Part shown: positions 1 to 64,000 of the stretch, piece after piece
Layout: every line of letters starts with the position of its first letter
Numbering within the stretch: position 1 is the stretch's first letter
Assembly (NCBI RefSeq): GCF_000306785.1
Contig: NC_017955.1
Span: forward strand, 1,922,001 to 1,986,000
DNA from: Modestobacter italicus
GTDB taxonomy: Bacteria > Actinomycetota > Actinomycetes > Mycobacteriales > Geodermatophilaceae
Length of the DNA stretch: 64,000 bases
Reading direction: 5' to 3'
Made by a program: the position numbers and the translations under genes
The notes under the pieces: model-generated
Database searches by the model: none
What the model was told of the DNA's origin: nothing
Seen by the model: only the letters and a program-made list of their open reading frames with translations

Positions 1-505
1 CGCCGGTCAGCGAGCCGGAGTTCCAGGAACCCTCGACCGCGTCGATGTGGTAGTAGCCCTCGTTGATCGAGGTGTTGTGCCGCACCGAGTCGAACACGTA
101 GAACTCGGCCTCGGGGCCGAAGTACGCGGTGTCGGCGATGCCGGAGCTCGCGAGGTAGGCCTCGGCCTTCTTCGCCACGTTGCGCGGGTCGCGGCTGTAG
201 GCCTCACGCGTGATCGGGTCGTGGATGAAGAAGTTGATGTTCAGCGTCTTGTGGATGCGGAACGGGTCCAGGTACGCGCTGCTCGCGTCGGGCAGCAGCA
301 GCATGTCGGACTCGTTGATCGCCTGGAAGCCGCGGATCGACGAACCGTCGAAGCCCAGGCCGTCGGCGAAGGTGTCCGGGCCGAAGGTATCCGCCGGGAT
401 GGTGAAGTGCTGCATGACGCCGGGGAGGTCGCAGAACCGGACGTCGACGAACTTCACGTCGTTGTCGCGGATGTACGCGGTGACCTCGTCGGGACTGTTG
501 AACAT
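1..505 (-). CDS. glnA: Glutamine synthetase type I, 5' part (runs off the left edge)
   Basis: ATP-dependent ligation of ammonia to glutamate in the cytoplasm, the central step of nitrogen assimilation. The visible 168 N-terminal residues begin [12 protein letters not shown] and contain the beta-grasp region with [12 protein letters not shown] and the start of the catalytic domain with [12 protein letters not shown], both diagnostic of GS type I. The ATG at 503-505 follows GGAGG by five nucleotides, which fixes the start. The 3' end lies outside the window. A GlnR-type operator sits about 50-90 bp upstream, so expression is probably nitrogen controlled. The next gene on the other strand is an RDD-family protein, as in many actinobacteria. 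Confidence 0.97.
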
Positions 506-555
506 CGATCCTCCGGGAATGGACGGCCAGCTCGAGAGGAAGTTACGAGCGGGGG

Positions 556-593
556 GTTGCTCCGGGGTGTCTCCGGTGTTTCGTCGCGGTAAC
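556..593 (-). promoter_or_regulatory. GlnR operator upstream of glnA
   Basis: Read on the minus strand the site is GTTAC-n6-GAAAC-n6-GACAC-n6-GCAAC. This is the four-element arrangement with six-nucleotide spacers described for the actinobacterial nitrogen regulator GlnR (a- and b-type elements gTnAC and GaAAC). It lies 51 to 88 nt before the glnA start codon. The match is by eye; the first two elements are perfect and the last two are weaker. Confidence 0.82.
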
Positions 594-680
594 ACCGCCC
601 TCGGCGTGTCGTCCGGGGGCGACGGTCGTCACCCCCGGGAACCGGGCCGGCTGCCGCGGGGGACGACATAGGCTGGCGGG

Positions 681-1103
681 GTGACCAGGGACGACGTCTC
701 ACCCTCTCAGGGACGCGCCCGCGGCGCCGCACTGGGGCTGCCCGCCACCGGGCCGGGGTCGCTGGCCCCGTTCGGCCGCCGGGTCGGGCAGTACCTGATC
801 GACGCGGTGGTCTCGGGTCTGGTCGCGGCGGTCTTCACCGCCCCCGAGGCGCCCCGGCTGTGGAGCCTGCTGACCTTCGGTGTGATGACGGTGGTCTTCC
901 TGGTGCTCGCCGGCCAGACGCCGGGCATGCGGCTGCTCGGCCTCCGGCTGGCCCACCCCCACCCGGAGCAGCGGCTGGCGCTGTGGCGTGCCGTCGTCCG
1001 CACCGGCCTGCTGGTGCTGCTGCTCCCAGCACTGGTCGTCGACTCCGACGGCCGCGGGCTGCACGACCGGCTCACCGACACGGCCGTCGTCCTCGACCGT
1101 TAG
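681..1103 (+). CDS. RDD family membrane protein
   Basis: Small integral membrane protein of 140 residues with two or three hydrophobic segments (about 36-55, 62-80 and 108-122) and the Arg/Asp pattern FGRRVGQYLIDAVV of the RDD family; its function is not established. The GTG start at 681 has no Shine-Dalgarno, but TAGGCT at 669-674 lies six nucleotides before it, which points to a leaderless transcript. It sits divergent from glnA, matching the actinobacterial order glnA - RDD - DUF4191 - lipA. Its stop overlaps by four bases the stop of the convergent response regulator, which marks the edge of an inserted cassette. Confidence 0.85.
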   Translation: MTRDDVSPSQGRARGAALGLPATGPGSLAPFGRRVGQYLIDAVVSGLVAAVFTAPEAPRLWSLLTFGVMTVVFLVLAGQTPGMRLLGLRLAHPHPEQRLALWRAVVRTGLLVLLLPALVVDSDGRGLHDRLTDTAVVLDR

Positions 1104-1756
1104 TCGACCTGCAGGCCGGACTCGATCGCGAAGACCACCAGCTGGGCGCGGTCCCGGGCGCGCAGCTTGAGCATCGCCCGGCTGACGTGCGTGCGGACCG
1201 TCGCCGGGCTCACCACCAGCGCCGCCGCGATCTCGTCGTTGGAGCGGCCGGTGGCCACCCAGGCGACGACCTCCCGCTCGCGCTCGGTCAGGTCGGCCAC
1301 CCCGGCGCGCGGGGCGGTGCGGCGGGCCGGACCGGCGGCGAAGTGCTCGATCACCCGGCGGGTCACGGTGGGGGAGAGCAGCGACCCGCCCTCGGCGACC
1401 ACCCGGACGGCGCGGAGCAGCTCGGCCGGTTCGCCGTCCTTGAGCACGAAGCCGCTCGCCCCGGCGGTGAGCGCGGCGAAGACGTACTCGTCGAGCTCGA
1501 AGGTGGTCAGCACGATGACCCGGACGCCGGCCAGCGCCGGGTCCGCGGCGATCAGGCGGAGCGCCTCCAGGCCGTCCAGCTCGGGCATCCGCACGTCCAT
1601 CAGGACGACGTCGGGCAGCGTGGCCCGCACCAGGGCGAGCCCGGCCCGGCCGTCGGCCGCCTCCCCGACCAGCTCGGTGTCCTCCTCGGTCTCCAGCAGC
1701 GCCCGCAGGCCCATCCGGACCAGCGGCTGGTCGTCGACCACGGCCACCCGGATCAC
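1100..1756 (-). CDS. NarL/LuxR-type response regulator
   Basis: DNA-binding response regulator of 218 residues. The receiver domain (about 1-120) starts VIRVAVVDDQ and has the phospho-acceptor Asp54 in VVLMDVRMP, the switch Thr in VLTTFE and the conserved Lys in FVLKDGEP. The C-terminal LuxR helix-turn-helix (about 150-212) reads LTEREREVVAWVATGRS. Its GTG start overlaps the kinase stop as GTGA, so the two are translationally coupled. The probable target is the 24-bp palindrome between this pair and the divergent ABC transporter. Confidence 0.93.
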   Translation of the reverse strand: MIRVAVVDDQPLVRMGLRALLETEEDTELVGEAADGRAGLALVRATLPDVVLMDVRMPELDGLEALRLIAADPALAGVRVIVLTTFELDEYVFAALTAGASGFVLKDGEPAELLRAVRVVAEGGSLLSPTVTRRVIEHFAAGPARRTAPRAGVADLTEREREVVAWVATGRSNDEIAAALVVSPATVRTHVSRAMLKLRARDRAQLVVFAIESGLQVD

Positions 1757-2907
1757 GGGGTGCGCTCCCGGATCGGCAGCTCGGCCCGCACCACGAAGCC
1801 GTCCTCCACCCCGGTCTCCAGCCGGCCGCCGACCGCGGCGGCGCGTTCCCGCATCCCGGGGATGCCCAGCCCGGCGGGGGCGCCGCCGGCCGGCCCGGGA
1901 CCGTGGTCGCGCACCTCGACGAGCAGGTGGCCCTCGGTGCACCGCACGGTCACCCAGGCCGGGGTGCCGCCGGCGTGCCGGAGCACGTTGGTCAGCGCCT
2001 CCTGCACGATCCGGTGGGCGGCGGCGCCGACCTCGGCGGGTACGCCGGGGCAGTCGTCGAGCCGGGCGTGCAGCACCAGCCCGCCGGCGCGCATCCGGTC
2101 GAGCAGGGCCGGCAGGTCGGCCAGCCCGGGGGTGGGCCGCAGCGCGGGTGACCCGGCCGGGGCGGCGGGGTCGCGGAAGCGAAGCAGCTCGGCGCGCAGC
2201 CCGTCCAGCGACTCCCGGCTGGTGGCCTGGATGGCGGTGAGCAGCTCGCGGGCCCGGGCCGGGTCCCGGTCCAGCACGTGCAGCGCCACCCCGGACTGCA
2301 GCGCGATGACCGCGAGCCCGTGCCCGACGCCGTCGTGCACCTCGCGGGCGATCGCCAGCCGCTCCTCGGAGACCGCCCGCCGGGCCTGCTCGGCGCGCAC
2401 TCCCGCCTCCGCGCTGCGGCGGGCCAGCAGCGCGGCGCCGATCGCGGGGGGCGCGGCGACCACGGCGGCCCAGCCGACCACCCAGGCCAGCCGCGGCACC
2501 CAGCCGCCGGCGTCGCTGTCCAGCGCGTGGGGGAGGGCGGTGACCAGCACGAACACCGCGCCGGCGACCGCTGCCGTGCGCCACGGCACCCGGGTCGCCA
2601 CCGCGTACGCCGCGACCGGCCCGGTGAACAGGACCGGTCCGAAGGGGTTCCCCAGCAGCAGGTAGGCGCTGATCGCCGCGCCGCACACGGCCAGCGTGAC
2701 CAGCGGGAACCGGCGGCGGAGCAGCAGCGAGACCGCGGCGACACCGGCCAGGGCGTAGGCCGAGACCCCCGGTTGGGGCAGCCCCTGGTTGCGGGCGGCC
2801 GCGCCGGTGCCCACCCAGCACAGCAGGAGCAGCACCGCGGCGGGACCGACGTCCCACCACCAGTCGCCGGGCAGCCGGCGCCGGACCGGGGCGGCGGGGA
2901 CGGTCAC
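1753..2907 (-). CDS. Sensor histidine kinase (HisKA_3 type)
   Basis: Membrane histidine kinase of 384 residues that phosphorylates the response regulator encoded directly downstream. The N-terminal half has about five hydrophobic segments (roughly 19-36, 50-63, 69-86, 92-104 and 112-127, with a further one near 140-160). The dimerisation and phospho-acceptor helix carries His191 in REVHDGVGHGL. The ATPase domain ends with the glycine-rich segment GLGIPGMRERAAAVGG. The GTG start at 2907 lies six nucleotides behind TATCGT (2914-2919), so the transcript is probably leaderless. The short extracytoplasmic loops suggest sensing in or at the membrane, as in kinases paired with antibiotic or bacteriocin exporters. 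Confidence 0.92.
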   Translation of the reverse strand: MTVPAAPVRRRLPGDWWWDVGPAAVLLLLCWVGTGAAARNQGLPQPGVSAYALAGVAAVSLLLRRRFPLVTLAVCGAAISAYLLLGNPFGPVLFTGPVAAYAVATRVPWRTAAVAGAVFVLVTALPHALDSDAGGWVPRLAWVVGWAAVVAAPPAIGAALLARRSAEAGVRAEQARRAVSEERLAIAREVHDGVGHGLAVIALQSGVALHVLDRDPARARELLTAIQATSRESLDGLRAELLRFRDPAAPAGSPALRPTPGLADLPALLDRMRAGGLVLHARLDDCPGVPAEVGAAAHRIVQEALTNVLRHAGGTPAWVTVRCTEGHLLVEVRDHGPGPAGGAPAGLGIPGMRERAAAVGGRLETGVEDGFVVRAELPIRERTP

Positions 2908-2961
2908 CGGGCGACGATAGGACCGCAGGACCCCGGCCGGCGTCGTCGTCCCGACGTCATC

Positions 2962-2985
2962 GGCCTACGCAGTCCTGCGTAGGCC
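2962..2985. promoter_or_regulatory. 24-bp perfect palindrome, probable response-regulator operator
   Basis: GGCCTACGCA and TGCGTAGGCC form perfect 10-bp arms around GTCC. The site lies in the 134-bp gap between the divergent histidine kinase (start 2907) and ABC ATPase (start 3042). A LuxR-type response regulator binding as a dimer would fit such a site; the assignment to this regulator is inference from position. Confidence 0.7.
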
Positions 2986-3041
2986 GGGAGCCGCCCGACG
3001 GCGGATGCGGGCGACGGCCGGCGGCCCCGAGGCTGGCCGGC

Positions 3042-3974
3042 ATGACCGACACCATCGTGCGCACCGACGCACTCAGCAAGCGCTACGGCGACCGGCTGGC
3101 GGTCGACTCCGTCAGCCTGACCGTGCGGCGGGGAGAGGTGTACGGCTTCCTCGGTCCCAACGGCGCGGGGAAGACGACCACCCTCCGGATGGTCCTGGGC
3201 CTGGTCCGGCCCACCAGCGGCCGGGCGGTCGTGCTGGGCGACGCACCGGGGAGCCCCCCGGTCGTCGCCCGGGTGGGTGCCCTGGTCGAGGGCCCCGGCT
3301 TCTACCCCTACCTGTCGGGCCGGGACAACCTGCGGGTGATGGCCCGTTACCAGCGGCTGGACGACCGGGGCGTCGACGCCGTCCTGGACCGGGTGGACCT
3401 GCGCAGCCGCGGCGGCGACCGGTACAGCCGCTACTCCCTCGGCATGAAGCAGCGCCTGGGCGTCGCCGCGGCGCTGCTCGGCGACCCCGACCTGCTGGTG
3501 CTCGACGAGCCGACCAACGGCCTGGACCCGGCCGGGATGGCCGACATGCGCGCGCTGCTGGTCGACGTCGCCGCCGGCGGCCAGACGGTCGTGCTGTCCA
3601 GCCACCTCCTCGCCGAGGTGCAGGAGGTCTGCGACCGGGTGGGCGTCATCGCCGGGGGCCGGTTGCTGGCCGAGGGCACCGTCGCCGAGCTCCGCGGGGC
3701 GACGGCGGTCCTGCTGCGCGCCCGGCCGCTCGACCTCGCCCTCGCCGTCGCGATGCGGGTCAGCGGGGACGACGCCGTCGAGGTGGTGCACGGCGGCGGG
3801 GACGACGCGCTGCGGGTGCACGCCGGGCCCGAGCTGATCCCGCAGCTGACCCGGGAGCTGGTGGGGGCCGGTGTGGACGTGCTGGAGGCGAGGACCGTGG
3901 AGAGGTCGCTGGAGGAGGTGTTCCTGGCGATGACCGGGGCGCCGATGACGCAGCCCGCCGGGAGCGCGCGGTGA
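3042..3974 (+). CDS. ABC transporter ATP-binding protein (drug/bacteriocin exporter type)
   Basis: ATPase subunit of 310 residues. Walker A is GPNGAGKTTT (about 38-47), the signature region is YSLGMKQRLGVAAALL in place of the strict LSGGQ, Walker B with its glutamate is LLVLDEPTNGLDP and the switch histidine is in LSSHLLAEV. The last 90 residues resemble the C-terminal extension of BcrA/CcmA-like exporters. The stop overlaps the permease start as GTGA. Divergent from the two-component system, whose regulator probably controls it. The substrate cannot be told from sequence. Confidence 0.93.
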   Translation: MTDTIVRTDALSKRYGDRLAVDSVSLTVRRGEVYGFLGPNGAGKTTTLRMVLGLVRPTSGRAVVLGDAPGSPPVVARVGALVEGPGFYPYLSGRDNLRVMARYQRLDDRGVDAVLDRVDLRSRGGDRYSRYSLGMKQRLGVAAALLGDPDLLVLDEPTNGLDPAGMADMRALLVDVAAGGQTVVLSSHLLAEVQEVCDRVGVIAGGRLLAEGTVAELRGATAVLLRARPLDLALAVAMRVSGDDAVEVVHGGGDDALRVHAGPELIPQLTRELVGAGVDVLEARTVERSLEEVFLAMTGAPMTQPAGSAR

Positions 3975-4819
3975 GCGGGCTGCTGGCGAGCACCCGCGCC
4001 GAGCTGCTCCGGCTGCGCCGCTGGCCGGCGACCTGGGTGCTGATCGGCGTCTGGTTCGCCCTGGACCTGGCCTTCGTCTACGTCTTCAACTACATCGCCT
4101 ACCGCACCGGCGACGCCTCCGGGCCCGCCGACCGGGTGCCCCGCGCCGAGCTGCTGGCCGGGCTGCTGCCGGACGCGGTGCCGGCGGCCGCGGTGCAGGG
4201 GACCCCGCTGTTCGGCGGGGCGATCGTGCTCATCCTGGGTGCGCTGGCGACCGGCAGCGGGTTCGGCTGGGGCAGCTGGAAGACGGTGCTCACCCAGGGA
4301 CCCGGTCGGGGCACCGCGTTCGGCGGCACCCTCGTCGTCCTGGCGCTGACAGTGGTCGGGCTCGTGCTGGCCACCTTCGCCCTCGACCTCGGGGTGGCCA
4401 GCGTGCTGGCCGCGGTGGAGGACCAGCCGGTGGACCTGCCCTCGATCGGCGCGCTCGCGCAGGGCGCGGGTGCCGGCGTCCTGGTGCTGGGCATGTGGTG
4501 CGCCGCCGGCGTCCTGATCGGGGTGCTGACCCGCAGCCCGGCGCTCGCCGTGGGGCTGGGCCTGGTGTGGGCGCTGGTGGTGGAGAACCTGCTGCGCGGG
4601 GTGGCCGACCTGGTCGGCGGGCTCGCGGTGGTCACCGACCACCTGCCCGGCACGGCCGCGGGGTCGCTCGTCGGAGCGCTGGACGGTGCGGGGGGCGACC
4701 GCGCGCCGGGTGTGCAGACCGTCCTGTCCGGCGGGACGGCCGCCGCGTTCCTGCTCGGCTGGCTGGTGCTGTTCGCCGCGGGCGGGCTGGTGCTGATGCG
4801 CCGCCGGGACGTGGCCTGA
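3971..4819 (+). CDS. ABC transporter permease (ABC-2 type)
   Basis: Membrane subunit of 282 residues, partner of the ATPase directly upstream (GTGA overlap). A short cytoplasmic N-terminus (LRRWPATW) leads into about six hydrophobic segments (roughly 21-38, 75-95, 115-140, 160-180, 188-210 and 255-275), the usual ABC-2 exporter topology with a large loop after the first helix. The start GTG is chosen from the overlap and from the typical N-terminus. A strong hairpin follows the stop codon. The kinase, regulator, ATPase and permease together form a self-contained detoxification cassette. Confidence 0.88.
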   Translation: MSGLLASTRAELLRLRRWPATWVLIGVWFALDLAFVYVFNYIAYRTGDASGPADRVPRAELLAGLLPDAVPAAAVQGTPLFGGAIVLILGALATGSGFGWGSWKTVLTQGPGRGTAFGGTLVVLALTVVGLVLATFALDLGVASVLAAVEDQPVDLPSIGALAQGAGAGVLVLGMWCAAGVLIGVLTRSPALAVGLGLVWALVVENLLRGVADLVGGLAVVTDHLPGTAAGSLVGALDGAGGDRAPGVQTVLSGGTAAAFLLGWLVLFAAGGLVLMRRRDVA

Positions 4820-4842
4820 TCGGCCCCCGGCAGGGGCCGATC
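4818..4842. terminator. Bidirectional terminator hairpin
   Basis: GATCGGCCCC and GGGGCCGATC pair perfectly over 10 bp around the loop CGGCA. The hairpin overlaps the stop codon of the permease and ends three bases before the stop of the convergent DUF4191 gene, so it can serve both. No T-tract is present, as is usual in high-GC actinobacteria. Confidence 0.75.
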
Positions 4843-4844
4843 GG

Positions 4845-5708
4845 CTACCGCCGGCGGACCTGGCGCTGGCTGACCGACATCTGCTTGCCGCCGGGCAGCG
4901 GACCGCCGGGCACCGGCATCCGGGCGCCGCCGAGGGCGGCCATCCGCTTGCCGAGGGAGTTGACCTCGGCGCCGGAGAGGTTGCGCGGGAGCTTCATCAC
5001 GTGCGCGCTCAGCTTCTTGAGCGGGACCTGCCCCTCGCCGTCGCCGACCGTGACGTCGTAGATCGGGGTGTCGCCGACGACCTTGGCGATCCGCCGCTTC
5101 TCCTGGGCGACCAGGCTCCGCACCCGCTGCGGGTTGCCCTCGCCGACCAGCACGATGCCGGGCCGGCCGAGCACCCGGTGGACGGCGTCCAGCTCACGGT
5201 TGCCCGCAGCGCCCGAGGTGACCCGCCAGTCGCCGCGCATGCCCTCCAGCACCCAGCTGGCCGCCCCGGGCTGGCCCTCGACCTGCCGGTACGCGGTGCT
5301 CTGCGCCCGGCGGCCGAAGACGATCAGCGCGGCCAGCAGGCCCAGCAGGATGGCGATGGGCAGGAAGAGGAACGGCGAGCTGAGCAGGATGCCGATGAGC
5401 TCGACGACCGCGGCCACCACCACGAAGGCGATGAGCATCACCCAGGGCAGCTTGGGGTCGTTCCGGTAGGTCATCTTGTACGCCTGGCCGATCATGCCGG
5501 CCTGGTTCTTCATCTTGGTCAGCCGCGACACCTTCGGCTGGCCGTCCTTGCCGACCTTGGCCTTGCGGGTGCGGCCGGTCTTCGCGGCCGTCGCGCCGGC
5601 ACCCACCGCCGTCGCGCCCTTGCTCCCGCGTCCGGGCGGCCCGCTGGCCGGGCCCCGCCCGGCCTTGCCGGAGGGAGCGGAGGTGTCGGTGGACCTGCTG
5701 CGTGCCAT
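4845..5708 (-). CDS. DUF4191 family membrane protein
   Basis: Integral membrane protein of 287 residues. The first 80 residues are basic and Gly/Ala/Lys-rich, then KMKNQAGMIGQAYKMTYRNDPKLPW precedes two adjacent transmembrane helices (about 93-110 and 112-132) and a cytoplasmic domain of about 150 residues. This architecture and the position next to lipA match the DUF4191 proteins of actinobacteria; the function is unknown. The ATG at 5708 was chosen because the protein opens MARSRSTDTS, although the frame stays open further upstream. It lies downstream of lipA on the same strand. Confidence 0.88.
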   Translation of the reverse strand: MARSRSTDTSAPSGKAGRGPASGPPGRGSKGATAVGAGATAAKTGRTRKAKVGKDGQPKVSRLTKMKNQAGMIGQAYKMTYRNDPKLPWVMLIAFVVVAAVVELIGILLSSPFLFLPIAILLGLLAALIVFGRRAQSTAYRQVEGQPGAASWVLEGMRGDWRVTSGAAGNRELDAVHRVLGRPGIVLVGEGNPQRVRSLVAQEKRRIAKVVGDTPIYDVTVGDGEGQVPLKKLSAHVMKLPRNLSGAEVNSLGKRMAALGGARMPVPGGPLPGGKQMSVSQRQVRRR

Positions 5709-5788
5709 GCCACCCAGGATAGAAGAAGGACCCCGCTGCCCCCCACACCACGCTCCGCGCGGTGCGGGTCCCTGCACCGGGGCCGGGC

Positions 5789-6778
5789 TCAGGCGGTGGT
5801 GATCGCCAGCCCGCGGCGCTCGGCGGCCTGCTGGTAGAGCCGGCCGGCGCGGTAGGAGCTGCGCACCAGCGGGCCCGCCAGCACGCCGGCGAAGCCCATC
5901 TCCTCGGCCTGCGCCTGGAAGCCGACGAACTCGTCGGGCTTGACCCACCGGACCACCGGGTGGTGCCGGACGCTGGGCCGCAGGTACTGGGTGATCGTGA
6001 GCAGGTCGCAGCCGGCGTCGTGCAGCGCCTGCATGGCCTCCACGACCTCGTGCGGCTCCTCGCCCATGCCCAGGATCAGGTTGGACTTGGTCACCAGGCC
6101 GGCCTCGCGGGCGGCGGTGATCACCGACAGCGAGCGCTCGAACCGGAAGCCGGGGCGGATCCGCTTGAAGATCCGCGGCACGGTCTCGACGTTGTGCGCC
6201 AGCACCTCGGGGCGGGAGGAGAAGACCTCGGCCAGCTGGTCGGGCTCGGCGTTGAAGTCGGGGATGAGCAGCTCGACACCGCAGCCGGGGATCTGCTGGT
6301 GGATCTGCCGGACCGTCTCGGCGTACAGCCAGGCGCCGCCGTCGGGCAGGTCGTCGCGGGCGACCCCGGTGATGGTGGCGTAGCGCAGGCCCATCGAGAC
6401 CACGCTCTCGGCGACCCGGCGCGGCTCGTCGGCGTCGAAGTCGGCGGGCTTGCCGGTGTCGATCTGGCAGAAGTCACACCGCCGGGTGCACTGGTCACCG
6501 CCGATGAGGAAGGTGGCCTCGCGGTCCTCCCAGCACTCGTAGATGTTGGGGCAGCCGGCCTCCTCGCAGACCGTGTGCAGCCCCTCGCGCTTCACCAGCG
6601 ACTTGAGCTCGGTGTACTCCGGCCCCGTCTTCAGCTTCGTCTTGATCCACTCGGGCTTGCGCTCGATGGGTGTCTGGCTGTTGCGGACCTCCAGGCGCAG
6701 CATCTTGCGACCGGCCGGCTCGATCCTGGAGGACGCCGTCGGGGTCTCCGCGGGTACCTCCTCCATGCCCAGGCTCAT
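5789..6778 (-). CDS. lipA: Lipoyl synthase
   Basis: Radical-SAM enzyme that inserts two sulfur atoms into protein-bound octanoyl groups to make lipoyl cofactor. The auxiliary cluster motif [12 protein letters not shown] and the radical-SAM motif CTRRCDFC are both intact, as is the C-terminal RSSYRAG motif with the auxiliary-cluster serine. Three starts are possible: a GTG at 6805, and ATG codons at 6778 (MSLGMEE) and 6766. The 6778 ATG is preferred because GGGAG lies 13 nt upstream and no Shine-Dalgarno precedes the GTG. From 6778 the protein has 329 residues, the usual length. lipB is not in the window. DUF4191 follows on the same strand. Confidence 0.96.
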
Positions 6779-6824
6779 GCCCAGCACGGTACTCCCGGCG
6801 ATCACCGGGCCCGGGCCGCGGACG

Positions 6825-6865
6825 CGACACGGGGGCCCCGCCGGATCGGCGGAGCCCCCGTGTCG
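6825..6865 (-). terminator. Terminator hairpin downstream of the coiled-coil gene
   Basis: CGACACGGGGGC and GCCCCCGTGTCG pair over 12 bp, with an inner CCGCC/GGCGG extension and a GGAT-type loop. It lies between the stop of the Ala-rich coiled-coil gene (6879) and lipA, both on the minus strand, so it separates the two transcripts. Confidence 0.7.
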
Positions 6866-6878
6866 GGTCGTGCAGGTG

Positions 6879-8315
6879 TCAGCCCGCGGAGTCCTCGTCG
6901 GGGCGGGTGCCCCGGCTGGGCGCCGAGTTGCCGGCGCTGCCGGGGGCCTCGGTGAAGCTGTCCGGCGCGGCCGTGGCGACCGGGCTGTCCGGGTCGTTGG
7001 TGGTGCCGGTCGCGGTGGTCGGGCGGTCCTGGTTGCTGGGCTCGCCGGGGCCGGAGGCCGGCTCGGCCTCGAGCGCGCCGATGCCGCCCTCGACCGGACC
7101 GGAGTCCGAGGGAGCGGTCGTCGACGTGGACACCGTCTTGCCCTGGGCCTCGGGGCTCTCGGATCCGCCTGCGGGGGTGCTCGGGGAACTGGGCACGGGG
7201 TCCTCTCGGTAGCTGGGCACGGGGCCGTCGCCGGTCGGCGCGGGCATCCACTGGTCCTCGGGGGCGTTGCGGCGGATCAGGACGACGACGCCGGCGGCGA
7301 CCGCGGCCAGCGCGGCCACCACCCACGGCCAGCGGCGCGGGGGCTGCTTCTCGATGCCCACGCTGCGCTTGACCGAGGTCAGGGCCGTCGCGGTGCGCTT
7401 GGCGGCCTGCTTGCGGGCCTTGGCGGTCGCCTTCTCCATCTCCGCGCGCCGCTTGGCTGCCTTCACGGCCAGCTTGTCGGCCTTCTTGCTGAGCTTCTCC
7501 GCCTTCTTACCCGCCGCGCTGGTGGTCGCGTCGGCGGCGGCCTTGAGGGCGGCGACCCGGACGGCAGCCTGCACCCGCGCGGCCTCCGCCGCGGCGGCGG
7601 CGTCCTTGCGGACCTTGTCGGTCTGCTTGGCGGTGGCCGCGCCCAGCGTCGCCGCGGTCGCGGCGAGGTCCGCGCTGCGGGAGTCGAGCTGGGCGCGGGC
7701 GGCCTCGACCTGGGCGGCGAGGTTGGCCCGCGCGCTGTCCAGCGCCGGGCCGGCCGCATCGCGGGCCGCGCTGATCCGGGGACCGGCGGCCTCGCGGGCC
7801 GCGGTGATCCGCGGGGCGGTCGCCGCCACCTGGGCGGCGAGGTTGGCCCGGGCGGCGTCCAGTGCCGGGCCGGCGGCCTCCCGGGCCGCCTCGATCCGCG
7901 GGGCGGCCGCGGCGACGGCGGTCTCCAGGTTGGCGCGGGCGGCCTTGGTGGCCGCCTCCAACCGGGGGGCGACGTCGGACCCGTAGGCCTTCTGCGCGGC
8001 CTCGATCCGCGGCGCGAGGCTCTTCTGGGCCGCCTCGATCCGCGGGACCAGGGTGTCGCGCGCGGCGTCCAGGCGCGGCACCAGGACCTCCCGTGCGGCG
8101 TCGAGCTGCGGTGCGATCGCGGCGACCGCCGCCTCCACCCGCGGGGCGACGTCGGCGGCGTACGTCTGCTGCGCGGCCTTGGCGGCGGCGGCGACCTGCG
8201 GACCCCACTGCTCCGCCGTCGCCTTGCGCGCCTCGGAGACCGCTGCGCCGATGTGGGCGAAGCCCTCCTGCAACTCGGCGCCGATGACTTCTTTCCGGCT
8301 CTTCCTGCGGAACAC
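6879..8315 (-). CDS. Ala-rich coiled-coil protein with C-terminal membrane anchor
   Basis: Protein of 478 residues without a clear functional family; it resembles alanine-rich DUF5324-like proteins of actinobacteria. Residues 1-30 are [19 protein letters not shown]-like and polar. Residues 30-290 are a long alanine-rich helical repeat built from units such as [20 protein letters not shown], likely an extended coiled coil. A Lys/Ala-rich stretch follows, then one transmembrane helix ([19 protein letters not shown]) and an acidic Ser/Thr/Pro-rich tail of about 130 residues. The GTG at 8315 follows GGAGG by seven nucleotides and is preferred to start codons further upstream. The topology suggests a cytoplasmic rod tethered to the membrane. 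Confidence 0.75.
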
Positions 8316-8430
8316 TCCAGCACCTCCGGTTGATCGCGTCGCGATCATCCTGCCCGCATCGCCTCCCGGGCACACCCCCAAGCCGGAATCCCCCGCGGCG
8401 GCGGGGCCGGTCGCTGGCTAGGTTCGGGCG

Positions 8431-9360
8431 GTGCAGCTACGGATCTTCACCGAGCCCCAGATGGGCGCCACCTACGACGACCTGCTCGCGGTCGCCCGGC
8501 GCACCGAGGAGACCGGCTTCGACGCCTTCTTCCGCTCCGACCACTACCTGACCATGGGCGGGGACGGGCTGCCCGGCCCGACCGACGCCTGGGTGACGCT
8601 GGCCGGGCTCGCCCGGGAGACCAGCCGCATCCGGCTCGGCACGCTGATGACCGCGGCCACCTTCCGGCTGCCCGGACCGCTGGCCATCACGGTGGCGCAG
8701 GTCGACCAGATGAGCGGCGGCCGGGTCGAGCTCGGCATCGGCTCCGGCTGGTTCGCCGAGGAGCACAGCGCCTACGGCATCCCGTTCCCCGAGCTCGGCG
8801 AGCGTTTCGACCGCTACGAGGAGCAGCTGGCGGTGATCACCGGGCTGTGGCGCACCCCGGTGGGGGAGACGTTCGACTTCGCCGGCACGCACTACCAGCT
8901 CAGCGGCTCACCGGCGCTGCCCAAGCCGGTGCAGCCCGGCGGCGTCCCGGTGCTGGTCGGCGGCAGCGGCCGGCGGCGCACGCCCCGGTTGGCCGCCCGG
9001 TACGCCGCGGAGTTCAACGTGCCCTTCGCCTCCGCGGAGGACAACGCACGGCTGTTCGCCGGGGTGCGCGAGGCCTGCGGGGAGGTCGGCCGCGACCCGG
9101 CCGGGCTGGTGTTCAGCTCGGCGCTGGTGCTGTGCGTGGGGCGGGACGACGCCGAGCTCCGGCGCCGGGCCGCGGCGATCGGCCGGGACGTCGACGAGCT
9201 GCGCCGCAACGGCGTCGCCGGCACGCCGGCGCAGGCGGTGGACACCCTGGGCCGCTACGCGGAGGCCGGCGCCAGCCGGGTGTACCTGCAGGTGCTCGAC
9301 CTGGCCGACCTCGACCACCTGGACCTGGTGGCCGCCGAGGTCGCCCCGCAGCTGCGCTGA
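8431..9360 (+). CDS. LLM-class F420-dependent oxidoreductase
   Basis: Luciferase-like TIM-barrel oxidoreductase of 309 residues, probably using coenzyme F420 rather than FMN. Typical motifs are AFFRSDHYLTM, the RIRLGTLMTAATFRLPG strand, GGRVELGIGSGWF and PVLVGGSGRRRTPRLAARYA. The substrate is not predictable. The GTG start at 8431 has no Shine-Dalgarno but has TAGGTT (8419-8424) six nucleotides upstream, so it is probably leaderless. Its neighbours are unrelated in function, and a strong hairpin closes the gene. Confidence 0.9.
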   Translation: MQLRIFTEPQMGATYDDLLAVARRTEETGFDAFFRSDHYLTMGGDGLPGPTDAWVTLAGLARETSRIRLGTLMTAATFRLPGPLAITVAQVDQMSGGRVELGIGSGWFAEEHSAYGIPFPELGERFDRYEEQLAVITGLWRTPVGETFDFAGTHYQLSGSPALPKPVQPGGVPVLVGGSGRRRTPRLAARYAAEFNVPFASAEDNARLFAGVREACGEVGRDPAGLVFSSALVLCVGRDDAELRRRAAAIGRDVDELRRNGVAGTPAQAVDTLGRYAEAGASRVYLQVLDLADLDHLDLVAAEVAPQLR

Positions 9361-9368
9361 CCCCGGGG

Positions 9369-9398
9369 GCCGGGTGCCGCGTCAGCACGGCACCCGGC
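9369..9398. terminator. Bidirectional terminator hairpin
   Basis: GCCGGGTGCCG and CGGCACCCGGC form a perfect 11-bp stem around an eight-base loop. It sits between the stops of the convergent LLM oxidoreductase and the nucleotidyltransferase and can end both transcripts. Confidence 0.78.
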
Positions 9399-9405
9399 GT
9401 CCGGC

Positions 9406-10218
9406 TCAGCCGAACTCGGCGTCCATCGGCTCGAGCACCGAGCGCGAGCTCAGCCAGGTGTTGGCGCGCGCGAGGTCGCTCTCGAAGTCCACCTCCACGG
9501 CGGAGAACCGGGAGATGTCCAGCGGGCGGAAGCGCACGCCGGCCTGCTGGATCGCGGTCTCCATGGCCCGCTCGAAGTAGTCGCTGTCCGCGCAGGCGGC
9601 GAGGTGCTCGACCAGCACCGGCTTGTCGGCCGCGGACACGTAGTTGATGCCCACGGCCTCGCCGAGCCCGCCGACGACGGTCTTGGACAGCTCGGCGACG
9701 TACCCCTCCTCGTCGAGGGTGTACTTCACCTCCTCCTCGGCCACGGTGGAGGTGTCGACGCAGACGAAGCTCTGGTCGGCGGCCACCAGCTCGAGCGTCT
9801 GGTCCAGCACGGCCGCGTCGAACACGACGTCGCCGTTGAGCCAGAGCACGCCACCGGGCGGGGAGGTGCGCAGCGCCCGCCACAGGCTCTTGGAGGTGTT
9901 GGTGCGCTCGAACTCCGGGTTGAAGGCGAACAGCAGGTCCGGCTGCGCACGCATGATCCGCTTGCTGCGGTAGCCGACCACCGCGGTGACCCGGGTGGCC
10001 GGGCCGAAGACCTCGCGGACGCCGTCCAGCTGCTGCTGCATGATGCTGCGGCCGTCCATCAGCTGGGTCAGCGGCTTGGGCAGCGACCGGCCCAGCCGGG
10101 TGCCCATCCCGGCGGCCAGGATCACCACCTGCGGTGCCGGGTGCGCCCGGGGGGTGAGTTCGACGGCGCACGTCTGACGGTCACGGGCGGCGGTCCTGAT
10201 CGGCTCAGTTGTGCGCAT
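9406..10218 (-). CDS. Sugar/polyol-phosphate nucleotidyltransferase
   Basis: NTP-transferase of 270 residues that should activate a phosphorylated sugar, polyol or choline with an NTP. The signature VVILAAGMGTRLG with the downstream PKPLTQL lysine is intact, and WLNGDVVF supplies the metal-binding aspartate. Its level of similarity to LicC-like enzymes leaves the substrate open. ATG 10218 follows GAGGAG by six nucleotides and is better than the TTG at 10224. The start overlaps the end of the glycerophosphotransferase gene by 14 bp, so the two are one operon for wall or surface polymer synthesis. Confidence 0.85.
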   Translation of the reverse strand: MRTTEPIRTAARDRQTCAVELTPRAHPAPQVVILAAGMGTRLGRSLPKPLTQLMDGRSIMQQQLDGVREVFGPATRVTAVVGYRSKRIMRAQPDLLFAFNPEFERTNTSKSLWRALRTSPPGGVLWLNGDVVFDAAVLDQTLELVAADQSFVCVDTSTVAEEEVKYTLDEEGYVAELSKTVVGGLGEAVGINYVSAADKPVLVEHLAACADSDYFERAMETAIQQAGVRFRPLDISRFSAVEVDFESDLARANTWLSSRSVLEPMDAEFG

Positions 10219-11335
10219 GCTCAACTCCTCGGTGGATCTGCGGTGCAGGGGTGGGCCCGCCGGCGGTGGCCGGCGGGAAGAAGCGGGCGACGACCCGGTC
10301 GGTGGCGTGGCCGTCCTCCAGCGAGCAGAACGTCTGCTGGAACCGCTGGTAACGAACGGGGTCCTGCCCGTGTCCCCGGGCGAGGTCGGCCAGGGCGGCC
10401 AGGACCTCCGCGCCGGTGCTCAGCAGCGGGCCGGGCGCGATCGAGGCCAGGTCGACGTAGAAGCCCCGCAGGTCGTCGCGGTAGTGCTCGATGTCGTAGG
10501 TGAAGTGCAGGACGGGGCGCCCGGTCACCGCGAAGTCGAACATGGTGGAGCTGTAGTCGGTGAGCAGGACGTCGGCGGCGAGGTAGAGCACGCCGACGTC
10601 GGGCTCGTCGGAGACGTCGACCACCCGACCGCTGGGCAGCGCCAACCGGTCGGCGACCATCGTGTGCAGCCGGAGCAGCAGCACGTGGTCGGCCGGCAGA
10701 CCACCGACGAGGTCGTCGAAGTCCGCCGGGAAGGCGTGGTCGGGCCGGCCCTCGGTCATCACCAGGTCGTCCCGCCAGGTCGGGGTGTACAGCACGGCCG
10801 TCTCCCCGTCGGCGATCCCGAGCCGCGCCCGGACCGCCGCGCGGACCCGGTCGCGGTCGGGGGCGCTGAGCACGTCGTTGCGCGGGTAGCCCGTCTCGTG
10901 CACCGGCCCGGTGTAGCCGAAGGCGCTGCGCAGCCGGGGCGTGCTGGCCGCGTTCGGGGACAGCAGGTGGTCCCAGCGGGCGACGTCCCGGTCCAGCGCG
11001 GTCAGCAGGCCGCCGGTCGGGGCGCTGACGTCGCGGTGCATCCGCTTCAGGGGCGTGCCGTGCCAGGTCTGCAGGTACGTCGTCCCCGGTGACTTGTCCC
11101 AGTCCAGCGAGATGCCGTTGTTGGCCACGACGACGTCGGCCGCCTCGAGGGCCGCCCGGCCCGCCGGGCTGCCGTACACCGCGGTCGCCACGCCCGCCGG
11201 GAAGTCGCCGCGCCGGTCCTCGCGGACCAGCCAGGTGTGGGAGAACTCCTCGCCCCTGTCCTGCAGCGCCTCGAAGATCGCGCGCGGGCTGTCCGAGTAC
11301 CGGCCGGAGAAGCTGCTCCAGACGACCGCCGTCAC
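10205..11335 (-). CDS. CDP-glycerol glycerophosphotransferase family protein
   Basis: Glycosyltransferase-like enzyme of 376 residues of the TagB/TagF family, which adds polyol-phosphate units to wall teichoic acid or related polymers at the inner membrane face. Diagnostic motifs are GRYSDSPRAIFEAL, TWHGTPLKRM with its catalytic histidine, the GYPRNDVL segment, VLYTPTWRDD, and LLTDYSSTMFDFA. The GTG at 11335 has only a weak ribosome site; it overlaps the TGA of a short upstream ORF that has a strong one. It is followed by the nucleotidyltransferase. No CDP-glycerol or ribitol synthesis gene is otherwise visible here. Confidence 0.9.
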   Translation of the reverse strand: MTAVVWSSFSGRYSDSPRAIFEALQDRGEEFSHTWLVREDRRGDFPAGVATAVYGSPAGRAALEAADVVVANNGISLDWDKSPGTTYLQTWHGTPLKRMHRDVSAPTGGLLTALDRDVARWDHLLSPNAASTPRLRSAFGYTGPVHETGYPRNDVLSAPDRDRVRAAVRARLGIADGETAVLYTPTWRDDLVMTEGRPDHAFPADFDDLVGGLPADHVLLLRLHTMVADRLALPSGRVVDVSDEPDVGVLYLAADVLLTDYSSTMFDFAVTGRPVLHFTYDIEHYRDDLRGFYVDLASIAPGPLLSTGAEVLAALADLARGHGQDPVRYQRFQQTFCSLEDGHATDRVVARFFPPATAGGPTPAPQIHRGVEHAHN

Positions 11336-11400
11336 CTCGGGGTCCGCGCGGGCGCGGGCCGCCGGGCCGGAGGAGCGGGACGGCAGGGACGATGGGGCAT
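11332..11400 (-). CDS. Possible 22-codon leader ORF coupled to the glycerophosphotransferase
   Basis: The ATG at 11400 lies behind GGAGGAGG with a short spacer, the best ribosome site in this region. The Pro/Arg-rich peptide begins MPHRPCRPAPPARR and ends at a TGA that overlaps the GTG of the next gene as GTGA. It may act only to load ribosomes that re-initiate on the longer gene. The same arrangement is seen at 50548, 55577 and 62914. A frameshift in the start region of the glycerophosphotransferase is the alternative. Confidence 0.45.
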   Translation of the reverse strand: MPHRPCRPAPPARRPAPARTPR

Positions 11401-11582
11401 CGGGCCTCCTCCAGGGAGCGGTCGAGGTGCTGGGTCAGGGGGCGGTGCGGGTCGTGCAGGCAGCCGGGCGACGCGGTGGGGTCGTCGGCTCGAGCGGTGC
11501 GTCCCGGCGTCGGGAGCACGGCCGTGCAGCTGCCCGCCAGGCGGAACGGTACCGACCTCAGGTGTCCACGAGGTCACGGTCA

Positions 11583-11799
11583 GCCCACGGCGAGCTGGAT
11601 CGGCATCGCCGGGACGGAGAGCCTCTCCTGGCTGAAGCGGCTGCTGCCCGGCGGCTCGGCCACCGAGCTGGTGATCGACGCCTGGAACGGCGGCGTTCCC
11701 GTGGCCGACTCGCTGCTGCTGCTGCTCCCGACCTTCGGCTGGGTCGTCGTCTCGGTCGCGCTCGCCGCGAGGTTCTTCCGCTGGGAGCCACGCCGGTGA
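11583..11799 (+). pseudogene. C-terminal remnant of an ABC-2 type permease
   Basis: About 70 codons in one frame encode LSWLKRLLPGGSATELVIDA, then a hydrophobic segment DSLLLLLPTFGWVVVSVALA and the ending ARFFRWEPRR. This is the usual last helix and tail of ABC-2 permeases. No start codon with a ribosome site, no other helices and no ATPase gene are present, so it is a truncated relic. Its TGA overlaps the GTG of the next remnant as GTGA, which suggests the two were once operon neighbours. Confidence 0.6.
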
Positions 11800-12038
11800 C
11801 CGGTCCGAGCGGGCAGGACCTGCTGCTCGTCGACGACCTGGTGCTGCTGCTGATGGACGACGACGGCGCCTCGGTGCAGAGCGCCGGGACCCTGCACCAC
11901 ACGGCAACGCGGGCGCAGGAGCTGGAACGCGGCCAGTGGGGCGCCGCGGCGGTCGACACTGGAGTGGCACGGACCGCGGCGGGGATCGCCGCCTCCAGCG
12001 CCGCCGCGGCCATCAGCGTCTCGACCGCCACCAGGTGA
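11796..12038 (+). pseudogene. GPP34 (GOLPH3-like) family gene with internal deletion
   Basis: An 80-codon frame starts GTG at 11796. Its first half, DLLLVDDLVLLLMDDDGASV followed by SAGTLHHTA, matches the start of bacterial GPP34 proteins. Its second half, RAQELERGQWGAAAVDTGVA followed by RTAAGIAASSAAAAISVST, matches the C-terminal helices of the same family. Intact members have about 200-230 residues, so roughly 130 central codons are missing in frame. The product is probably non-functional, though the frame is open. Confidence 0.6.
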
Positions 12039-12378
12039 GCGCACCCGGCCCCGAGTCGGCGTCGGTCACGGCGGCCCGGCAGCTCGCCGCGGACTCCCAG
12101 GATCCCGGGCGGTGGGTCCGCCGACTGCCCGAGGGCCAGCTCGCGCGGCGTCGTCCCCGTGCGACCGAGGCGAGGACGGTGAGGCAGACCGCCATCCGTC
12201 CGCTCGGGCGGCCGCCGCCCGACCACGTCGACGTGACGGGGTCCGCGAACGACCCGACCGTGTCCCAGTGGAGGCTCAGCCGGGTTCGTCCCGTACCGGA
12301 CGAGGGTCCGGGACGGGAGTCGGATCCCCCCGGTGCTGGGGCACCTGCGTGAGGCATCCGTAGCGACCAGCAGCGGAC
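12039..12378. other. Non-coding or decayed stretch
   Basis: No frame here combines a credible start with a recognisable protein on either strand. GC content stays high, but the open frames are Arg/Pro/Ala-rich translations typical of wrong frames. It follows the two gene remnants and is probably part of the same decayed segment. Confidence 0.5.
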
Positions 12379-12409
12379 CTACGGGTTTCCTACCGACGCG
12401 AACGTGCCG
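12379..12409 (+). promoter_or_regulatory. 31-bp upstream motif, copy A
   Basis: The motif starts CTACGGG and contains the core ACCGACGCGAACGTGCCG. It matches a motif at 16303-16333 at 25 of 31 positions. It stands in front of the small ORF at 12427 and the SDR-like gene at 12705, on one side of the LAL regulator gene. A shared operator or promoter is likely; which protein binds it is inference. Confidence 0.55.
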
Positions 12410-12426
12410 CCGTCGACGCGAGCCTG

Positions 12427-12639
12427 ATGGGCATGAACACGACCAGCCGAGTGGAACAGCCCGTGGAGTGCGAGGCGCGGCCACGGGCGGTGTCCGGCAG
12501 CGAGATCCCGACCGTGGTCGGCCGTCGCGCGGTCCGCTGCGCAGCGTCCGTGAGATCGCTCAGGTGGGCCCTCGCGTTCTACGGAGGCTTCTGCTCCATC
12601 CCCGTCGGGATGGCCGCGGCCACCTGGTTCGGGGAGTGA
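12427..12639 (+). CDS. Hypothetical small protein with one membrane segment
   Basis: An open frame of 70 codons starts MGMNTTSRVEQP. The first two thirds are polar, and residues 47-66 (WALAFYGGFCSIPVGMAAAT) are hydrophobic enough for one membrane helix. No convincing Shine-Dalgarno precedes either ATG (12427, 12433). It lies 17 bp behind the shared 31-bp motif and 65 bp before the SDR-like gene, so it may be the first gene of that transcript. It could also be a chance frame. Confidence 0.35.
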   Translation: MGMNTTSRVEQPVECEARPRAVSGSEIPTVVGRRAVRCAASVRSLRWALAFYGGFCSIPVGMAAATWFGE

Positions 12640-12704
12640 TCCCGGACTGCTCACCCCATCGACGCGGGCGCCCCCGCGCATCCCCGGCAACGAGGAGGAG
12701 CACC

Positions 12705-13355
12705 GTGAAGGTGTTCGTCATCGGGATCAGCGGCGCGGTCGGCGGACTGCTGGCAGAGGAGCTGACCGGCCGTGGAGACGTCGTCTCGGGACTCGTTCGC
12801 CGGGACGACCAGCGCGCCGCCCTCGCGTCGCGGCACATCGAGGCGCGCGTCGGTGACATCGGGGTCATGACCGCCGATCAACTGGTGCCTCTGCTCAGCG
12901 GGTTCGACGCGGTGGTGTACAGCGCAGGCTCGAACGGCGGGAGCCGGGCGGTCACGGATGCCGTCGACGGCGAGGGTGTGGTGCGGACGCTCGAGGCCGC
13001 CGGTCGCGCCGGCGTGACCCGGTTCGTGCTGGTCTCCGTGCTGCCCGAAGCCGGCCGCGAGCTGCACCTCGACGACGACCACGAGCACTACTTCGCGGTG
13101 AAGAAGCTCACCGATGTCGCGGTCAGCCTGAGTGACCTCGACTGGCTGGTCCTCCGGCCCTCGATGCTCGTCGACCGCCCCGGTACCGGACGGGTCGCCC
13201 TCGGCCCCGCCCAGCCGCACGACGAGATCCCGCGCGAGGACGTCGCCGCCACCCTGGCCGAGCTCCTGCACGAACCCCGGATCCGCCGGCAGGTCCTCGA
13301 GCTCAACGCGGGCGAGACCCCGACGGCGCTCGCCGTACGGGCGCGCATCCGATGA
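12705..13355 (+). CDS. NAD(P)-binding atypical SDR (NmrA-like)
   Basis: Rossmann-fold protein of 216 residues. The nucleotide-binding motif is VFVIGISGAVGGLL near the N-terminus, and SGFDAVVYSAGSNGG, VTRFVLVSVL and YFAVKKLTDVAVSLSDLDW follow in the order seen in atypical SDR/NAD(P)H-binding proteins. The catalytic Tyr-x-x-x-Lys is replaced by Y-F-A-V-K-K, so it may still act as a reductase or only sense the cofactor. The GTG start follows GAGGAGG closely. It is convergent with the LAL-type LuxR gene. Confidence 0.85.
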   Translation: MKVFVIGISGAVGGLLAEELTGRGDVVSGLVRRDDQRAALASRHIEARVGDIGVMTADQLVPLLSGFDAVVYSAGSNGGSRAVTDAVDGEGVVRTLEAAGRAGVTRFVLVSVLPEAGRELHLDDDHEHYFAVKKLTDVAVSLSDLDWLVLRPSMLVDRPGTGRVALGPAQPHDEIPREDVAATLAELLHEPRIRRQVLELNAGETPTALAVRARIR

Positions 13356-13400
13356 GATCGACGCGCTGGACGGACCGTTGGGCGGCACCGGCCTGTCCGG

Positions 13401-16139
13401 TCAGGGGAGCTGCAGCTCCCTGAGCTGCCGGCGGGAGGTGATGCCCGCCTTCCGGAAGATGTTGCGCAGGTGGGCCTCGATGGTGCGCGGGCTCAGGAAC
13501 AACTGCGCACCGACCTCCCGGGACGTGGCGCCGGTGGCCACCAGCCGCGCGATGTGGAGCTCCTGGGCGGTGAGCGCATCGGTCGGCCGAGCGGTCCGGG
13601 TGCGCGGGTGCTCGCCGGTGGCGCGCAGCTCGCGGGCGGCGCGGGCGGCGAAGGCCTCCGCGCCCATCTCCGAGAGCATCGCGTGAGCGGTCCGCAGCTG
13701 GTCACGGGCGTCCTGGCGACGGCCCTCCCGGCGCAGCCACTCGCCGTAGACGAGGTGCGTGCGGGCGAGGTGGGTGGCGATCCGGCAGCCCCGGAGCTGC
13801 TCGATGGCCTCGCGGTAGTGCTCCTCGGCGACCGGCCCTGCGCTGATCATGGCGCGCGACCGCGCTTCCAGCCCGAGCGCCCACGGGGTGCCGCTGGCGC
13901 GGGCCCGCGTGCCGAGCTGCTCCACTGCAGCGGCCGCGCGCTCCGGCCGGCCGGAGCGGACGGCCGCCTCGACCAGCTCGGGGAGGGCCAGGTTGCTGTT
14001 CGCCAGCTCGGAGGAGGCGGACGCCAGTGCCGCGGCCTCCTCAGCCGCCGGGTGGTCGCCCAGGCCGTTGTGGAGCACCGCCAGCGCGTACTGCGCGATC
14101 GTGACCTCGGCGCCGTCCGCGGATCCGCCGGCCGCCTGGACGGTGGACGCGTGCAGCTGCCGGGTCTCGGCTCCACGGCCGCACCACGCGGCCAGGACGA
14201 GCTGGGCGTTGCGCAGGGGGCGCGCTCCGGTCACCCGGGTGATCGCGGTGCTCTCGGCTGCCAGCTCGGCGGCGTGGGTGAGCTCGCCGGCGAGCAGCAG
14301 GGTGACGGACAGGGCGGTGAGTGCGGCAGGCAGCGCGGACAGCGCGCCCGCCTCGCGGGTGAGCCGGACGTGGCGGTCGACCAGCACGAGGGCCAGCTCG
14401 TCGTCGTAGAGCCCCACTGCGGTGCGGCTGGCCAGCCAGAGCCAGCTGTCGTCCCCGTACCGGCCGGGCCCTGCGGTCTCCTGGCTCCGGAATGCCTCCA
14501 GCGCCCGGCGGAGTCCGGGCACGCCCGACCCGTACCCCCGGGTGTACGTCGCGACCAGCCCGTCGAGCAGGAGGTCCACCGTCCCTGCCGGTCCCGGCGG
14601 TGCGGGTGCGGCGCGAGCGGCCGTTGCGACATCGAGCACGCTGCGGCTGCGGCCCGAGCCGCCGATCACCAGCGCCGCGTCGAGCGCGTGCAGGTACGTC
14701 TCCCGGGCCAGCGCGGCGTCCAGCGGCGCGAGAGCCGCGGCGGCGTCCAGCAGCATCCCGGACACGCCGTCGGCACGCGTCAGCTGGAAGTCGACCCGGG
14801 CGCGCAGCAGCTGCAGGCGGGCGCGTTGCCGGGCGTCCAGCGGTCCGGCCGCAGCCACGGTCAGCAGCTCGAGGGCGGCCTCGGACGCGCCGGCCTGGTG
14901 CTTGACCTGCGCAGCCTCCAGCGCCCGCCCGGCACGGCGGGCGGGCTCGGGGGTCAGCTCGGCCGCCCGCTGCAGGAACGCGCCTGCAGCGGCCGACCCG
15001 CCGCGGGCGCGGGCCCGGTCGGCCGAGAGCTCCAGCTCGGCGGCGACCTCCTCGTCGGTGCCCGAGAGGGCCTGCGCGCGGTGCCAGGCGCGGCGGTCGG
15101 GATCGACCTGCGGATCGGTCGCGGCGGCCAGCGCACCGTGCGCGCGACGGCGGTCCGGCGGGGTGGCCGCCCGGTAGACCGCCGAGCGCACCAGGGGATG
15201 ACGGAACCGCACCCGGGTGCCGATCTCCACCAGACCGGCGGCCTCCGCGGGTGCGGCCGTCTCGCGGTCGACCCCCAGGTGATCGGCGGCGCGCCACAGC
15301 AGCGCCGGGTCGCCGGTCGGCTCCGCCGCAGCGACCAGGAGCAGCAGCTGCGTCTCCACCGGCAGGCTGCCCGAGCGGCGCTGGTAGACGTCCTCGATGC
15401 GCCGCGGGACGCTCAGCACGTCCGGTAGCTCGAACCCGCCGGCCAGCTGCGAAGGCTGCGCGCCTCGGGGCAGTTCCAGCAGTGCCAGGGGATTGCCGCG
15501 TGCCTCGGCGACGATCCGATCGCAGACGTCGTCGTCCAGCGGAGTGGGCACCTCCGCGGCCAGCAGCGTCCGCGCGTCCGCCTCGGTGAGCCCGTCCAGG
15601 CGCAGCTCGGGCAACCCGGCGAACGGGTCGACGTCGCTCCCCGTGGGGTCGCGCAGGGCGAACACCAGCGCCACCCGTTCGGCCGCCACCCGCCGCGCCA
15701 CGAACGCCAGGACCTGCGCGGACGCCTGGTCCAGCCACTGCCCGTCGTCGACAAGGCACAGCAGCGGGGCCTCCTCGGCGACCTCCGCGAGCACGTTGAG
15801 AGCTGCCAGCCCGACCAGGAACCGGTCCGGTGCAGGACCGCCACGCAGCCCGAACGCGACGCCGAGGGCGGCCTGCTGCGGGGCCGGCAGCGCATCCAGG
15901 TGGTCCAGCAGCGGCGCGCACAGCTGGTGCAGGCCCGAGAACGCGAACTGCGTCTCCGACTCCACCCCGACCGAGCGCCGCACCCGGAAGTCCGACGACA
16001 GGGCGGTCCGACGGACGTGCTCCAGCAGCGCCGTCTTCCCGATGCCCGCCTCGCCGCGGACCACGAGCGCTCCGCTGCGACCGGCGCGGGCGCTGGCGAG
16101 GAGCTGGTCGGCTGCCGCGCGCTCCGCGTGCCGGCCCAC
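13401..16139 (-). CDS. LAL-type LuxR transcriptional regulator with AAA ATPase domain
   Basis: Large ATP-binding LuxR regulator of 912 residues. Walker A is GEAGIGKT at about 29-36 and the Walker B region is APLLCLVDDGQWLD near 123-136. A helical TPR-like middle (about 330-830) leads to the C-terminal LuxR HTH with LTAQELHIARLVATGATSRE and LSPRTIEAHLRNIFRKAGI. The GTG at 16139 was chosen from the family-typical start GRHAERAAADQLL; GAGGAG lies about 17 nt upstream, so a start a few codons earlier is possible. It lies between two groups of genes that share a 31-bp upstream motif. Confidence 0.92.
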   Translation of the reverse strand: MGRHAERAAADQLLASARAGRSGALVVRGEAGIGKTALLEHVRRTALSSDFRVRRSVGVESETQFAFSGLHQLCAPLLDHLDALPAPQQAALGVAFGLRGGPAPDRFLVGLAALNVLAEVAEEAPLLCLVDDGQWLDQASAQVLAFVARRVAAERVALVFALRDPTGSDVDPFAGLPELRLDGLTEADARTLLAAEVPTPLDDDVCDRIVAEARGNPLALLELPRGAQPSQLAGGFELPDVLSVPRRIEDVYQRRSGSLPVETQLLLLVAAAEPTGDPALLWRAADHLGVDRETAAPAEAAGLVEIGTRVRFRHPLVRSAVYRAATPPDRRRAHGALAAATDPQVDPDRRAWHRAQALSGTDEEVAAELELSADRARARGGSAAAGAFLQRAAELTPEPARRAGRALEAAQVKHQAGASEAALELLTVAAAGPLDARQRARLQLLRARVDFQLTRADGVSGMLLDAAAALAPLDAALARETYLHALDAALVIGGSGRSRSVLDVATAARAAPAPPGPAGTVDLLLDGLVATYTRGYGSGVPGLRRALEAFRSQETAGPGRYGDDSWLWLASRTAVGLYDDELALVLVDRHVRLTREAGALSALPAALTALSVTLLLAGELTHAAELAAESTAITRVTGARPLRNAQLVLAAWCGRGAETRQLHASTVQAAGGSADGAEVTIAQYALAVLHNGLGDHPAAEEAAALASASSELANSNLALPELVEAAVRSGRPERAAAAVEQLGTRARASGTPWALGLEARSRAMISAGPVAEEHYREAIEQLRGCRIATHLARTHLVYGEWLRREGRRQDARDQLRTAHAMLSEMGAEAFAARAARELRATGEHPRTRTARPTDALTAQELHIARLVATGATSREVGAQLFLSPRTIEAHLRNIFRKAGITSRRQLRELQLP

Positions 16140-16302
16140 GAGGTCTGCCAGGTCCGCTCCTCGTCCGGGTCCGCCCGTGCTCGTGGCCGTCAGCCTAGGC
16201 GGTCTGCGCCCGTGCGCACCGCGATGACCAGCCAGCTCTCCACGTGCCCGGGATCCGGACGGCGCGGCGAGCCGGCCGTCCCACGGTCACCACGGCAAAC
16301 GG

Positions 16303-16333
16303 CTACGTGGCTTCCACCGACGCGAAGGTGCCG
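16303..16333 (+). promoter_or_regulatory. 31-bp upstream motif, copy B
   Basis: The motif starts CTACGTGG and contains the core ACCGACGCGAAGGTGCCG, one base different from copy A at 12379-12409. It lies 43 bp before the RidA-like start codon and about 160 bp upstream of the LAL regulator start. Confidence 0.55.
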
Positions 16334-16376
16334 TCTGCGCTGCGATGGTGGCGCCACGACGACGAAGGACGCCCAG

Positions 16377-16784
16377 ATGACCGTGCACCTCAACCACCCC
16401 GACGGCCTGCTCCAGCAGACCGAGTACGCGCCCGTCGCCCTGGCGGCGGGTTCGCTCCTCCTCCTGCTCGCCGGGCAGGCGGCAGTGACCCCTGCGGGCG
16501 AACCGACCTCGGCAGACCTCACGGGTCAGGTCCACTCCGCGCTGCAGAACGTCGCCACGGGGGTCAGAGGCGCAGGAGGCGACGTCCGGGACGTCGCACG
16601 ACTGACCTTCTACGTCGTCGGCTGGACGCCTGGGATGGCGAGCGAGCTGCTGGCGGGGACCTCGCGCGCTCAGGAGTCCGACGGCTTCACCTCCCCGTTG
16701 CCACCCATCACCGTCATCGGCGTCCAGGCCCTGTGGACGCCCGACCTCCTCGTCGAGATCGAGGCCACCGCCGTCCTGACCTGA
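16377..16784 (+). CDS. RidA/YjgF family protein
   Basis: Small trimeric enzyme-type protein of 135 residues; family members hydrolyse reactive enamine/imine intermediates. The sequence has the family layout: LLLLLAGQAAVTPAGE, TGQVHSALQNVATGVRGAGG and VRDVARLTFYVV, ending with a strand VIGVQALWTPDLLVEIEATA in which the usual active-site Arg region reads LWTPDLLVEIE, so the substrate Arg is not obvious. The ATG at 16377 is the first in frame after the shared 31-bp motif. The next gene encodes a membrane protein on the same strand. Confidence 0.85.
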   Translation: MTVHLNHPDGLLQQTEYAPVALAAGSLLLLLAGQAAVTPAGEPTSADLTGQVHSALQNVATGVRGAGGDVRDVARLTFYVVGWTPGMASELLAGTSRAQESDGFTSPLPPITVIGVQALWTPDLLVEIEATAVLT

Positions 16785-16879
16785 TCGCCCGGGACCGATC
16801 TCGTGCGGCTGGGTCCAACACGGGGCTCACCGCCGTCGATGCACCGGTTGCCGTCGCTGCCGCGGAAGGGGTCGATGAG

Positions 16880-17437
16880 GTGGGAGACGTGTCGGATGCC
16901 TTCCTGCTCAGCCTGGCCGGGATCTCCGCGACCCTGCTGGGCACGTTCACCCTCGGGGTGTTCTTCTACCTCGACTCCTCGCGGCACCACGAGCGCGGGA
17001 CCGGCGCGGCCGCAGACCGCTACATGCGGTCCGGCGCCCGGTGGGTCTTCGCGGCCTACAGCCTCCCGCTGTTCGTGCCGCTCGTGGTCGCTGGAGTGGG
17101 GCCCCGGTGGGCGGCGGCGTCCTTCGCACTGCTGGGCACGGCGCTCGTCGCGGCGACCGTCGACACCTCCCGCCGGATCACGGCCAAGGGGGCGACGCAC
17201 ATGTCGCCGTCCGTCACCGTGAACGAGATCGCGACGACCGTCCTGGTCCTCCTGCTGGTCGCCCTGCCGTGGGCCGCCGGCGGGTGGCTGCCGCGTCCGT
17301 CGGCATTCGTCCCGTCGCTGCTGATCGCGCTCGTCGCCGCCTTCACCAGCACGGCGACGTTCGTCATGTACTCCTTCGACCGCGCCGATGACGAGGCGGC
17401 GGACACGGCGGAGCGACGGTCCACCGAGGCCGGGTGA
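16880..17437 (+). CDS. Four-helix membrane protein of unknown function
   Basis: Protein of 185 residues with four hydrophobic segments: about 8-28 (SLAGISATLLGTFTLGVFFY), 55-75, 80-95 and, after a loop, 115-160 as one or two helices. No enzyme motif is visible. The GTG at 16880 follows AAGGGG by eight nucleotides; a GTG at 16889 is the alternative. It probably belongs to the RidA transcript and so to the LAL regulator neighbourhood. Confidence 0.65.
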   Translation: MGDVSDAFLLSLAGISATLLGTFTLGVFFYLDSSRHHERGTGAAADRYMRSGARWVFAAYSLPLFVPLVVAGVGPRWAAASFALLGTALVAATVDTSRRITAKGATHMSPSVTVNEIATTVLVLLLVALPWAAGGWLPRPSAFVPSLLIALVAAFTSTATFVMYSFDRADDEAADTAERRSTEAG

Positions 17438-17511
17438 GGGACGCCGGCCGGGACGGCAGTGGGGGCGGCGCTCCCGTGGCCACCCGCAGGTGACCTGACC
17501 GAGCGGGCGGG

Positions 17512-18264
17512 TCATCCGCTCGCCCTGGCCTCGATCAGGTCGAGGTCGCGCACGGCGTAGCGGTGGTGCTCCCACTCCTCCTCGAGGATCACGTGCACGC
17601 AGCTGAGGGTGGTCTCCGGGTACGCCGGGCTCCACGGATTCGCATGCTGCGCCGCCAGGTCGCCGGGGGTGACGGTCGCGAGGAAGTCCCGCACCATCGC
17701 CAGACGAGTGGCCCGGACGTCCACGACCTCCTCGTACGGAGGGGTGCCCGGAGTGAACATCGACGTGTCGAGCCCGTCCTCACCGCCGCTCGTCTGGCCG
17801 ATCGGGCTGAACGGCTCGTCGATGCCCAGCACCGCCCGGCCCAGCCAGGCATCGGTGGCCAGGACCAGGTGACGCAGCGTCTGCGAGAACGACCACTCAC
17901 CGTCGACGGAGACGTCGACCGTGCCGGGTGGCATCGCGCCGACGCGCTCCAGCGTGGCGGCCCACGTGCTCTCGAGCGCGGCCCATGCCGCACGCAGGTC
18001 GCCCGGGTCCTCGGCCCGCCGCTGGCCGCGTCCGGGGAAGCGACGGTTCAGTTCGGCCTCGACGAAGGGCGCGACGTCCACGCCGTTGACGATCAGCACG
18101 CCATCGCCGCCGGTGAGCCAGGGCGCGTCGATGTCTGCGCTGTCCACCGTGACCCCGCGCATGACAGCAGCCGACAGGTCGCACCCGACGAATCGGGCCC
18201 CCCGCAGGTCGGCTTTGACGAACTCTGCGCCCTTCAGGTCCTCCGATCGGCCGGACGTCGCCAT
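17512..18264 (-). CDS. DinB-like protein with N-terminal pentapeptide repeats
   Basis: Protein of 250 residues. Residues 9-40 (DLKGAEFVKADLRGARFVGC and onward) form a short run of pentapeptide repeats. The rest is a DinB/mycothiol-dependent maleylpyruvate isomerase-like four-helix bundle with the metal-site histidines in FSQTLRHLVLATDAW and in a C-terminal EEEWEHHRYAVRDLD. Such proteins are metal-dependent, thiol-cofactor transferases or of unknown role. ATG 18264 follows GAGAGG. Its upstream neighbour on the same strand is a gene remnant. Confidence 0.82.
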   Translation of the reverse strand: MATSGRSEDLKGAEFVKADLRGARFVGCDLSAAVMRGVTVDSADIDAPWLTGGDGVLIVNGVDVAPFVEAELNRRFPGRGQRRAEDPGDLRAAWAALESTWAATLERVGAMPPGTVDVSVDGEWSFSQTLRHLVLATDAWLGRAVLGIDEPFSPIGQTSGGEDGLDTSMFTPGTPPYEEVVDVRATRLAMVRDFLATVTPGDLAAQHANPWSPAYPETTLSCVHVILEEEWEHHRYAVRDLDLIEARASG

Positions 18265-18469
18265 GACCTCTCCTCGTCGGGCTCCGTTCGTGCCGGTTCG
18301 TCGACCACCCACTGGTCGAGCGCCACGGGACTCCGAGTCGGCCCCTGGCCAGGAGGTGAGCTGGGCCAGTCTCGCAGGAACCAACGCAGCTGGGGCTCGG
18401 GGCGGCCGGAAGGCGTCGGTCCGGGGCCGGACGGCGGCCGTGGCCGGCCGACGCGCACGGGAAAGTGGC

Positions 18470-18622
18470 TGCGGCCGTGGTGAGCAGGAAGACCTTCCCG
18501 CCGAGCTCGAACACGTACCCGTCCGGGCCGACGGGGTGCTCCCAGGCGCTCGACGCCAGCTCCACGGCGGTCGGCTCCGCGAGGTCGAGCAGCGTCTCGT
18601 CGTCCGGCGCCCCGCGCCACAT
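18470..18622 (-). pseudogene. 5' fragment of an MmcQ/YjbR-like gene
   Basis: About 50 codons read MWRGAPDDETLLDLAEPTAV and WEHPVGPDGYVFELGGKVF, then LLTTAAATFP. The segment PVGPDGYVFELGGKVFLLT resembles the PFGPDxxVFKVGGKMFALL core of MmcQ/YjbR DNA-binding-like proteins. After about position 18470 the frame loses family similarity and becomes Arg/Pro-rich. Intact members have about 115-120 residues, so this is a truncated copy. From here to the DinB gene (18265) nothing recognisable is left. Confidence 0.5.
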
Positions 18623-18683
18623 CGGCGGCCGCTGGGATCCACCTCCTCGCCGGCCCGTCCAGGCGGTTTCTGCGCGGCAGTTC

Positions 18684-19115
18684 TCAGGACTGCTCGGCCG
18701 CGGTGCTCCCTTCCGCAGCACGGACCAGCAACGAGTGCAGCGTCGCCAGCTCCGTCTCGGAGAGCCCGCCGAGCGACTCCTCGAGCACGCCGTCGACGAT
18801 CGCGGCCCCTTCGGTGCGGACGCGGTCGCCGGTGGCGGTGAGCCGGTGCTGGACCTTGCGACCGGGGCCGGCGACGCGTTCCAGCAGGTCCCGCTCGACC
18901 ATCCGCCTGGCCAGCTCGCCCATGGACTGGTCGGTCTGGAAGGTCAGCACGGCGAGTTCGTGCACGGAGGCGTCCGGGTTCGCGTGCAGGTGGCGGAGCA
19001 CGTCCCACTGGACGAGCGAGAGCCCGAGGGCGGCCAGGCGCCTGTTGGCCTCGCGGTGGTGGCGCCACTGCAGGCGCTTCACGGCCAGGCCGACGTCCTG
19101 CAGCGAGATGCCCAT
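18684..19115 (-). CDS. MarR family transcriptional regulator
   Basis: Winged-helix repressor of 143 residues. The recognition part reads LSLVQWDVLRHLHANPDASVHELAVLTF with the wing RKVQHRLTATGDRVRTEG. MarR proteins usually bind small phenolic or lipophilic ligands. It is divergent from an alpha/beta hydrolase, and the gap holds a perfect 14-bp palindrome that is the probable operator for both genes. Confidence 0.9.
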   Translation of the reverse strand: MGISLQDVGLAVKRLQWRHHREANRRLAALGLSLVQWDVLRHLHANPDASVHELAVLTFQTDQSMGELARRMVERDLLERVAGPGRKVQHRLTATGDRVRTEGAAIVDGVLEESLGGLSETELATLHSLLVRAAEGSTAAEQS

Positions 19116-19143
19116 GCCAGCAGCCTATGCCACTGGGCAAGGG

Positions 19144-19157
19144 ACCTTGTACAAGGT
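19144..19157. promoter_or_regulatory. MarR operator palindrome
   Basis: ACCTTGTACAAGGT is a perfect 14-bp palindrome in the 110-bp gap between the divergent MarR and hydrolase genes. A second half-site CCTTGTA follows at 19159-19165, and TATTAT at 19164-19169 may be the hydrolase -10 box. The AT-rich centre and location fit a MarR site. Confidence 0.72.
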
Positions 19158-19225
19158 TCCTTGTATTATCACGACCGCGGCCCCAGCGAGGACGCCGTCA
19201 GCCCCGTACCGATCGAGGAGCCCGC

Positions 19226-20038
19226 ATGACCAGCACCCACCGCCTCACCGTCGCCCTCGCCGCAGGCGACACGACCGTGGACGTCTCGCTCTCCGAGCAG
19301 GGTGCGGGCCACCCCGTCCTGCTGCTGCACGGCGGGGGCGGCCCGTTGACCGTGACGCCGTGGGCGGAGCGGCTCGCCGGGGCGCGGCCGGCACGCGTGC
19401 TCACCCCGGTCCACCCGGGCTTCGCGGGTACTCCCCGGCTGGCCGAGCTGGACAGCATCCGCGGCCTGGCGGCCGTCTACGTCGCCCTGCTCGACGCCCT
19501 GGACCTGCGGGACGTCACGGTCGTCGGCAACTCCATCGGCGGCTGGGTCGCCGCGGAGATGGCGGTGCTCGGGTCGGCGCGGGTCAGCAGCTACGTGCTG
19601 GTCGACGCCGTGGGCATCGAGGTCCCCGGCCACCCGGTCGCCGACTTCTTCGCCCTCACCCCGGCCGAGGTCGCCCAGCGGTCCTACGCCGACCCCGCCC
19701 GCTACGGCGTCGACCCGGCCGCGCTGCCCCCGGAGGTCCGCGCGGCCCTGGCCGGGAACCGCGTCGCTCTCCAGGTGTACGGCGGTGTCTCGATGACCGA
19801 CCCGACCCTGGCCGCCCGGCTCGGCACCGTCACGGCACCCGTCGCCGTCGTCTGGGGCGAGGCCGACCGCATCGGCGATCCCGACTTCGGTCGGGCCTAC
19901 GCCGCCGCGGTGCCCGGCGCGACGTTCGTCCTGCTGCCCGGTGCGGGGCACCTGCCCCAGATCGAGGCCCCCGACGCCCTGATCGACGTCGTGTGGGACG
20001 TCGCCGACGCGCATGCCGCGTCCCGGCCGTCCGCGTGA
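19226..20038 (+). CDS. Alpha/beta hydrolase
   Basis: Hydrolase of 270 residues. The oxyanion segment is LLLHGGGGP, the nucleophile elbow is VVGNSIGGW with Ser as nucleophile, the acid lies in VVWGEADRIGD and the histidine in PGAGHLPQIEAP. The substrate is unknown. ATG 19226 follows GAGGAG. It is divergent from the MarR gene and shares its control region, so the likely role is detoxification or use of the MarR ligand. Confidence 0.9.
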   Translation: MTSTHRLTVALAAGDTTVDVSLSEQGAGHPVLLLHGGGGPLTVTPWAERLAGARPARVLTPVHPGFAGTPRLAELDSIRGLAAVYVALLDALDLRDVTVVGNSIGGWVAAEMAVLGSARVSSYVLVDAVGIEVPGHPVADFFALTPAEVAQRSYADPARYGVDPAALPPEVRAALAGNRVALQVYGGVSMTDPTLAARLGTVTAPVAVVWGEADRIGDPDFGRAYAAAVPGATFVLLPGAGHLPQIEAPDALIDVVWDVADAHAASRPSA

Positions 20039-20069
20039 CGAGGTCGTAGGCGACCGACAGCCGCAGCGA

Positions 20070-20094
20070 CCGGACCCGGGACGGTGGGGTCCGG
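20070..20094 (+). terminator. Terminator-like hairpin after the hydrolase
   Basis: CCGGACCC and GGGTCCGG form a perfect 8-bp stem around nine bases. It lies 32 bp behind the hydrolase stop and in front of the importer operon. Confidence 0.55.
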
Positions 20095-20214
20095 GCGGTC
20101 GTGTTGTGCGTCCGGACACCCGGCGGAATGCTCGTGCGTGCCAGACCGGTTCCCCAGGCGGCGGGAACTCCTGCCGGACCCCGAAGACCTGAACCGATGA
20201 ACCCGGAGCCCACC

Positions 20215-21000
20215 GTGCGCACGCGCCTGTCCGTGACCGTTGCCCTCACCGCCGCCCTGCTGCTGACCTCCTGCGGCGGCGACTCCGACGACGCGGGCGG
20301 CAGCGCCGGCGGCTCGGACGACGTGCTGCGCGTCGCGACCGAGGGCACCTACGCGCCGTTCTCCTTCCACGACCCGGACAGCAACGAGCTCACCGGCTAC
20401 GACGTCGAGGTGGCCCAGGCCGTCGGCGACGAGCTGGGCATGGACGTGGAGTTCAGCGAGACGCAGTTCGACGCGATCTTCGCCGGCCTCGAGGCCGACC
20501 GGTACGACGTCATCGCCAACCAGATCGGCGTCAACCCCGAGCGCCAGGCGAAGTACCTGTTCTCCACGCCGTACACCGTCTCGAACGGCGTCGTCATCAC
20601 GCGGGCCGACGACACGAGCATCACCTCGCTGGCCGACGTCGCGGGCAAGCGCAGCGCGCAGTCGACCACCAGCAACTTCGCGCAGGTCGCCACCGACGCC
20701 GGCGCGCAGATCGAGGCCGTCGAGGGCTTCACCCAGGCCATCACCCTGCTCAAGCAGTCGCGCGTCGACGTCACGATCAACGACAGCCTGGCCTTCCTGG
20801 AGTACCAGAAGTCGACCGGTGACCAGGACGTGAAGATCGCCGCCGAGATCGACGACCCGAGCGAGTCGGCGTTCGCCTTCCGCAAGGACAGCGCCGACCT
20901 GCAGACCCAGGTGGACGGCGCCCTGGAGACGCTGCGTGCCGACGGCACGCTGGCCGAGATCTCGGAGAAGTACTTCGGCGAGGACGTCAGCGGGGAGTGA
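20215..21000 (+). CDS. Polar amino acid (cystine-like) ABC transporter substrate-binding lipoprotein
   Basis: Extracytoplasmic binding protein of 261 residues. It starts with a lipoprotein signal, [20 protein letters not shown], with the modified Cys at about 20. The SBP_bac_3 domain then has [54 protein letters not shown] and an ending EISEKYFG. The pattern is close to cystine binders such as TcyA/FliY, which makes cystine the best guess. GTG 20215 follows GGAG by six nucleotides; ATG 20197 in the same frame lacks a site. Its stop overlaps the permease start. Confidence 0.9.
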
Positions 21001-21665
21001 ACGCGATCGACTGGGACCTCGTCCGCAGCAGCCTCGGCCCGCTCTTCCAGGGGCTGCTGCGGGGCACGCTGCCGCTGACCGCGGTGAGCTTCGCGCTGGG
21101 GCTGGCCATCGCCCTGCTGGTCGCGCTGATGCGCCTGTCGGGCAACCGGCTGGTGTCGGGGCTCGCCCGGTTCTACGTCTCGGTCATCCGCGGCACGCCG
21201 CTGCTGCTCCAGCTGTTCATCGTCTTCTACGGGCTGCCCTCGTTCGGCGTCACCCTCGACCCGTGGCCCAGCGCGATCATCGCGCTGTCGCTCAACGTCG
21301 GGGGCTACGCCTCCGAGGCCATCCGGGGGGCGATCCTCGCGGTGCCGCGCGGGCAGTGGGAGGCGGCGATGACCGTCGGGATGGGCCGGGTCACGACGCT
21401 GCGCCGGGTGGTCCTGCCGCAGGCGTCCCGCATCGCTGTCCCGCCGTTGAGCAACACCCTCATCTCGCTGGTCAAGGACACCTCGCTCGTCTCGGTCGTC
21501 CTGGTCACGGAGCTGCTGCGCGAGGCCCAGGTGATCGCCGGACAGAGCTTCGAGTTCTTCACCCTCTACGGCGTCGCCGCCGTCTACTACTGGATGGTGT
21601 GCCTCGTGCTCTCCTTCGGGCAGACCCGCCTGGAGACCCGGCTGTCCCGGTACGTGGCCGCATGA
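20997..21665 (+). CDS. Amino acid ABC transporter permease
   Basis: Membrane subunit of 222 residues of the HisM/TcyL type. Hydrophobic segments lie at about 20-45, 62-80, 88-105 and 185-205. The cytoplasmic EAA loop reads [20 protein letters not shown], which contacts the ATPase, and the [20 protein letters not shown] segment is diagnostic for this family. The GTG start overlaps the binding protein stop as GTGA. One permease gene implies a homodimeric channel. Confidence 0.93.
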
Positions 21666-22417
21666 CCGCCCCGCTGCTGGAGGCCCGCGGGCTGGTCAAG
21701 TCCTTCGGGGAGAACCGGGTGCTGCGCGGCATCGACGTCGCGGTGCCGGCCGGGTCGGTCACCTGCCTCATCGGGCCGTCGGGCTCGGGCAAGACGACGG
21801 TGCTGCGCAGCCTCAACGGGCTGGAGACGCCGGAGTCCGGCACGGTGCGGGTCGGCGATGTCGAGCTGGACTGGTCGACCCGGCCCGACACCCGCGCGGT
21901 GTCCCGGCTGCGCGGGCAGAGCGGCATGGTGTTCCAGTCGCACAACCTCTTCCCGCACCTCACCGTGCTGGACAACGTGACCTCCGGGCCGGTGTTCGCC
22001 CAGGGCCGGCCGCGCGCTCAGGCGCAGGAGGAGGCCCGGGAGCTGCTGGCCCGCGTGGGCCTCGCGGACAAGGCCGATTCCTACCCGGTGCAGCTGTCCG
22101 GCGGGCAGCAGCAGCGCGTCGGCATCGCCCGCGCACTGGCCACCCGGCCGCAGGTGGTGCTGTTCGACGAGCCGACCAGCGCCCTCGACCCCGAGCTGGT
22201 CGGCGAGGTGCTGCGGGTGATGCAGTCGCTGGCCGCCGACGGCTGGACGATGGTCGTGGTCACCCACGAGATGCGGTTCGCCCGCCAGGTGGCCGACCAG
22301 GTGCTGTTCCTCGACGGCGGCGTGGTGGTGGAGCAGGGCCCGCCGTCCGAGGTGCTCGTGGAGCCGCGCGAGGCCCGCACCCGGCAGTTCCTGCAGCGGC
22401 TGCTCGACCCCCTGTAG
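21662..22417 (+). CDS. Amino acid ABC transporter ATP-binding protein
   Basis: ATPase of 251 residues. Walker A is GPSGSGKTT, the Q-loop lies in [15 protein letters not shown], the signature is LSGGQQQR, Walker B is [13 protein letters not shown] and the switch histidine is in VVVTHEM. This is the standard polar amino acid importer ATPase. ATG 21662 overlaps the permease stop as ATGA. The three genes form one operon that ends at the hairpin near 22432. Confidence 0.95.
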
Positions 22418-22431
22418 CCACGGGCCGCACC

Positions 22432-22453
22432 AGCCGACCGGGAGCCGGTCAGC
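22432..22453. terminator. Weak hairpin between convergent genes
   Basis: GACCGG and CCGGTC pair around GAG, extended by AGC/GCT with one mismatch. It lies between the ATPase stop and the stop of the MmyB-like regulator gene. Confidence 0.4.
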
Positions 22454-23339
22454 TGCTGGACGTGCTGACGGCCTCGGTGGCCAGGTCGTCCTGCGAGGCC
22501 GCCCAGGAGGCGAGCAGCCTCAGTGCGTCGGCGGTGGGCGTGCCCGGAGGAGCCGAGTAGACGTTGAGCTGCAGGCCCGGTGACGAGCTGAGCTCCATGC
22601 CCTCGAAGTCCAGGTCCAGCTGCCCGACCTCGGGGTGGCGCAGCCGCTTCTGCCCGCTGCGGTGGAACGTCACGTCGTGGGACGCCCAGCGCTGGCGGAA
22701 CAGCTCCGAGCGGGTGGACAGCTTGCCGACCAGCTCGATCAGCGCCTTGTCGTGCGGGTTCCGGCCGGCCTCCAGCCGGAGCATCGCCGCGGCGTCGTTG
22801 GCGATCCGGTCGTAGTCGACGAAGAAGTCCCGCGCGGCGGGGTCCAGGTAGACGAACCGGGTGGTGTTGGCCGGACGGCGGGGGTCGGCGAGCACCGGTG
22901 AGTACAGCGCCCGCGCCAACTGGTTCATCGCCACGATGTCGTGCCGGCCGTTGCGCACCCACGCCGGTGCGTCGGTCATGGCGTCGAGCACGTGCTGGAC
23001 GGCGGGCCGGACGGTGGTCGCGGGCCGCTTCCGGGGGGTGGTGGAGTGGCCGCTCGCCCGGGCGAGGGAGAAGAGGTGGGTGCGTTCGGCCTCGTCCAGC
23101 CGCAGCGCCCCGGCCAGGGAGTTGAGCACGCTCTCCGAGGCGCCGGCAAGGCTGCCGCGCTCCATCCGGACGTAGTAGTCCACCGAGACGCCGGCGAGCA
23201 GCGCCACCTCCTCGCGGCGCAGGCCCTTGACCCGGCGGTTGCCGCCGTAGGCCGGCAGCCCGGCCTGCTCCGGGGTGATCCGCGCCCGTCGGGTGCTCAG
23301 GAAGTCGCGGATCTCCGCGCTCAGGTCGGTGCTGCTCAC
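22449..23339 (-). CDS. XRE/MmyB-like transcriptional regulator 1
   Basis: Regulator of 296 residues. The N-terminal HTH (about 8-75) reads [20 protein letters not shown]. The rest is the MmyB-like PAS-type ligand-binding domain with NQLARALYSPVLAD, IANDAAAMLRLEAGRNPHD, RWASHDVTFHRSGQKRLRHP and the ending LRLLASWAASQDD. Members bind fatty-acid-like or unknown ligands and often control a divergent oxidoreductase, as here. GTG 23339 has TACCGT (minus strand) six nucleotides upstream, so the transcript is probably leaderless. Two further paralogues are at 29953 and 58948. Confidence 0.92.
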   Translation of the reverse strand: MSSTDLSAEIRDFLSTRRARITPEQAGLPAYGGNRRVKGLRREEVALLAGVSVDYYVRMERGSLAGASESVLNSLAGALRLDEAERTHLFSLARASGHSTTPRKRPATTVRPAVQHVLDAMTDAPAWVRNGRHDIVAMNQLARALYSPVLADPRRPANTTRFVYLDPAARDFFVDYDRIANDAAAMLRLEAGRNPHDKALIELVGKLSTRSELFRQRWASHDVTFHRSGQKRLRHPEVGQLDLDFEGMELSSSPGLQLNVYSAPPGTPTADALRLLASWAASQDDLATEAVSTSSS

Positions 23340-23374
23340 GGATCCACGGTAGGCAGCCGCCGGTGCTGGTGGGA

Positions 23375-23389
23375 GGCACTGCCAGTACC
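23375..23389. promoter_or_regulatory. MmyB operator, site 1
   Basis: GGCACTGCCAGTACC lies 36 bp upstream of the regulator 1 start. It is the exact reverse complement of site 2 at 23504-23518, so the two sites form a 15-bp inverted repeat spanning the divergent control region. Related sites precede the other two MmyB genes. Confidence 0.7.
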
Positions 23390-23503
23390 CGGGACGACCG
23401 TCACTCCTGGCGCGGACGCGCAGCCGACCAGAGGCGTCCACCGGCGGAACGGTGCCGCCGTCGACCGGCCGGACGCCCGGGTGAGCGCGTGAGCGCCGAG
23501 GGA

Positions 23504-23518
23504 GGTACTGGCAGTGCC
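23504..23518. promoter_or_regulatory. MmyB operator, site 2
   Basis: GGTACTGGCAGTGCC lies 51 bp before the aldo/keto reductase start and is an exact inverted copy of site 1. A weaker copy (GCCACTGCCAGCCGG, 10 of 15 positions) follows at 23529-23543. Confidence 0.7.
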
Positions 23519-23569
23519 CTGTTCGACAGCCACTGCCAGCCGGCCGGAACGGCGCCGAGCATGGAGTCC

Positions 23570-24454
23570 ATGAGCAGCTCCGCCTTCACCCTGAACAACG
23601 GCGTCGAGATCCCCGCGGTCGGCTTCGGGGTCTTCCAGACACCGCCCGACGAGACCGTCGCGGCCGTGCAGACCGCGCTCGAGGTCGGCTACCGGCACAT
23701 CGACACCGCAGCCGCCTACGGCAACGAGCGCGAGGTCGGCGAGGCCGTCCGGCGCTCCGGCCTCGACCGGTCCGAGGTGTTCGTCGAGACGAAGGTCTGG
23801 GTCACCGACTACGGCTACGACACCACGCTGCACGCCTTCGACAAGAGCGCCGGCAAGCTGGGCATCGACCAGATCGACCTGCTGATCCTGCACCAGCCGC
23901 TGCCGACGGAGTTCGAGCTGACCCTGGACGCCTACCGGGCGCTGGAGCAGCTGCTGGCCGACGGCCGGGTGCGCGCGATCGGCGTCAGCAACTTCATGCC
24001 CGACCACCTGACCCGGCTGCTGGCCGAGACCTCGGTCGTCCCGGCGGTGAACCAGATCGAGGTGCACCCCTACTTCCGGCAGCCCGAGCTGCTGGCGGCC
24101 GACGCCGAGCACGGGATCCTGTCCCAGGCGTGGTCGCCGATCGGCGGCATCACCTTCTACCGCGACGGCTCGCACGGCAGCACCCTGGCCGACCCCACCA
24201 TCGGGGCGATCGCCGCGGCCCACGGCAGGACGCTCGCGCAGGTGATGCTCCGCTGGCACGTCCAGCAGGGCCGCCAGGTGATCCCGAAGTCGGTCACCCC
24301 GTCGCGCATCGCCGAGAACCTCGATGTCCTCGACTTCCAGCTGACCGGCGACCAGCTCGCCGCGATCGACGCGCTGGACACCGGGGTCCGCGGCGGCCCG
24401 GATCCGGCCGACATCACCCGCGAGACCTTCGGCCTCGAGATCCCCGAAGCCTGA
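23570..24454 (+). CDS. Aldo/keto reductase
   Basis: NADPH-dependent carbonyl reductase of 294 residues, family AKR5-like. The catalytic tetrad is visible: Asp in GYRHIDTAAAYGNE, Tyr in the same segment, Lys in FVETKVW and His in LLILHQP. The cofactor site is near the end, VIPKSVTPSRIAENLD. ATG 23570 has GGAG four nucleotides before it; ATG 23561 in the same frame is possible. It is the first gene of a run with an alcohol dehydrogenase and a cupin, divergent from MmyB regulator 1. Confidence 0.93.
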   Translation: MSSSAFTLNNGVEIPAVGFGVFQTPPDETVAAVQTALEVGYRHIDTAAAYGNEREVGEAVRRSGLDRSEVFVETKVWVTDYGYDTTLHAFDKSAGKLGIDQIDLLILHQPLPTEFELTLDAYRALEQLLADGRVRAIGVSNFMPDHLTRLLAETSVVPAVNQIEVHPYFRQPELLAADAEHGILSQAWSPIGGITFYRDGSHGSTLADPTIGAIAAAHGRTLAQVMLRWHVQQGRQVIPKSVTPSRIAENLDVLDFQLTGDQLAAIDALDTGVRGGPDPADITRETFGLEIPEA

Positions 24455-24493
24455 CCACCCCCACGCGAGAGACCCACAGGAAGGCACGAGATC

Positions 24494-25516
24494 GTGCGAG
24501 CAACAGTCATGTACGGCGCCGGCGACGTCCGGGTGGAGCAGCTGCCCGACCCGGCGATCGAGCTCCCCACCGACGCGGTCGTCCGGGTGGTGCGGGCCTG
24601 CGTCTGCGGCAGCGACCTCCACCCCTACCACTCCATGCCCGCCTCGGAGCAGGGGACGCCGATGGGCCACGAGTTCGTCGGCGTCGTCGAGGAGGTCGGC
24701 TCGGACGTCGTGAAGGTGAAGCCCGGTGACCTGGTCATCGCCCCGTTCGCGTACTTCGACGGCACCTGCGAGTTCTGCCGGGAGGGACTGACCACCTCCT
24801 GCCTGCACGGCGGCTTCTTCTCCACCGCGCAGGCCGAGGCCGTGCGGGTGCCGCAGGCCGACGGCACGCTCGTGGTGGCGCCGGTCGGCGAGGACTCCGC
24901 CCTGCTGCCCTCGCTGCTGACGCTGTCCGACGTCCTCATCACCGGGTATCACGCGGCCGTCATGGGCCAGGTCTCGGCCGGGAGCTCCGTGACGGTCATC
25001 GGGGACGGCGCGGTGGGGCTGCTGGCGGTGCTGTCCGCCAAGCGGCTGGGCGCCGAGCAGATCATCCTCATGGGCCGCCACCGGGCGCGCACCGACCTGG
25101 GGCGCGAGTTCGGCGCCACCGACGTCGTCGCCGAGCGGGCCGATGAGGGCATCGCGAGGGTGCTGGAGCTCACCGGCGGCCGCGGCACGCACGCCGTCCT
25201 GGAGTGCGTCGGGCACCGGCCGGCCTATGACCAGGCCGTCGGGACCGTGCGCGCCGGCGGCGTCATCAGCCGGGTCGGCGTCCCGCAGTACGAGGAGGCG
25301 CCGATCGGCTTCGGCAGCCTCTTCGGCCGCAACGTCCGCCTGGCCGGCGGCCCGGGCGCGCAACGCGCGCACATCGAGGAGCTGCTGCCCGACGTGCTCG
25401 AGGGGCGCATCGAGCCGGGCCGGGTGTTCGACCGCACCGTGGCCCTGGACGACACCCCGGCCGGCTACACCGCCATGGACGAGCGCACCGCGCTCAAGGT
25501 CCTCGTCCGTCCCTGA
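24494..25516 (+). CDS. Zn-dependent alcohol dehydrogenase, unusual structural-zinc site
   Basis: Medium-chain dehydrogenase of 340 residues. Catalytic zinc ligands are in VCGSDLH and MGHEFVGVVEE, and the Rossmann motif is VIGDGAVGLLAV. The structural-zinc loop reads FDGTCEFCREGLTTSC, so the first of the usual four Cys is replaced by Asp. GTG 24494 follows AGGAAGG. It lies 39 bp behind the aldo/keto reductase and 15 bp before the cupin gene and is probably co-transcribed under MmyB regulator 1. Confidence 0.9.
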   Translation: MRATVMYGAGDVRVEQLPDPAIELPTDAVVRVVRACVCGSDLHPYHSMPASEQGTPMGHEFVGVVEEVGSDVVKVKPGDLVIAPFAYFDGTCEFCREGLTTSCLHGGFFSTAQAEAVRVPQADGTLVVAPVGEDSALLPSLLTLSDVLITGYHAAVMGQVSAGSSVTVIGDGAVGLLAVLSAKRLGAEQIILMGRHRARTDLGREFGATDVVAERADEGIARVLELTGGRGTHAVLECVGHRPAYDQAVGTVRAGGVISRVGVPQYEEAPIGFGSLFGRNVRLAGGPGAQRAHIEELLPDVLEGRIEPGRVFDRTVALDDTPAGYTAMDERTALKVLVRP

Positions 25517-25531
25517 CAGGAAGGCACTGAC

Positions 25532-25939
25532 ATGGAGATCCTCACCAGGCAGCCGTCGGTCGCGGGACCGGCCGAGTGGTTCACCGGCGTCGTCCACTTC
25601 GACGTCATCGCGCCGGGTACCGAGTCCCGGGGCAAGGTCAACGCCGTGCACTTCGCCCCCGGGGCCCGCACCGCGTGGCACCGGCACGCCAACGGCCAGA
25701 CGCTGCACGTCACCGAGGGGGTCGGCCTGACCGGCACCCGGGACGGCGGGGTCGTGACGATCCGCCCGGGCGACACCGTGTGGTGCCCGCCGGGGGAGTG
25801 GCACTGGCACGGCGCCGCCCCGCAGCAGTTCATGACGCACCTGGCCATCTGGGACGGCCTCGCCGAGGGGCAGGACGGCCCGGAGACCGAGTGGGCCGAG
25901 CACGTCACGGACGCCGAGTACGGACAGGCGCCCGCCTGA
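25532..25939 (+). CDS. Small cupin-domain protein
   Basis: Single-domain cupin of 135 residues. Metal ligands are in TAWHRHANGQTLHV and in PGEWHWHGAAP. This pattern is close to the small cupins annotated as hydroxynitrile lyase-like or carboxymuconolactone-associated, but no specific reaction can be named. It ends the reductase-dehydrogenase-cupin operon; a strong terminator follows. Confidence 0.88.
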   Translation: MEILTRQPSVAGPAEWFTGVVHFDVIAPGTESRGKVNAVHFAPGARTAWHRHANGQTLHVTEGVGLTGTRDGGVVTIRPGDTVWCPPGEWHWHGAAPQQFMTHLAIWDGLAEGQDGPETEWAEHVTDAEYGQAPA

Positions 25940-25958
25940 TCCGACGACGACCCGCCGC

Positions 25959-26001
25959 GCCGTCGGCCACCTGGGTGCACGGCGCCCCGGTGGCCGACGG
26001 C
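25959..26001 (+). terminator. Strong terminator hairpin
   Basis: GCCGTCGGCCACC and GGTGGCCGACGGC form a perfect 13-bp stem around 17 bases. It lies 20 bp behind the cupin stop. Confidence 0.75.
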
Positions 26002-26165
26002 TCCGCCGCGGGGGCTCAGCCGGTGAACTCGTCGACGCCGATCATGACCAGGCCGCCCGCCGCCGGGTGCCCGTGGCCGCGGGCGGCAGCCGGCGTCACC
26101 GCGGAGTGGCGGGGACCCGGCGGCCTTCCCGGCGGCTCGCGGAGACGCGTAGGCAGCGCGGGTCG

Positions 26166-26852
26166 TCACGCCGGTTGCTGGCGGCGCACCATCTCGGCGA
26201 TCCACACCGGTGCGAAGGGCGACGTGCAGCCGGGGGGCGTCGGGTAGTCCTCGAGCACGTGCAGCCGCTCGCCGATGTCGATGGCCCGGGCGCGCTGCTC
26301 GGGGTGCTCGATGCCGATCTGCGCGAGGCAGTGGTTCATCGCCCACTGCAGGCGGTCCGGGGCGTCGGCCAGCTGCGTCTCGATGACGTCGAGGAGGCCG
26401 GGGAGGTCGAGCCCGTCGGGCCGCTTCGCCACCCGTTCGGTGGTCAGCGCCCACCCGGCGCTGGCGACCGCCGGGTCGGGGTCGGCGGACCAGGCCACCC
26501 GCAGCTCCTCGGCGTGGCCGTTCTTCTTCACCACGTAGTTGACCAGCCAGTCCTGCACCTTCGGCGTGCGGGCCTCGTGCAGCATGGTGTCCAGCTCGTC
26601 CCGGGAGAACGCCTTCGGGCGGCAGACCAGCAGTGCGAGCAGGCGGGCGGCGCTGTCGCCGGTCGCCCACAGCTGCCGGGCGAGGTCCTGCTGGGTCTTG
26701 AGGCGCTTGGCGAGCTCGCGCAGCCTGCCGAGGTTCACGCCGTGGTCGTCACCGTGACGGGCGTTCACCTCACGGACGGCGGGGTCGTCGAGTGCGGCCA
26801 GCTCGGCCATCACCTCGGCCATCGACGTCTCGACCTGCATCGCCTGCGCCAT
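26166..26852 (-). CDS. DNA alkylation repair protein (AlkD-like HEAT repeats)
   Basis: Alpha-helical HEAT-like repeat protein of 228 residues of the DNA alkylation repair family; members excise or bind alkylated bases. Typical segments are VNLGRLRELAKRLKTQQDLA, LWATGDSAARLLALLVCRP, SWALT-like SAGWALTTERV and WAMNHCLAQIGIE. ATG 26852 is the first start in frame. It stands alone between the cupin terminator and the AT-rich promoter of the next operon. Confidence 0.85.
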   Translation of the reverse strand: MAQAMQVETSMAEVMAELAALDDPAVREVNARHGDDHGVNLGRLRELAKRLKTQQDLARQLWATGDSAARLLALLVCRPKAFSRDELDTMLHEARTPKVQDWLVNYVVKKNGHAEELRVAWSADPDPAVASAGWALTTERVAKRPDGLDLPGLLDVIETQLADAPDRLQWAMNHCLAQIGIEHPEQRARAIDIGERLHVLEDYPTPPGCTSPFAPVWIAEMVRRQQPA

Positions 26853-27018
26853 CCACGTCCCCTTCGTGCGGCGTGCACCGAGCCCGGCGCTCCGACTCCA
26901 CCGGGAGGCGTCCGCCGACGTCGACGGACGCGCGCCTCATGGTGCAGCCGCCGCATCGTCACGTCGAGGCCCACCTGGAGCGGCCTCTTCTATTTACAAC
27001 CGTTTAGCCATGCTTTAG

Positions 27019-27034
27019 CTTTACGGGTGTAAAG
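27019..27034. promoter_or_regulatory. TetR-type operator with AT-rich promoter
   Basis: CTTTAC and GTAAAG are perfect 6-bp arms around GGGT. The site lies in an unusually AT-rich stretch (26990-27040). TTTACA at 26993-26998 and TAGCTT at 27016-27021, 17 bp apart, may be the -35 and -10 boxes of the dehydrogenase. Related TTTAC/TTTAGC words repeat within it. The TetR gene downstream is the probable regulator. Confidence 0.55.
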
Positions 27035-27068
27035 CCATATCGAGGCCCACCCGCACCCAGGAGCCACC

Positions 27069-28124
27069 ATGACCCGCAGCGCCATGACAGCGGCCGTCCC
27101 GGCCACGGGGACCACGATCACCGAGGTCGTGCTCCCCGGCATCGTCGGGCCCGAGGGGTTCCAGCTGCGCCAGCGCACGCTGCCGGCGCCGTCGCGCGGG
27201 CAGGTCGTGGTGGCGGTGGAGGCCAGCGGCATCTCCTACGCCGAGCACGCCATGCGCCTGGGCCGCTACCCCGGCCAGCCGAAGTTCCCGTTCGTGCCGG
27301 GCTACGACCTGGTCGGCACGGTGACGGGGGCAGGACCGGGGGCCGGTGCCGCACTGGTCGGCCAGCGGGTCGCGGCGATGACCAAGACCCGTGGCTGGGC
27401 CACCCACGCCCTGCTCGAGGCCGTCGACGTGGTCCCTGTCCCGGCCGACCTGGAAGCCGGAGAGGTGGAGACCCTCGTCGTCAGCGGGCTCACCGCCCAC
27501 CAGATGCTGCACCGCCGGGCGCAGGTGCGCGCCGGCCAGACGATCCTGGTGCACGGCGCCAACGGTGGGGTGGGCACCACCCTGGTCCAGCTCGCGGTGC
27601 ACGCCGGGGTGCGGGTCATCGGGACGGCGTCCCCCCGGCACCACGCGGCGCTGCGCGAGCTCGGTGCGCTGCCGGTCGACTACGGCGACCCGGACCTGGC
27701 CGCGCGGGTGCGCGAGCTCGCCCCCGAGGGGGTGGACGCGGTCTTCGACCACATCGGGGGTCCGAGCATCACCCGCTCGTGGTCCCTGCTGGCCACCGGC
27801 GGGACGCTGGTCAGCTACGCCATGCTCAAGGACTCCGGACCGATGATCCCGGCGTTCGTGGCCCTGCTCGCCCGGCTGGCCTGGCTGGACCTGGTGCCCA
27901 ACGGACGACGGGCCGGCTTCTTCGACGTCTGGGGTGGGCACCTGCTCCGCCCGCGCCGGTTCCGCGCCCGGCTGCGCCAGGACCTCACCGCGGTGCTCAC
28001 CCTGCTCGCCGACGGGGTGCTGCGCCCGCAGATCGCCGCCCGGATTCCGCTGACCGAGATCCGGGCCGCGGTCGAGCTGGCCGAGTCGCGCACCATCGTC
28101 GGCAAGGTGGTGCTGGTGCCGTGA
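27069..28124 (+). CDS. Zinc-independent medium-chain reductase (quinone oxidoreductase-like)
   Basis: MDR-family NADPH oxidoreductase of 351 residues. It has FVPGYDLVGTVTGAG, the cofactor motif LVHGANGGVGTTLVQLAVHA and DHIGGPSITRSW, and lacks zinc ligands, which suggests a quinone or enone reductase. ATG 27069 is the first start behind the AT-rich promoter. The TetR gene begins 30 bp downstream on the same strand, so the pair is probably autoregulated. Confidence 0.9.
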   Translation: MTRSAMTAAVPATGTTITEVVLPGIVGPEGFQLRQRTLPAPSRGQVVVAVEASGISYAEHAMRLGRYPGQPKFPFVPGYDLVGTVTGAGPGAGAALVGQRVAAMTKTRGWATHALLEAVDVVPVPADLEAGEVETLVVSGLTAHQMLHRRAQVRAGQTILVHGANGGVGTTLVQLAVHAGVRVIGTASPRHHAALRELGALPVDYGDPDLAARVRELAPEGVDAVFDHIGGPSITRSWSLLATGGTLVSYAMLKDSGPMIPAFVALLARLAWLDLVPNGRRAGFFDVWGGHLLRPRRFRARLRQDLTAVLTLLADGVLRPQIAARIPLTEIRAAVELAESRTIVGKVVLVP

Positions 28125-28153
28125 CCCGGGCGGCAGGTCGTAGCCTGCGTCCG

Positions 28154-28810
28154 GTGAGCGCGACCACCGATCCCGGCGGGCCCGGCGCGCGGGAGCAGAA
28201 CCGCCGAGGGCAGGGCGGCCGGCTGCGCGCCGAGATCGTCGCGGCGGCCGCCGAGCTGCTGGACGAGACCGGCACCGAGCAGTCGGTCACCCTGCGGGCC
28301 GTCGCCCGGCGGGCGGGGATCACCGCGCCTGCCATCTACGCCCACTTCGCCGACCGGCAGCAGGTCCTGCTGGCCGTCGTGCAGGAGGCGTTCGCCGAGC
28401 TGGGGGAGGCGCTGCACGCCGTCGACCCGCCCCCGTCACCGGACCCGGTCGCGCACCTGCGGGCGGTCTGCGCGGCGTACTCGGACTTCGCCGCCGGCCG
28501 GCCGCAGCGCTACCGGGTGATGTTCGGTGGCCTGTGGAACGCCGGCGAGGCGCTGGAGCGGGCCAGCGTGACCCCCGCCCAGGTCACCGACCTGGGACAG
28601 GACGCCCTCGCCGTCCTGTCGAGCGCACTGCGGGCCTGCGTCGCCGCGGGCCGCTCGACCAGCGACGACGCAGCTGCCGATGCCATCGCCCTGTGGGTCG
28701 GCCTGCACGGCCTCGCCCACCAGCGGGCGGTCACCGCCGCCTTCCCCTGGCCCGCCGACGTGGACCGGCGGCTCGTCGACGCACTTGCTCACCTGGACCC
28801 GGGGTCCTGA
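28154..28810 (+). CDS. TetR family regulator
   Basis: Repressor of 218 residues. The HTH (about 21-66) reads LDETGTEQSVTLRAVARRAG followed by APAIYAHFADRQ. The C-terminal domain is of the TetR_C_33/WHG type with YSDFAAGRPQRYRVMFGGLW. GTG 28154 has no Shine-Dalgarno but has TAGCCT (28141-28146) seven nucleotides upstream, so besides read-through from the dehydrogenase it may have its own leaderless promoter. Confidence 0.9.
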   Translation: MSATTDPGGPGAREQNRRGQGGRLRAEIVAAAAELLDETGTEQSVTLRAVARRAGITAPAIYAHFADRQQVLLAVVQEAFAELGEALHAVDPPPSPDPVAHLRAVCAAYSDFAAGRPQRYRVMFGGLWNAGEALERASVTPAQVTDLGQDALAVLSSALRACVAAGRSTSDDAAADAIALWVGLHGLAHQRAVTAAFPWPADVDRRLVDALAHLDPGS

Positions 28811-28836
28811 CGGGTCGGGCAGGTCGACGACGGGTG

Positions 28837-31732
<2,896 letters not shown>

Positions 31733-31832
31733 GCCCCATCGTGCGCACGGCAGGAGCGCCGGTGGTGGCGCCGCGCCCCACGCTCCCCAGGTGTCCCACC
31801 GGTCACGTCCGGGGCCGGATCGGGGAGACGAC

Positions 31833-31864
31833 GAGGGGGACGCCCCCGCAGGGACGTCCCCCTC
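31833..31864 (-). terminator. Terminator hairpin downstream of msrA, distal
   Basis: GAGGGGGACG and CGTCCCCCTC form a perfect 10-bp stem around 12 bases. With the hairpin at 31883 it forms a tandem terminator behind msrA. Confidence 0.7.
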
Positions 31865-31882
31865 CACGTCGTCGCACCGACG

Positions 31883-31911
31883 GGCGCCCCGGCTGGTTCG
31901 TCCGGGGCGCC
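31883..31911 (-). terminator. Terminator hairpin downstream of msrA, proximal
   Basis: GGCGCCCCGG and CCGGGGCGCC form a perfect 10-bp stem around nine bases, 15 bp behind the msrA stop. Confidence 0.7.
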
Positions 31912-31926
31912 GATCGGGCCGTCAGG

Positions 31927-32442
31927 TCACCGGGTGGTCTGCGCCTCGCGCCGCGGGAGCACCCAGTCGGGTCGCACGTAGTGGCAGGTGTAGCCGAAGG
32001 GGATCTTCTGCAGGTAGTCCTGGTGCTCCTCCTCGGCCTCCCAGAACGGGCCGGCCGGTGCCACCTCGGTGACGACGTTGCCCGGCCAGATGCCCGAGGC
32101 GTCGACGTCGGCGATCGTGTCGAGCGCGACGAGCCGCTGCTCGTCGCTGGTGAAGTAGATCGCCGAGCGGTAGCTGCGGCCCAGGTCGTTGCCCTGCCGG
32201 TCCTTCGTCGACGGGTCGTGGATCTGGAAGAAGAACTCCAGCAGTTCCCGGTAGGAGATCACCTCGGGGTCGAAGACGATCTCGACCGCCTCGGCGTGGT
32301 CACCGTGGTTGCGGTACGTGGCGTTGGGTGTGTCGCCGCCGGAGTAGCCGACCCGGGTGGCGAGGACCCCCGGGCGCTTGCGCAGCAGCTCCTGGGCGCC
32401 CCAGAAGCAGCCGCCGGCGAGGATCGCGGTCTCAGTGGTCAC
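31927..32442 (-). CDS. msrA: Peptide-methionine (S)-S-oxide reductase
   Basis: Cytoplasmic repair enzyme of 171 residues that reduces methionine-S-sulfoxide in proteins. The active-site motif is GGCFWG with the nucleophilic Cys, and [30 protein letters not shown] and YLQKIP are family signatures. GTG 32442 follows GGAGG closely and overlaps the end of the TetR gene by 11 bp; a start at 32466 in the same frame is less likely. The last gene of a hydrolase-TetR-msrA operon. Confidence 0.95.
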
Positions 32443-33064
32443 GTGTGCCTCCTTCTTGTCCAGCACGACCGGTGAACACCGCGACCCCGTCCGGTGTTTC
32501 CTCCCGGGTGCGCAGGCCGCGGTCGACGAGGTCGACCAGCCACTCGAAGCTCTCCTCGGTGCCGGTGGACCACTGGAAGCCGCCGCCGGCCTCGATGGTG
32601 GCGAAGCCGTGGAAGGCGCTGCGCAGCGCGCGCAGGGCGTGGGTCATGTCGGCCGGGTCGATGGCGTAGCCGCGCAGCACGGCGGCGAAGGGCTCCATCG
32701 ACCGTGCCGCGGCCAGGGCGATCGGGTCGTCCGGGCCGGTGGGCTCGAGGCCGATGGTGGCGGCGTACCGGCCGGGGTGGGCCACGACGAAGTCGCGCAG
32801 CGCACGGGCTGCGGCCTGCAGGGCGTCGCGCCCGGCGCGGCCCTGGACGGCCGCGCCGATCGCCGCGCCGGCCTCGTCCATCGCGAGGGCCGCGATCCGG
32901 CGGTTGAGGTCGTCCTGGCTGGCGACGTGCTTGTACAGCGAGGGCGTCCGCACCCCGACCCGCTCGGCCAGCTGGCCCATGGTGAGGGCGGGGAAGCCGA
33001 CCTCGTCGGCGAGGTCCGCGCCGGCCGCGACGACCGCGGCCGTGCCCAGGCCGGCCCTAGGCAC
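32432..33064 (-). CDS. TetR family regulator (WHG domain)
   Basis: Repressor of 210 residues. The HTH reads [20 protein letters not shown] followed by [12 protein letters not shown]; the C-terminal part has [15 protein letters not shown] and [17 protein letters not shown], typical for TetR_C_WHG. The GTG start overlaps the hydrolase stop by eight bases and its own end overlaps msrA, so the three genes are translationally linked. The 39-bp operator in front of the hydrolase is its probable target. Confidence 0.9.
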
Positions 33065-33890
33065 GGACGCCGGCCAGGAAGGTCAGCACCGCGGCGGCCA
33101 CCGCGGCGGGGAACTGGACGTGCGGGTAGTGGCCGGCACCGTCGATCATCTCCAGGCGGCCCAGCCCGGCGGGCAGGTCGGCGACGATGGCCTCACCCTC
33201 GGCGCGCGGCGCGGCCCAGTCGGGGTCGGCGCTGCCCTGCAGCACCAGCACCGGGCAGCGGACGTTGCCCAGCTGCTCCCCGGCGTCGACCGGAGTGGTC
33301 CTGCCCATCGCCTGCAGGGCCTTCATCCGGCCCGGCTCGGCGAGCATCGTGGTGACCTGGGCCAGCCGGGTGTCCCAGTCGGCCGGCTTGGTCCCGGGGT
33401 AGGCGACGTCGAGGTACTTCGCCCACTGCGTGCTGCTGCCGAGCAGGTTCATGCCGAGCAGGTGGCGCATGCCGCGGCGGAAGGAGGCCACCCGCAGGTC
33501 GCCGATGCGCAGCGACTGCTTGCGGGTGAACGGCGCGATCTCCACCACCGCGGTGACCAGCTCCGGGGCGGTCGCCGCGGCGATGGTGACCGCCCCGCCC
33601 GCGATGGAGTGACCGACCAGCACGGCCGGGCCGCCCAGGTGGCGCACCAGGGCGAGCAGGTCACCGGCGATGTCGGTGCGCGAGTAGGACGGCCACTCGG
33701 CGCTGGACTCCCCGCAGCCGCGCAGGTCGACCGCGGCGACGCGGTAGCCGGCGTCGACCAGGACGGGGGTGAGGAAGCGGTAGGCCTGCCGGCTGTCGCC
33801 CATGCCGTGCGCCAGCACCACGAGCGGGCCGGCCGCGCCGGTGAGGTCGTAGGCGAGGGTCCCGCCGTCGATGGTCAGGAACTCGGTCAT
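33057..33890 (-). CDS. Alpha/beta hydrolase
   Basis: Hydrolase of 277 residues. Motifs are VVLAHGMGDSRQAYRFL, the elbow VLVGHSIAGG with Ser as nucleophile, the acid in LVLQGSADPDW and the histidine in GAGHYPHVQFP. Similar proteins are annotated as non-haem peroxidase-like or epoxide hydrolase-like enzymes; the Ser nucleophile argues for an esterase or perhydrolase. First gene of the operon with TetR and msrA. Confidence 0.9.
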   Translation of the reverse strand: MTEFLTIDGGTLAYDLTGAAGPLVVLAHGMGDSRQAYRFLTPVLVDAGYRVAAVDLRGCGESSAEWPSYSRTDIAGDLLALVRHLGGPAVLVGHSIAGGAVTIAAATAPELVTAVVEIAPFTRKQSLRIGDLRVASFRRGMRHLLGMNLLGSSTQWAKYLDVAYPGTKPADWDTRLAQVTTMLAEPGRMKALQAMGRTTPVDAGEQLGNVRCPVLVLQGSADPDWAAPRAEGEAIVADLPAGLGRLEMIDGAGHYPHVQFPAAVAAAVLTFLAGVRA

Positions 33891-33919
33891 GGCTGCCTCC
33901 AGGCATCCGTCGGCAGCAA

Positions 33920-33958
33920 TGGCTTACTGCGTTAGCTCAAAGCTATCACCATTAGCCA
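33920..33958. promoter_or_regulatory. TetR operator (39-bp imperfect palindrome)
   Basis: The arms TGGCTTACTGCGTTAGC and GCTATCACCATTAGCCA are related by symmetry at 11 of 17 positions around TCAAA. The stretch is AT-rich and lies 30 bp in front of the hydrolase start. A TetR dimer site is the simplest reading. Confidence 0.65.
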
Positions 33959-33998
33959 GGATGTCAACAGACCGGTGGGCGAGCCGTGCGAGCAGCGA

Positions 33999-34760
33999 CT
34001 ACCGGAGGAGTCCCAGCCCGCCACGACGCGTCCTCCGGCTCCGCGGGGCCGGGGCACGCAGGGCGCGCTGAACGGCAGCGGTCAGGCCGATGCCCACCAG
34101 GGCGGCGGCCGACGGCTTCGGCGACCACCGCAGCGCGGCGATCGCCCAGCCGACGGGTGCGTCACGCTGCCCGTCGGAGGCGCGGGTGGGTGCCGCCGTC
34201 ACTGGCTCCGGCGACGTCCCGGCGAAGGTGTCGAGCATCCCGGGCACGAAGGCGGCCATGTCCTGGGGCCCTCGGCTCGTGGTCAGGTTCCCGTCCCGGA
34301 CGAGCTCCTGGTCCAGCCAGGTGGCACCGGCGTTGACCAGGTCGTCGCGGATCCCGGGCCAGGAGGTGAGGGTCCGCCCGTCCACGAGCCCCGCCGAGGC
34401 GAGCACCCACGGCCCGTGGCAGAGGGTGGCGATCGGCTTCCCACGGGCGGCGAACGCGCTGACGAACGCCCGGGCCGGGGCCGACTGCCGGAGCAGGTCG
34501 GGGTTGATGAACCCGCCGGGGAGCAGCAGGCCGTCGTAGTCGCCGGGATCGGCGTCGTCGACCGTCGCGTCCACGCGGACTCGGCTGGCGGGCATGTGCA
34601 GGTTCACCCCGCGGATCCGTCCCCGCCGCAGGGACACGACATCGACCCGGGCACCGGCCGCCTCCAGGGCGCGCACCGGGACGACGAGCTCGACCTTCTC
34701 GAACCCGTCGGCCGCCAGGACGGCGATCCTGCGGCCCTTCAGCCGGCGTCTGGTGGGCAT
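33999..34760 (-). CDS. DJ-1/PfpI family protein with C-terminal extension
   Basis: Protein of 253 residues. Residues 10-180 are a DJ-1/PfpI domain with RIAVLAADGFEKVELVVPV, DYDGLLLPGGFINPD and the nucleophile Cys in IATLCHGPWVLASAG. The remaining 70 residues are an extra tail with a hydrophobic stretch (PSAAALVGIGLTAAVQRAL) and a basic end. Members act as glyoxalases, protein deglycases or chaperones. A shorter paralogue is encoded at 42599. Confidence 0.88.
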   Translation of the reverse strand: MPTRRRLKGRRIAVLAADGFEKVELVVPVRALEAAGARVDVVSLRRGRIRGVNLHMPASRVRVDATVDDADPGDYDGLLLPGGFINPDLLRQSAPARAFVSAFAARGKPIATLCHGPWVLASAGLVDGRTLTSWPGIRDDLVNAGATWLDQELVRDGNLTTSRGPQDMAAFVPGMLDTFAGTSPEPVTAAPTRASDGQRDAPVGWAIAALRWSPKPSAAALVGIGLTAAVQRALRAPAPRSRRTRRGGLGLLR

Positions 34761-34839
34761 GTCGTCCTCCTGTCGTCCGGTGCTGACTGCTCAGCACGAG
34801 CGGGGTACCCGCACCTGACCGCCGGACACGAGCCGGTCG

Positions 34840-35892
34840 TCACGCCGACGCCTCACGCGGCCGCCGTCCGGCGACGGCCACCCGGCGGCGGACCTGGGCG
34901 GGGACGTACAGGCCCTCCCGTTCGGCGCGGACCGCCGCGAGGGTCCTGGTCGGGGCCTCGAGCTTGCCGAGGACGTGCTCGAGGTGGGCTGCCACGGTCC
35001 GCGGGGCCACCACGAGCGAGCGGGCGATCTCGACGTTGGAGCACCCCTCGACCAGGAGGCCCAGCACCTCCAGCTCCCGCGGGGTCAGCCCGCGCAGGTG
35101 GGTCGCCGGCGACAGCAGGGCCACGGCGGTCAGCCCCGGCGGCGAGTCCTCCGGCGCGGACAGGACGGTGACCCGCACGTGCCCGTCGGGTGCGTGCGGA
35201 CCACCCACCGGCCACAGGAACGACGCGCAGACCTCCCCGTCGCAGATCCGTTCCCGGGCGGCGGCGAGCACGGGTGACCCGGTGGTGAGCAGCTCGTCCG
35301 TCGCCAGGCCCGGCAGGGGCTGGCAGCCGCCGTCCGCGCAGAGCACCACCCCGGCCGTGGCCCCTCGGACCAGGTGGGTCGCGGTGAGCAGCGAGCGCAT
35401 CGGGTCGATGCCGTGCGCGAACACCGGCGCGACCCGCGCGACCCGGCGGCGGAGGGCCGGGGACGGTGGCTGCCGGCTCCCGGTCAGCACCGCGAGATGG
35501 CCGACGTGCCGCCCCCCGGGTGCGAACAGGGCGACGCCCAGCCCCTCCCGCAGGCCGGCCGGGATGAGGCACTCGGCCCAGGTCGGGAGGTCCTCGGCCG
35601 GGTAGGGCAGGTCCGACGGGCCCAGCGGTGGACGGGCCCGGTCGGTGCCGGTGATCTCGATGTCCCGCGCCACCTGCGGGCCGGCGAGGAACTCCACGGT
35701 CGTTGCGTCCAGGTCGGCGGTCACCATGAGGTGGTAGCGGTGGGCCGGCGGATCGGTGAACGCGAGGAAGGCCCCGTCGAACGGGACCACCCGGCGGAGG
35801 ACCTCGAGCATGGCCCGCCCGCGCTCGAACGTGCTCCCTGCCGAGGCGGCGGCCTCAGCGAGCATCAGCTCACCGTCGCGGTGCGGGCGCAT
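34840..35892 (-). CDS. LuxR family regulator with N-terminal sensor domain
   Basis: Regulator of 350 residues. A GAF-like sensory part (about 10-160) opens with RGRAMLEVLRRVVPFDGAFL, and the C-terminal LuxR HTH is canonical: LTPRELEVLGLLVEGCSNVE then VAPRTVAAHLEHVLGKL. ATG 35892 follows GGGAGG by six nucleotides and is better than the GTG at 35895. A paralogue with a degenerate HTH lies at 45570. It is divergent from a LysR gene. Confidence 0.88.
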   Translation of the reverse strand: MRPHRDGELMLAEAAASAGSTFERGRAMLEVLRRVVPFDGAFLAFTDPPAHRYHLMVTADLDATTVEFLAGPQVARDIEITGTDRARPPLGPSDLPYPAEDLPTWAECLIPAGLREGLGVALFAPGGRHVGHLAVLTGSRQPPSPALRRRVARVAPVFAHGIDPMRSLLTATHLVRGATAGVVLCADGGCQPLPGLATDELLTTGSPVLAAARERICDGEVCASFLWPVGGPHAPDGHVRVTVLSAPEDSPPGLTAVALLSPATHLRGLTPRELEVLGLLVEGCSNVEIARSLVVAPRTVAAHLEHVLGKLEAPTRTLAAVRAEREGLYVPAQVRRRVAVAGRRPREASA

Positions 35893-35982
35893 CACTGCCC
35901 TCCCAGGTCACCGCGGGAGCGGGCCGGCCCGGCCACGCCCGAACCGGCTGCTCGACCGGCCGTGGGAGGCACCGACAGGACA

Positions 35983-35997
35983 GTCATACCGTCTGAC
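35983..35997. promoter_or_regulatory. Possible LysR box
   Basis: GTCA-TACCGTC-TGAC contains the T-N11-A pattern with symmetric TCA and TGA. It lies between the divergent LuxR gene and the LysR gene, 106 bp before the LysR start. Confidence 0.4.
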
Positions 35998-36102
35998 GCC
36001 CACCGTCCGCTCGCGGGACCCGTGACCGAAAACCACTGACCTGTGAGTCCCGGCCTCACGTGCCCGGCAGCCTGGTCCCCGCCACCGGCGGTAGCCTGCC
36101 TC

Positions 36103-37053
36103 GTGGAGCTGCGCCAGCTCAGGTACTTCGTCGCCGTCGCCGAGGAGCGGCGGTTCTCCGCTGCCGCGCGCCGGTTGCACATCGCGGCCCCCTCGCTCTC
36201 CCAGCAGATCCGTGCGCTGGAGCGGGACCTGCGGGTGACGCTGTTCGAGCGCACCCCGCGCGGCGCCGAGCTGACGGCGGCCGGGCTCGTCCTGGCCGAC
36301 CGGGCCCGGGTCATCCTGGCCGAGGTCGACCGGGCACGCCGGGACGTGCAGTCGGCGGGGCCGGGCCACCGCGAGACCGTGACGCTGCGGGTCTGCACCA
36401 TGGCGGAGCGGGTGCTCGACGGCCCGCTCCGGCACATCGGCTCCGCCGTCCCCGGCGCCGCGGTCACGGTCACGTCCAGCCCCGGGGACGACGCCGTCGA
36501 GGCCGTCCGGCAGGGGCGCGCCGATGCCGCGGTCGTCTGGAACCGGCCGCCGGAGCACCGGGACCTCGACGGTCTCGTCCTCGGCTCGGTGCTGCTGGGG
36601 ATCGTCCTGCCCGCGGGGCACCGGCTCGCCGCCCGCCCCGACGTCCCGGTCGCCGAGCTCGGGAGCGAGTCCACGGTGATGTTCCCGTGGTCCCCCTTCG
36701 CCGGTGTGTGGCAGCGCACCGTGGACCACCTGCTGCCGGGCGGGGCGCAGCAGGGGCAGGTCGTCATCGAGCCGGACCTGATCAACAGCCCCGAGGCGAT
36801 GCTGCGGGCGGTGGCAGCCGGGGGAGGAATCGCGCCGGGGATCCTCGGGGTCGCCGAGCAGATGGACGTCGGCGGCATCGTCGTGCTGCCGCTCGACCCG
36901 CCGCTGGTCCTCGACCTGGAGGTCGTCTGGCGCCCGCCGGCCCGGCCCGCCGTCCGGCGCCTGGTCGACCACCTGGTCCGGTCGGTCGACGACCCGGGGG
37001 TCCTCGTCACCGCCCCGCGTCGTCCTCCGGGGGCGGTGCGGGTCATGGGGTGA
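36103..37053 (+). CDS. LysR family regulator
   Basis: Regulator of 316 residues. The HTH begins VELRQLRYFVAVAEERRFSA and continues AARRLHIAAPSLSQQIRALE; the effector domain has QGRADAAVVWNRPP and GGGIAPGILGV. GTG 36103 gives the family-typical N-terminus; TAGCCT at 36092-36097 lies five nucleotides before it and may be a -10 box for a near-leaderless transcript. Divergent from the GAF/LuxR gene. The target genes are not obvious. Confidence 0.92.
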   Translation: MELRQLRYFVAVAEERRFSAAARRLHIAAPSLSQQIRALERDLRVTLFERTPRGAELTAAGLVLADRARVILAEVDRARRDVQSAGPGHRETVTLRVCTMAERVLDGPLRHIGSAVPGAAVTVTSSPGDDAVEAVRQGRADAAVVWNRPPEHRDLDGLVLGSVLLGIVLPAGHRLAARPDVPVAELGSESTVMFPWSPFAGVWQRTVDHLLPGGAQQGQVVIEPDLINSPEAMLRAVAAGGGIAPGILGVAEQMDVGGIVVLPLDPPLVLDLEVVWRPPARPAVRRLVDHLVRSVDDPGVLVTAPRRPPGAVRVMG

Positions 37054-37186
37054 GGCCCACCCACTGACCCATCGCCTCCGTCGATGGCGACCACCGGGAA
37101 CGTGCGATCAACCCGCGGGCGTGTTGCGTCGACAAACGGGGCGGGTGCTCCCGACCGGGGGAGCACCGTGCGGATCGGAGGGCCCC

Positions 37187-38521
37187 GTGCGCGACCAGCA
37201 CCTCACCCGTGGCGGTGTCCTGGGCCTCGCGGTCGGTGCCGCGTGCTCGCTGGTCTACGCCGGGGACCACCTGGGCCTCGTGGGCGGGCACGTGGCGGCG
37301 GCTCGCGACGCGGCGCTGATCGCGATCGGCGCCGCGGCGTGGGCGATCGGCCGGTCCGCCCGGTCCGGTGCCGCTCCGGGCGGGCGCTCGACCGCGCGCG
37401 ACGAGGTCGGCGAGGAGGTCGTCTGGGAGTGCGACGCGACCGGCCGGTTCACGCACGCCAGCCCGCAGTGCCTGGAGCTGCTCGGGTACGCCCCGCAGGA
37501 GCGGGGGGCGCTCTCGCTCTTCGACGTCGCGCACCCCGACGAGCACGCGCTGCTGGCCGACCTGCTGGCCAGCGGCTCCGGCTGGCGGCGCCGTCCGTTC
37601 CGCTGCGTCACCCGGGACGGGACGCCGGTGTGGCTGCGCAGCACGGCTGTGCCGCAGGTCGACGGCCTGGGGCGGTTCAGCGGGCTGCTCGGCGCGTCCC
37701 ACCGGGACTGGGACGGCCCACCTCCCGAGACCACCGCGACGTCCGCCGCGGTGCTCCAGGTGCTCGCCGGCGACGCGGTGCGGACGGCGTTCCAGCCGAT
37801 CGTCTCGCTGGTCGACGGACGCCTGCTCGGGGCCGAGGCGCTGGCCCGGTTCACCGTGCCCGACGACGAGCGCACCACCCAGGACTGGTTCGCCGACGCG
37901 GCGCGGGCCGGGCTGGGGATCGACCTGGAGGTGCACGCCGTCCGGCGCGCCCTGCGGGCGGCCACGGCGCTGCCCGAGGACGCGTACGTGGCCGTGAACC
38001 TCTCCCCGGAGACGCTGCTGTGGCCCGGTCTCCCCGACGTGCTGCGGGAGGCACCCGTCCCGCTCGCCCGGATCGTCGTGGAGCTCACCGAGCACTCCGC
38101 CGTGGAGGACTACGACGGGCTCGCCGCTGTCCTGCAGCCGCTGCGGGACAGCGGGCTGCGCCTCGCGGTGGACGACGCCGGCGCCGGCTACGCGACGTTC
38201 CGGCACATCCTCCGGCTCGCCCCGGACGTCATCAAGCTCGACAGCAGCCTGATCAGCGGCATCGACGGCGACCCGGCCCGGCAGGCCCTCGCGGGGGCCG
38301 TCGTGGCGTTCGCCCGTGAGGTGCGCGGCGTCGTCGTGGCCGAGGGGATCGAGCGGCCCGCGGAGCTGGCGGTCGTGCTGGGCCTCGGGGTCGATGCCGG
38401 GCAGGGGTACCTCCTCGACCCACCGAGCACCGACGAGCGCGACTGGCGCCGGTGGCGCGACTGGGACGGTCCGGCGCGGCTGCGGCGGGGTGCTGCGGGG
38501 TTGCTCAGCGCACGCTCGTGA
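37187..38521 (+). CDS. PAS-EAL cyclic-di-GMP phosphodiesterase
   Basis: Protein of 444 residues. Two hydrophobic segments (about 9-28 and 34-50) anchor it in the membrane. A PAS domain follows (about 70-180) with WECDATGRFTHASPQCLELL. The EAL domain (about 190-420) keeps its catalytic residues: GAEALARF, VAVNLSPETL, VELTEHS, LAVDDAGAGY, VIKLDSSL, VVAEGIE and QGYLL. It should therefore hydrolyse c-di-GMP. No GGDEF domain is present. GTG 37187 follows GGAGGG. It is the only c-di-GMP gene in the window. Confidence 0.92.
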   Translation: MRDQHLTRGGVLGLAVGAACSLVYAGDHLGLVGGHVAAARDAALIAIGAAAWAIGRSARSGAAPGGRSTARDEVGEEVVWECDATGRFTHASPQCLELLGYAPQERGALSLFDVAHPDEHALLADLLASGSGWRRRPFRCVTRDGTPVWLRSTAVPQVDGLGRFSGLLGASHRDWDGPPPETTATSAAVLQVLAGDAVRTAFQPIVSLVDGRLLGAEALARFTVPDDERTTQDWFADAARAGLGIDLEVHAVRRALRAATALPEDAYVAVNLSPETLLWPGLPDVLREAPVPLARIVVELTEHSAVEDYDGLAAVLQPLRDSGLRLAVDDAGAGYATFRHILRLAPDVIKLDSSLISGIDGDPARQALAGAVVAFAREVRGVVVAEGIERPAELAVVLGLGVDAGQGYLLDPPSTDERDWRRWRDWDGPARLRRGAAGLLSARS

Positions 38522-39458
38522 CCGGCCGGCACTGGTCGAGGTAGGCGGCGAGGAAGGCGCGACCCGCGGCGCCGCGGAGGGTGTCGTCCCGGGTGATCAC
38601 CCCGAGCTCCCACTGCGGGGCGCCGGCGAGCCTGGCCGTCGCCACCCCGCGGAACACGTCGCGGTCGATGCAGGCGTCGGGCCCGTAGGAGACGCCCATG
38701 CCGCGCTGGACCATGCTCAGCAACGACAGCCAGTCGTTGATCTCGAGGCGGACCCGGCGCTGCTGCTCCTCCTGCAGCCAGGTGTCGAACAGGGCCCGCG
38801 TCCACCAGCCGCGGGCCAGGTCGATGACCGGTTCCGCCAGGACGTCCGCCGGGGTCAGCTCCCGCACCCCGGCGAGCCGGTGGCCGGCGGGGCACACGAG
38901 CGTCAGCGGGGTGCTGACCAGCGGGGTGAAGCGGAGAGCGGGCCCGATGCGCGGCGTCCGTGGCCCGATGGCGAAGTCCACCTGGCCGTCGGCCACGAGG
39001 TCCACCACCCCCGCCGCGCCGACGGGGAGGACGTGCACGTCGACGCCCGGGTGCTCCGACTGGAACCGGCGGATGGTCTCCACGACGTCGACGACGCGGG
39101 GGACGGCCATGGCGGCGATGCGGACCGAGCCGCGCAGCAGGCCCCGGACCTCGGCGACGGCGTCGCGGGCACGTCCGGTGTCGGCGAGGGCGGCGCGCGC
39201 GGGTTCGAGGAGGGCCCGTCCGGCGTCGGTCAGGTCGGTGCCCCGGCGGCCGCGGATGAAGAGCTCGGTGCCGAGCTCGCGCTCCAGGGACAGCAGCGAC
39301 GCCGAGAGGCTCGACTGGACCATGTACAGGCGGGCCGCCGCGGCGGTGAACGACCCCTCCTCGACGACGGCCAGGAAGTACTCGAGCTGCCTCAGCTCCA
39401 CGGCAGCCCGACCCGGTGGCAGGGGCAGGTCCTCGGCAGCGTCCTCATCCGTCCTCAT
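38505..39458 (-). CDS. LysR family regulator
   Basis: Regulator of 317 residues. The HTH segment is VELRQLEYFLAVVEEGSFTA followed by ARLYMVQSSLSASLLSLERE; the effector domain has DGQVDFAIGPRTPR and LTLVCPAGHRLAG. The start is uncertain: ATG 39458 adds 19 residues before the usual VELRQL, and the GTG at 39401 would give the common family length of 298. Neither has a good Shine-Dalgarno. Its end overlaps the EAL gene by 17 bp. It is divergent from a TetR gene. Confidence 0.88.
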   Translation of the reverse strand: MRTDEDAAEDLPLPPGRAAVELRQLEYFLAVVEEGSFTAAAARLYMVQSSLSASLLSLERELGTELFIRGRRGTDLTDAGRALLEPARAALADTGRARDAVAEVRGLLRGSVRIAAMAVPRVVDVVETIRRFQSEHPGVDVHVLPVGAAGVVDLVADGQVDFAIGPRTPRIGPALRFTPLVSTPLTLVCPAGHRLAGVRELTPADVLAEPVIDLARGWWTRALFDTWLQEEQQRRVRLEINDWLSLLSMVQRGMGVSYGPDACIDRDVFRGVATARLAGAPQWELGVITRDDTLRGAAGRAFLAAYLDQCRPVTSVR

Positions 39459-39526
39459 CGACGTCCGGTGGCGCCCGGGGGAGGTGTCCGGCAGGCGTGG
39501 GGCACGGCGGACGGTAGGCAACCGGA

Positions 39527-39546
39527 ACGGAACTGGCGGGTTCCGT
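39527..39546. promoter_or_regulatory. TetR-type operator
   Basis: ACGGAAC and GTTCCGT are perfect 7-bp arms around TGGCGG, 28 bp before the TetR start and just upstream of its leaderless -10 box TACAGT (39563-39568). An extra GGAAC half-site lies at 39524-39528. Confidence 0.62.
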
Positions 39547-39574
39547 GTCCGACCCCCGGACCTACAGTCGGGTC

Positions 39575-40189
39575 ATGGCGTCACCCGTGCGCGGCCGGGC
39601 GGGCGGGCCCGGCCGCCGCCCGCTGGACCGCGCCAAGGACCAGGCGATCACCGCGGCCGTCGTCGACGTGCTCGCCCGGCTGGGCCACAGCGGCTTCACC
39701 ATGGACGAGGTGGCCCTCGCCGCAGGCGTGGGCAAGGCCGCCATCTACCGGCGGTGGTCCAGCAAGACCGACCTGCTGGTGAGCTACACCGAGGGGTCCA
39801 TCGAGGGCACCCTGGACCTGGCGGACACCGGTTCACTGCGGACCGACCTGGTCGCGCTGCTCGGCTCGGCCGCCGCCCACTTCAACGGTCCGGCCGGGCG
39901 CGCCAACCGGGCCCTGCTCAGCGCGGTGCACGACGACCCGGTGCTGGCGGCGGCCTACCACGCCGGACCGGTGGCCCAGTGGGGCGACGCCTTCCGGCAG
40001 GTCTTCGACCGGGCGGTGCGGCGCGGCGAGATCTGCCCGGATGCCGCGTCGTCCGTCGCCGGCGAGGCCGGCGCGGCGATCCTCGTCCAGCGGTGGCTGC
40101 TGCACGGCGCGCACATCGACGAGGCCCTCGTCGCCGACGTGGTGGACGACGTGGTGCTGCCGCTCCTCCGGGACCGCGGTCACCCCTGA
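39575..40189 (+). CDS. TetR family regulator
   Basis: Repressor of 204 residues. The HTH reads LGHSGFTMDEVALAAGVGKA with IYRRWSSKTDLL; the C-terminal domain is of the TetR_C_16-like type with DDPVLAAAYHAGPVAQWGDA. ATG 39575 lies six nucleotides after TACAGT and lacks a Shine-Dalgarno, so it is probably leaderless. The operator at 39527 implies autoregulation. No transporter or enzyme is directly linked. Confidence 0.9.
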   Translation: MASPVRGRAGGPGRRPLDRAKDQAITAAVVDVLARLGHSGFTMDEVALAAGVGKAAIYRRWSSKTDLLVSYTEGSIEGTLDLADTGSLRTDLVALLGSAAAHFNGPAGRANRALLSAVHDDPVLAAAYHAGPVAQWGDAFRQVFDRAVRRGEICPDAASSVAGEAGAAILVQRWLLHGAHIDEALVADVVDDVVLPLLRDRGHP

Positions 40190-40216
40190 CGACCGCCGCG
40201 CGGCCGGGTGCGGGAC

Positions 40217-40378
40217 CTACCGCACGGACCGGCGCACGGGACGCCGTCGTCCGAACATCGCGGAGATGAGGTCCGGGGGCAGCCGGCAGCCCCGGGGGCA
40301 GTCGAACTGGACGGGATCACCGTCGAGCCAGCCGAGGGCGGCCGGCCGCCCGCAGCCGGGACAGGTCTCCCACGTCAC
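40217..40378 (-). CDS. 53-residue zinc-ribbon protein
   Basis: A short frame starting GTG at 40378 encodes VTWETCPGCGRPAALGWLDG, then a second Cys pair in FDCPRGC, and a basic tail GRRRPVRRSVR. The two pairs Cys6-x2-Cys9 and Cys27-x3-Cys31 with their spacing form a likely zinc ribbon, and the arginines fit nucleic-acid binding. GGTGGG lies seven nucleotides before the GTG. Third-position GC is high throughout, which supports coding. It lies between the TetR gene and the DUF2267 gene and is easily missed because of its size. Confidence 0.62.
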   Translation of the reverse strand: MTWETCPGCGRPAALGWLDGDPVQFDCPRGCRLPPDLISAMFGRRRPVRRSVR

Positions 40379-40508
40379 GTGTGCACCCACCGAACCCCCT
40401 CCCGGTGTCCGGTACCAGGCTCGGGCAGCTCGGGCTCCCCGACCATCACGCGGTCCCGCTGGTCGGCATCGACCGCGCCGATGGCACGCCCCCGGCCGCC
40501 CGCTCCGG

Positions 40509-40883
40509 CTACCGTGCGGACCCGATCAGCTCCGCGTACTCCCGGCCCAGCTGGGCGAGCACGTCGTCGAACTCGCCCGGCTCGACGGCGTCCTGCGTCG
40601 TGGCCAGGACGGCGACCATGCCCTGCCGGGCGTCGGCCTCCTCGGTCTTCGCCTGGCGGGCGACCCGCTGCGCGAACTCCGCCGGGCCGAAGGGTTCCGC
40701 CTCCGGCGTCGGCGGGATGAGGTCGGCCTGCAGCTCTCCGGGCAGCTGCGCCCTGAGGTCGTGGGCCTCCCCACCGGTGAGCCGCTCGGCCAGCACCCGC
40801 AGCGTGGCGTGGGTGAGCGTGTCGGCCTCCTCGCGGGGCACCCCGCGGGCCCCGACCGAGGTGATGAACTCGTCGTACTGCAC
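40509..40883 (-). CDS. DUF2267 domain protein
   Basis: Protein of 124 residues: VQYDEFITSVGARGVPREEA, LTHATLRVLAERLTGGEAHD, LRAQLPGELQADL and EFAQRVARQ follow the DUF2267 pattern of paired helices with GxExxDLxAQLP. The function is unknown; members often lie in stress loci. GTG 40883 follows GGAGGGG. It is divergent from the 79-residue ORF, and an ATCGGCA-type palindrome lies between them. Confidence 0.88.
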   Translation of the reverse strand: MQYDEFITSVGARGVPREEADTLTHATLRVLAERLTGGEAHDLRAQLPGELQADLIPPTPEAEPFGPAEFAQRVARQAKTEEADARQGMVAVLATTQDAVEPGEFDDVLAQLGREYAELIGSAR

Positions 40884-40943
40884 GGTCCCCTCCTTCTGTG
40901 CGCCGGTCCGGTCCGACGCTGCCGCAGCCGGCGCGACGGCGTC

Positions 40944-40963
40944 CATCCGGAGACCTGCCGATG
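40944..40963. promoter_or_regulatory. ATCGGCA palindrome, imperfect copy
   Basis: CATCCGGA-GACC-TGCCGATG matches the perfect copy at 48505-48524 at 18 of 20 positions, including the GACC centre. It lies between the divergent DUF2267 gene and the small ORF at 41040. Confidence 0.5.
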
Positions 40964-41039
40964 TCGGCGGCACGTCCGCCGGAGGACCATCGGCCCCCGG
41001 TGCCGCGCACCGGTGGTGCCCGGACGTGAGGAGGACGTC

Positions 41040-41279
41040 ATGCGGGTGGAGGACCTCAGCGGGGACGACGCCACGGTGTACCGGGCCGTGGCCGAGCTGG
41101 AGGACGACGCCGCCGCGCCGCACCTGCAGGACCTCGCCCGCCGCACCGGCCTGGACCTGGAGCGCACCCGGTCCGCCGTGCACCGGCTGCTGCACACCGA
41201 GCCGAAGGTGCTGCACGAGGTGCCTGACACCGGCGCGACCGACCTGGGACCCGTCTACGAGCTGGCGCCGCGCACCTGA
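41040..41279 (+). CDS. Hypothetical 79-residue protein, winged-helix-like
   Basis: Acidic small protein MRVEDLSGDDATVYRAVAEL followed by LQDLARRTGLDLERTRSAVH and RLLHTEPKVLHEV. The helical part with ARRTGLDLERTRSAVHRLL looks like a helix-turn-helix fold without a family match. ATG 41040 follows GAGGAGG. It is the first gene on the plus strand after the palindrome at 40944 and precedes the formaldehyde-dehydrogenase-like operon. Confidence 0.7.
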   Translation: MRVEDLSGDDATVYRAVAELEDDAAAPHLQDLARRTGLDLERTRSAVHRLLHTEPKVLHEVPDTGATDLGPVYELAPRT

Positions 41280-41340
41280 CGGTCCTGTTCCCACGACGAG
41301 GGCTGGTCCCGGCACCTGCCTGCACCGTCCGCCCACGTCG

Positions 41341-41360
41341 TATCGGCATGTCTGCCGATA
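41341..41360. promoter_or_regulatory. ATCGGCA palindrome in front of the dehydrogenase operon
   Basis: TATCGGCA-TGTC-TGCCGATA is a perfect palindrome with 8-bp arms, 82 bp before the start of the formaldehyde-dehydrogenase-like gene. Perfect relatives lie at 48505 and 48573 in front of the third dehydrogenase. Confidence 0.68.
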
Positions 41361-41442
41361 CCGGCGTCCGCGCCCCGCGGGTGCAATCAGGCTCCCAGCC
41401 CGAGCACGGGCCGTGGGGCAGACCCGTGACCAGGGAGGCAGC

Positions 41443-42597
41443 ATGAAGGCAGTCGTGTACGAGGGGCCGCGCCAGGTCAGCGTCAAGGACGTACCGGACG
41501 CACGGATCGAGCGGCCGACCGACGTGCTGGTGCGGATCACCTCGGCGAACATCTGCGGCTCGGACCTGCACATGTACGAGGGCCGGACCGACTTCGAGCC
41601 CGGCCGCTGGTTCGGGCACGAGAACCTGGGCCAGGTGATCGAGGTCGGGGACGGGGTCGACAAGGTGCAGGTGGGGGAGTACGTCGTCCTGCCGTTCAAC
41701 ATCGCCTGCGGGCACTGCAAGAACTGCGAGCAGCAGCTCACGAACTACTGCCTGACCGCGCAGCCGAAGAAGGAGTGGGCCGGCGCCGCGTACGGCTTCG
41801 CCGACATGGGTCCGTACGGCGGGGGCCAGGCCGAGCTGCTGCGCGTGCCCTGGGGTGACTTCAACTGCCTGCGGCTGGGTGAGGACGCCGAGCAGCGCCA
41901 GACCGACTACGTGATGCTCGCCGACATCTTCCCGACCGGCTACCACGCCACCGAGCTGGCCGGCGTCAAGCCGGGCGACCAGACGGTCATCTACGGCGCC
42001 GGTCCGGTGGGGCTGATGGCCGCGCTGTCGGCGACCATCCGCGGGGCCAGCAAGGTGATGGTCGTCGACCGGCACCCCGACCGGCTGCGGCTGGCCGAGT
42101 CGATCGGCGCGATCGCGATCGACGACTCGAAGGTCGACCCGGTGCAGGCCGTCCTCGACCAGACGATGGGGCTCGGCGCGGACAACGGCTGCGAGTGCGT
42201 CGGCTACCAGGCGCACGAGCCCGACGGGCAGGAGCAGGCCAACCTGACGATGAACCGGCTGGTCGCCTCGGTGCGCTTCACCGGGAAGATCGGCAACGTC
42301 GGCGTCTTCGTGCCCCAGGACCCCGGGGCCAGCGACGAGCTGGCGAAGCAGGGCAAGCTCGCCTTCGACTACGGCATGTTCTGGTTCAAGGGCCAGCACA
42401 TCGGCAGCGGCCAGGCCCCGGTCAAGAAGTACAACCGGCAGCTGCGCGACCTCATCGCCGCGGGCAAGGCCGAGCCGTCGTTCATCGTGAGCCACGAGCT
42501 GCCCCTCGAGCGGGCGCCGGAGGCCTACGAGCACTTCGACAAGCGGGACGAGGGCTGGACCAAGGTCGTCCTCCACCCGGCGATGGCGGGGAGCTGA
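41443..42597 (+). CDS. Zn-dependent dehydrogenase, glutathione-independent formaldehyde dehydrogenase-like
   Basis: Medium-chain dehydrogenase of 384 residues. The catalytic zinc site has NICGSDLHMYEGR and FGHENLGQV, the structural site CGHCKNCEQQLTNYC with all four Cys, and the Rossmann motif IYGAGPVGLMAAL. The inserted segment WAGAAYGFADMGPYGGGQAE and DYGMFWFKGQHIGSGQAPVK are typical for glutathione-independent formaldehyde dehydrogenases. ATG 41443 follows GGGAGG. First gene of an operon with PfpI, an unknown, a second dehydrogenase and DUF1345. Confidence 0.92.
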   Translation: MKAVVYEGPRQVSVKDVPDARIERPTDVLVRITSANICGSDLHMYEGRTDFEPGRWFGHENLGQVIEVGDGVDKVQVGEYVVLPFNIACGHCKNCEQQLTNYCLTAQPKKEWAGAAYGFADMGPYGGGQAELLRVPWGDFNCLRLGEDAEQRQTDYVMLADIFPTGYHATELAGVKPGDQTVIYGAGPVGLMAALSATIRGASKVMVVDRHPDRLRLAESIGAIAIDDSKVDPVQAVLDQTMGLGADNGCECVGYQAHEPDGQEQANLTMNRLVASVRFTGKIGNVGVFVPQDPGASDELAKQGKLAFDYGMFWFKGQHIGSGQAPVKKYNRQLRDLIAAGKAEPSFIVSHELPLERAPEAYEHFDKRDEGWTKVVLHPAMAGS

Positions 42598-42598
42598 C

Positions 42599-43174
42599 AT
42601 GGCCGGCGAACTGAACGGACGGCGGGTCGCGATCCTCGCGGCCGACGGCGTGGAGCGGGTGGAGCTGGAGCAGCCGCGCCGGGCGCTGGACGACGCCGGC
42701 GCCCGCACCGATGTCGTGTCGATCACGAGCGGGGAGATCCAGGCCCGCGACCACGACCTCGAGGACGCCGGCACCTTCGGGGTGGACCGGCTCGTCGGGG
42801 CGGCATCGGTCGACGACTACGACGCGCTGCTCCTGCCCGGCGGCACGGTCAACCCGGACAAGCTGCGGATGGAGCCGGCCGCCGTGGCGTTCGTCCGGGA
42901 CTTCGTGCAGTCGGGGAAACCGGTCGCGTCGATCTGCCACGGCCCCTGGAACTTCGTCGAGGCCGACGTCGCCCGCGGCCGCCGGCTGACGTCGTGGCCG
43001 AGCGTGCGCACCGACCTGCGCAACGCCGGGGCGGAGGTGGTCGACGAGGAGGTCGTCACCGACGGCAACATCACCACCAGCCGGTCACCCGAGGACCTGC
43101 CGGCCTTCTGCGCGCGGATCGTGCAGGAGTTCGCCCGCACCCCGCAGACCGCCGGCGTGGGCGGTGGCTCGTGA
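42599..43174 (+). CDS. DJ-1/PfpI family protein (type 1 amidotransferase fold)
   Basis: Protein of 191 residues. It has RVAILAADGVERVELEQPR, DYDALLLPGGTVNPDKLR and the nucleophile Cys in VASICHGPWNFVEA, the pattern of PfpI-type stress proteases and deglycases. It starts one base after the dehydrogenase stop, so the two are coupled. In this carbonyl-handling operon a glyoxalase or deglycase role is plausible. A longer paralogue is at 33999. Confidence 0.92.
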   Translation: MAGELNGRRVAILAADGVERVELEQPRRALDDAGARTDVVSITSGEIQARDHDLEDAGTFGVDRLVGAASVDDYDALLLPGGTVNPDKLRMEPAAVAFVRDFVQSGKPVASICHGPWNFVEADVARGRRLTSWPSVRTDLRNAGAEVVDEEVVTDGNITTSRSPEDLPAFCARIVQEFARTPQTAGVGGGS

Positions 43175-43659
43175 CCAGCGCGCTGGGGAGCGTGGCCTCG
43201 CTGGCCGCCCGGGCGGGCGGCACGGTCGTCCGCCAGGTCCGCTCGGTCTTCGAGCACGGGAACGGCGCAGGTCCGGTGAAGGCCCCGGCGTCCGGCTGGC
43301 TGGTGGTGAGCGTCTACCGCGAGCCGACGGAGATCGACCCCCGCTCGCTGCCGGCGCCGCTGGCCGCGTACGGCGACCGCATCGAGACACGGGTCCGTCC
43401 GGCGCCGGGCGGCAAGGGCACCGAGCTGGCCGCGCGGCTGGTCCAGCGCTCCTCGGGGAGCGCATCCGCCCCGGCGCGGCTGACCGGCAGCGATCCGCAG
43501 GCCGACCTGCGGTCCGCGCTGCGCGAGGCCAAGCAGCTGATCGAGGTGGGCGAGGTGCTGGCGGTCGACCCGGCCCCGCACGGCAAGCGGAACGCCACGC
43601 CGGCCGGCGCGGCGCTGGAGGCGGCCACGAAGCGGGCGCCCGAGGGGGGAGTGCTGTGA
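43171..43659 (+). CDS. Conserved hypothetical protein in the dehydrogenase operon
   Basis: Protein of 162 residues. After a short basic N-terminus the central part reads WLVVSVYREPTEIDPRSLPA, IETRVRPAPGGKGTELAARL and DPQADLRSALREAKQLIEVG. This resembles SRPBCC-like small proteins found beside dehydrogenases, but I cannot name a family with confidence. GTG 43171 overlaps the PfpI stop as GTGA and its own stop overlaps the next start, so its product is made together with the enzymes. Confidence 0.8.
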   Translation: MTSALGSVASLAARAGGTVVRQVRSVFEHGNGAGPVKAPASGWLVVSVYREPTEIDPRSLPAPLAAYGDRIETRVRPAPGGKGTELAARLVQRSSGSASAPARLTGSDPQADLRSALREAKQLIEVGEVLAVDPAPHGKRNATPAGAALEAATKRAPEGGVL

Positions 43660-44831
43660 AGGCGGTGACCTGGCGGGGCGTCAACGAGGTCGGGGTGGAG
43701 GACGTCCCGGAGCCGAAGATCCTCAACGACCACGACATCATCCTCGAGGTCGGCCTGTCGGTGACCTGCGGCTCGGACCTGCACCTGCTCGGCGGCTACA
43801 TCCCCGCGATGCGCGCCGGTGACGTGCTCGGCCACGAGTTCATGGGCAGGGTGGCCGAGGTCGGCAAGAACGTCACGAAGCACCGGGTGGGCGACCGGGT
43901 CGTGGTGGTCTCCTTCACCAGCTGCGGGCAGTGCTGGTACTGCAAGAACGAGCTGTACTCCCTGTGCGACAACGGCAACCCCAACCCGGGGATCACCGAG
44001 GCGCTGTGGGGTCAGGGGATCGGCGGTTGCTACGGGTACTCCCACGCGCTGGGCGGCTACGCCGGCAGCCACGCCCCCTACATGCGCGTGCCCTACGCCG
44101 ACCAGGGGGCGTTCACCATCCCCGACGGCGTCTCCGACGAGCGTGCGCTGTTCGCCTCCGACGCGGCTCCCACCGGCTGGACCGGGGCGCACCAGGCGGA
44201 GGTGAAGGCCGGTGACGTCGTCGCGGTGTGGGGCGCCGGCGGTGTCGGGCAGATGGCCGCGCGCAAGGCGATGCTCATGGGCGCCGAGCGGGTCGTCGTC
44301 ATCGACCGGTACGACAACCGGCTGCAGCAGGTGCGGCAGCACATCGGGGCGGAGACCCTGGACTACGAGGAGGTGGACGTCCCCGCCGAGCTGCGGGAGA
44401 TGTCCGGCGGGCGCGGACCGGACGTGTGCATCGAGGCGGTGGGCATGGAGGCGCACAGCTCCGGCCCGCAGTACCTCTACGACCAGGTCAAGCAGCAGCT
44501 GCGGCTGCAGTCGGACCGGCCGACCGCCCTCCGGGAGGCCATCTACGCCTGCCGCAAGGGCGGCACGGTGTTCGCCCTCGGGGTGTTCGGCGGCCTGATC
44601 GACAAGTTCCCGATGGGGGCGGTGATGAACAAGGCGCTCACCCTGCGCGGCGCCCAGCAGCACGGGCACCGCTACGTCCCGGAGATCCTCGACCTGATGA
44701 GCCGGGACGAGGTGCGCACCGAGCACCTCGCCACCCACGTCATGCCGCTCGACGACGGGCCCAAGGGCTACCGGATGTTCAAGGAGAAGGAGGACGGGTG
44801 CGTGCGTGCCGTGTTCCGTCCCGGCACGTGA
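43656..44831 (+). CDS. Zn-dependent alcohol dehydrogenase, second of the cluster
   Basis: Medium-chain dehydrogenase of 391 residues with CGSDLHLLGG, LGHEFMGRVAEVG, the four-Cys loop SCGQCWYCKNELYSLC and the Rossmann motif VWGAGGVGQMAARKA. The extended middle (GITEALWGQGIGGCYGYSHA and YLYDQVKQQLRLQSDRPTAL) is seen in formaldehyde dehydrogenase-like and threonine dehydrogenase-like branches. GTG 43656 overlaps the preceding stop. It differs clearly from the first copy, so they are not a recent duplication. Confidence 0.92.
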   Translation: MKAVTWRGVNEVGVEDVPEPKILNDHDIILEVGLSVTCGSDLHLLGGYIPAMRAGDVLGHEFMGRVAEVGKNVTKHRVGDRVVVVSFTSCGQCWYCKNELYSLCDNGNPNPGITEALWGQGIGGCYGYSHALGGYAGSHAPYMRVPYADQGAFTIPDGVSDERALFASDAAPTGWTGAHQAEVKAGDVVAVWGAGGVGQMAARKAMLMGAERVVVIDRYDNRLQQVRQHIGAETLDYEEVDVPAELREMSGGRGPDVCIEAVGMEAHSSGPQYLYDQVKQQLRLQSDRPTALREAIYACRKGGTVFALGVFGGLIDKFPMGAVMNKALTLRGAQQHGHRYVPEILDLMSRDEVRTEHLATHVMPLDDGPKGYRMFKEKEDGCVRAVFRPGT

Positions 44832-44883
44832 GGCACCGACGGCGCCGGGCCGGCCCGGCGCCGTGGCGCTGCGGGGCTCCCGG

Positions 44884-45558
44884 GTGAGCGTGGCCCCGGC
44901 CGGGACGGCGGTGGAGGCGGGCCGGCGCCCGACGATCCTGTCGTGGCGCCGCCTGCTCGTCTGCCTGGTCGGCGGCGTCCTCGCGGCCGGGGTGCCCGTC
45001 GTCGCCGGTGTCCCCGAGGTCTCGGTGCTCGTCGGCTGGACGGTCGCGGCCGGCGGCCTGCTGACCTGGGTGTGGCGGATCAGCTGGCCGCGCGACTGGG
45101 AGGCGACCAAGCGGCTGGCCGAGGAGGAGGGGCGGACCCACGTCACGGATGCAGCCGTGCTGGGCGCGGCGGTGGTCAGCCTGGCCGCCGTCGCCGAGGC
45201 GCTCGTCCGGTCCAGCGCGCAGGACGCCGTCGGCGTCGCCACCGTGGTGCTCGGCGTCCTGGTGGTGATCCTGTCGTGGGCGCTGGTCAACACGGTGTTC
45301 GCCCTCAAGTACGCCCGCCGGTACTACTCGGGGGGCGACGGTGGGATCGACTTCGGCCAGGAGGAACCGCCCGCCTACAGCGACTTCGCCTACGTCGCGT
45401 TCACCGTCGGGATGAGCTTCGCGGTGCCGGACACCCAGCTCGTGGACACCTCGATCCGCAAGGTCGCCCTCGGGCACGCGCTGCTGTCCTTCCTGTTCGG
45501 GACCGTGGTCATCGCGGTGGCCGTCAACCTCGTCACCAACCTGGGGCAGCAGGGGTAG
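44884..45558 (+). CDS. DUF1345 family membrane protein
   Basis: Membrane protein of 224 residues. Hydrophobic segments are at about 21-38, 42-58, 90-110, 115-135, 162-180 and 195-218. LSWALVNTVFALKYARRYYS and YVAFTVGMSFAVPDTQLVDT are DUF1345 signatures. The function is unknown. GTG 44884 is chosen as the first with acceptable spacing to GGGG; GTG 44863 is possible. It probably ends the operon that starts at 41443. Confidence 0.85.
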   Translation: MSVAPAGTAVEAGRRPTILSWRRLLVCLVGGVLAAGVPVVAGVPEVSVLVGWTVAAGGLLTWVWRISWPRDWEATKRLAEEEGRTHVTDAAVLGAAVVSLAAVAEALVRSSAQDAVGVATVVLGVLVVILSWALVNTVFALKYARRYYSGGDGGIDFGQEEPPAYSDFAYVAFTVGMSFAVPDTQLVDTSIRKVALGHALLSFLFGTVVIAVAVNLVTNLGQQG

Positions 45559-45569
45559 GCGCCCGGGCG

Positions 45570-46613
45570 CTACCGGCGCCCGGTCCGTGCCGGGCAGCTC
45601 AGCGCCGGGGGGATGCGCAGCCCGGTGCGCAGCGCCCGCGTGGCGGCGGCGGTGACACCGGGGGCGTCGAGGGCGACCTCGGCCCGGCGGAGGGCCTCGG
45701 TCGTGGTGTGCCGCTCGAGTCCGAGGGCCGCGGCGAGCGCGGCGACCTCCGTGGTGCCCGCCGCCAGGTGCCCCAGCAGCCGGAGGTCGAGCGGGGTGAG
45801 ACCGCGCAGGTCCCCGGGGGCGGACAGCAGCACGGCGGCCGACAGGTGGTCGAGCTCGGGCAGGGCGCAGTCCAGTGCGGTGACCCGGGCCAGCCCTCCT
45901 CCGTCCGGGTCGGCCACCGGCGCGAGGAAGGCGGTGGAGCGGCCACCGGCGGACAGCTCGTGGCCGGCCACCGCCAGGACCGGTGAGCCGGCGGCCAGCA
46001 GGCGGTCGTCCGGCAGCCCGGGCAGGGGGACGGTGTCCCCGCCGCGGGTGAGCACCACGCCCGCCGTGGCGGTCCCGACGAGCCCGGCGATCGTGGCGAT
46101 CTCCCGCGTCCGGTCCAGGTCGTCGGCGATGACCCCGGTGACGGCGGCGAGGACCCGCCGGTCGGCCGGGCTGGGCCGCGTGGGGTCCTCGGTGAGGAGG
46201 CTCAGGAACCCCACGTGCCGGCCGGTCGAGGCGAACAGCGGGGCGGCGACGCCGCCGCGGAACCCGGCCGGCAGCAGGTGCTCGCCCCAGGCGCGGACCT
46301 CGGGGAGGGGCACCGGCAGCTCACTGGCCAGCACCGGGCACCGGGCCCGGTCGAGCCCGAGGTGCTCGACCTCGGCGTCCGCCCCCGGGGAGGCGAAGTA
46401 GCGGCGCAGCGGCCCGGCCGGACCCGTGGTGGCCAGCGGGACGTGCCGGCGCCGCTCGGGGTCGCGGACCGCGAGCCACCCCGAGTCGAAGGGCAGGACC
46501 CGGCCCAGCGCCTCGAGGACCGCCTCGGCGCGCTGGTCCAGGCCCGCCGTCGTCGTGCCGACGTCGACCAGCTCCTCCTGCAGGCGCACCAGCGCCTCGT
46601 CGCCGTCCTCCAT
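45570..46613 (-). CDS. GAF-type regulator with degenerate LuxR HTH
   Basis: Protein of 347 residues with the same plan as the LuxR regulator at 34840: a GAF-like N-terminal part (RAEAVLEALGRVLPFDSGWL), a middle with LLPAGFRGGVAAPLFASTGR, VGFLSLLTEDPTRPSPADRR, and a C-terminal HTH region LRGLTPLDLRLLGHLAAGTT. The recognition helix RTVxxHL of true LuxR proteins is replaced by ERHTTTEALRRAEVAL, so DNA binding may be altered. ATG 46613. An imperfect ATCGGCA palindrome lies about 60-80 bp upstream. Confidence 0.8.
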   Translation of the reverse strand: MEDGDEALVRLQEELVDVGTTTAGLDQRAEAVLEALGRVLPFDSGWLAVRDPERRRHVPLATTGPAGPLRRYFASPGADAEVEHLGLDRARCPVLASELPVPLPEVRAWGEHLLPAGFRGGVAAPLFASTGRHVGFLSLLTEDPTRPSPADRRVLAAVTGVIADDLDRTREIATIAGLVGTATAGVVLTRGGDTVPLPGLPDDRLLAAGSPVLAVAGHELSAGGRSTAFLAPVADPDGGGLARVTALDCALPELDHLSAAVLLSAPGDLRGLTPLDLRLLGHLAAGTTEVAALAAALGLERHTTTEALRRAEVALDAPGVTAAATRALRTGLRIPPALSCPARTGRR

Positions 46614-46672
46614 CGCGCCTCCCGGATCCGCGCGTTGACCCTCCTCATCGTGCCGACGTCGAGGTACCGGCC

Positions 46673-46692
46673 CATCGGCAGCCCGACCGATC
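46673..46692. promoter_or_regulatory. ATCGGCA half-palindrome near the GAF regulator
   Basis: CATCGGCA is followed after GCCC by GACCGATC, which keeps five of eight bases of the second arm. It lies 60 bp upstream of the regulator start and would fit weak autoregulation. Confidence 0.35.
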
Positions 46693-46730
46693 TCGCGGGT
46701 GCGCCGGGCCGGGGCCGGTGCGCCGGCCCG

Positions 46731-48083
46731 TCACCCCGGGACGCGCGCGCCGAGCCGGACCCCTGCGCTCGTGCCCAGCCGCACGGCGGTGGTGACGTCG
46801 GCTCCGGACCCGATGCCCTCGGCATCGGGCGTCAGTGCGGCGGTGACGTCCTCCTCGTCGTCGTACGCCCGGTGGACGGCGGCGGTCAGCAGCCGGAGCT
46901 GGCGGTCGAGCGGCGCCTGCCGGTCGGGCGGGGCGACGCCCTTGAGGTCGTGCAGGGCCGCGCACAGCCGGCGGGTCACCTGCGGCGAGGTCGTGCCGGC
47001 CAGCCGGATCTCGTCGAAGGCGAGCCGCACGTAGCCCTCCCAGGACAGCGTCCGCTCGACCAGCCGCACCACGCCGTCGGGGTCCCGGTGCTCGCCCGGG
47101 GGCAGGGGGCGCACGGCGAGCTGGCGGAGCAGGTCGTGCAGCCGGTGCAGCGACTGCAGGGTCGTCGTCGGGTCGTCGAACGGCTGGGCGATGGACCGTT
47201 CCGCGATGTCGACCAGCTTCCGCAGGCCGTAGGAGGGGTCCTCCGCGTGCACGCGCTCGGGCCCCACGAGGACCAGCCGCGCGATGTCCTCGGCCCGCAA
47301 CAGCGACACCGGGCCGGCGACGTCCTGCGCCTGCCCGGGCCCGGGGTGCACGCGGAACAGCGGCGCCCCACCGGGCACGAAGTCGCCGACGACGGGGACC
47401 AGTTCGAGGACGCAGTCGGCGCGGCGCGCGGCGGCGACCAGCCCGGCACGGTCGACCCGGACGATGTTCCCCGGCTCGCGCGCGGGGACCACGTTCCCGT
47501 CGGCGTCCGGGCCGGTCGCCGGTCCGGGCGATGCGGAGGAGGACGACGTGATGAGGTCGCGGGTCCGGTCGCCGACCAGGTCGATCAGACCGCTGGCTCG
47601 CATGGTCTGCCCGGAGTGGTGCACGAAGAGGACCAGCGTCACCAGGCTGGCGGCCATCAGCAGGTGGCTCAGCAGCATCGAGACGCCGGGGACGGTGCCG
47701 GTGTCCGAGCCCCGGATCTCCCGGAGGGTGAGCACGGCGACGACGAACGTCGCCCCGAACAGGCCGATCGCCAGCTGGCTGAACCGGTCGGAGAGCAGCG
47801 CGCCCACGATCCGCGGGGAGAACTGCCCCATCGCCAGCTGCACCACCACCAGCGTCACGGTCAGCACGAGGCTGGTCAGCGAGGCCATCGCGGTGGCGAA
47901 CACCGACAGGGTCGTCTGCGCGTCGCTGGGCGTCCCCGTCACGCTCAGCGGTACCAGGGTGTAGCCCGAGCGGCGGTCGAGCCAGAGCGTGCACAGGACG
48001 ACCAGCACGCCGGCCAGGACGCACAGCAGGGGGACCAGCCAGAGGCTGCTCCGCACGGCGTGCACGAAGCGGGTCAGGGGCAT
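46731..48083 (-). CDS. DUF2254 family membrane protein
   Basis: Membrane protein of 450 residues. Four N-terminal helices (about 15-35, 60-85, 103-120 and 135-152) are followed by a large soluble domain. LVLTVTLVVVQLAMGQFSPR and RLVERTLSWEGYVRLAFDEI, as well as VHHSGQTMRASGLID, are DUF2254 signatures. The function is unknown. ATG 48083 follows AGGAGG. It is on the same strand as the GAF regulator, 117 bp upstream of it. Confidence 0.9.
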   Translation of the reverse strand: MPLTRFVHAVRSSLWLVPLLCVLAGVLVVLCTLWLDRRSGYTLVPLSVTGTPSDAQTTLSVFATAMASLTSLVLTVTLVVVQLAMGQFSPRIVGALLSDRFSQLAIGLFGATFVVAVLTLREIRGSDTGTVPGVSMLLSHLLMAASLVTLVLFVHHSGQTMRASGLIDLVGDRTRDLITSSSSASPGPATGPDADGNVVPAREPGNIVRVDRAGLVAAARRADCVLELVPVVGDFVPGGAPLFRVHPGPGQAQDVAGPVSLLRAEDIARLVLVGPERVHAEDPSYGLRKLVDIAERSIAQPFDDPTTTLQSLHRLHDLLRQLAVRPLPPGEHRDPDGVVRLVERTLSWEGYVRLAFDEIRLAGTTSPQVTRRLCAALHDLKGVAPPDRQAPLDRQLRLLTAAVHRAYDDEEDVTAALTPDAEGIGSGADVTTAVRLGTSAGVRLGARVPG

Positions 48084-48174
48084 CGGGGTTCCTCCTGGGC
48101 TGAGGCCGGCGGGTCGTGCGCCGGCTGCGGGAGGCGCGTGAGCGGGACGTCGAGCCCGGGGCTCGCCCTCGCGG

Positions 48175-48393
48175 TCAGACCAGCCCCTCGTTGTGGGGCT
48201 CGATGCTCGCCGAGGGGTCCACGCCCTCGTCGGCGTCGGGCTGGACGGGGCCCTCGCCCGGTTCCGAACCCGACCCCGCAGCGGTGTTGCGGGACGACCG
48301 TTCCGGGTCGGTGACGTCCGTGGTCGTCGGCGCCTGACCGATGCGCTCGGCGGCCTCCCCGGTCCCGGTCTCCTCCAGCTCTGACTCGCTCAC
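48175..48393 (-). CDS. Small acidic disordered protein
   Basis: Protein of 72 residues starting VSESELEETGTGEAAERIG and rich in Glu, Asp, Ser, Gly and Pro to the end; no hydrophobic core is present. GTG 48393 is directly preceded by GGAGGAG. The acidic hydrophilin-like composition is often linked with desiccation or osmotic stress, but no family is recognised. It lies upstream of DUF2254 on the same strand, and two ATCGGCA palindromes lie 112-198 bp before its start. Confidence 0.65.
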   Translation of the reverse strand: MSESELEETGTGEAAERIGQAPTTTDVTDPERSSRNTAAGSGSEPGEGPVQPDADEGVDPSASIEPHNEGLV

Positions 48394-48504
48394 GACTCCT
48401 CCATCCGGCTCGTCCGGTGCCTGTGCTCCCGACACGGCTGCGCGGGCCGGACGCGTCCTGCCCCGTCCGGTTCCCCCAACCTGGCCGACGCCGCCAGCGC
48501 GGAC

Positions 48505-48524
48505 CATCGGCAGACCTGCCGATG
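48505..48524. promoter_or_regulatory. ATCGGCA palindrome, perfect copy 2
   Basis: CATCGGCA-GACC-TGCCGATG has perfect 8-bp arms. It lies between the acidic-protein gene and the third dehydrogenase, 68 bp before another perfect copy. Confidence 0.7.
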
Positions 48525-48572
48525 TGCGAGCGCGGGCGCCCCGCCGCGGCCCGGACGGGGGGCACCTCGAGG

Positions 48573-48590
48573 ATCGGCAGATCTGCCGAT
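48573..48590. promoter_or_regulatory. ATCGGCA palindrome, perfect copy 3
   Basis: ATCGGCAGATCTGCCGAT is a perfect 18-bp palindrome, 111 bp before the third dehydrogenase start. Its centre also forms an AGATCT hexamer. The pair of sites suggests cooperative binding. Confidence 0.7.
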
Positions 48591-48701
48591 GTGCACGGGA
48601 GCTCGGCCGGTGCAGGGTGAGAGGCCCGGTGAGCAGCCGCCGGCCGGGCGCTCCGCGGTGCACTCCTGCCACCCGGGGCCCGCGCCCCAGGAGGCGATCC
48701 C

Positions 48702-49850
48702 GTGCGAGCGATGGTGTACCGGGGGCCCTACAAGGTCAGGGTCGAGGAGAAGGAACGGCCGGCGATCGAGCACCCCAACGACGCGATCGTGAAGGTGCAG
48801 CTGGCCGCGATCTGCGGCTCCGACCTGCACCTCTACCACGGGATGATGCCGGACACCCGGATCGGGCACACCTTCGGCCACGAGTTCATCGGGGTGGTCG
48901 ACGAGGTCGGGTCCTCGGTGCGCAACCTGGCCGTCGGCGACCGGGTGATGGTGCCGTTCAACATCTTCTGCGGCACCTGCTGGTACTGCGCCCGGGGGCT
49001 CTACTCCAACTGCCACAACGTCAACCCCAACGCCACGGCGGTGGGCGGCATCTACGGCTACTCGCACACCACCGGCGGCTACGACGGCGGGCAGGCGGAG
49101 TACGTGCGGGTGCCCTTCGCCGACGTCGGCCCCGCCAAGATCCCGGACTGGATGGCCGACGAGGACGCGGTGCTGCTCACCGACATGACGGCGACCGGCT
49201 ACTTCGGGGCGCAGCTGGGCGACATCGTCCAGGGCGACGTCGTCGTCGTCTTCGGCGCCGGGCCCGTCGGGCTGGTGGCGGCGCGGTCGGCCTGGCTGAT
49301 GGGGGCCGGCCGGGTCATCGTCATCGACCACCTGGACCACCGGCTGGAGAAGGCGCGCACGTTCGCCCAGGCCGAGACGTACAACTTCACCGAGTACGCC
49401 GACATCGTGCTCGAGATGAAGAAGACCACCGACTTCCTCGGCGCCGACGTGGCCATCGAGTGCGTGGGCGCCGAGGCCGACGGCGACTTCCTCCAGCACG
49501 TCACCTCCGCCAAGCTCAAGCTGCAGGGCGGCTCGCCGGTCGCGCTGAACTGGGCGATCGACTCGGTCCGCAAGGGCGCGACGATCTCGGTGATGGGCGC
49601 CTACGGCCCGTTGTTCAGCGCCGTCAAGTTCGGCGACGCGATGAACAAGGGGCTGACGATCCACACCAACCAGTGCCCGGTCAAGCGGCAGTGGCCCCGG
49701 CTGTTCGAGCACGTGCGCAACGGCCACCTCCGGCCCAGCGAGCTGGCCACCCACCGCGTCCCGCTGGAGCACATCGCCGAGGGCTACCACATGTTCTCGG
49801 CCAAGCTCGACGGCATCATCAAGCCCCTCGTCGTCCCGACCGCGGCGTGA
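48702..49850 (+). CDS. Zn-dependent alcohol dehydrogenase, third of the cluster
   Basis: Medium-chain dehydrogenase of 382 residues: ICGSDLHLYHGMMPD, FGHEFIGVVDEVG, four-Cys loop FCGTCWYCARGLYSNC and Rossmann motif VFGAGPVGLVAARSA. GIYGYSHTTGGYDGGQAEYV places it in the same wide group as the second copy. GTG 48702 follows AGGAGG. It is followed after 19 bp by an unknown gene, with which it is probably co-transcribed under the two palindromes upstream. Confidence 0.93.
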   Translation: MRAMVYRGPYKVRVEEKERPAIEHPNDAIVKVQLAAICGSDLHLYHGMMPDTRIGHTFGHEFIGVVDEVGSSVRNLAVGDRVMVPFNIFCGTCWYCARGLYSNCHNVNPNATAVGGIYGYSHTTGGYDGGQAEYVRVPFADVGPAKIPDWMADEDAVLLTDMTATGYFGAQLGDIVQGDVVVVFGAGPVGLVAARSAWLMGAGRVIVIDHLDHRLEKARTFAQAETYNFTEYADIVLEMKKTTDFLGADVAIECVGAEADGDFLQHVTSAKLKLQGGSPVALNWAIDSVRKGATISVMGAYGPLFSAVKFGDAMNKGLTIHTNQCPVKRQWPRLFEHVRNGHLRPSELATHRVPLEHIAEGYHMFSAKLDGIIKPLVVPTAA

Positions 49851-49869
49851 GCACCAGGGAGACCCGGAG

Positions 49870-50442
49870 ATGACCTACACCCCGCAGAAGCCGCCGATCG
49901 CGGAGTCGCCCGAGGAGCTGCGGAGGCGCATCCCGGGCTGGGGCGTCGACCTCGACCCCAAGGACCGCCCGTCGGTGCCGAAACTGCAGTTGCAGGAGGA
50001 CCTGACCGGTGCGCACTGGGAGTTCCCCGAGCGGCAACCGGAGAGGTACCCGCGGGAGCGCTCGCCCGAGCACGGGATGCTGACCCCGGTCTTCGGCACC
50101 GCCCAGCCGCCGACCGGCGTCCCGGGGGCCATCCGCCGGCACGCCTACCGCTACAGCGAGGGACGCTCGGCGCACTGGCTGCTGCTCCTGTTCGCCGACC
50201 GGGTCGACGCGTGGGAGCACCACCTGCGGTCGCTCCTGACCCTGCGCCCGGACAACCCGATCACCGAGACCGGGGTCAAGGCCGAGTTCACCCGCCACGG
50301 ACTGCGGTCGCGGGTCGGGCAGCACCGCACGGACCTCAAGCACCAGCTGCTCGACCCGGTGATCGTGGCCGGACCGTGGGTCGCGGCAGCCTGGCTGGTG
50401 TACGCCGGCGTCCGGAGGGTGGTCAGGGCCCTGCAGTCCTGA
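49870..50442 (+). CDS. Conserved hypothetical protein following the third dehydrogenase
   Basis: Protein of 190 residues. The polar N-terminal half reads MTYTPQKPPIAESPEELRRR and IPGWGVDLDPKDRPSVPKL; then RRHAYRYSEGRSAHWLLLLF and a helix WEHHLRSLLTLRPDN precede a hydrophobic C-terminal segment (VIVAGPWVAAAWLVYAGVRR) that may be a membrane helix. The family is not recognised. The close spacing to the dehydrogenase gene suggests a common role. Confidence 0.75.
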   Translation: MTYTPQKPPIAESPEELRRRIPGWGVDLDPKDRPSVPKLQLQEDLTGAHWEFPERQPERYPRERSPEHGMLTPVFGTAQPPTGVPGAIRRHAYRYSEGRSAHWLLLLFADRVDAWEHHLRSLLTLRPDNPITETGVKAEFTRHGLRSRVGQHRTDLKHQLLDPVIVAGPWVAAAWLVYAGVRRVVRALQS

Positions 50443-50470
50443 ACCGCTGCGGGCCTCCGACATCGGGCCG

Positions 50471-50486
50471 GTCATCTGACCGATGC
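50471..50486 (+). promoter_or_regulatory. TGACCGATGC motif, copy 1
   Basis: GTCATCTGACCGATGC matches 51476-51491 at 14 of 16 positions. It lies about 106 bp before the dehalogenase GTG. Confidence 0.4.
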
Positions 50487-50547
50487 GGCGACCCGGCCGG
50501 CGGGGCACGATCGCACCGATCGCTGCCGCCAGGACGAGGGAGCCCCG

Positions 50548-50595
50548 ATGCCCGCAGCACACCCGAGGAGCCTCCCGCGAGCGGTCCGCCGGTGA
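50548..50595 (+). CDS. Possible 15-codon leader ORF coupled to the dehalogenase
   Basis: ATG 50548 follows GAGGGAG and encodes MPAAHPRSLPRAVRR, ending at a TGA that overlaps the dehalogenase GTG as GTGA. The dehalogenase start itself lacks a Shine-Dalgarno. The arrangement is the same as at 11400, 55577 and 62914. Confidence 0.42.
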   Translation: MPAAHPRSLPRAVRR

Positions 50596-51473
50596 CCGGC
50601 GGCGGGTTCGACGGGTACGAGCTCTCGCAGGTCACGGTGGGCGAGGTGTCCCTCCGGGTGCGGGTGGGCGGCTCCGGGCCGCCGCTGCTCCTGCTGCACG
50701 GCTACCCGGAGACCCACCTGATGTGGGCCGGGATCGCGGCCGACCTGGCGCAGGACGCCACCGTGGTCGCCCCGGACCTGCGCGGCTACGGCGACAGCTC
50801 GAAGCCGCCGACCGTGCCGTCGCACGAGTCGTACGGCAAGCGCGCGATGGCCGCCGACGGCGTGGCGCTGATGCGCCAGCTGGGGTTCGACAGCTTCGAC
50901 GTCGTCGGCCACGACCGGGGCGGCCGTGCGGCCTACCGGATGGCGCTGGACTCACCCGACGCGGTGCGCCGGCTCACCGTGATGGACGTGATCCCGACGG
51001 GCGAGGTGTGGTCGCGCGCCGACGACCGGTTCGCCCTCGGCTACTGGCACTGGGCCTTCCTGGCGCTGGCGGAGCCGATCCCGGAGACGATCATCGGCCA
51101 CGACCCCGAGCACTTCTTCTTCGACGCCGAGTTCGGCGGCATCCTCCGCGGCTTCGACGCCGAGGCGGTGGCCGACTACGCGCGGTGCGTCCGCGACCCG
51201 GGCGTCGTGCACGCGATCTGCGAGGACTACCGGGCCGGCGCGACCTGCGACCGGCAGCTCGACGACGAGGACCGGGCGGCGGGCCGGCGGATCACCAGCC
51301 CGTTGCAGGTGCTGTGGGCCGGCCGCGGCGCGCTCGCCGCGTGGTACGACCCGTTGGCGGTGTGGCGGGACTGGGCGGACGACGTCACCGGTCAGGCGAT
51401 CGACAGCGGTCACTTCATGGTCGAGGAACGGCCCGCGGAGACCCTGGCCGCGCTGCGCGCCTTCCACCGCTGA
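50592..51473 (+). CDS. Haloacetate (fluoroacetate) dehalogenase-like alpha/beta hydrolase
   Basis: Hydrolase of 293 residues that keeps every residue known for fluoroacetate dehalogenases. The nucleophile is Asp108 in VVGHDRGGR, with Arg109 and Arg112 for the carboxylate; the acid is Asp132 in MDVIPT, His153-Trp154 in YWHWAF bind the halide, Tyr213 lies in ICEDYRAG and the base is His274 in DSGHFM. The numbering is a constant two to six residues off the Rhodopseudomonas enzyme, as far as I recall it. The GTG start overlaps a leader ORF. Hydrolytic cleavage of the carbon-halogen bond in haloacetates is the expected reaction. Confidence 0.88.
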   Translation: MTGGGFDGYELSQVTVGEVSLRVRVGGSGPPLLLLHGYPETHLMWAGIAADLAQDATVVAPDLRGYGDSSKPPTVPSHESYGKRAMAADGVALMRQLGFDSFDVVGHDRGGRAAYRMALDSPDAVRRLTVMDVIPTGEVWSRADDRFALGYWHWAFLALAEPIPETIIGHDPEHFFFDAEFGGILRGFDAEAVADYARCVRDPGVVHAICEDYRAGATCDRQLDDEDRAAGRRITSPLQVLWAGRGALAAWYDPLAVWRDWADDVTGQAIDSGHFMVEERPAETLAALRAFHR

Positions 51474-51475
51474 CA

Positions 51476-51491
51476 GTCACATGACCGATGC
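51476..51491 (+). promoter_or_regulatory. TGACCGATGC motif, copy 2
   Basis: GTCACATGACCGATGC is related to copy 1 at 50471 and lies 131 bp before the next hydrolase start. Confidence 0.4.
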
Positions 51492-51621
51492 ACCGTCCGG
51501 AGCGCGCGAGGAGCGTCTCCTGCGACGGACACCCGGGCGACCCGGTGCACGTCGGCCCACCGCCGACCGGCGCGCCGTCCCGGCCGGCTGACCGTCCCCG
51601 AGCGCTCCCGAGGAGCCCGTC

Positions 51622-52395
51622 ATGACCGACGCGAACGTCGTCGCCCCCACCACCCCCACCGTCGCGCTGGTCCACGGCGCCTTCGCCGACAGCTCCGGGT
51701 GGGTGGGGGTGATCGACCTCCTGCGGGCTGCCGGGATCGATGCGGTGGCGGTCTCCAACCCGCTGCGCGGCATCGCCGAGGACTCCGCCTACGTGGCCAG
51801 CGCGCTGGCGCAGCTCCCCGGCCCGGTGCTGGCCGTCGGCCACTCCTACGGCGGGGCGATCATCACCAACGCCGCCGCGAGGGCGGGCAACGTCGTCGGG
51901 CTGGTGTACGTCTCCGCGTTCGCCCCGGACGAGGGCGAGAAGCTCATCGAGGTGGAGGCCGGCTCCACCGACAGCGTGCTGGACACCGCGCTCGTCGAGC
52001 GGCAGTACCCGACCGGGCAGGGCGGGGAGACGGTGGCCGAGTTCTCCATCGACCCGGCGAGGTTCCACCAGGTCTTCGCCGCGGACCTCACCGAGGAGCA
52101 GGCCGCGGACATGGCCGCCACCCAGCGCCCCGTCTCCTCGCTGGGCTTCGTCGAGCCGAACGGCCCGCCGGCGTGGAAGACGCTGCCGTCCTGGGCGGTG
52201 GTGTCCACCGGCGACACCGCCGCGGGCGCCGACGTCGTCCGCCGGATGGCGCAGCGGGCCGGCGCCGTCATCACCGAGACCGAGGGCTCGCACGTGCTCT
52301 TCATCGCCCGACCCCAGGTCGTCGCCGACGTGATCGTGCAGGCGCTGAGCGCCCTCTCCCAGGGCGCGGCAGCGCCGGCCGCCGCGGGCGTCTGA
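51622..52395 (+). CDS. Alpha/beta hydrolase
   Basis: Hydrolase of 257 residues. Motifs are VALVHGAFADSSGWVGVIDL, VSNPLRGIAEDSAYVASAL, the elbow VLAVGHSYGGAII with Ser as nucleophile, and His in ETEGSHVLFIARP. It belongs to the group of small esterase-like hydrolases related to plant salicylate/methyl-ester esterases; the substrate is unknown. ATG 51622 follows GAGGAG. The cupin gene follows after 18 bp. Confidence 0.9.
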   Translation: MTDANVVAPTTPTVALVHGAFADSSGWVGVIDLLRAAGIDAVAVSNPLRGIAEDSAYVASALAQLPGPVLAVGHSYGGAIITNAAARAGNVVGLVYVSAFAPDEGEKLIEVEAGSTDSVLDTALVERQYPTGQGGETVAEFSIDPARFHQVFAADLTEEQAADMAATQRPVSSLGFVEPNGPPAWKTLPSWAVVSTGDTAAGADVVRRMAQRAGAVITETEGSHVLFIARPQVVADVIVQALSALSQGAAAPAAAGV

Positions 52396-52413
52396 GGCCC
52401 GGGAGGCACGGCC

Positions 52414-52785
52414 ATGGCCACCGACGCGGCGCCCGCCGCGGTGCACCCGACCGACGAGCTCGCCACCACGCTGCGGCGCACCGAGGTGCAGCGCGGGCCC
52501 TCCTCGATCCCCGGGCGGGAGATCGTGCAGGTCCTCACCGAGATCCCGGTCGGCGTCGAGTCCGGCTGGCACACCCACCCCGGCGAGGAGGTGGGGTACA
52601 TCGTCGCCGGGACGGTCGAGATGCGGGTCCAGGACGCCGACACGGTGGTCCTGCACGCCGGCGACGGCTTCCTCATCCCCCCGCGCAGGCCGCACAACGC
52701 GCGGGACCTGGGTCCCGGGACGGGTCGGATGCTGTCGACCTACATCGTCGAGATCGGGCAGCCGCTGGCGACCCTCACCGGCTGA
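52414..52785 (+). CDS. Cupin-domain protein
   Basis: Single cupin of 123 residues with metal ligands in VESGWHTHPGEEVGYIVAGT and in PPRRPHNARDLGPG. The function is not predictable. ATG 52414 follows GGGAGG. It is convergent with the large LAL regulator and co-transcribed with the hydrolase. Confidence 0.88.
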   Translation: MATDAAPAAVHPTDELATTLRRTEVQRGPSSIPGREIVQVLTEIPVGVESGWHTHPGEEVGYIVAGTVEMRVQDADTVVLHAGDGFLIPPRRPHNARDLGPGTGRMLSTYIVEIGQPLATLTG

Positions 52786-52797
52786 CCGCGGCCGCCG

Positions 52798-55545
52798 TCA
52801 CCGCGGTGGCGCAGGGGCGTGCCCCATCGCGGTGAGGGCGTCGCGGAGCGCGGCACGCGAGGTGATGCCGAGCCGCGGGAACAGGCTGTACAGGTGGGCC
52901 CCGACGGTCCTCGGCGAGACGTAGAGCAGCCGGCCGATCTCCTTGTTGGTCTTCCCCTCGGCGGCCAGCATCGCGATCTGCAGCTCCTGCGCCGTGAGCG
53001 CGCCCGGGTCGGCCCGGTGCTGCCGGACGTGGTGCTCGCCCGTGGCGCGGAGCTCCCGCTCGGCGCGCTCCCGCCACGGGACGGCGCCGAGGTCGGCGAA
53101 CAGCTCGGCGGCGGCGGACAGGTGGGTCCGGGCCAGCTTCGACGCCCGGGACCGCTGCAGCCGCTCACCGAAGAGCAGCCGCGAGCGTGCGTGGTCGAAG
53201 CACCACCGGGGCGACTCGTCGCCGGCGAGGGCCGACTCGAACAGTGCCCGGTACTCCGCCTCGGGCGCCACCACGCCGGCCGCCGTGCCCACCACCAGGG
53301 CCAGCCGGGAGGACAGCCCCGCGACGTCGAGGGCCAGGAGCGCGTCGACGTGCGCCCGGGCCGCGGCGTGGTGACCGCTGCGCTCGGCGGCCTCGACCAG
53401 GTCCAGCGCCACCCACAGCGCGTGCGGCACGTGCGGCGGCAGGTCGCCGGCGGGGGAGACGGCGCAGGCCTGCTGGTAGGCCTCCTCGACGTCGCCGGTG
53501 GACAGCGCCGCCAGGCAGCGCAGGTGTGCGGCGAAGACGGCGGCGACGCCCGCGCCCCGGGTCTGCGCCCAGTCGTGCAGCTCGTCGGCGGCGACCCGGC
53601 TGCGCTCGAGGTCCCCGCGGACCGTCCCCACCAGGGCCGCCAGGTAGCTGCCCAGGATCCACGAGTAGCGGTGGTACCCGTGCCGCTCCGCCAGCTGGAC
53701 GCCCTCGGACGTCTGCGCGAGCACGCGGTCCCAGCGACCGTGGTGCCAGTCGTCGTTGCTCAACGTCGTCAGCGCGTGCATGGCCAGGGCGACGGCGCCG
53801 CCGGAGCGGCCGTCCTCGACGACGCGGTCGAGAGCGGGCCGGCAGTCCTCGATCCGGTCGACGTAGACGCTCGCCAGCCCGACCCGGGTGATGAGCACCG
53901 GGTCCCGCTCGTCGTGGAGCTCCCTGATCGCCCCTGCGAGCGCGGAGAGCAGCGGTGCGGCGCGGTGCGCCGGGTCGGCGAACGTGCCGGCGCACAGCGC
54001 CAGCAGTGGCGGGGCGCCGGGGCGCAGCCGGGCGACCGCGGCGTCGAAGCTGCGCCACAGCTCCGCCCGCCCGCCGGTCCAGCACACGAGCAGGAGGCTG
54101 TGCAGGACGTCCGCCAGGTCGCCGTCGGTCGCGTCGAGGTCGCCGCCGACCGCCGCGAGCGCGCCGGCCAGCAAGCCGTGCGCGGCGTCGATGTCGCAGT
54201 CGCCGTTGAGCAGCACGTAGGACGCGGCGAGCGCGGCGGCCAACGACTGCGGCAGCTCGACCGCCCCCGAGCGCGCCTGCTCCAGCAGCGCCAGGGCGCC
54301 GTCGAGGTCGCCGGTCACGTCGGCACCCAGGTAGGCGGCCTCGGCGAGGCGCCGGCGGCGGTCCCGCGGCGAGGGGCTGAGCTGCGCGGCGCGGACCAGC
54401 GCCTCCACGGCACCGTTCGGGTCCCCGCGCCGCAGGTGGAGCCCGGCTGCCTCGTCGAGTGCGGTCGCGACGTCCTCGTCCGGCTCGATGCTCGCCCCGG
54501 CCAGGTGCACGGCCCGGCGGACCACGTCCCCGTCCACCGCCGCGGCCAGCGCCCGGTGGGCGGCGTGCCGCTCCTCGGCCGTGGACAGGGCGACGACCGC
54601 GGCCCCGGCCAGCGGGTGGCAGAAGCCGACCCGGCGCACCCGGTCGTCGACGTAGACCAGGTCGGCGCGCTCGGCCGGGGCGAGGTCGGCGAGCACCGGT
54701 GGCCCGGCGGCGGCGTGCAGCACCTGGAGGTGCCCGGTGCCCGACAGGGCCGTCAGGAGGAGCACCTGCCGCGAGCGCGGGGGCAGGCCGCTGACGCGGG
54801 AGGCGAACAGGTGCTGCACCCGCCGGCTGACCGAGCCCGACGTCGGGCCGTCCCCGGTCCCACCGGACGGCGCCGTGGGCAGCTCGAGCAGCGCCAGGGC
54901 GTTGCCCCGCGCCTCGTGGACGAACCGCGCCGTCTGGGCACGGGTGAGCCCGGGGAAGCGCGCGGCCAGGACCCGGGTGGCGGCGTCCGGGGGGAGCGGC
55001 CGGATCTCGAGCTCGGTGAGGTCCGAGCGCTCGAAGGCGGTGGACGTGCCGGTGCGCAGCGTGGCGACCAGACCGATCCGCAGCGGGCCCACCCGGCGGG
55101 CGACGAAGCCGAGGACCGCCGCGCTCAGCCGGTCCACCCACTGCAGGTCGTCGACCGTGACCAGCACCGGCCGGGACCTGCTGGCCTCGGTGAGCAGGGC
55201 CAGGGCCGCACCGGCCACGGCGCCCGCGGTCGGGGAGGGGCCGTCCTCGAGCCCGAGCGCCGTCCGCAGTGCCTGCCGGTGGGGTCTGCCGAGCGCGCCC
55301 AGCGCGTCGACCAGCGGGAGGACCAGCTGGCTGAGCGCTGCGTAGGGGAGGTCCGCCTCGAACTCCACCCCGCTCGCCGCCAGCACGAGGAGCTCCGCCG
55401 GCCCGGTCCGGGTGGCCGCGACCAGCAGCGCGGTCTTGCCGGCGCCGGCCTCCCCGAGGAGCACGAGCGCCTGACCGCGCTCGGGCAGCCCCCGCACCAG
55501 CGCGGTGAGGACCTCGAGCTCGGCGTCCCGGCCCTCGAGCGTCAC
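52798..55545 (-). CDS. LAL-type LuxR regulator with AAA ATPase domain, second copy
   Basis: Regulator of 915 residues. Walker A GEAGAGKT lies at 31-38 and RPVLVTVDDLQWVDRLSAAV is the Walker B region. A long helical middle precedes the C-terminal LuxR HTH LTAQELQIAMLAAEGKTNKE with VSPRTVGAHLYSLFPRLGI. GTG 55545 gives the family-typical opening VTLEGRDAELEVL and overlaps the TGA of a leader ORF. It faces the dehalogenase-hydrolase-cupin genes and may control them through the TGACCGATGC motif. Confidence 0.92.
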   Translation of the reverse strand: MTLEGRDAELEVLTALVRGLPERGQALVLLGEAGAGKTALLVAATRTGPAELLVLAASGVEFEADLPYAALSQLVLPLVDALGALGRPHRQALRTALGLEDGPSPTAGAVAGAALALLTEASRSRPVLVTVDDLQWVDRLSAAVLGFVARRVGPLRIGLVATLRTGTSTAFERSDLTELEIRPLPPDAATRVLAARFPGLTRAQTARFVHEARGNALALLELPTAPSGGTGDGPTSGSVSRRVQHLFASRVSGLPPRSRQVLLLTALSGTGHLQVLHAAAGPPVLADLAPAERADLVYVDDRVRRVGFCHPLAGAAVVALSTAEERHAAHRALAAAVDGDVVRRAVHLAGASIEPDEDVATALDEAAGLHLRRGDPNGAVEALVRAAQLSPSPRDRRRRLAEAAYLGADVTGDLDGALALLEQARSGAVELPQSLAAALAASYVLLNGDCDIDAAHGLLAGALAAVGGDLDATDGDLADVLHSLLLVCWTGGRAELWRSFDAAVARLRPGAPPLLALCAGTFADPAHRAAPLLSALAGAIRELHDERDPVLITRVGLASVYVDRIEDCRPALDRVVEDGRSGGAVALAMHALTTLSNDDWHHGRWDRVLAQTSEGVQLAERHGYHRYSWILGSYLAALVGTVRGDLERSRVAADELHDWAQTRGAGVAAVFAAHLRCLAALSTGDVEEAYQQACAVSPAGDLPPHVPHALWVALDLVEAAERSGHHAAARAHVDALLALDVAGLSSRLALVVGTAAGVVAPEAEYRALFESALAGDESPRWCFDHARSRLLFGERLQRSRASKLARTHLSAAAELFADLGAVPWRERAERELRATGEHHVRQHRADPGALTAQELQIAMLAAEGKTNKEIGRLLYVSPRTVGAHLYSLFPRLGITSRAALRDALTAMGHAPAPPR

Positions 55546-55577
55546 GACGGCTGGCGGAACGGGTGATCGACGGCCAT
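55542..55577 (-). CDS. Possible 11-codon leader ORF coupled to the LAL regulator
   Basis: ATG 55577 lies four nucleotides behind GGGGAGG and encodes MAVDHPFRQPS; its TGA overlaps the regulator GTG as GTGA. Third of four such leaders in the window. Confidence 0.42.
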   Translation of the reverse strand: MAVDHPFRQPS

Positions 55578-55666
55578 CGGACCTCCCCACGACCGGGCGG
55601 GGCGAATCTAGCGCCGGTGGTGCTCCGCCGGGCCGGTCGGTTGCGTCCCGCGACCGATCGGCCGGC

Positions 55667-56866
55667 TCAGCCGCTGGCAGGTCGTGCCGACAGCAGGACC
55701 AGGACGAGCGCGAGGGCGGCCAGCGCCGCGCCGGTGAGGGCGAGCGCCGGTGGGTCGGCGAGGAGCAGGGCCCGGCCGCCGAGCAGCCCACCTCCGGCGA
55801 TGCCGATGTTGGTCGTGGCGTTGGTGATCCCGGGGGTGGCGTCCCCGGCATCCGGTGCCGCCCGGCGGGCAGCCGTCTGCAACAGCGTCGGCTGGGCGCC
55901 GAAGGCCACCCCCCAGACCACCGTGGCCACCACCGTCACGACGACGGACGTGCCCGACGCACCGATCGCGCCGAGCGCGAGCACGACGACCAGCACCGCA
56001 CCGGCGAGCGCCGGTCGCGGGAACCGGTCGGCCAGCGCACCGGCGAGCGCCAGGCCGAGCGCGCCGGCGGCCCCGTAGCCGAGCAGCACCAGGCTGATCG
56101 AGCCCGTGCCGACGCCCGCCGCGCTCAGGACGGGGGACACGTAGGTGAACGCGGTGTAGTGCCCGAGCGTGAGCACCACGCTGATGGCGACGACCAGGAG
56201 CACCGGGCGGCGGCGCAGCACCTGGCGCACCGGCGCCGGGTCGGCCGCGGCCGGTGGCGCCGAGGCCGGAAGCAGTGCGGCTGCGCTGCCGGCCAGCAGC
56301 AGCAGGACGGCGGCGATCCCGGCGAACGCCCAGCGCCAGCCGACCGCCGTCCCCAGTGCGGTGCCGGCCGGCACGCCGAGGGTGAAGGCGAGCGTCACCC
56401 CGCCGAAGACCCAGGCGGTGACCCGCCCGGCCCGGTCCCGGGGGACCAGGCTGACCGCGGCGCCGATGGCGACGGAGAAGAACCCGGCGTGCGCCAGCCC
56501 GGCGAGCAGGCGGGCGGCCACGGCCACGGCGTAGCTGTCAGTGGCGGCGAAGACGGCGTTGCCCACCGCGTAGGCGCCCAGCAGCACGGTCAGCGCGCGC
56601 CGCCGGGGCCAGCGGCTGAGCAGGGCGGTGAGCGGCAGGGAGGCCACCGCGACCACGACGGCGTAGGCGGAGACGAGCAGCCCGACCCGGGACTCGGTCG
56701 TGCCGAGGTCGCGGGCGATCATCGACAGCAGCCCCACCGGCAGCGTCTCGGCGGTGACGGCGGCGAAGGTGGCCGCGGTGAGGACCGCGAGCGCCGCGGC
56801 GACGCGTCGTCCTCCGTGCGGGGGAGCGGTCGTGGCGGACGCGGTGGGCGTGGTCACGGGACTCAT
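55667..56866 (-). CDS. MFS transporter (DHA1-type, arabinose-efflux-like)
   Basis: Membrane carrier of 399 residues with 12 predicted helices. Typical segments are VTAETLPVGLLSMIARDLGT, the loop SLPLTALLSRWPRRRALTVL with the family motif A region, and LAGLAHAGFFSVAIGAAVSL. Substrates of such proteins are sugars, drugs or nucleosides. ATG 56866 follows GGAG, which lies within the palindrome shared with the divergent ROK gene. Confidence 0.92.
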   Translation of the reverse strand: MSPVTTPTASATTAPPHGGRRVAAALAVLTAATFAAVTAETLPVGLLSMIARDLGTTESRVGLLVSAYAVVVAVASLPLTALLSRWPRRRALTVLLGAYAVGNAVFAATDSYAVAVAARLLAGLAHAGFFSVAIGAAVSLVPRDRAGRVTAWVFGGVTLAFTLGVPAGTALGTAVGWRWAFAGIAAVLLLLAGSAAALLPASAPPAAADPAPVRQVLRRRPVLLVVAISVVLTLGHYTAFTYVSPVLSAAGVGTGSISLVLLGYGAAGALGLALAGALADRFPRPALAGAVLVVVLALGAIGASGTSVVVTVVATVVWGVAFGAQPTLLQTAARRAAPDAGDATPGITNATTNIGIAGGGLLGGRALLLADPPALALTGAALAALALVLVLLSARPASG

Positions 56867-56869
56867 TAA

Positions 56870-56879
56870 ACTCCGGAGT
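56870..56879. promoter_or_regulatory. Operator between MFS and ROK genes
   Basis: ACTCCGGAGT is a perfect 10-bp palindrome in the 37-bp gap between the divergent MFS and ROK starts. It overlaps the MFS ribosome site. AAACTCC and GGAGCTTT around it give a wider, imperfect symmetry. Confidence 0.55.
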
Positions 56880-56903
56880 GGAGCTTTTGCAGAGGAGGAG
56901 CCG

Positions 56904-58037
56904 ATGGGAGCGCTGCCCGAGCGCGCGGTCGCCATGCTCGCCGCGGCCCACCGGCAGCCGGGGCTGAGCCGCGCCGACGCCAGCCGGCTGCTGGGCATCG
57001 GCTCGGGCGGGGCCACCGAGGTGGTCGGCCGGCTGGTCGCCGAACGGCTGCTCGCCGAGGGGGCGCCCGCGCCGGCCGGCGGACGGGGCCGCCCGACCCG
57101 GCAGCTGACCGCCCACCCGGAGGGCCCGGTCGTGCTGGCGGCGGCGATCTCGCACGCGTCGTGGCGGGTGGACGCCGTCGAGCTCGGCGGCGTCTCGATC
57201 GGCACCCTGACCGGCCAGCACGGCGCGGCACCCGCCCCGGTGGTGCTCGGCGCGCTCCGGGACGCCGTCGGTCGGCTGCGGGCACGACTCGGCGACCGGG
57301 TCCTGGGCCTCGGCGTCTCCGCGCCCGGTGTCGTGCTGGACGGGCGGTACCTCGACGCGGTCGGGCTGGGCTGGACCGACGTCGACCTGGCGGTGCTCGA
57401 CCCGGAGGGGCCGCTGGTCGTGGCGGACAACGACGCGACGCTGGCCGCGGTGGCTGAGCAGCGGCGGGGGGCGGCGGCCGGCGCCCGGTCCTCGCTGCAT
57501 CTGCTCGTCGACGCCGGGCTCGGCGGGGCGCTCGTCGACGGCGGCCGGCTCGTCGGCGGGGCGCGCGGGACGGCCGGGGAGTTCGGGCACCTGCCGCTGG
57601 GGGACCCGGCGGTGCGCTGCCCCTGCGGGGCCCACGGCTGCTGGGGCACCGCCGTCGACGGCGGTGCGCTCGCCCGGCTGCTGGGTGAACCGGCCCCGGG
57701 GCACCCGGCGGGGTACGCGCGGCAGGTCGTCGCCCGGGCCGCCGCCGGGGACGGGTCCGCCCGCGCTGCGGTGGCCACCACGGCGGCTGCGCTCGGGCGC
57801 GGCATCGCCGGCCTGGTCAACGCCCTCGATCCGGAGGTCGTCACGCTGGGCGGCGGCGCCGCTGACCTGCTCGCCGCGGCCCCGGATGACCTGGCCGGGG
57901 CGTGCCACGACGGGCTGATGCGGATCCGCCGGCTGGACCCGCCCCCGGTCGTGCCCGCCGGCCTCGGCGACGCCGGCCCGCTCGTCGGCGCCGCCGAGCA
58001 GGTCTGGGACCGCTGGCTGGAGCGGCTCTCCCGCTGA
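56904..58037 (+). CDS. ROK family transcriptional regulator/sugar kinase homologue
   Basis: Protein of 377 residues. The N-terminal winged helix (about 1-70) reads GLSRADASRLLGIGSGGATE and ends RGRPTRQL. The ROK domain has LGLGVSAPGVVLDGRYLDA, VADNDATLAA, GTAGEFGHLPLGD and the zinc-type motif CPCGAHGCWGT. This is the NagC/XylR repressor layout; the kinase residues are only partly kept. ATG 56904 follows AGGAGGAG. It probably represses the divergent MFS gene in response to a sugar. Confidence 0.92.
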   Translation: MGALPERAVAMLAAAHRQPGLSRADASRLLGIGSGGATEVVGRLVAERLLAEGAPAPAGGRGRPTRQLTAHPEGPVVLAAAISHASWRVDAVELGGVSIGTLTGQHGAAPAPVVLGALRDAVGRLRARLGDRVLGLGVSAPGVVLDGRYLDAVGLGWTDVDLAVLDPEGPLVVADNDATLAAVAEQRRGAAAGARSSLHLLVDAGLGGALVDGGRLVGGARGTAGEFGHLPLGDPAVRCPCGAHGCWGTAVDGGALARLLGEPAPGHPAGYARQVVARAAAGDGSARAAVATTAAALGRGIAGLVNALDPEVVTLGGGAADLLAAAPDDLAGACHDGLMRIRRLDPPPVVPAGLGDAGPLVGAAEQVWDRWLERLSR

Positions 58038-58072
58038 TCCTCCCGACCCCGGGCCGTCGACCGTGCCGCGGG

Positions 58073-58948
58073 TCAGCGCGCGCGGTCGGGTGCCGGCTGG
58101 TCCTGGGTCGCTGCCCAGCTGGTGAGGAAGGTCAGTGCCTGCTCGGTCGCCGACGCGGGCTCGGCGGTGTAGACCAGCAGCGCGAGGCCCGGGTCGGCGG
58201 GCAGCTCCATCGTCTCGAACCGCAGGTCGAGGTCGCCCACGACGGGGTGGCGCAGCCGCTTGGTCCCGGTCAGGTGCAGGCGCACGTCGTGGCGGGCCCA
58301 CCGGGTGCGGAAGGTCTCGCTGCGGGCGGACAGCTCGCCGATGAGGTCGGTGACGACCTTGTCCCACGGCGTCCGGGCGCTCTGGGTGCGCAGCAGCGCG
58401 ACGACGTCGTCGACCGCGGAGTCCCAGTCGGGGTAGAACTCGGCGCCGCGCGGGTCGAGCAGCAGGAAGCGGGCGGCGTTGACCCCGACCGGGGAGTCGA
58501 ACAGCGGCGCGTACAGCGCGCGGCCGGCCCGGTTGGCCGCGAGGTAGTCCATCCGGGCGTTGCTGACCAGCGCCGGCGCGGTCATCGCGTCGAGGATGCG
58601 CTGCACGCCGGGCCGGACCTGCTGCGGCACCGCAGCGCGCCGCCCACCCGCGGAGGCGTTGGCGGCCCGGGCCAGGTCGTAGAGGTGGCCGCGCTCGGCC
58701 TCGCTCAGCCGGAGCGCCCGGGCCAGCGCCTCGAGGACGCTGTCGGAGACGCCGCGGAGGTTGCCGCGCTCCAACCGGGAGTAGTACTCGACGCTCAGCC
58801 CGGCGAGCATGGCGAGCTCCTCGCGGCGCAGGCCGGACACCCGGCGCAGGCCGCCGTAGACCGGCAGTCCCGCCTCCGCGGGGGTGATCCGGCCGCGGCG
58901 GGTGAGGAGGAGGTCGCGCACCTCGGCGCGCAGCTGGTCCGCGTCCAC
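58073..58948 (-). CDS. XRE/MmyB-like transcriptional regulator 3
   Basis: Regulator of 291 residues and paralogue of regulators 1 and 2. The HTH is GLRREELAMLAGLSVEYYSR; the ligand domain has ANRAGRALYAPLFDSPVGVN, RWARHDVRLHLTGTKRLRHP and an ending FLTSWAATQDQ. GTG 58948 has TACCGT (minus strand) seven nucleotides before it. It is divergent from an SDR gene, with an operator of the shared type between them. Confidence 0.92.
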   Translation of the reverse strand: MDADQLRAEVRDLLLTRRGRITPAEAGLPVYGGLRRVSGLRREELAMLAGLSVEYYSRLERGNLRGVSDSVLEALARALRLSEAERGHLYDLARAANASAGGRRAAVPQQVRPGVQRILDAMTAPALVSNARMDYLAANRAGRALYAPLFDSPVGVNAARFLLLDPRGAEFYPDWDSAVDDVVALLRTQSARTPWDKVVTDLIGELSARSETFRTRWARHDVRLHLTGTKRLRHPVVGDLDLRFETMELPADPGLALLVYTAEPASATEQALTFLTSWAATQDQPAPDRAR

Positions 58949-58984
58949 GGATCCGACGGTAGGCCGGGCGGGACCCGGGTGGGG

Positions 58985-58999
58985 TGCCCTGCCAGTACA
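58985..58999. promoter_or_regulatory. MmyB operator, site 4
   Basis: TGCCCTGCCAGTACA matches site 1 (23375) at 12 of 15 positions and keeps the core CTGCCAGTAC. It lies 36 bp before regulator 3, the same distance as sites 1 and 3 from their regulators. Confidence 0.65.
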
Positions 59000-59106
59000 C
59001 CGCACAGCAGGTCCTCCCACGCCCGCGGGAGCCGGGGTTGTCTCGACGTCGTCGCCGTCAGCGTCACCCCGTGCGCACCCCTGCCAGATCGAGAGCGAGA
59101 AGGACC

Positions 59107-59952
59107 ATGAGCACCCCCTCGACCACCGCCGTCCAGGTCGTCATCGGCGCCGGGAGCATCGGGCAGGCCATCGCCCGCCGCACCGGCGCCGGAAAGCACC
59201 TGCTGCTCGCCGACTTCAGCGAGACCAACCTGCAGGACGCGAGGACCGCGCTGGAGGACGCCGGCCACACCGTCACCACCCAGCGCGTCGACGTCTCCGA
59301 CGCCGCGTCGGTGCGGGCTCTGGCCCAGGCCGCCGCCGGCCTCGGCGACGTCGTCCAGGTCATCAGCACCGCCGGCGTCTCCCCGGTGCAGGCTCCGGCC
59401 GAGGCGGTCCTGGCCGTCGACCTCTACGGCACCGCCGTCGTCCTGGAGGAGTTCGGCAAGGTGATCGCCCCCGGCGGCGCCAGCGTGCACATCTCCAGCA
59501 TGGCCGGCCACATGCCTGCGCCGCTGGACCCCGAGACCGCCCACGCGCTCGCGTTCACCCCGGTCGAGGAGCTGCTGGCGCTGCCGGCCCTGGCCCCCGA
59601 CGCGGTGCCGAACTCGGGTGCGGCCTACGCGATCGCCAAGCAGGCCAACCACCTGCGCGTGCAGGCCGCCGCCGTCACCTGGGGCGACCGCGGCGCCCGG
59701 GTGAACTGCCTGAGCCCGGGCATCATCCTCACCCCGCTGGCCCGCGACGAGATGTCCGGCCCGGGTGCCGAGGGCTACCGGGAGATGATCGAGGTCTCCG
59801 CGGCCGGCCGGGTCGGCACGGCCGACGAGGTGGCCACCGCGGCCGCCTTCCTGCTGGGCCCCGACGCCGGGTTCATCACCGGCACCGACCTGCTGATCGA
59901 CGGCGGCGTGATCGCCGCCCTGCGCGCCGGCCGCTGGCAGTTCGGCGCCTGA
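59107..59952 (+). CDS. SDR family oxidoreductase
   Basis: Short-chain dehydrogenase of 281 residues. The cofactor motif reads VVIGAGSIGQAIAR, with HISSMAGHMPAPLDP supplying the Ser, AAYAIAKQANHLRVQ the Tyr-x-x-x-Lys and RVNCLSPGIILTPLARDEM the C-terminal part. The first Gly-rich loop GAGSIGQ is slightly unusual. ATG 59107 follows AAGGA. It is divergent from MmyB regulator 3. Confidence 0.93.
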   Translation: MSTPSTTAVQVVIGAGSIGQAIARRTGAGKHLLLADFSETNLQDARTALEDAGHTVTTQRVDVSDAASVRALAQAAAGLGDVVQVISTAGVSPVQAPAEAVLAVDLYGTAVVLEEFGKVIAPGGASVHISSMAGHMPAPLDPETAHALAFTPVEELLALPALAPDAVPNSGAAYAIAKQANHLRVQAAAVTWGDRGARVNCLSPGIILTPLARDEMSGPGAEGYREMIEVSAAGRVGTADEVATAAAFLLGPDAGFITGTDLLIDGGVIAALRAGRWQFGA

Positions 59953-59963
59953 TCCCCGGCCCA

Positions 59964-59997
59964 CCCCCGACCCGGCCACCGCGGGGCCGGGCGGGGG
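59964..59997. terminator. Terminator hairpin between SDR and DUF1772 genes
   Basis: CCCGGCC and GGCCGGG pair around CACCGCGG, extended by C-rich and G-rich flanks. It lies between two convergent genes and can serve both. Confidence 0.6.
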
Positions 59998-60474
59998 TCA
60001 GGCCGCGGCGAGTGCGACGCAGAGGGCGACGAGGGCGGTGACCTGCAGCGCCACCCGGGCGGCGATCACGGAGTCCCAGCGGGCCTGCAGCGCGCGGGCG
60101 TCGTCCGGCACCCGGTCGGCGAGCGCCGCAGCGGTCAGGACGGCGTTCACCGGCTTGCTGACCCGGGCGTAGACCACCAGCCACACCACCAGGGCGAGGA
60201 CCGCCAACGCCCCGGCCGCGGCGCTGACCCCGCGCCCGTCCGCGGTGGCGAGCACGGTCGTCGCCAGGGCGGCGACCAGGCCGACGGCGCCGATCACCGG
60301 GAAGCGGCGGTCGGCGATCCGGTGGACGTGGCCGAGCAGCTGGGTGAGGGTGCGGTCGTCGACCGCGGCGACGGCGGGACGCAGGACGATCGCGCTGAAG
60401 ACGTCGGTGCCGTGGACGACGCCGTTCGCGGTGATCGCCAGGACGGCCAGGACCTCGACCAGCGTGCGGATCAC
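59998..60474 (-). CDS. DUF1772 (anthrone oxygenase-like) membrane protein
   Basis: Membrane protein of 158 residues with four helices (about 4-22, 56-75, 85-103 and 138-156). ANGVVHGTDVFSAIVLRPAV and VYARVSKPVNAVLTAAA with RWDSVIAARVALQVTALVAL are the DUF1772 layout. GTG 60474 overlaps the TetR stop as GTGA, so the two are co-expressed. The function is unknown. Confidence 0.85.
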   Translation of the reverse strand: MIRTLVEVLAVLAITANGVVHGTDVFSAIVLRPAVAAVDDRTLTQLLGHVHRIADRRFPVIGAVGLVAALATTVLATADGRGVSAAAGALAVLALVVWLVVYARVSKPVNAVLTAAALADRVPDDARALQARWDSVIAARVALQVTALVALCVALAAA

Positions 60475-61013
60475 CGGGTCCCCCCGTCGGTGAGCATGCG
60501 GTGCGCCAGGTCGAGCCGCGCCGGGGCCTCGCCGGCGCGCAGCCGACCGCCCGCCTGGAGGGTGGCCAGGCCGTGCAGGACCGACCAGGCGACCTCCGCC
60601 CGGGTGCCGTCCGCGTCGGGGAAGGCGTCGTGGACGGCCGCGAAGGCGCGCCGGAGCGGTTCGGGGGTGTCGTCGGTCGCGAAGGGCAGCCCTGAGGGCA
60701 GCGAGAACATCGCCTCGTAGACGCGGGGGTGGGCGGCCGCGAAGTCGAGGTAGGCACGCATCCGCGGCAGCGGGGAGACCTCGACGGCCTCGAGCGCCGC
60801 AGCGATGTCGTCGAAGCCCTGCAGCGCCACCGCGTCGACGAGCGCCTGGCGGCCGGCGAAGGCCGAGTAGAGCACCGGCTGGGTGACGCCGAGCTCCGTC
60901 GCGAGGCGGCGCATCGTCACGGCGGCCCAGCCGTCGGCCTCCGCCACCTCCCGGGCGGTGCGGACGACCTGGTCGCGCCGGGAGGCCAGGTCGGGAGCGG
61001 GTCGGGGGGACAT
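60471..61013 (-). CDS. TetR family regulator (WHG type)
   Basis: Repressor of 180 residues. The HTH reads DGWAAVTMRRLATELGVTQP with VLYSAFAGRQALVDA; the C-terminal part has HPRVYEAMFSLPSGLPFATD. ATG 61013 has TAGCCT on the minus strand six nucleotides upstream, so it is leaderless. The 28-bp operator begins inside that -10 box, so the protein should repress its own transcription and that of the divergent DUF4267 gene. Confidence 0.92.
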   Translation of the reverse strand: MSPRPAPDLASRRDQVVRTAREVAEADGWAAVTMRRLATELGVTQPVLYSAFAGRQALVDAVALQGFDDIAAALEAVEVSPLPRMRAYLDFAAAHPRVYEAMFSLPSGLPFATDDTPEPLRRAFAAVHDAFPDADGTRAEVAWSVLHGLATLQAGGRLRAGEAPARLDLAHRMLTDGGTR

Positions 61014-61021
61014 GGACAGAG

Positions 61022-61049
61022 GCTAGCATCGTTATATAACGTTGATAGC
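61022..61049. promoter_or_regulatory. 28-bp TetR operator
   Basis: The arms GCTAGCATCGTTAT and ATAACGTTGATAGC match by symmetry at 12 of 14 positions, with the perfect core CGTTATATAACG. The site is AT-rich in a 74% GC background and overlaps the -10 box of the TetR gene. Confidence 0.85.
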
Positions 61050-61071
61050 CAATCCTCGAGAGGGCCCTGCC

Positions 61072-61434
61072 GTGCAGACCACCGCACTCGTCATCGCCGT
61101 CGCCGCCTGCGTCGGCATCATCGGCCTCGGCGCCCGCTTCCTGCTCGCGCCGCGGGCGGCGATGATCGGCTTCGGTGTCGCCCCCGACCGGCTCGGCGCC
61201 ATGACCGCGGCCAAGGGCGTCCGCGACATCACCTCCGGGGTGCTCCTGCTGGTGGTCTGGGCGGCCGCCGGACGCGAGGCGCTGGGCTGGTTCCTGGTCG
61301 CCGTGGCCCTCACGCCGGTCGCGGACGCCGTCATCGTGCTCACCCACGGCGGCAGGCTCTCCACCGCGCTGGGCGTGCACGGGCTCACCGCTGCCCTCCT
61401 CGTCGCCGCCGGCCTGGTCCTGGCGCTGGGCTGA
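61072..61434 (+). CDS. DUF4267 family membrane protein
   Basis: Membrane protein of 120 residues with four helices. LGARFLLAPRAAMIGFGV, AKGVRDITSGVLLLVVW and TPVADAVIVLTHGG are typical of DUF4267. The function is unknown; these genes often lie beside TetR genes. GTG 61072 follows GAGAGGG by seven nucleotides. It is divergent from the TetR-DUF1772 pair and under the same operator. Confidence 0.88.
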   Translation: MQTTALVIAVAACVGIIGLGARFLLAPRAAMIGFGVAPDRLGAMTAAKGVRDITSGVLLLVVWAAAGREALGWFLVAVALTPVADAVIVLTHGGRLSTALGVHGLTAALLVAAGLVLALG

Positions 61435-61450
61435 GCCGGGTGGGGCCGGG

Positions 61451-61924
61451 TCAGGCGTCGAGCCGGTAGACGTGCTCGACGACGTCACGACCCAGACCGG
61501 CGGCATGGGAGACCTCCGAGTCGACGTGGACGAAGCCGGCCCGGACCAGCACCGCGGCCGAGCCGACGTTGTGCTCCGCGACCCGCGCGAACAGCGGTCG
61601 CAGCGGCTCGACCTGCAGGAACGCAGCCAGCGCGGCCGAGGCGACCCCACGGCCCCACCGCGCCGGGTCGACCCAGTAGGTGAGCTCCCGGTCGCCGGCC
61701 ACGGTGAAGCTGGCGATCATCCCGGCCAGGCCGTGGTCGTCGTCGACGGCCCGCATGGTCACGTCCGGGTCGTTCCGGTTGCGCGCGTAGTGCGCGTCGA
61801 ACGACGACCGGTCGGCGGGATCGGCCCGGGTGAAGGCGGCCATCGCGACAGCCCGGGGATCGCTCTCCCACGCGTGGAGCTGGTCGAGGTCGGCGTCCTC
61901 GAGCGAACGCAGCGTGATGCCCAT
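61451..61924 (-). CDS. GNAT family N-acetyltransferase
   Basis: Acetyltransferase of 157 residues. LRSLEDADLDQLHAWESDPR and LTYWVDPARWGRGVASAALA, with the acetyl-CoA loop RWGRGVAS, and VRAGFVHVDSE are the RimJ-like layout. Substrate unknown. ATG 61924. It precedes the SDR remnant terminator region. Confidence 0.9.
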   Translation of the reverse strand: MGITLRSLEDADLDQLHAWESDPRAVAMAAFTRADPADRSSFDAHYARNRNDPDVTMRAVDDDHGLAGMIASFTVAGDRELTYWVDPARWGRGVASAALAAFLQVEPLRPLFARVAEHNVGSAAVLVRAGFVHVDSEVSHAAGLGRDVVEHVYRLDA

Positions 61925-61951
61925 GCCGGCACCGTAGGGGCCCCGACCGAC

Positions 61952-61981
61952 AGGCCCACCCCGCCGGAGCGGGGTGGGCCT
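61952..61981 (-). terminator. Strong terminator hairpin
   Basis: AGGCCCACCCCGC and GCGGGGTGGGCCT form a perfect 13-bp stem around CGGA. It lies just behind the stop of the SDR remnant and separates it from the GNAT gene. Confidence 0.8.
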
Positions 61982-61986
61982 GGTGG

Positions 61987-62431
61987 TCAGCCGGTGCGCG
62001 GGGTGAGCAGGTCCACCAGGCCGATGCGGTCGTAGAACTCCCGCCGCACCCGGTCGCCGACGTCGTAGACCTCCTCGGCGCCGTCACCGGCCGGGTCGAT
62101 GTGCACCCGGTAGGGCCGGCTGCCCCGCGGCGCGTCCACCGCCGCCACGATCTGCCGGGCGACCTCCGTCGGGTCGGCGTCGGGCGGGGACAGCTCCGCC
62201 AGCCGTGCCCCGACCTGCTCCATGAGGCCCGCGTACCGGCCCTCGTAGGCGGCCGCCACCGCCTCGTCGGCCGCGTGACCGGCGTGGGCGGAGTGGTTGG
62301 TCCCGGTGGTGAACGACCCGGGCACCACGATGGTGGTCTCGATCCCGAAGCGGGCCAGCTCGGCGGCGTAGCTGACCGCCAGGGAGTCCTCGGCCGCCTT
62401 GGCCGCGAAGTAGGGCGCCAGGTAGGGCGGC
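61987..62431 (-). pseudogene. 3' part of an SDR gene, N-terminal Rossmann region lost
   Basis: The frame reads PYLAPYFAAKAAEDSLAVSY with the Tyr-x-x-x-Lys pair, then GIETTIVVPGSFTTGTNHSA and RVHIDPAGDGAEEVYDVGDR to a normal C-terminus, as in single-domain SDRs. The segment before it, up to the first possible GTG at 62496, is not SDR-like but the antisense of an MFS fragment. The nucleotide-binding half and catalytic Ser are missing, so the gene is truncated at about 62431. Confidence 0.7.
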
Positions 62432-62569
62432 GCGGTCGTCGGCGGGCTGCTGGTCGACCGGGTCGATGCGAGCGCTCCGCTCGTCGCCGGTGGCACCGCC
62501 GCGCTCGTCGGGGAGGTGCTGCTGACGAGCCTGCGCCGACGACAGGCCGCAGGTCAGCGCGCCGGCTGA
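62432..62569 (+). pseudogene. C-terminal fragment of an MFS transporter
   Basis: On the plus strand 45 codons read AVVGGLLVDRVDASAPLVAG then GTAALVGEVLLTSLRRRQAA and a TGA. This looks like the last helix of MFS efflux carriers. It abuts the truncated end of the SDR gene on the other strand, which implies a deletion or inversion joint near 62431. Confidence 0.45.
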
Positions 62570-62594
62570 GGCGCGCCGGCCGGCCCGGGGACGA

Positions 62595-62864
62595 TCACGG
62601 CCACGCGGGGGCGGCGGCGAGCGGGGGGTGGGTCACCGGGATGAGGTGCGCCCGGTACTCGTCCTCCAACGCCTCGTTGAGGGCCTGGGCGAGCACGTCC
62701 TGCTGCCCGGGCTCCAGCTGCGTCAGCCCGTGCAGGAAGCCGTCGAGGTCGAGCACGTCCCCGGTGCCGGTCAGCGCCGCGTACCGGACCCACAGCTCCG
62801 GCAGCGTGAGCTCGACCCGCACCCGGGCCGCGTCCAGCTGCCGGCGCCGCCCGTCGGGGGTCAC
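62595..62864 (-). CDS. Hypothetical small protein
   Basis: Protein of 89 residues: VTPDGRRRQLDAARVRVELT, LPELWVRYAALTGTGDVLDL, DGFLHGLTQLEPGQQDVLAQ and ALNEALEDEYRAHLIPV. It appears soluble and helical; no domain is recognised. GTG 62864 has no Shine-Dalgarno and overlaps the TGA of a leader ORF. Confidence 0.65.
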   Translation of the reverse strand: MTPDGRRRQLDAARVRVELTLPELWVRYAALTGTGDVLDLDGFLHGLTQLEPGQQDVLAQALNEALEDEYRAHLIPVTHPPLAAAPAWP

Positions 62865-62914
62865 CGTGCGACCTCGACGACTCTGACGCTGCTCGGACGG
62901 GGTGTTCTCGGCAT
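62861..62914 (-). CDS. Possible 17-codon leader ORF coupled to the small hypothetical gene
   Basis: ATG 62914 follows GGAG by seven nucleotides and encodes MPRTPRPSSVRVVEVAR. Its TGA overlaps the GTG of the next gene as GTGA. Fourth case of this arrangement. Confidence 0.42.
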   Translation of the reverse strand: MPRTPRPSSVRVVEVAR

Positions 62915-63161
62915 GGCCCAACTCCGGTCGTCTGGCACCGGGGGGGGGTGACCGCGGCAGGGACCCCGACCTGAGGCCCCGGGAACGCACGCCGGCTGCT
63001 CCACGTGCACGTGCACCCCGCACCTTACGCCGGACCCGGCCCGGGAGCGGCCCGCGAGCGCGCCGGGCCTCAGGGCCCGTCAGGGACGACGACTGCGCCG
63101 GGCAGCGCGCCGGTGACTGCCCGGGCGGACGACGGGGTGACCGCGGACGGGCACGACCAGC

Positions 63162-64000
63162 TCAGAGGGTGCTGCCGGAGGGGGCGGCCCACGGCTCGAC
63201 GGCGGCCACCTCCTCGGCGGTGAGGTCGGGGCCGCTGAGCGCCTGCATGTTGGCCTCCAGCTGGGCGACCGAGCTGGCGCCGATGATCGCGGTGGTGACC
63301 CGCGGGTCGCGGAGCACCCAGCGCAGCGCCAGCTGGGCCAGGGTCTGCCCGCGTGCGCCGGCGATCTCGTCCAGCGCCCGGGCCCGGGCGACCAGGTCCT
63401 CGGTGACGTCGTCGGTGGACAGGTAGGCGCTGCGGGTGGCCCGCGAGCCCTCGGGGACCCCGTTCAGGTAGCGGTCGGTGAGCCGGCCCTGGGCGAGCGG
63501 GGAGAAGACGGCGACCCCGGCCCCGGCGGTGGCGGCGGCGTCGAGGACGCCGGCCTCCACGTGCCGGTCGAAGATCGAGTAGCGGGGCTGGTGCATCGTC
63601 AGCGGGGTGCCGAGCTCGGCCAGCAGCTCGGCGGCGCGGGCGGTGTCGGCGGGGGAGTAGTTGGAGATGCCGACGTACAGCGCCTTCCCGGCCCGGACGA
63701 CGGCGTCCAGCGCGCCCATCGTCTCCTCCAGCGGGGTGTCGGGGTCCCGGCGGTGGGAGTAGAAGACGTCGACGTAGTCCAGGCCGGTGCGGCGCAGCGA
63801 CTGGTCCAGGCTGGCCACCAGGTACTTGCGGGAGCCGCCGTCGCCGTAGGGGCCGGGCCACATGTCGTAGCCGGCCTTGGTGGAGATCAGCAGCTCGTCC
63901 CGGTAGGGGCGCAGGTCGCTGGCGAGCACCGCACCGAAGGTGGTCTCGGCCGCGCCGTAGGGCGGGCCGTAGTTGTTGGCCAGGTCGATGTGGGTGACCC
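63162..64000 (-). CDS. Aldo/keto reductase, 5' part outside the window
   Basis: Carbonyl reductase of the MgrA/L-glyceraldehyde-3-phosphate reductase group (AKR14-like). The visible 279 residues start THIDLANNYGPPYGAAETTF, with the catalytic Asp and Tyr, and continue LLISTKAGYDMWPGPYGDGG, VDVFYSHRRDPDTPLEETMG and, at the end, TAIIGASSVAQLEANMQAL. The start codon lies beyond position 64000. Alone on its side; no regulator is visible next to it. Confidence 0.93.
   Translation of the reverse strand, partial: VTHIDLANNYGPPYGAAETTFGAVLASDLRPYRDELLISTKAGYDMWPGPYGDGGSRKYLVASLDQSLRRTGLDYVDVFYSHRRDPDTPLEETMGALDAVVRAGKALYVGISNYSPADTARAAELLAELGTPLTMHQPRYSIFDRHVEAGVLDAAATAGAGVAVFSPLAQGRLTDRYLNGVPEGSRATRSAYLSTDDVTEDLVARARALDEIAGARGQTLAQLALRWVLRDPRVTTAIIGASSVAQLEANMQALSGPDLTAEEVAAVEPWAAPSGSTL

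Follow-up and report, generated by a model that had tools for sequence, protein, structure and literature searches.

A rare palindrome connects a dehydrogenase gene cluster of Modestobacter italicus with a candidate GAF-LuxR regulator

Introduction

What, if anything, ties three divergent Zn-dehydrogenase genes to a DJ-1/PfpI gene, several DUF genes and a handful of small genes of unknown role? The question is raised by positions 40217 to 50442 of a 64,000-nucleotide stretch of the 5.58-Mb M. italicus genome (hereafter the window, whose positions are used throughout). An earlier note had proposed that these genes, headed by copies of ATCGGCA-N4-TGCCGAT, form one co-regulated response to aldehyde, oxidative or desiccation stress, with a GAF protein inside the cluster named as regulator. 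A literature search, which covered few subscription papers, found no paper on such a regulon or on the palindrome motif. The explanation that we favour, and consider reasonably likely as a whole, is a regulon whose palindrome is read by GAF2, a GAF-LuxR protein encoded nearby, with aldehyde/alcohol oxidation as the likely output.

Results

Gene content and closest known enzymes

The gene descriptions in the earlier note were borne out, as the three Zn-dehydrogenases, DJ-1/PfpI, DUF2267, DUF1345, DUF2254 and the GAF protein all scored above Pfam cut-offs, the GAF protein only just (GAF_2 cut-off 28.6 bits); the proteins at 40217, 41040, 43171, 48175 and 49870 gave no Pfam match (Table 1). Homologues of PfpI2 lay within the clusters of several relatives, a homologue of the zinc-ribbon protein adjoined the ADH1 site in genome G042, sp80 was present in nine stretches of the family set, and p73 had a palindrome site upstream in several relatives.

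Table 1. Genes and palindrome sites of the cluster and its surroundings
Feature	Position	Strand	Evidence or context
PfpI2, second DJ-1/PfpI protein	33999..34760	-	near GAF2; TIGR01382, 152.5 bits (cut-off 139.05)
GAF2-type regulator	34840..35892	-	GAF domain and standard LuxR HTH
Zinc-ribbon-like small protein	40217..40390	-	
DUF2267 protein	40509..40883	-	PF10025, 104 bits
Palindrome, 2 mismatches	40945..40962		between DUF2267 and sp80; pattern scan
sp80, 79-residue protein	41040..41279	+	
Perfect palindrome	41342..41359		upstream of ADH1; pattern and genome scan
ADH1, FdhA-like Zn-dehydrogenase	41443..42597	+	best PDB matches 4jlw, 1kol, 2dph
DJ-1/PfpI protein (PfpI)	42599..43174	+	PF01965, 171 bits; best PDB match 2vrn
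p162, partial SRPBCC relative	43171..43659	+	hhalign, C-terminal half
ADH2, Zn-dehydrogenase	43656..44831	+	PF08240/PF00107; best PDB match 4cpd
DUF1345 membrane protein	44863..45558	+	PF07077, 182 bits (scanned from 44806)
GAF-type protein, GAF2 relative with diverged HTH region	45570..46613	-	GAF_2, 29.5 bits
Asymmetric near-palindrome, 2 mismatches	46674..46691		upstream of GAF-type gene; pattern scan
DUF2254 membrane protein	46731..48083	-	PF10011, 332 bits
p73, small protein	48175..48393	-	
Perfect palindrome	48506..48523		between p73 and ADH3; pattern and genome scan
Perfect palindrome	48573..48590		between p73 and ADH3; pattern and genome scan
ADH3, Zn-dehydrogenase	48702..49850	+	PF08240/PF00107; best PDB match 4cpd
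p190, conserved actinobacterial protein	49870..50442	+	directly after ADH3

The nearest solved relatives of ADH1 were structures of glutathione-independent formaldehyde dehydrogenase (4jlw and 1kol) and of a formaldehyde dismutase (2dph), with which it aligned at Cys, His and Asp, which we take to be the catalytic-zinc ligands, and at four presumably structural Cys. ADH2 and ADH3 were closer to 4cpd. Against the model for glutathione-independent formaldehyde dehydrogenase (TIGR02819), ADH1, ADH2 and ADH3 scored 314.2, 154.8 and 180.9 bits, respectively, all below the equivalog cut-off of 636.95. Both PfpI (149.7 bits) and PfpI2 exceeded the cut-off of the DJ-1/PfpI/YhbO subfamily model TIGR01382. 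PfpI aligned over residues 2–181 with 2vrn, preserving the AICHGPW/SICHGPW motif; this structure is presumably DR1199, a DJ-1/PfpI protein of Deinococcus radiodurans, from which the cluster protein would differ in being cotranscribed with dehydrogenases.

None of the 16 members of the p162 family matched Pfam directly. The C-terminal half of p162 aligned with a Pfam-assigned SRPBCC family (hhalign 98.3%, E = 1.4e-14, 76 columns), which itself matches PF03364; judged by this profile alignment, p162 is a partial SRPBCC relative. The co-occurrence of the 190-residue protein with a dehydrogenase, raised in the earlier note, proved strict: p190 followed ADH3 directly in 79/79 testable loci (those with at least 1.2 kb upstream, among the best 80 of 101 confirmed), and ADH3 held the same place in L124, which was omitted from this count. 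An alignment of 38 p190 sequences contained 41 invariant columns, and the AF2 model had a pLDDT of 61.6 and a pTM of 0.32.

The palindrome is rare and recurs before the same genes

The whole genome contained three perfect copies of the palindrome, every one within the cluster, and none of the reversed control pattern, so that its excess over background held up in a genome-wide scan. A looser core gave nine sites (one for the control), four of them in the cluster and two ahead of another ADH1-PfpI-p162-ADH2 set, located at 3.77 Mb; the GAF gene of this second copy matched over residues 46–339. An ADH3-p190 paralogue at 2.20 Mb had no upstream site with up to two mismatches. Allowing three mismatches, enrichment in the window was modest, with seven matches where 2.35 were expected and 3 of 100 window shuffles reaching seven, and the three-mismatch matches at 6440 and 43842 (the latter intragenic) look like chance. 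The perfect site upstream of ADH1 was centred 92–93 bp from the start of that gene. For the site at 40945, better-preserved counterparts in relatives lay between DUF2267 and sp80 or ahead of them, and similar sites preceded the GAF-type gene in relatives. As had been claimed, every gene from 40217 to 50442 could be assigned to a transcription unit preceded by a perfect or two-mismatch site. This supposes, as we infer, that DUF2267 and the zinc-ribbon gene share a transcript, as do ADH2 and DUF1345, and p73 and DUF2254, each pair being neighbours on one strand.

Across 112 family genomes, we found 33 perfect sites (reversed control, 0), of which 25 had a cluster-set gene starting at most 350 bp downstream. 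Since the palindrome is by nature an inverted repeat and occurs three times within 7 kb, and since eight of the 33 family sites lay away from cluster genes, we considered a structural or repeat element with no regulatory role. We regard this as scarcely credible, because 77 of 82 sites fell outside called genes and at similar distances ahead of starts (some overlapping stretches being counted twice), and because the rest of the M. italicus genome was devoid of perfect copies. The gene caller had been trained on 12 window genes and fails in lower-GC genomes. Of 37 distinct regions upstream of ADH1, 25 carried the site, 82–151 bp ahead of the gene; a conserved -10-like block followed it at only 8 of 15 distinct loci.

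A class-wide scan found the palindrome in 17/394 genomes, with the usual centre only in M. italicus itself, G204 and G313. Among the best 80 of the 101 confirmed p190 loci, eight had a perfect or one-mismatch site, six of these in Geodermatophilaceae (L112–L115, L117 and L118); L165 and L172, both from Arthrobacter, shared an identical one-mismatch sequence about 2.5 kb before ADH3 that looks unrelated to the cluster site. A weak candidate site preceded ADH1 in L151, a 3-kb contig too short to assess for GAF2.

The proposal of a single co-regulated gene set thus fared well: because the genes are kept together in relatives, and the palindrome lies far above background and upstream of the same genes, co-regulation is well supported at the level of sequence.

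GAF2 is the best candidate for the palindrome reader

GAF2 is encoded 5.5 kb from the first dehydrogenase gene, outside the span first reported, and had no site with up to three mismatches ahead of it in the window. Its N-terminal half matched GAF folds over residues 1–174 (in VIA-align mainly 1–173), its C-terminal LuxR HTH matched GerE with 54.9 bits, with an unassigned stretch at about residues 175–265 between them, and its AF2 pLDDT was 81.6. A GAF2-type gene lay near 25/25 site-bearing cluster copies, compared with 16/25 for the GAF-type gene, 13/25 for LysR 36103, 4/25 for LysR 38505 and 2/25 for TetR, in counts drawn from unequal sequence lengths per genome and with GAF2 stretches deliberately added for G012, G093 and G053. 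The ADH1 upstream site was present in 20/20 regions with GAF2 in the fetched stretch and in 5/17 without; the five genomes concerned had GAF2 within 8 kb, and the 12 site-less ADH1 genes, which were more distant (74–79%), had no GAF2 in the stretch examined either. Outside the family, six of eight genomes found via GAF2 (just 44–62% identical) had ADH1 nearby with a site before it; G133 and G162 had GAF2 and no ADH1 in the stretch, and G021 had a good site and no GAF2 match. These associations should be read with the GAF2 query also picking up GAF-type relatives, and with hand-compiled genome lists from searches that spanned 108 or 112 genomes, which makes the 108-genome tables behind the Fisher tests approximate. 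As GAF2, site and ADH1 are clustered, common inheritance accounts for part of the association.

Other proteins might read the palindrome. The GAF-type protein, which could also regulate its own gene through the site at 46674, sits in the cluster behind that near-palindrome and occurred in 17/22 genomes with a close ADH1 (hand list). However, it had no LuxR match, and no GAF-type gene was found near the site-bearing copies of G107, G054, G080, G076, G053, G313, G408, G382 and G448. Although the site is nearly constant, the recognition helix of GAF-type proteins had a mean identity of only 0.39, compared with 0.88 for GAF2-type proteins at equal N-domain divergence (hand-chosen close sets of 19 and 17 proteins, respectively). 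We consider this reader quite unlikely. TetR proteins commonly recognise palindromes close to the gene that encodes them, and LysR 36103 was the most frequent neighbour of the remaining candidates; given the proximity counts, a reading by the neighbouring TetR (39545) or LysR (36103, 38505) proteins, possibly as repressors, appears very improbable. The GAF-type, TetR and LysR proteins were set aside as site readers on proximity counts and helix conservation, leaving GAF2 as the best candidate from these comparisons and the GAF protein named earlier as the weaker one. The palindrome is rare, in relatives it again precedes these genes, and it keeps company with a single sensor-regulator gene, so the palindrome-linked genes look like a real regulon.

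Discussion

We think it probable that GAF2 governs the cluster as a small, local regulon. As a one-component regulator, GAF2 would sense a small molecule through its GAF domain, bind, probably in dimeric form, to the 18-bp palindrome, and activate the surrounding units (DUF2267 and zinc ribbon; sp80; ADH1-PfpI-p162-ADH2-DUF1345; the GAF-type gene; p73-DUF2254; ADH3-p190). GAF2 would in turn be modulated by its GAF-type relative, whose HTH has diverged. Most likely, the FdhA-like enzymes would oxidise short aldehydes or alcohols, DJ-1/PfpI would handle carbonyls, and electrons would go to respiration.

The stress-response reading of the earlier note was supported as to co-regulation and, indirectly, as to an aldehyde/oxidative role, through the FdhA-like enzyme, DJ-1/PfpI and the neighbouring genes in G092; a role in desiccation found no support. 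An aldehyde role for the cluster is tentative, falling somewhat short of an even chance, and its coupling to respiration is plausible. In G092, formate dehydrogenase and cytochrome bd genes adjoin ADH3-p190 and its site, the latter genes downstream of p190, and in G042 cytochrome bd genes lie behind a variant site. The formate dehydrogenase gene of G092 has an in-frame TAG (UAG) at the selenocysteine position; Mukai and colleagues reportedly described UAG-programmed selenoproteins in Geodermatophilus and Blastococcus in 2016.

A fuller picture, unlikely to be right in all its parts at once, is a cluster-borne aldehyde-disposal module with a regulator pair. A DNA-reading GAF-LuxR activator would be tuned by a relative with a decayed reading helix, perhaps as a heterodimer on the asymmetric half-sites ATCGGCA/ATCGGTC. 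In G092, the FdhA-like enzymes would feed formate dehydrogenase and then cytochrome bd (aldehyde to formate to oxygen), and p190 would be a membrane-associated partner of ADH3.

For actinobacterial genes of unknown role, the analysis supplies an exact DNA site and names a candidate regulator, and it places p190 directly after a highly conserved dehydrogenase at all testable loci examined. If the GAF2 regulon is real, FdhA-like dehydrogenases, DJ-1/PfpI, DUF1345, DUF2254 and DUF2267 proteins would belong to one response, under a regulator pair of which one member retains and the other loses the DNA-reading helix.

Two known systems invite comparison. The regulons of OsdR (Streptomyces coelicolor) and DosR (DevR, mycobacteria) resemble the cluster in a LuxR-class HTH and a palindrome at several regulator-proximal units, including sites ahead of Zn-dehydrogenase genes (PMC5069765). 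Low oxygen as the signal fits too, since structures of DosR/DevR, VraR and NarL match the HTH of GAF2 and cytochrome bd genes occur beside the cluster in G092 and G042. However, OsdR and DosR are two-component receiver regulators with the site AGGGCCGATCGGCCCT, whereas GAF2 has a GAF fold in place of the receiver domain; three patterns for an OsdR/DosR-type box gave no match from 33.9 to 51.6 kb of the window, and no universal stress gene was among the Pfam matches of the cluster. A low-oxygen regulon of this kind, with aldehyde handling secondary, therefore seems unlikely. RamA of Corynebacterium glutamicum recognises GGGG/CCCC stretches, which differ from the cluster palindrome, and GAF2 reached only 21.7 bits against the full-length RamA model NF041673 (cut-off 500), over residues 269–326 of the HTH. 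In architecture, GAF2 is nevertheless like RamA, a one-component regulator with an N-terminal GAF-2 domain and a C-terminal LuxR-type HTH.

Distribution of the palindrome

The gene content that the earlier note gave for the cluster was confirmed. In the window, the palindrome ATCGGCA-N4-TGCCGAT was modestly enriched when up to three mismatches were allowed (7 sites against 2.35 expected, a count reached in 3 of 100 shuffles). Genome-wide (5.58 Mb, single contig, ~75% GC; family Geodermatophilaceae), all three perfect copies lay within this cluster, and the control, the same pattern read backwards, occurred nowhere. The core ATCGG-N8-CCGAT was found nine times, against once for the control; four of these sites fell in the cluster, two preceded another copy of ADH1-PfpI-p162-ADH2, located at 3.77 Mb, and the other three were apparently unrelated. 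That second copy (locus L097, 11119-15759) is preceded by two near-palindromes as well as by genes of the GAF2 and GAF types, with an apparent transposase gene, judged by eye, ~1.8 kb downstream.

Features of the window discussed in the text (window positions)
Feature	Position	Description
Perfect palindromes	41342, 48506, 48573	
Two-mismatch palindromes	40945, 46674	
ADH1, ADH2, ADH3	41443, 43656, 48702	Zn-dehydrogenases
p162, p190	43171, 49870	no Pfam match
GAF2	34840-35892	GAF-LuxR candidate regulator, outside reported span
GAF-type	45570-46613	relative of GAF2, inside reported span
LysR genes	36103, 38505	
TetR gene	39545	
Large regulator	52798-55851	AAA domain, TPR-like repeats, C-terminal LuxR HTH; outside cluster

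Perfect palindromes were present in 23 of 112 family genomes (33 sites; control 0), and 25 of the 33 were at most 350 bp upstream of a gene from the cluster set. The central four bases were GACC, GGTC, GATC, GACA or TGTC in 23 of these 25 gene-linked sites, against 2 of the remaining 8, and ATCGGTC often served as one or both half-sites in relatives. Across the class, perfect palindromes occurred in 17 of 394 genomes, with a usual centre in M. italicus, G204 and G313; in the latter two the site precedes ADH1 near a GAF2 gene.

A candidate reader of the site

Two related proteins are encoded near the sites, GAF2-type and GAF-type, and GAF2 combines a standard LuxR HTH with a GAF fold. In close sets chosen by hand, mean identity of the N-terminal part was alike (0.64 GAF2-type, 0.65 GAF-type), whereas it was 0.86 versus 0.56 for the HTH and 0.88 versus 0.39 for the recognition helix; a near-constant site would be expected to be read by a near-constant helix. 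Where ADH1 is preceded by a site (25 cluster copies), a GAF2-type gene was nearby in all 25 and a GAF-type gene in 16 (21/21 and 15/21 when the four copies discovered via GAF2 were omitted), while the LysR genes corresponding to 36103 and 38505 were nearby in 13 and 4 and the TetR gene in 2.

The site was also present in 20 of 20 distinct ADH1 upstream regions (37 in total) having GAF2 within the stretch; of the 17 others, 12 had no site and five carried one, and the genomes of these five have GAF2 within 8 kb. Per genome (n = 112), 23 had the palindrome, 28 the GAF2 family and 20 both (Fisher 6.5e-13), and all 22 genomes with a close ADH1 appear among those with GAF2. Since the genes are clustered, this association partly reflects common inheritance. 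Outside the family, GAF2 was found in eight genomes (9 of 394 in the class). Six of these had ADH1 in the stretch, preceded by a site with 0 or 1 half-site mismatches, and their GAF2 was only 44–62% identical. Another (G133) carries an SRPBCC-ADH2-like pair in place of ADH1, and in the 11-kb piece from the last (G162) neither was found.

Five genomes (G033, G095, G097, G098, G015) carry GAF2-like and GAF-type genes in tandem, which would fit a regulator pair. The GAF2 gene of G046 (L061 6518-7530) reads as two pieces in different frames, either because the gene is broken or because the sequence contains an error, and its cluster retains good sites. G021 has a perfect usual-centre site before DUF2267 (L075 9910), close to PfpI2, a second DJ-1/PfpI protein, and a ClpB-like gene; its genome gave no GAF2 match.

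Promoter layout and possible role

The site centre lay 82–151 bp from the ADH1 start in 25 site-bearing upstream regions, many of which had a block resembling GGGTGCAATC ~20 bp downstream of the site (exact TGCAATC in 8 of 15 distinct loci). Taken as the -10 region, this block would place the centre of the site near -45, the usual position for LuxR-class activators.

ADH1 was closest to glutathione-independent formaldehyde dehydrogenase and formaldehyde dismutase, scoring under the equivalog cut-off. G092 has a perfect site in the interval separating ADH3 from a formate dehydrogenase gene (L059 10061-13330). That gene contains an in-frame TAG at what is probably the selenocysteine position, as was also noted for L326-L329. 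A tRNA-Sec family match with anticodon CUA (labelled Pyl by ARAGORN) occurred in G092, G042, G054 and M. italicus. In G092 and M. italicus, UAG might therefore encode selenocysteine; such decoding in Geodermatophilaceae has reportedly been published already. In G092, cydA and cydB follow p190 in line; G042 has a variant, ATCGGTCGATCGACCGAT, with its centre 70 bp upstream of a cydA-family gene. Sites in relatives also neighbour genes for, among others, a ClpB-like ATPase and a glycogen-debranching-type enzyme. This neighbourhood is consistent with aldehyde oxidation via formate into respiration, and also compatible with a low-oxygen response. Nothing in the evidence gathered pointed to the desiccation role that had also been proposed.

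p162 matched an SRPBCC protein over the latter's C-terminal half (98.3%, E 1.4e-14); in relatives, this SRPBCC protein sits before an ADH2 paralogue. A Pfam search gave no match for any p162 family member. p190 began 5–109 bp (median 17) past ADH3 in all 79 testable loci, drawn from the best 80 of 101 found, and had 41 invariant columns across 38 sequences. It was present in 66 of 112 family genomes, ten with a copy of at least 81% identity and the others at most 76%. A second ADH3-p190 pair at ~2.20 Mb in M. italicus (L079 9544-11288; 83% and 64% identical) had no palindrome of two or fewer mismatches upstream.

Comparison with known regulators

The candidate regulator shares the published architecture of RamA, yet fails to match the RamA model. 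The regulon layout is similar to that of OsdR; however, the candidate regulator differs in having a GAF domain, and an OsdR box was looked for with three patterns at 33.9-51.6 kb of the window and not found. We file the cluster as a putative new regulon of a kind already known.
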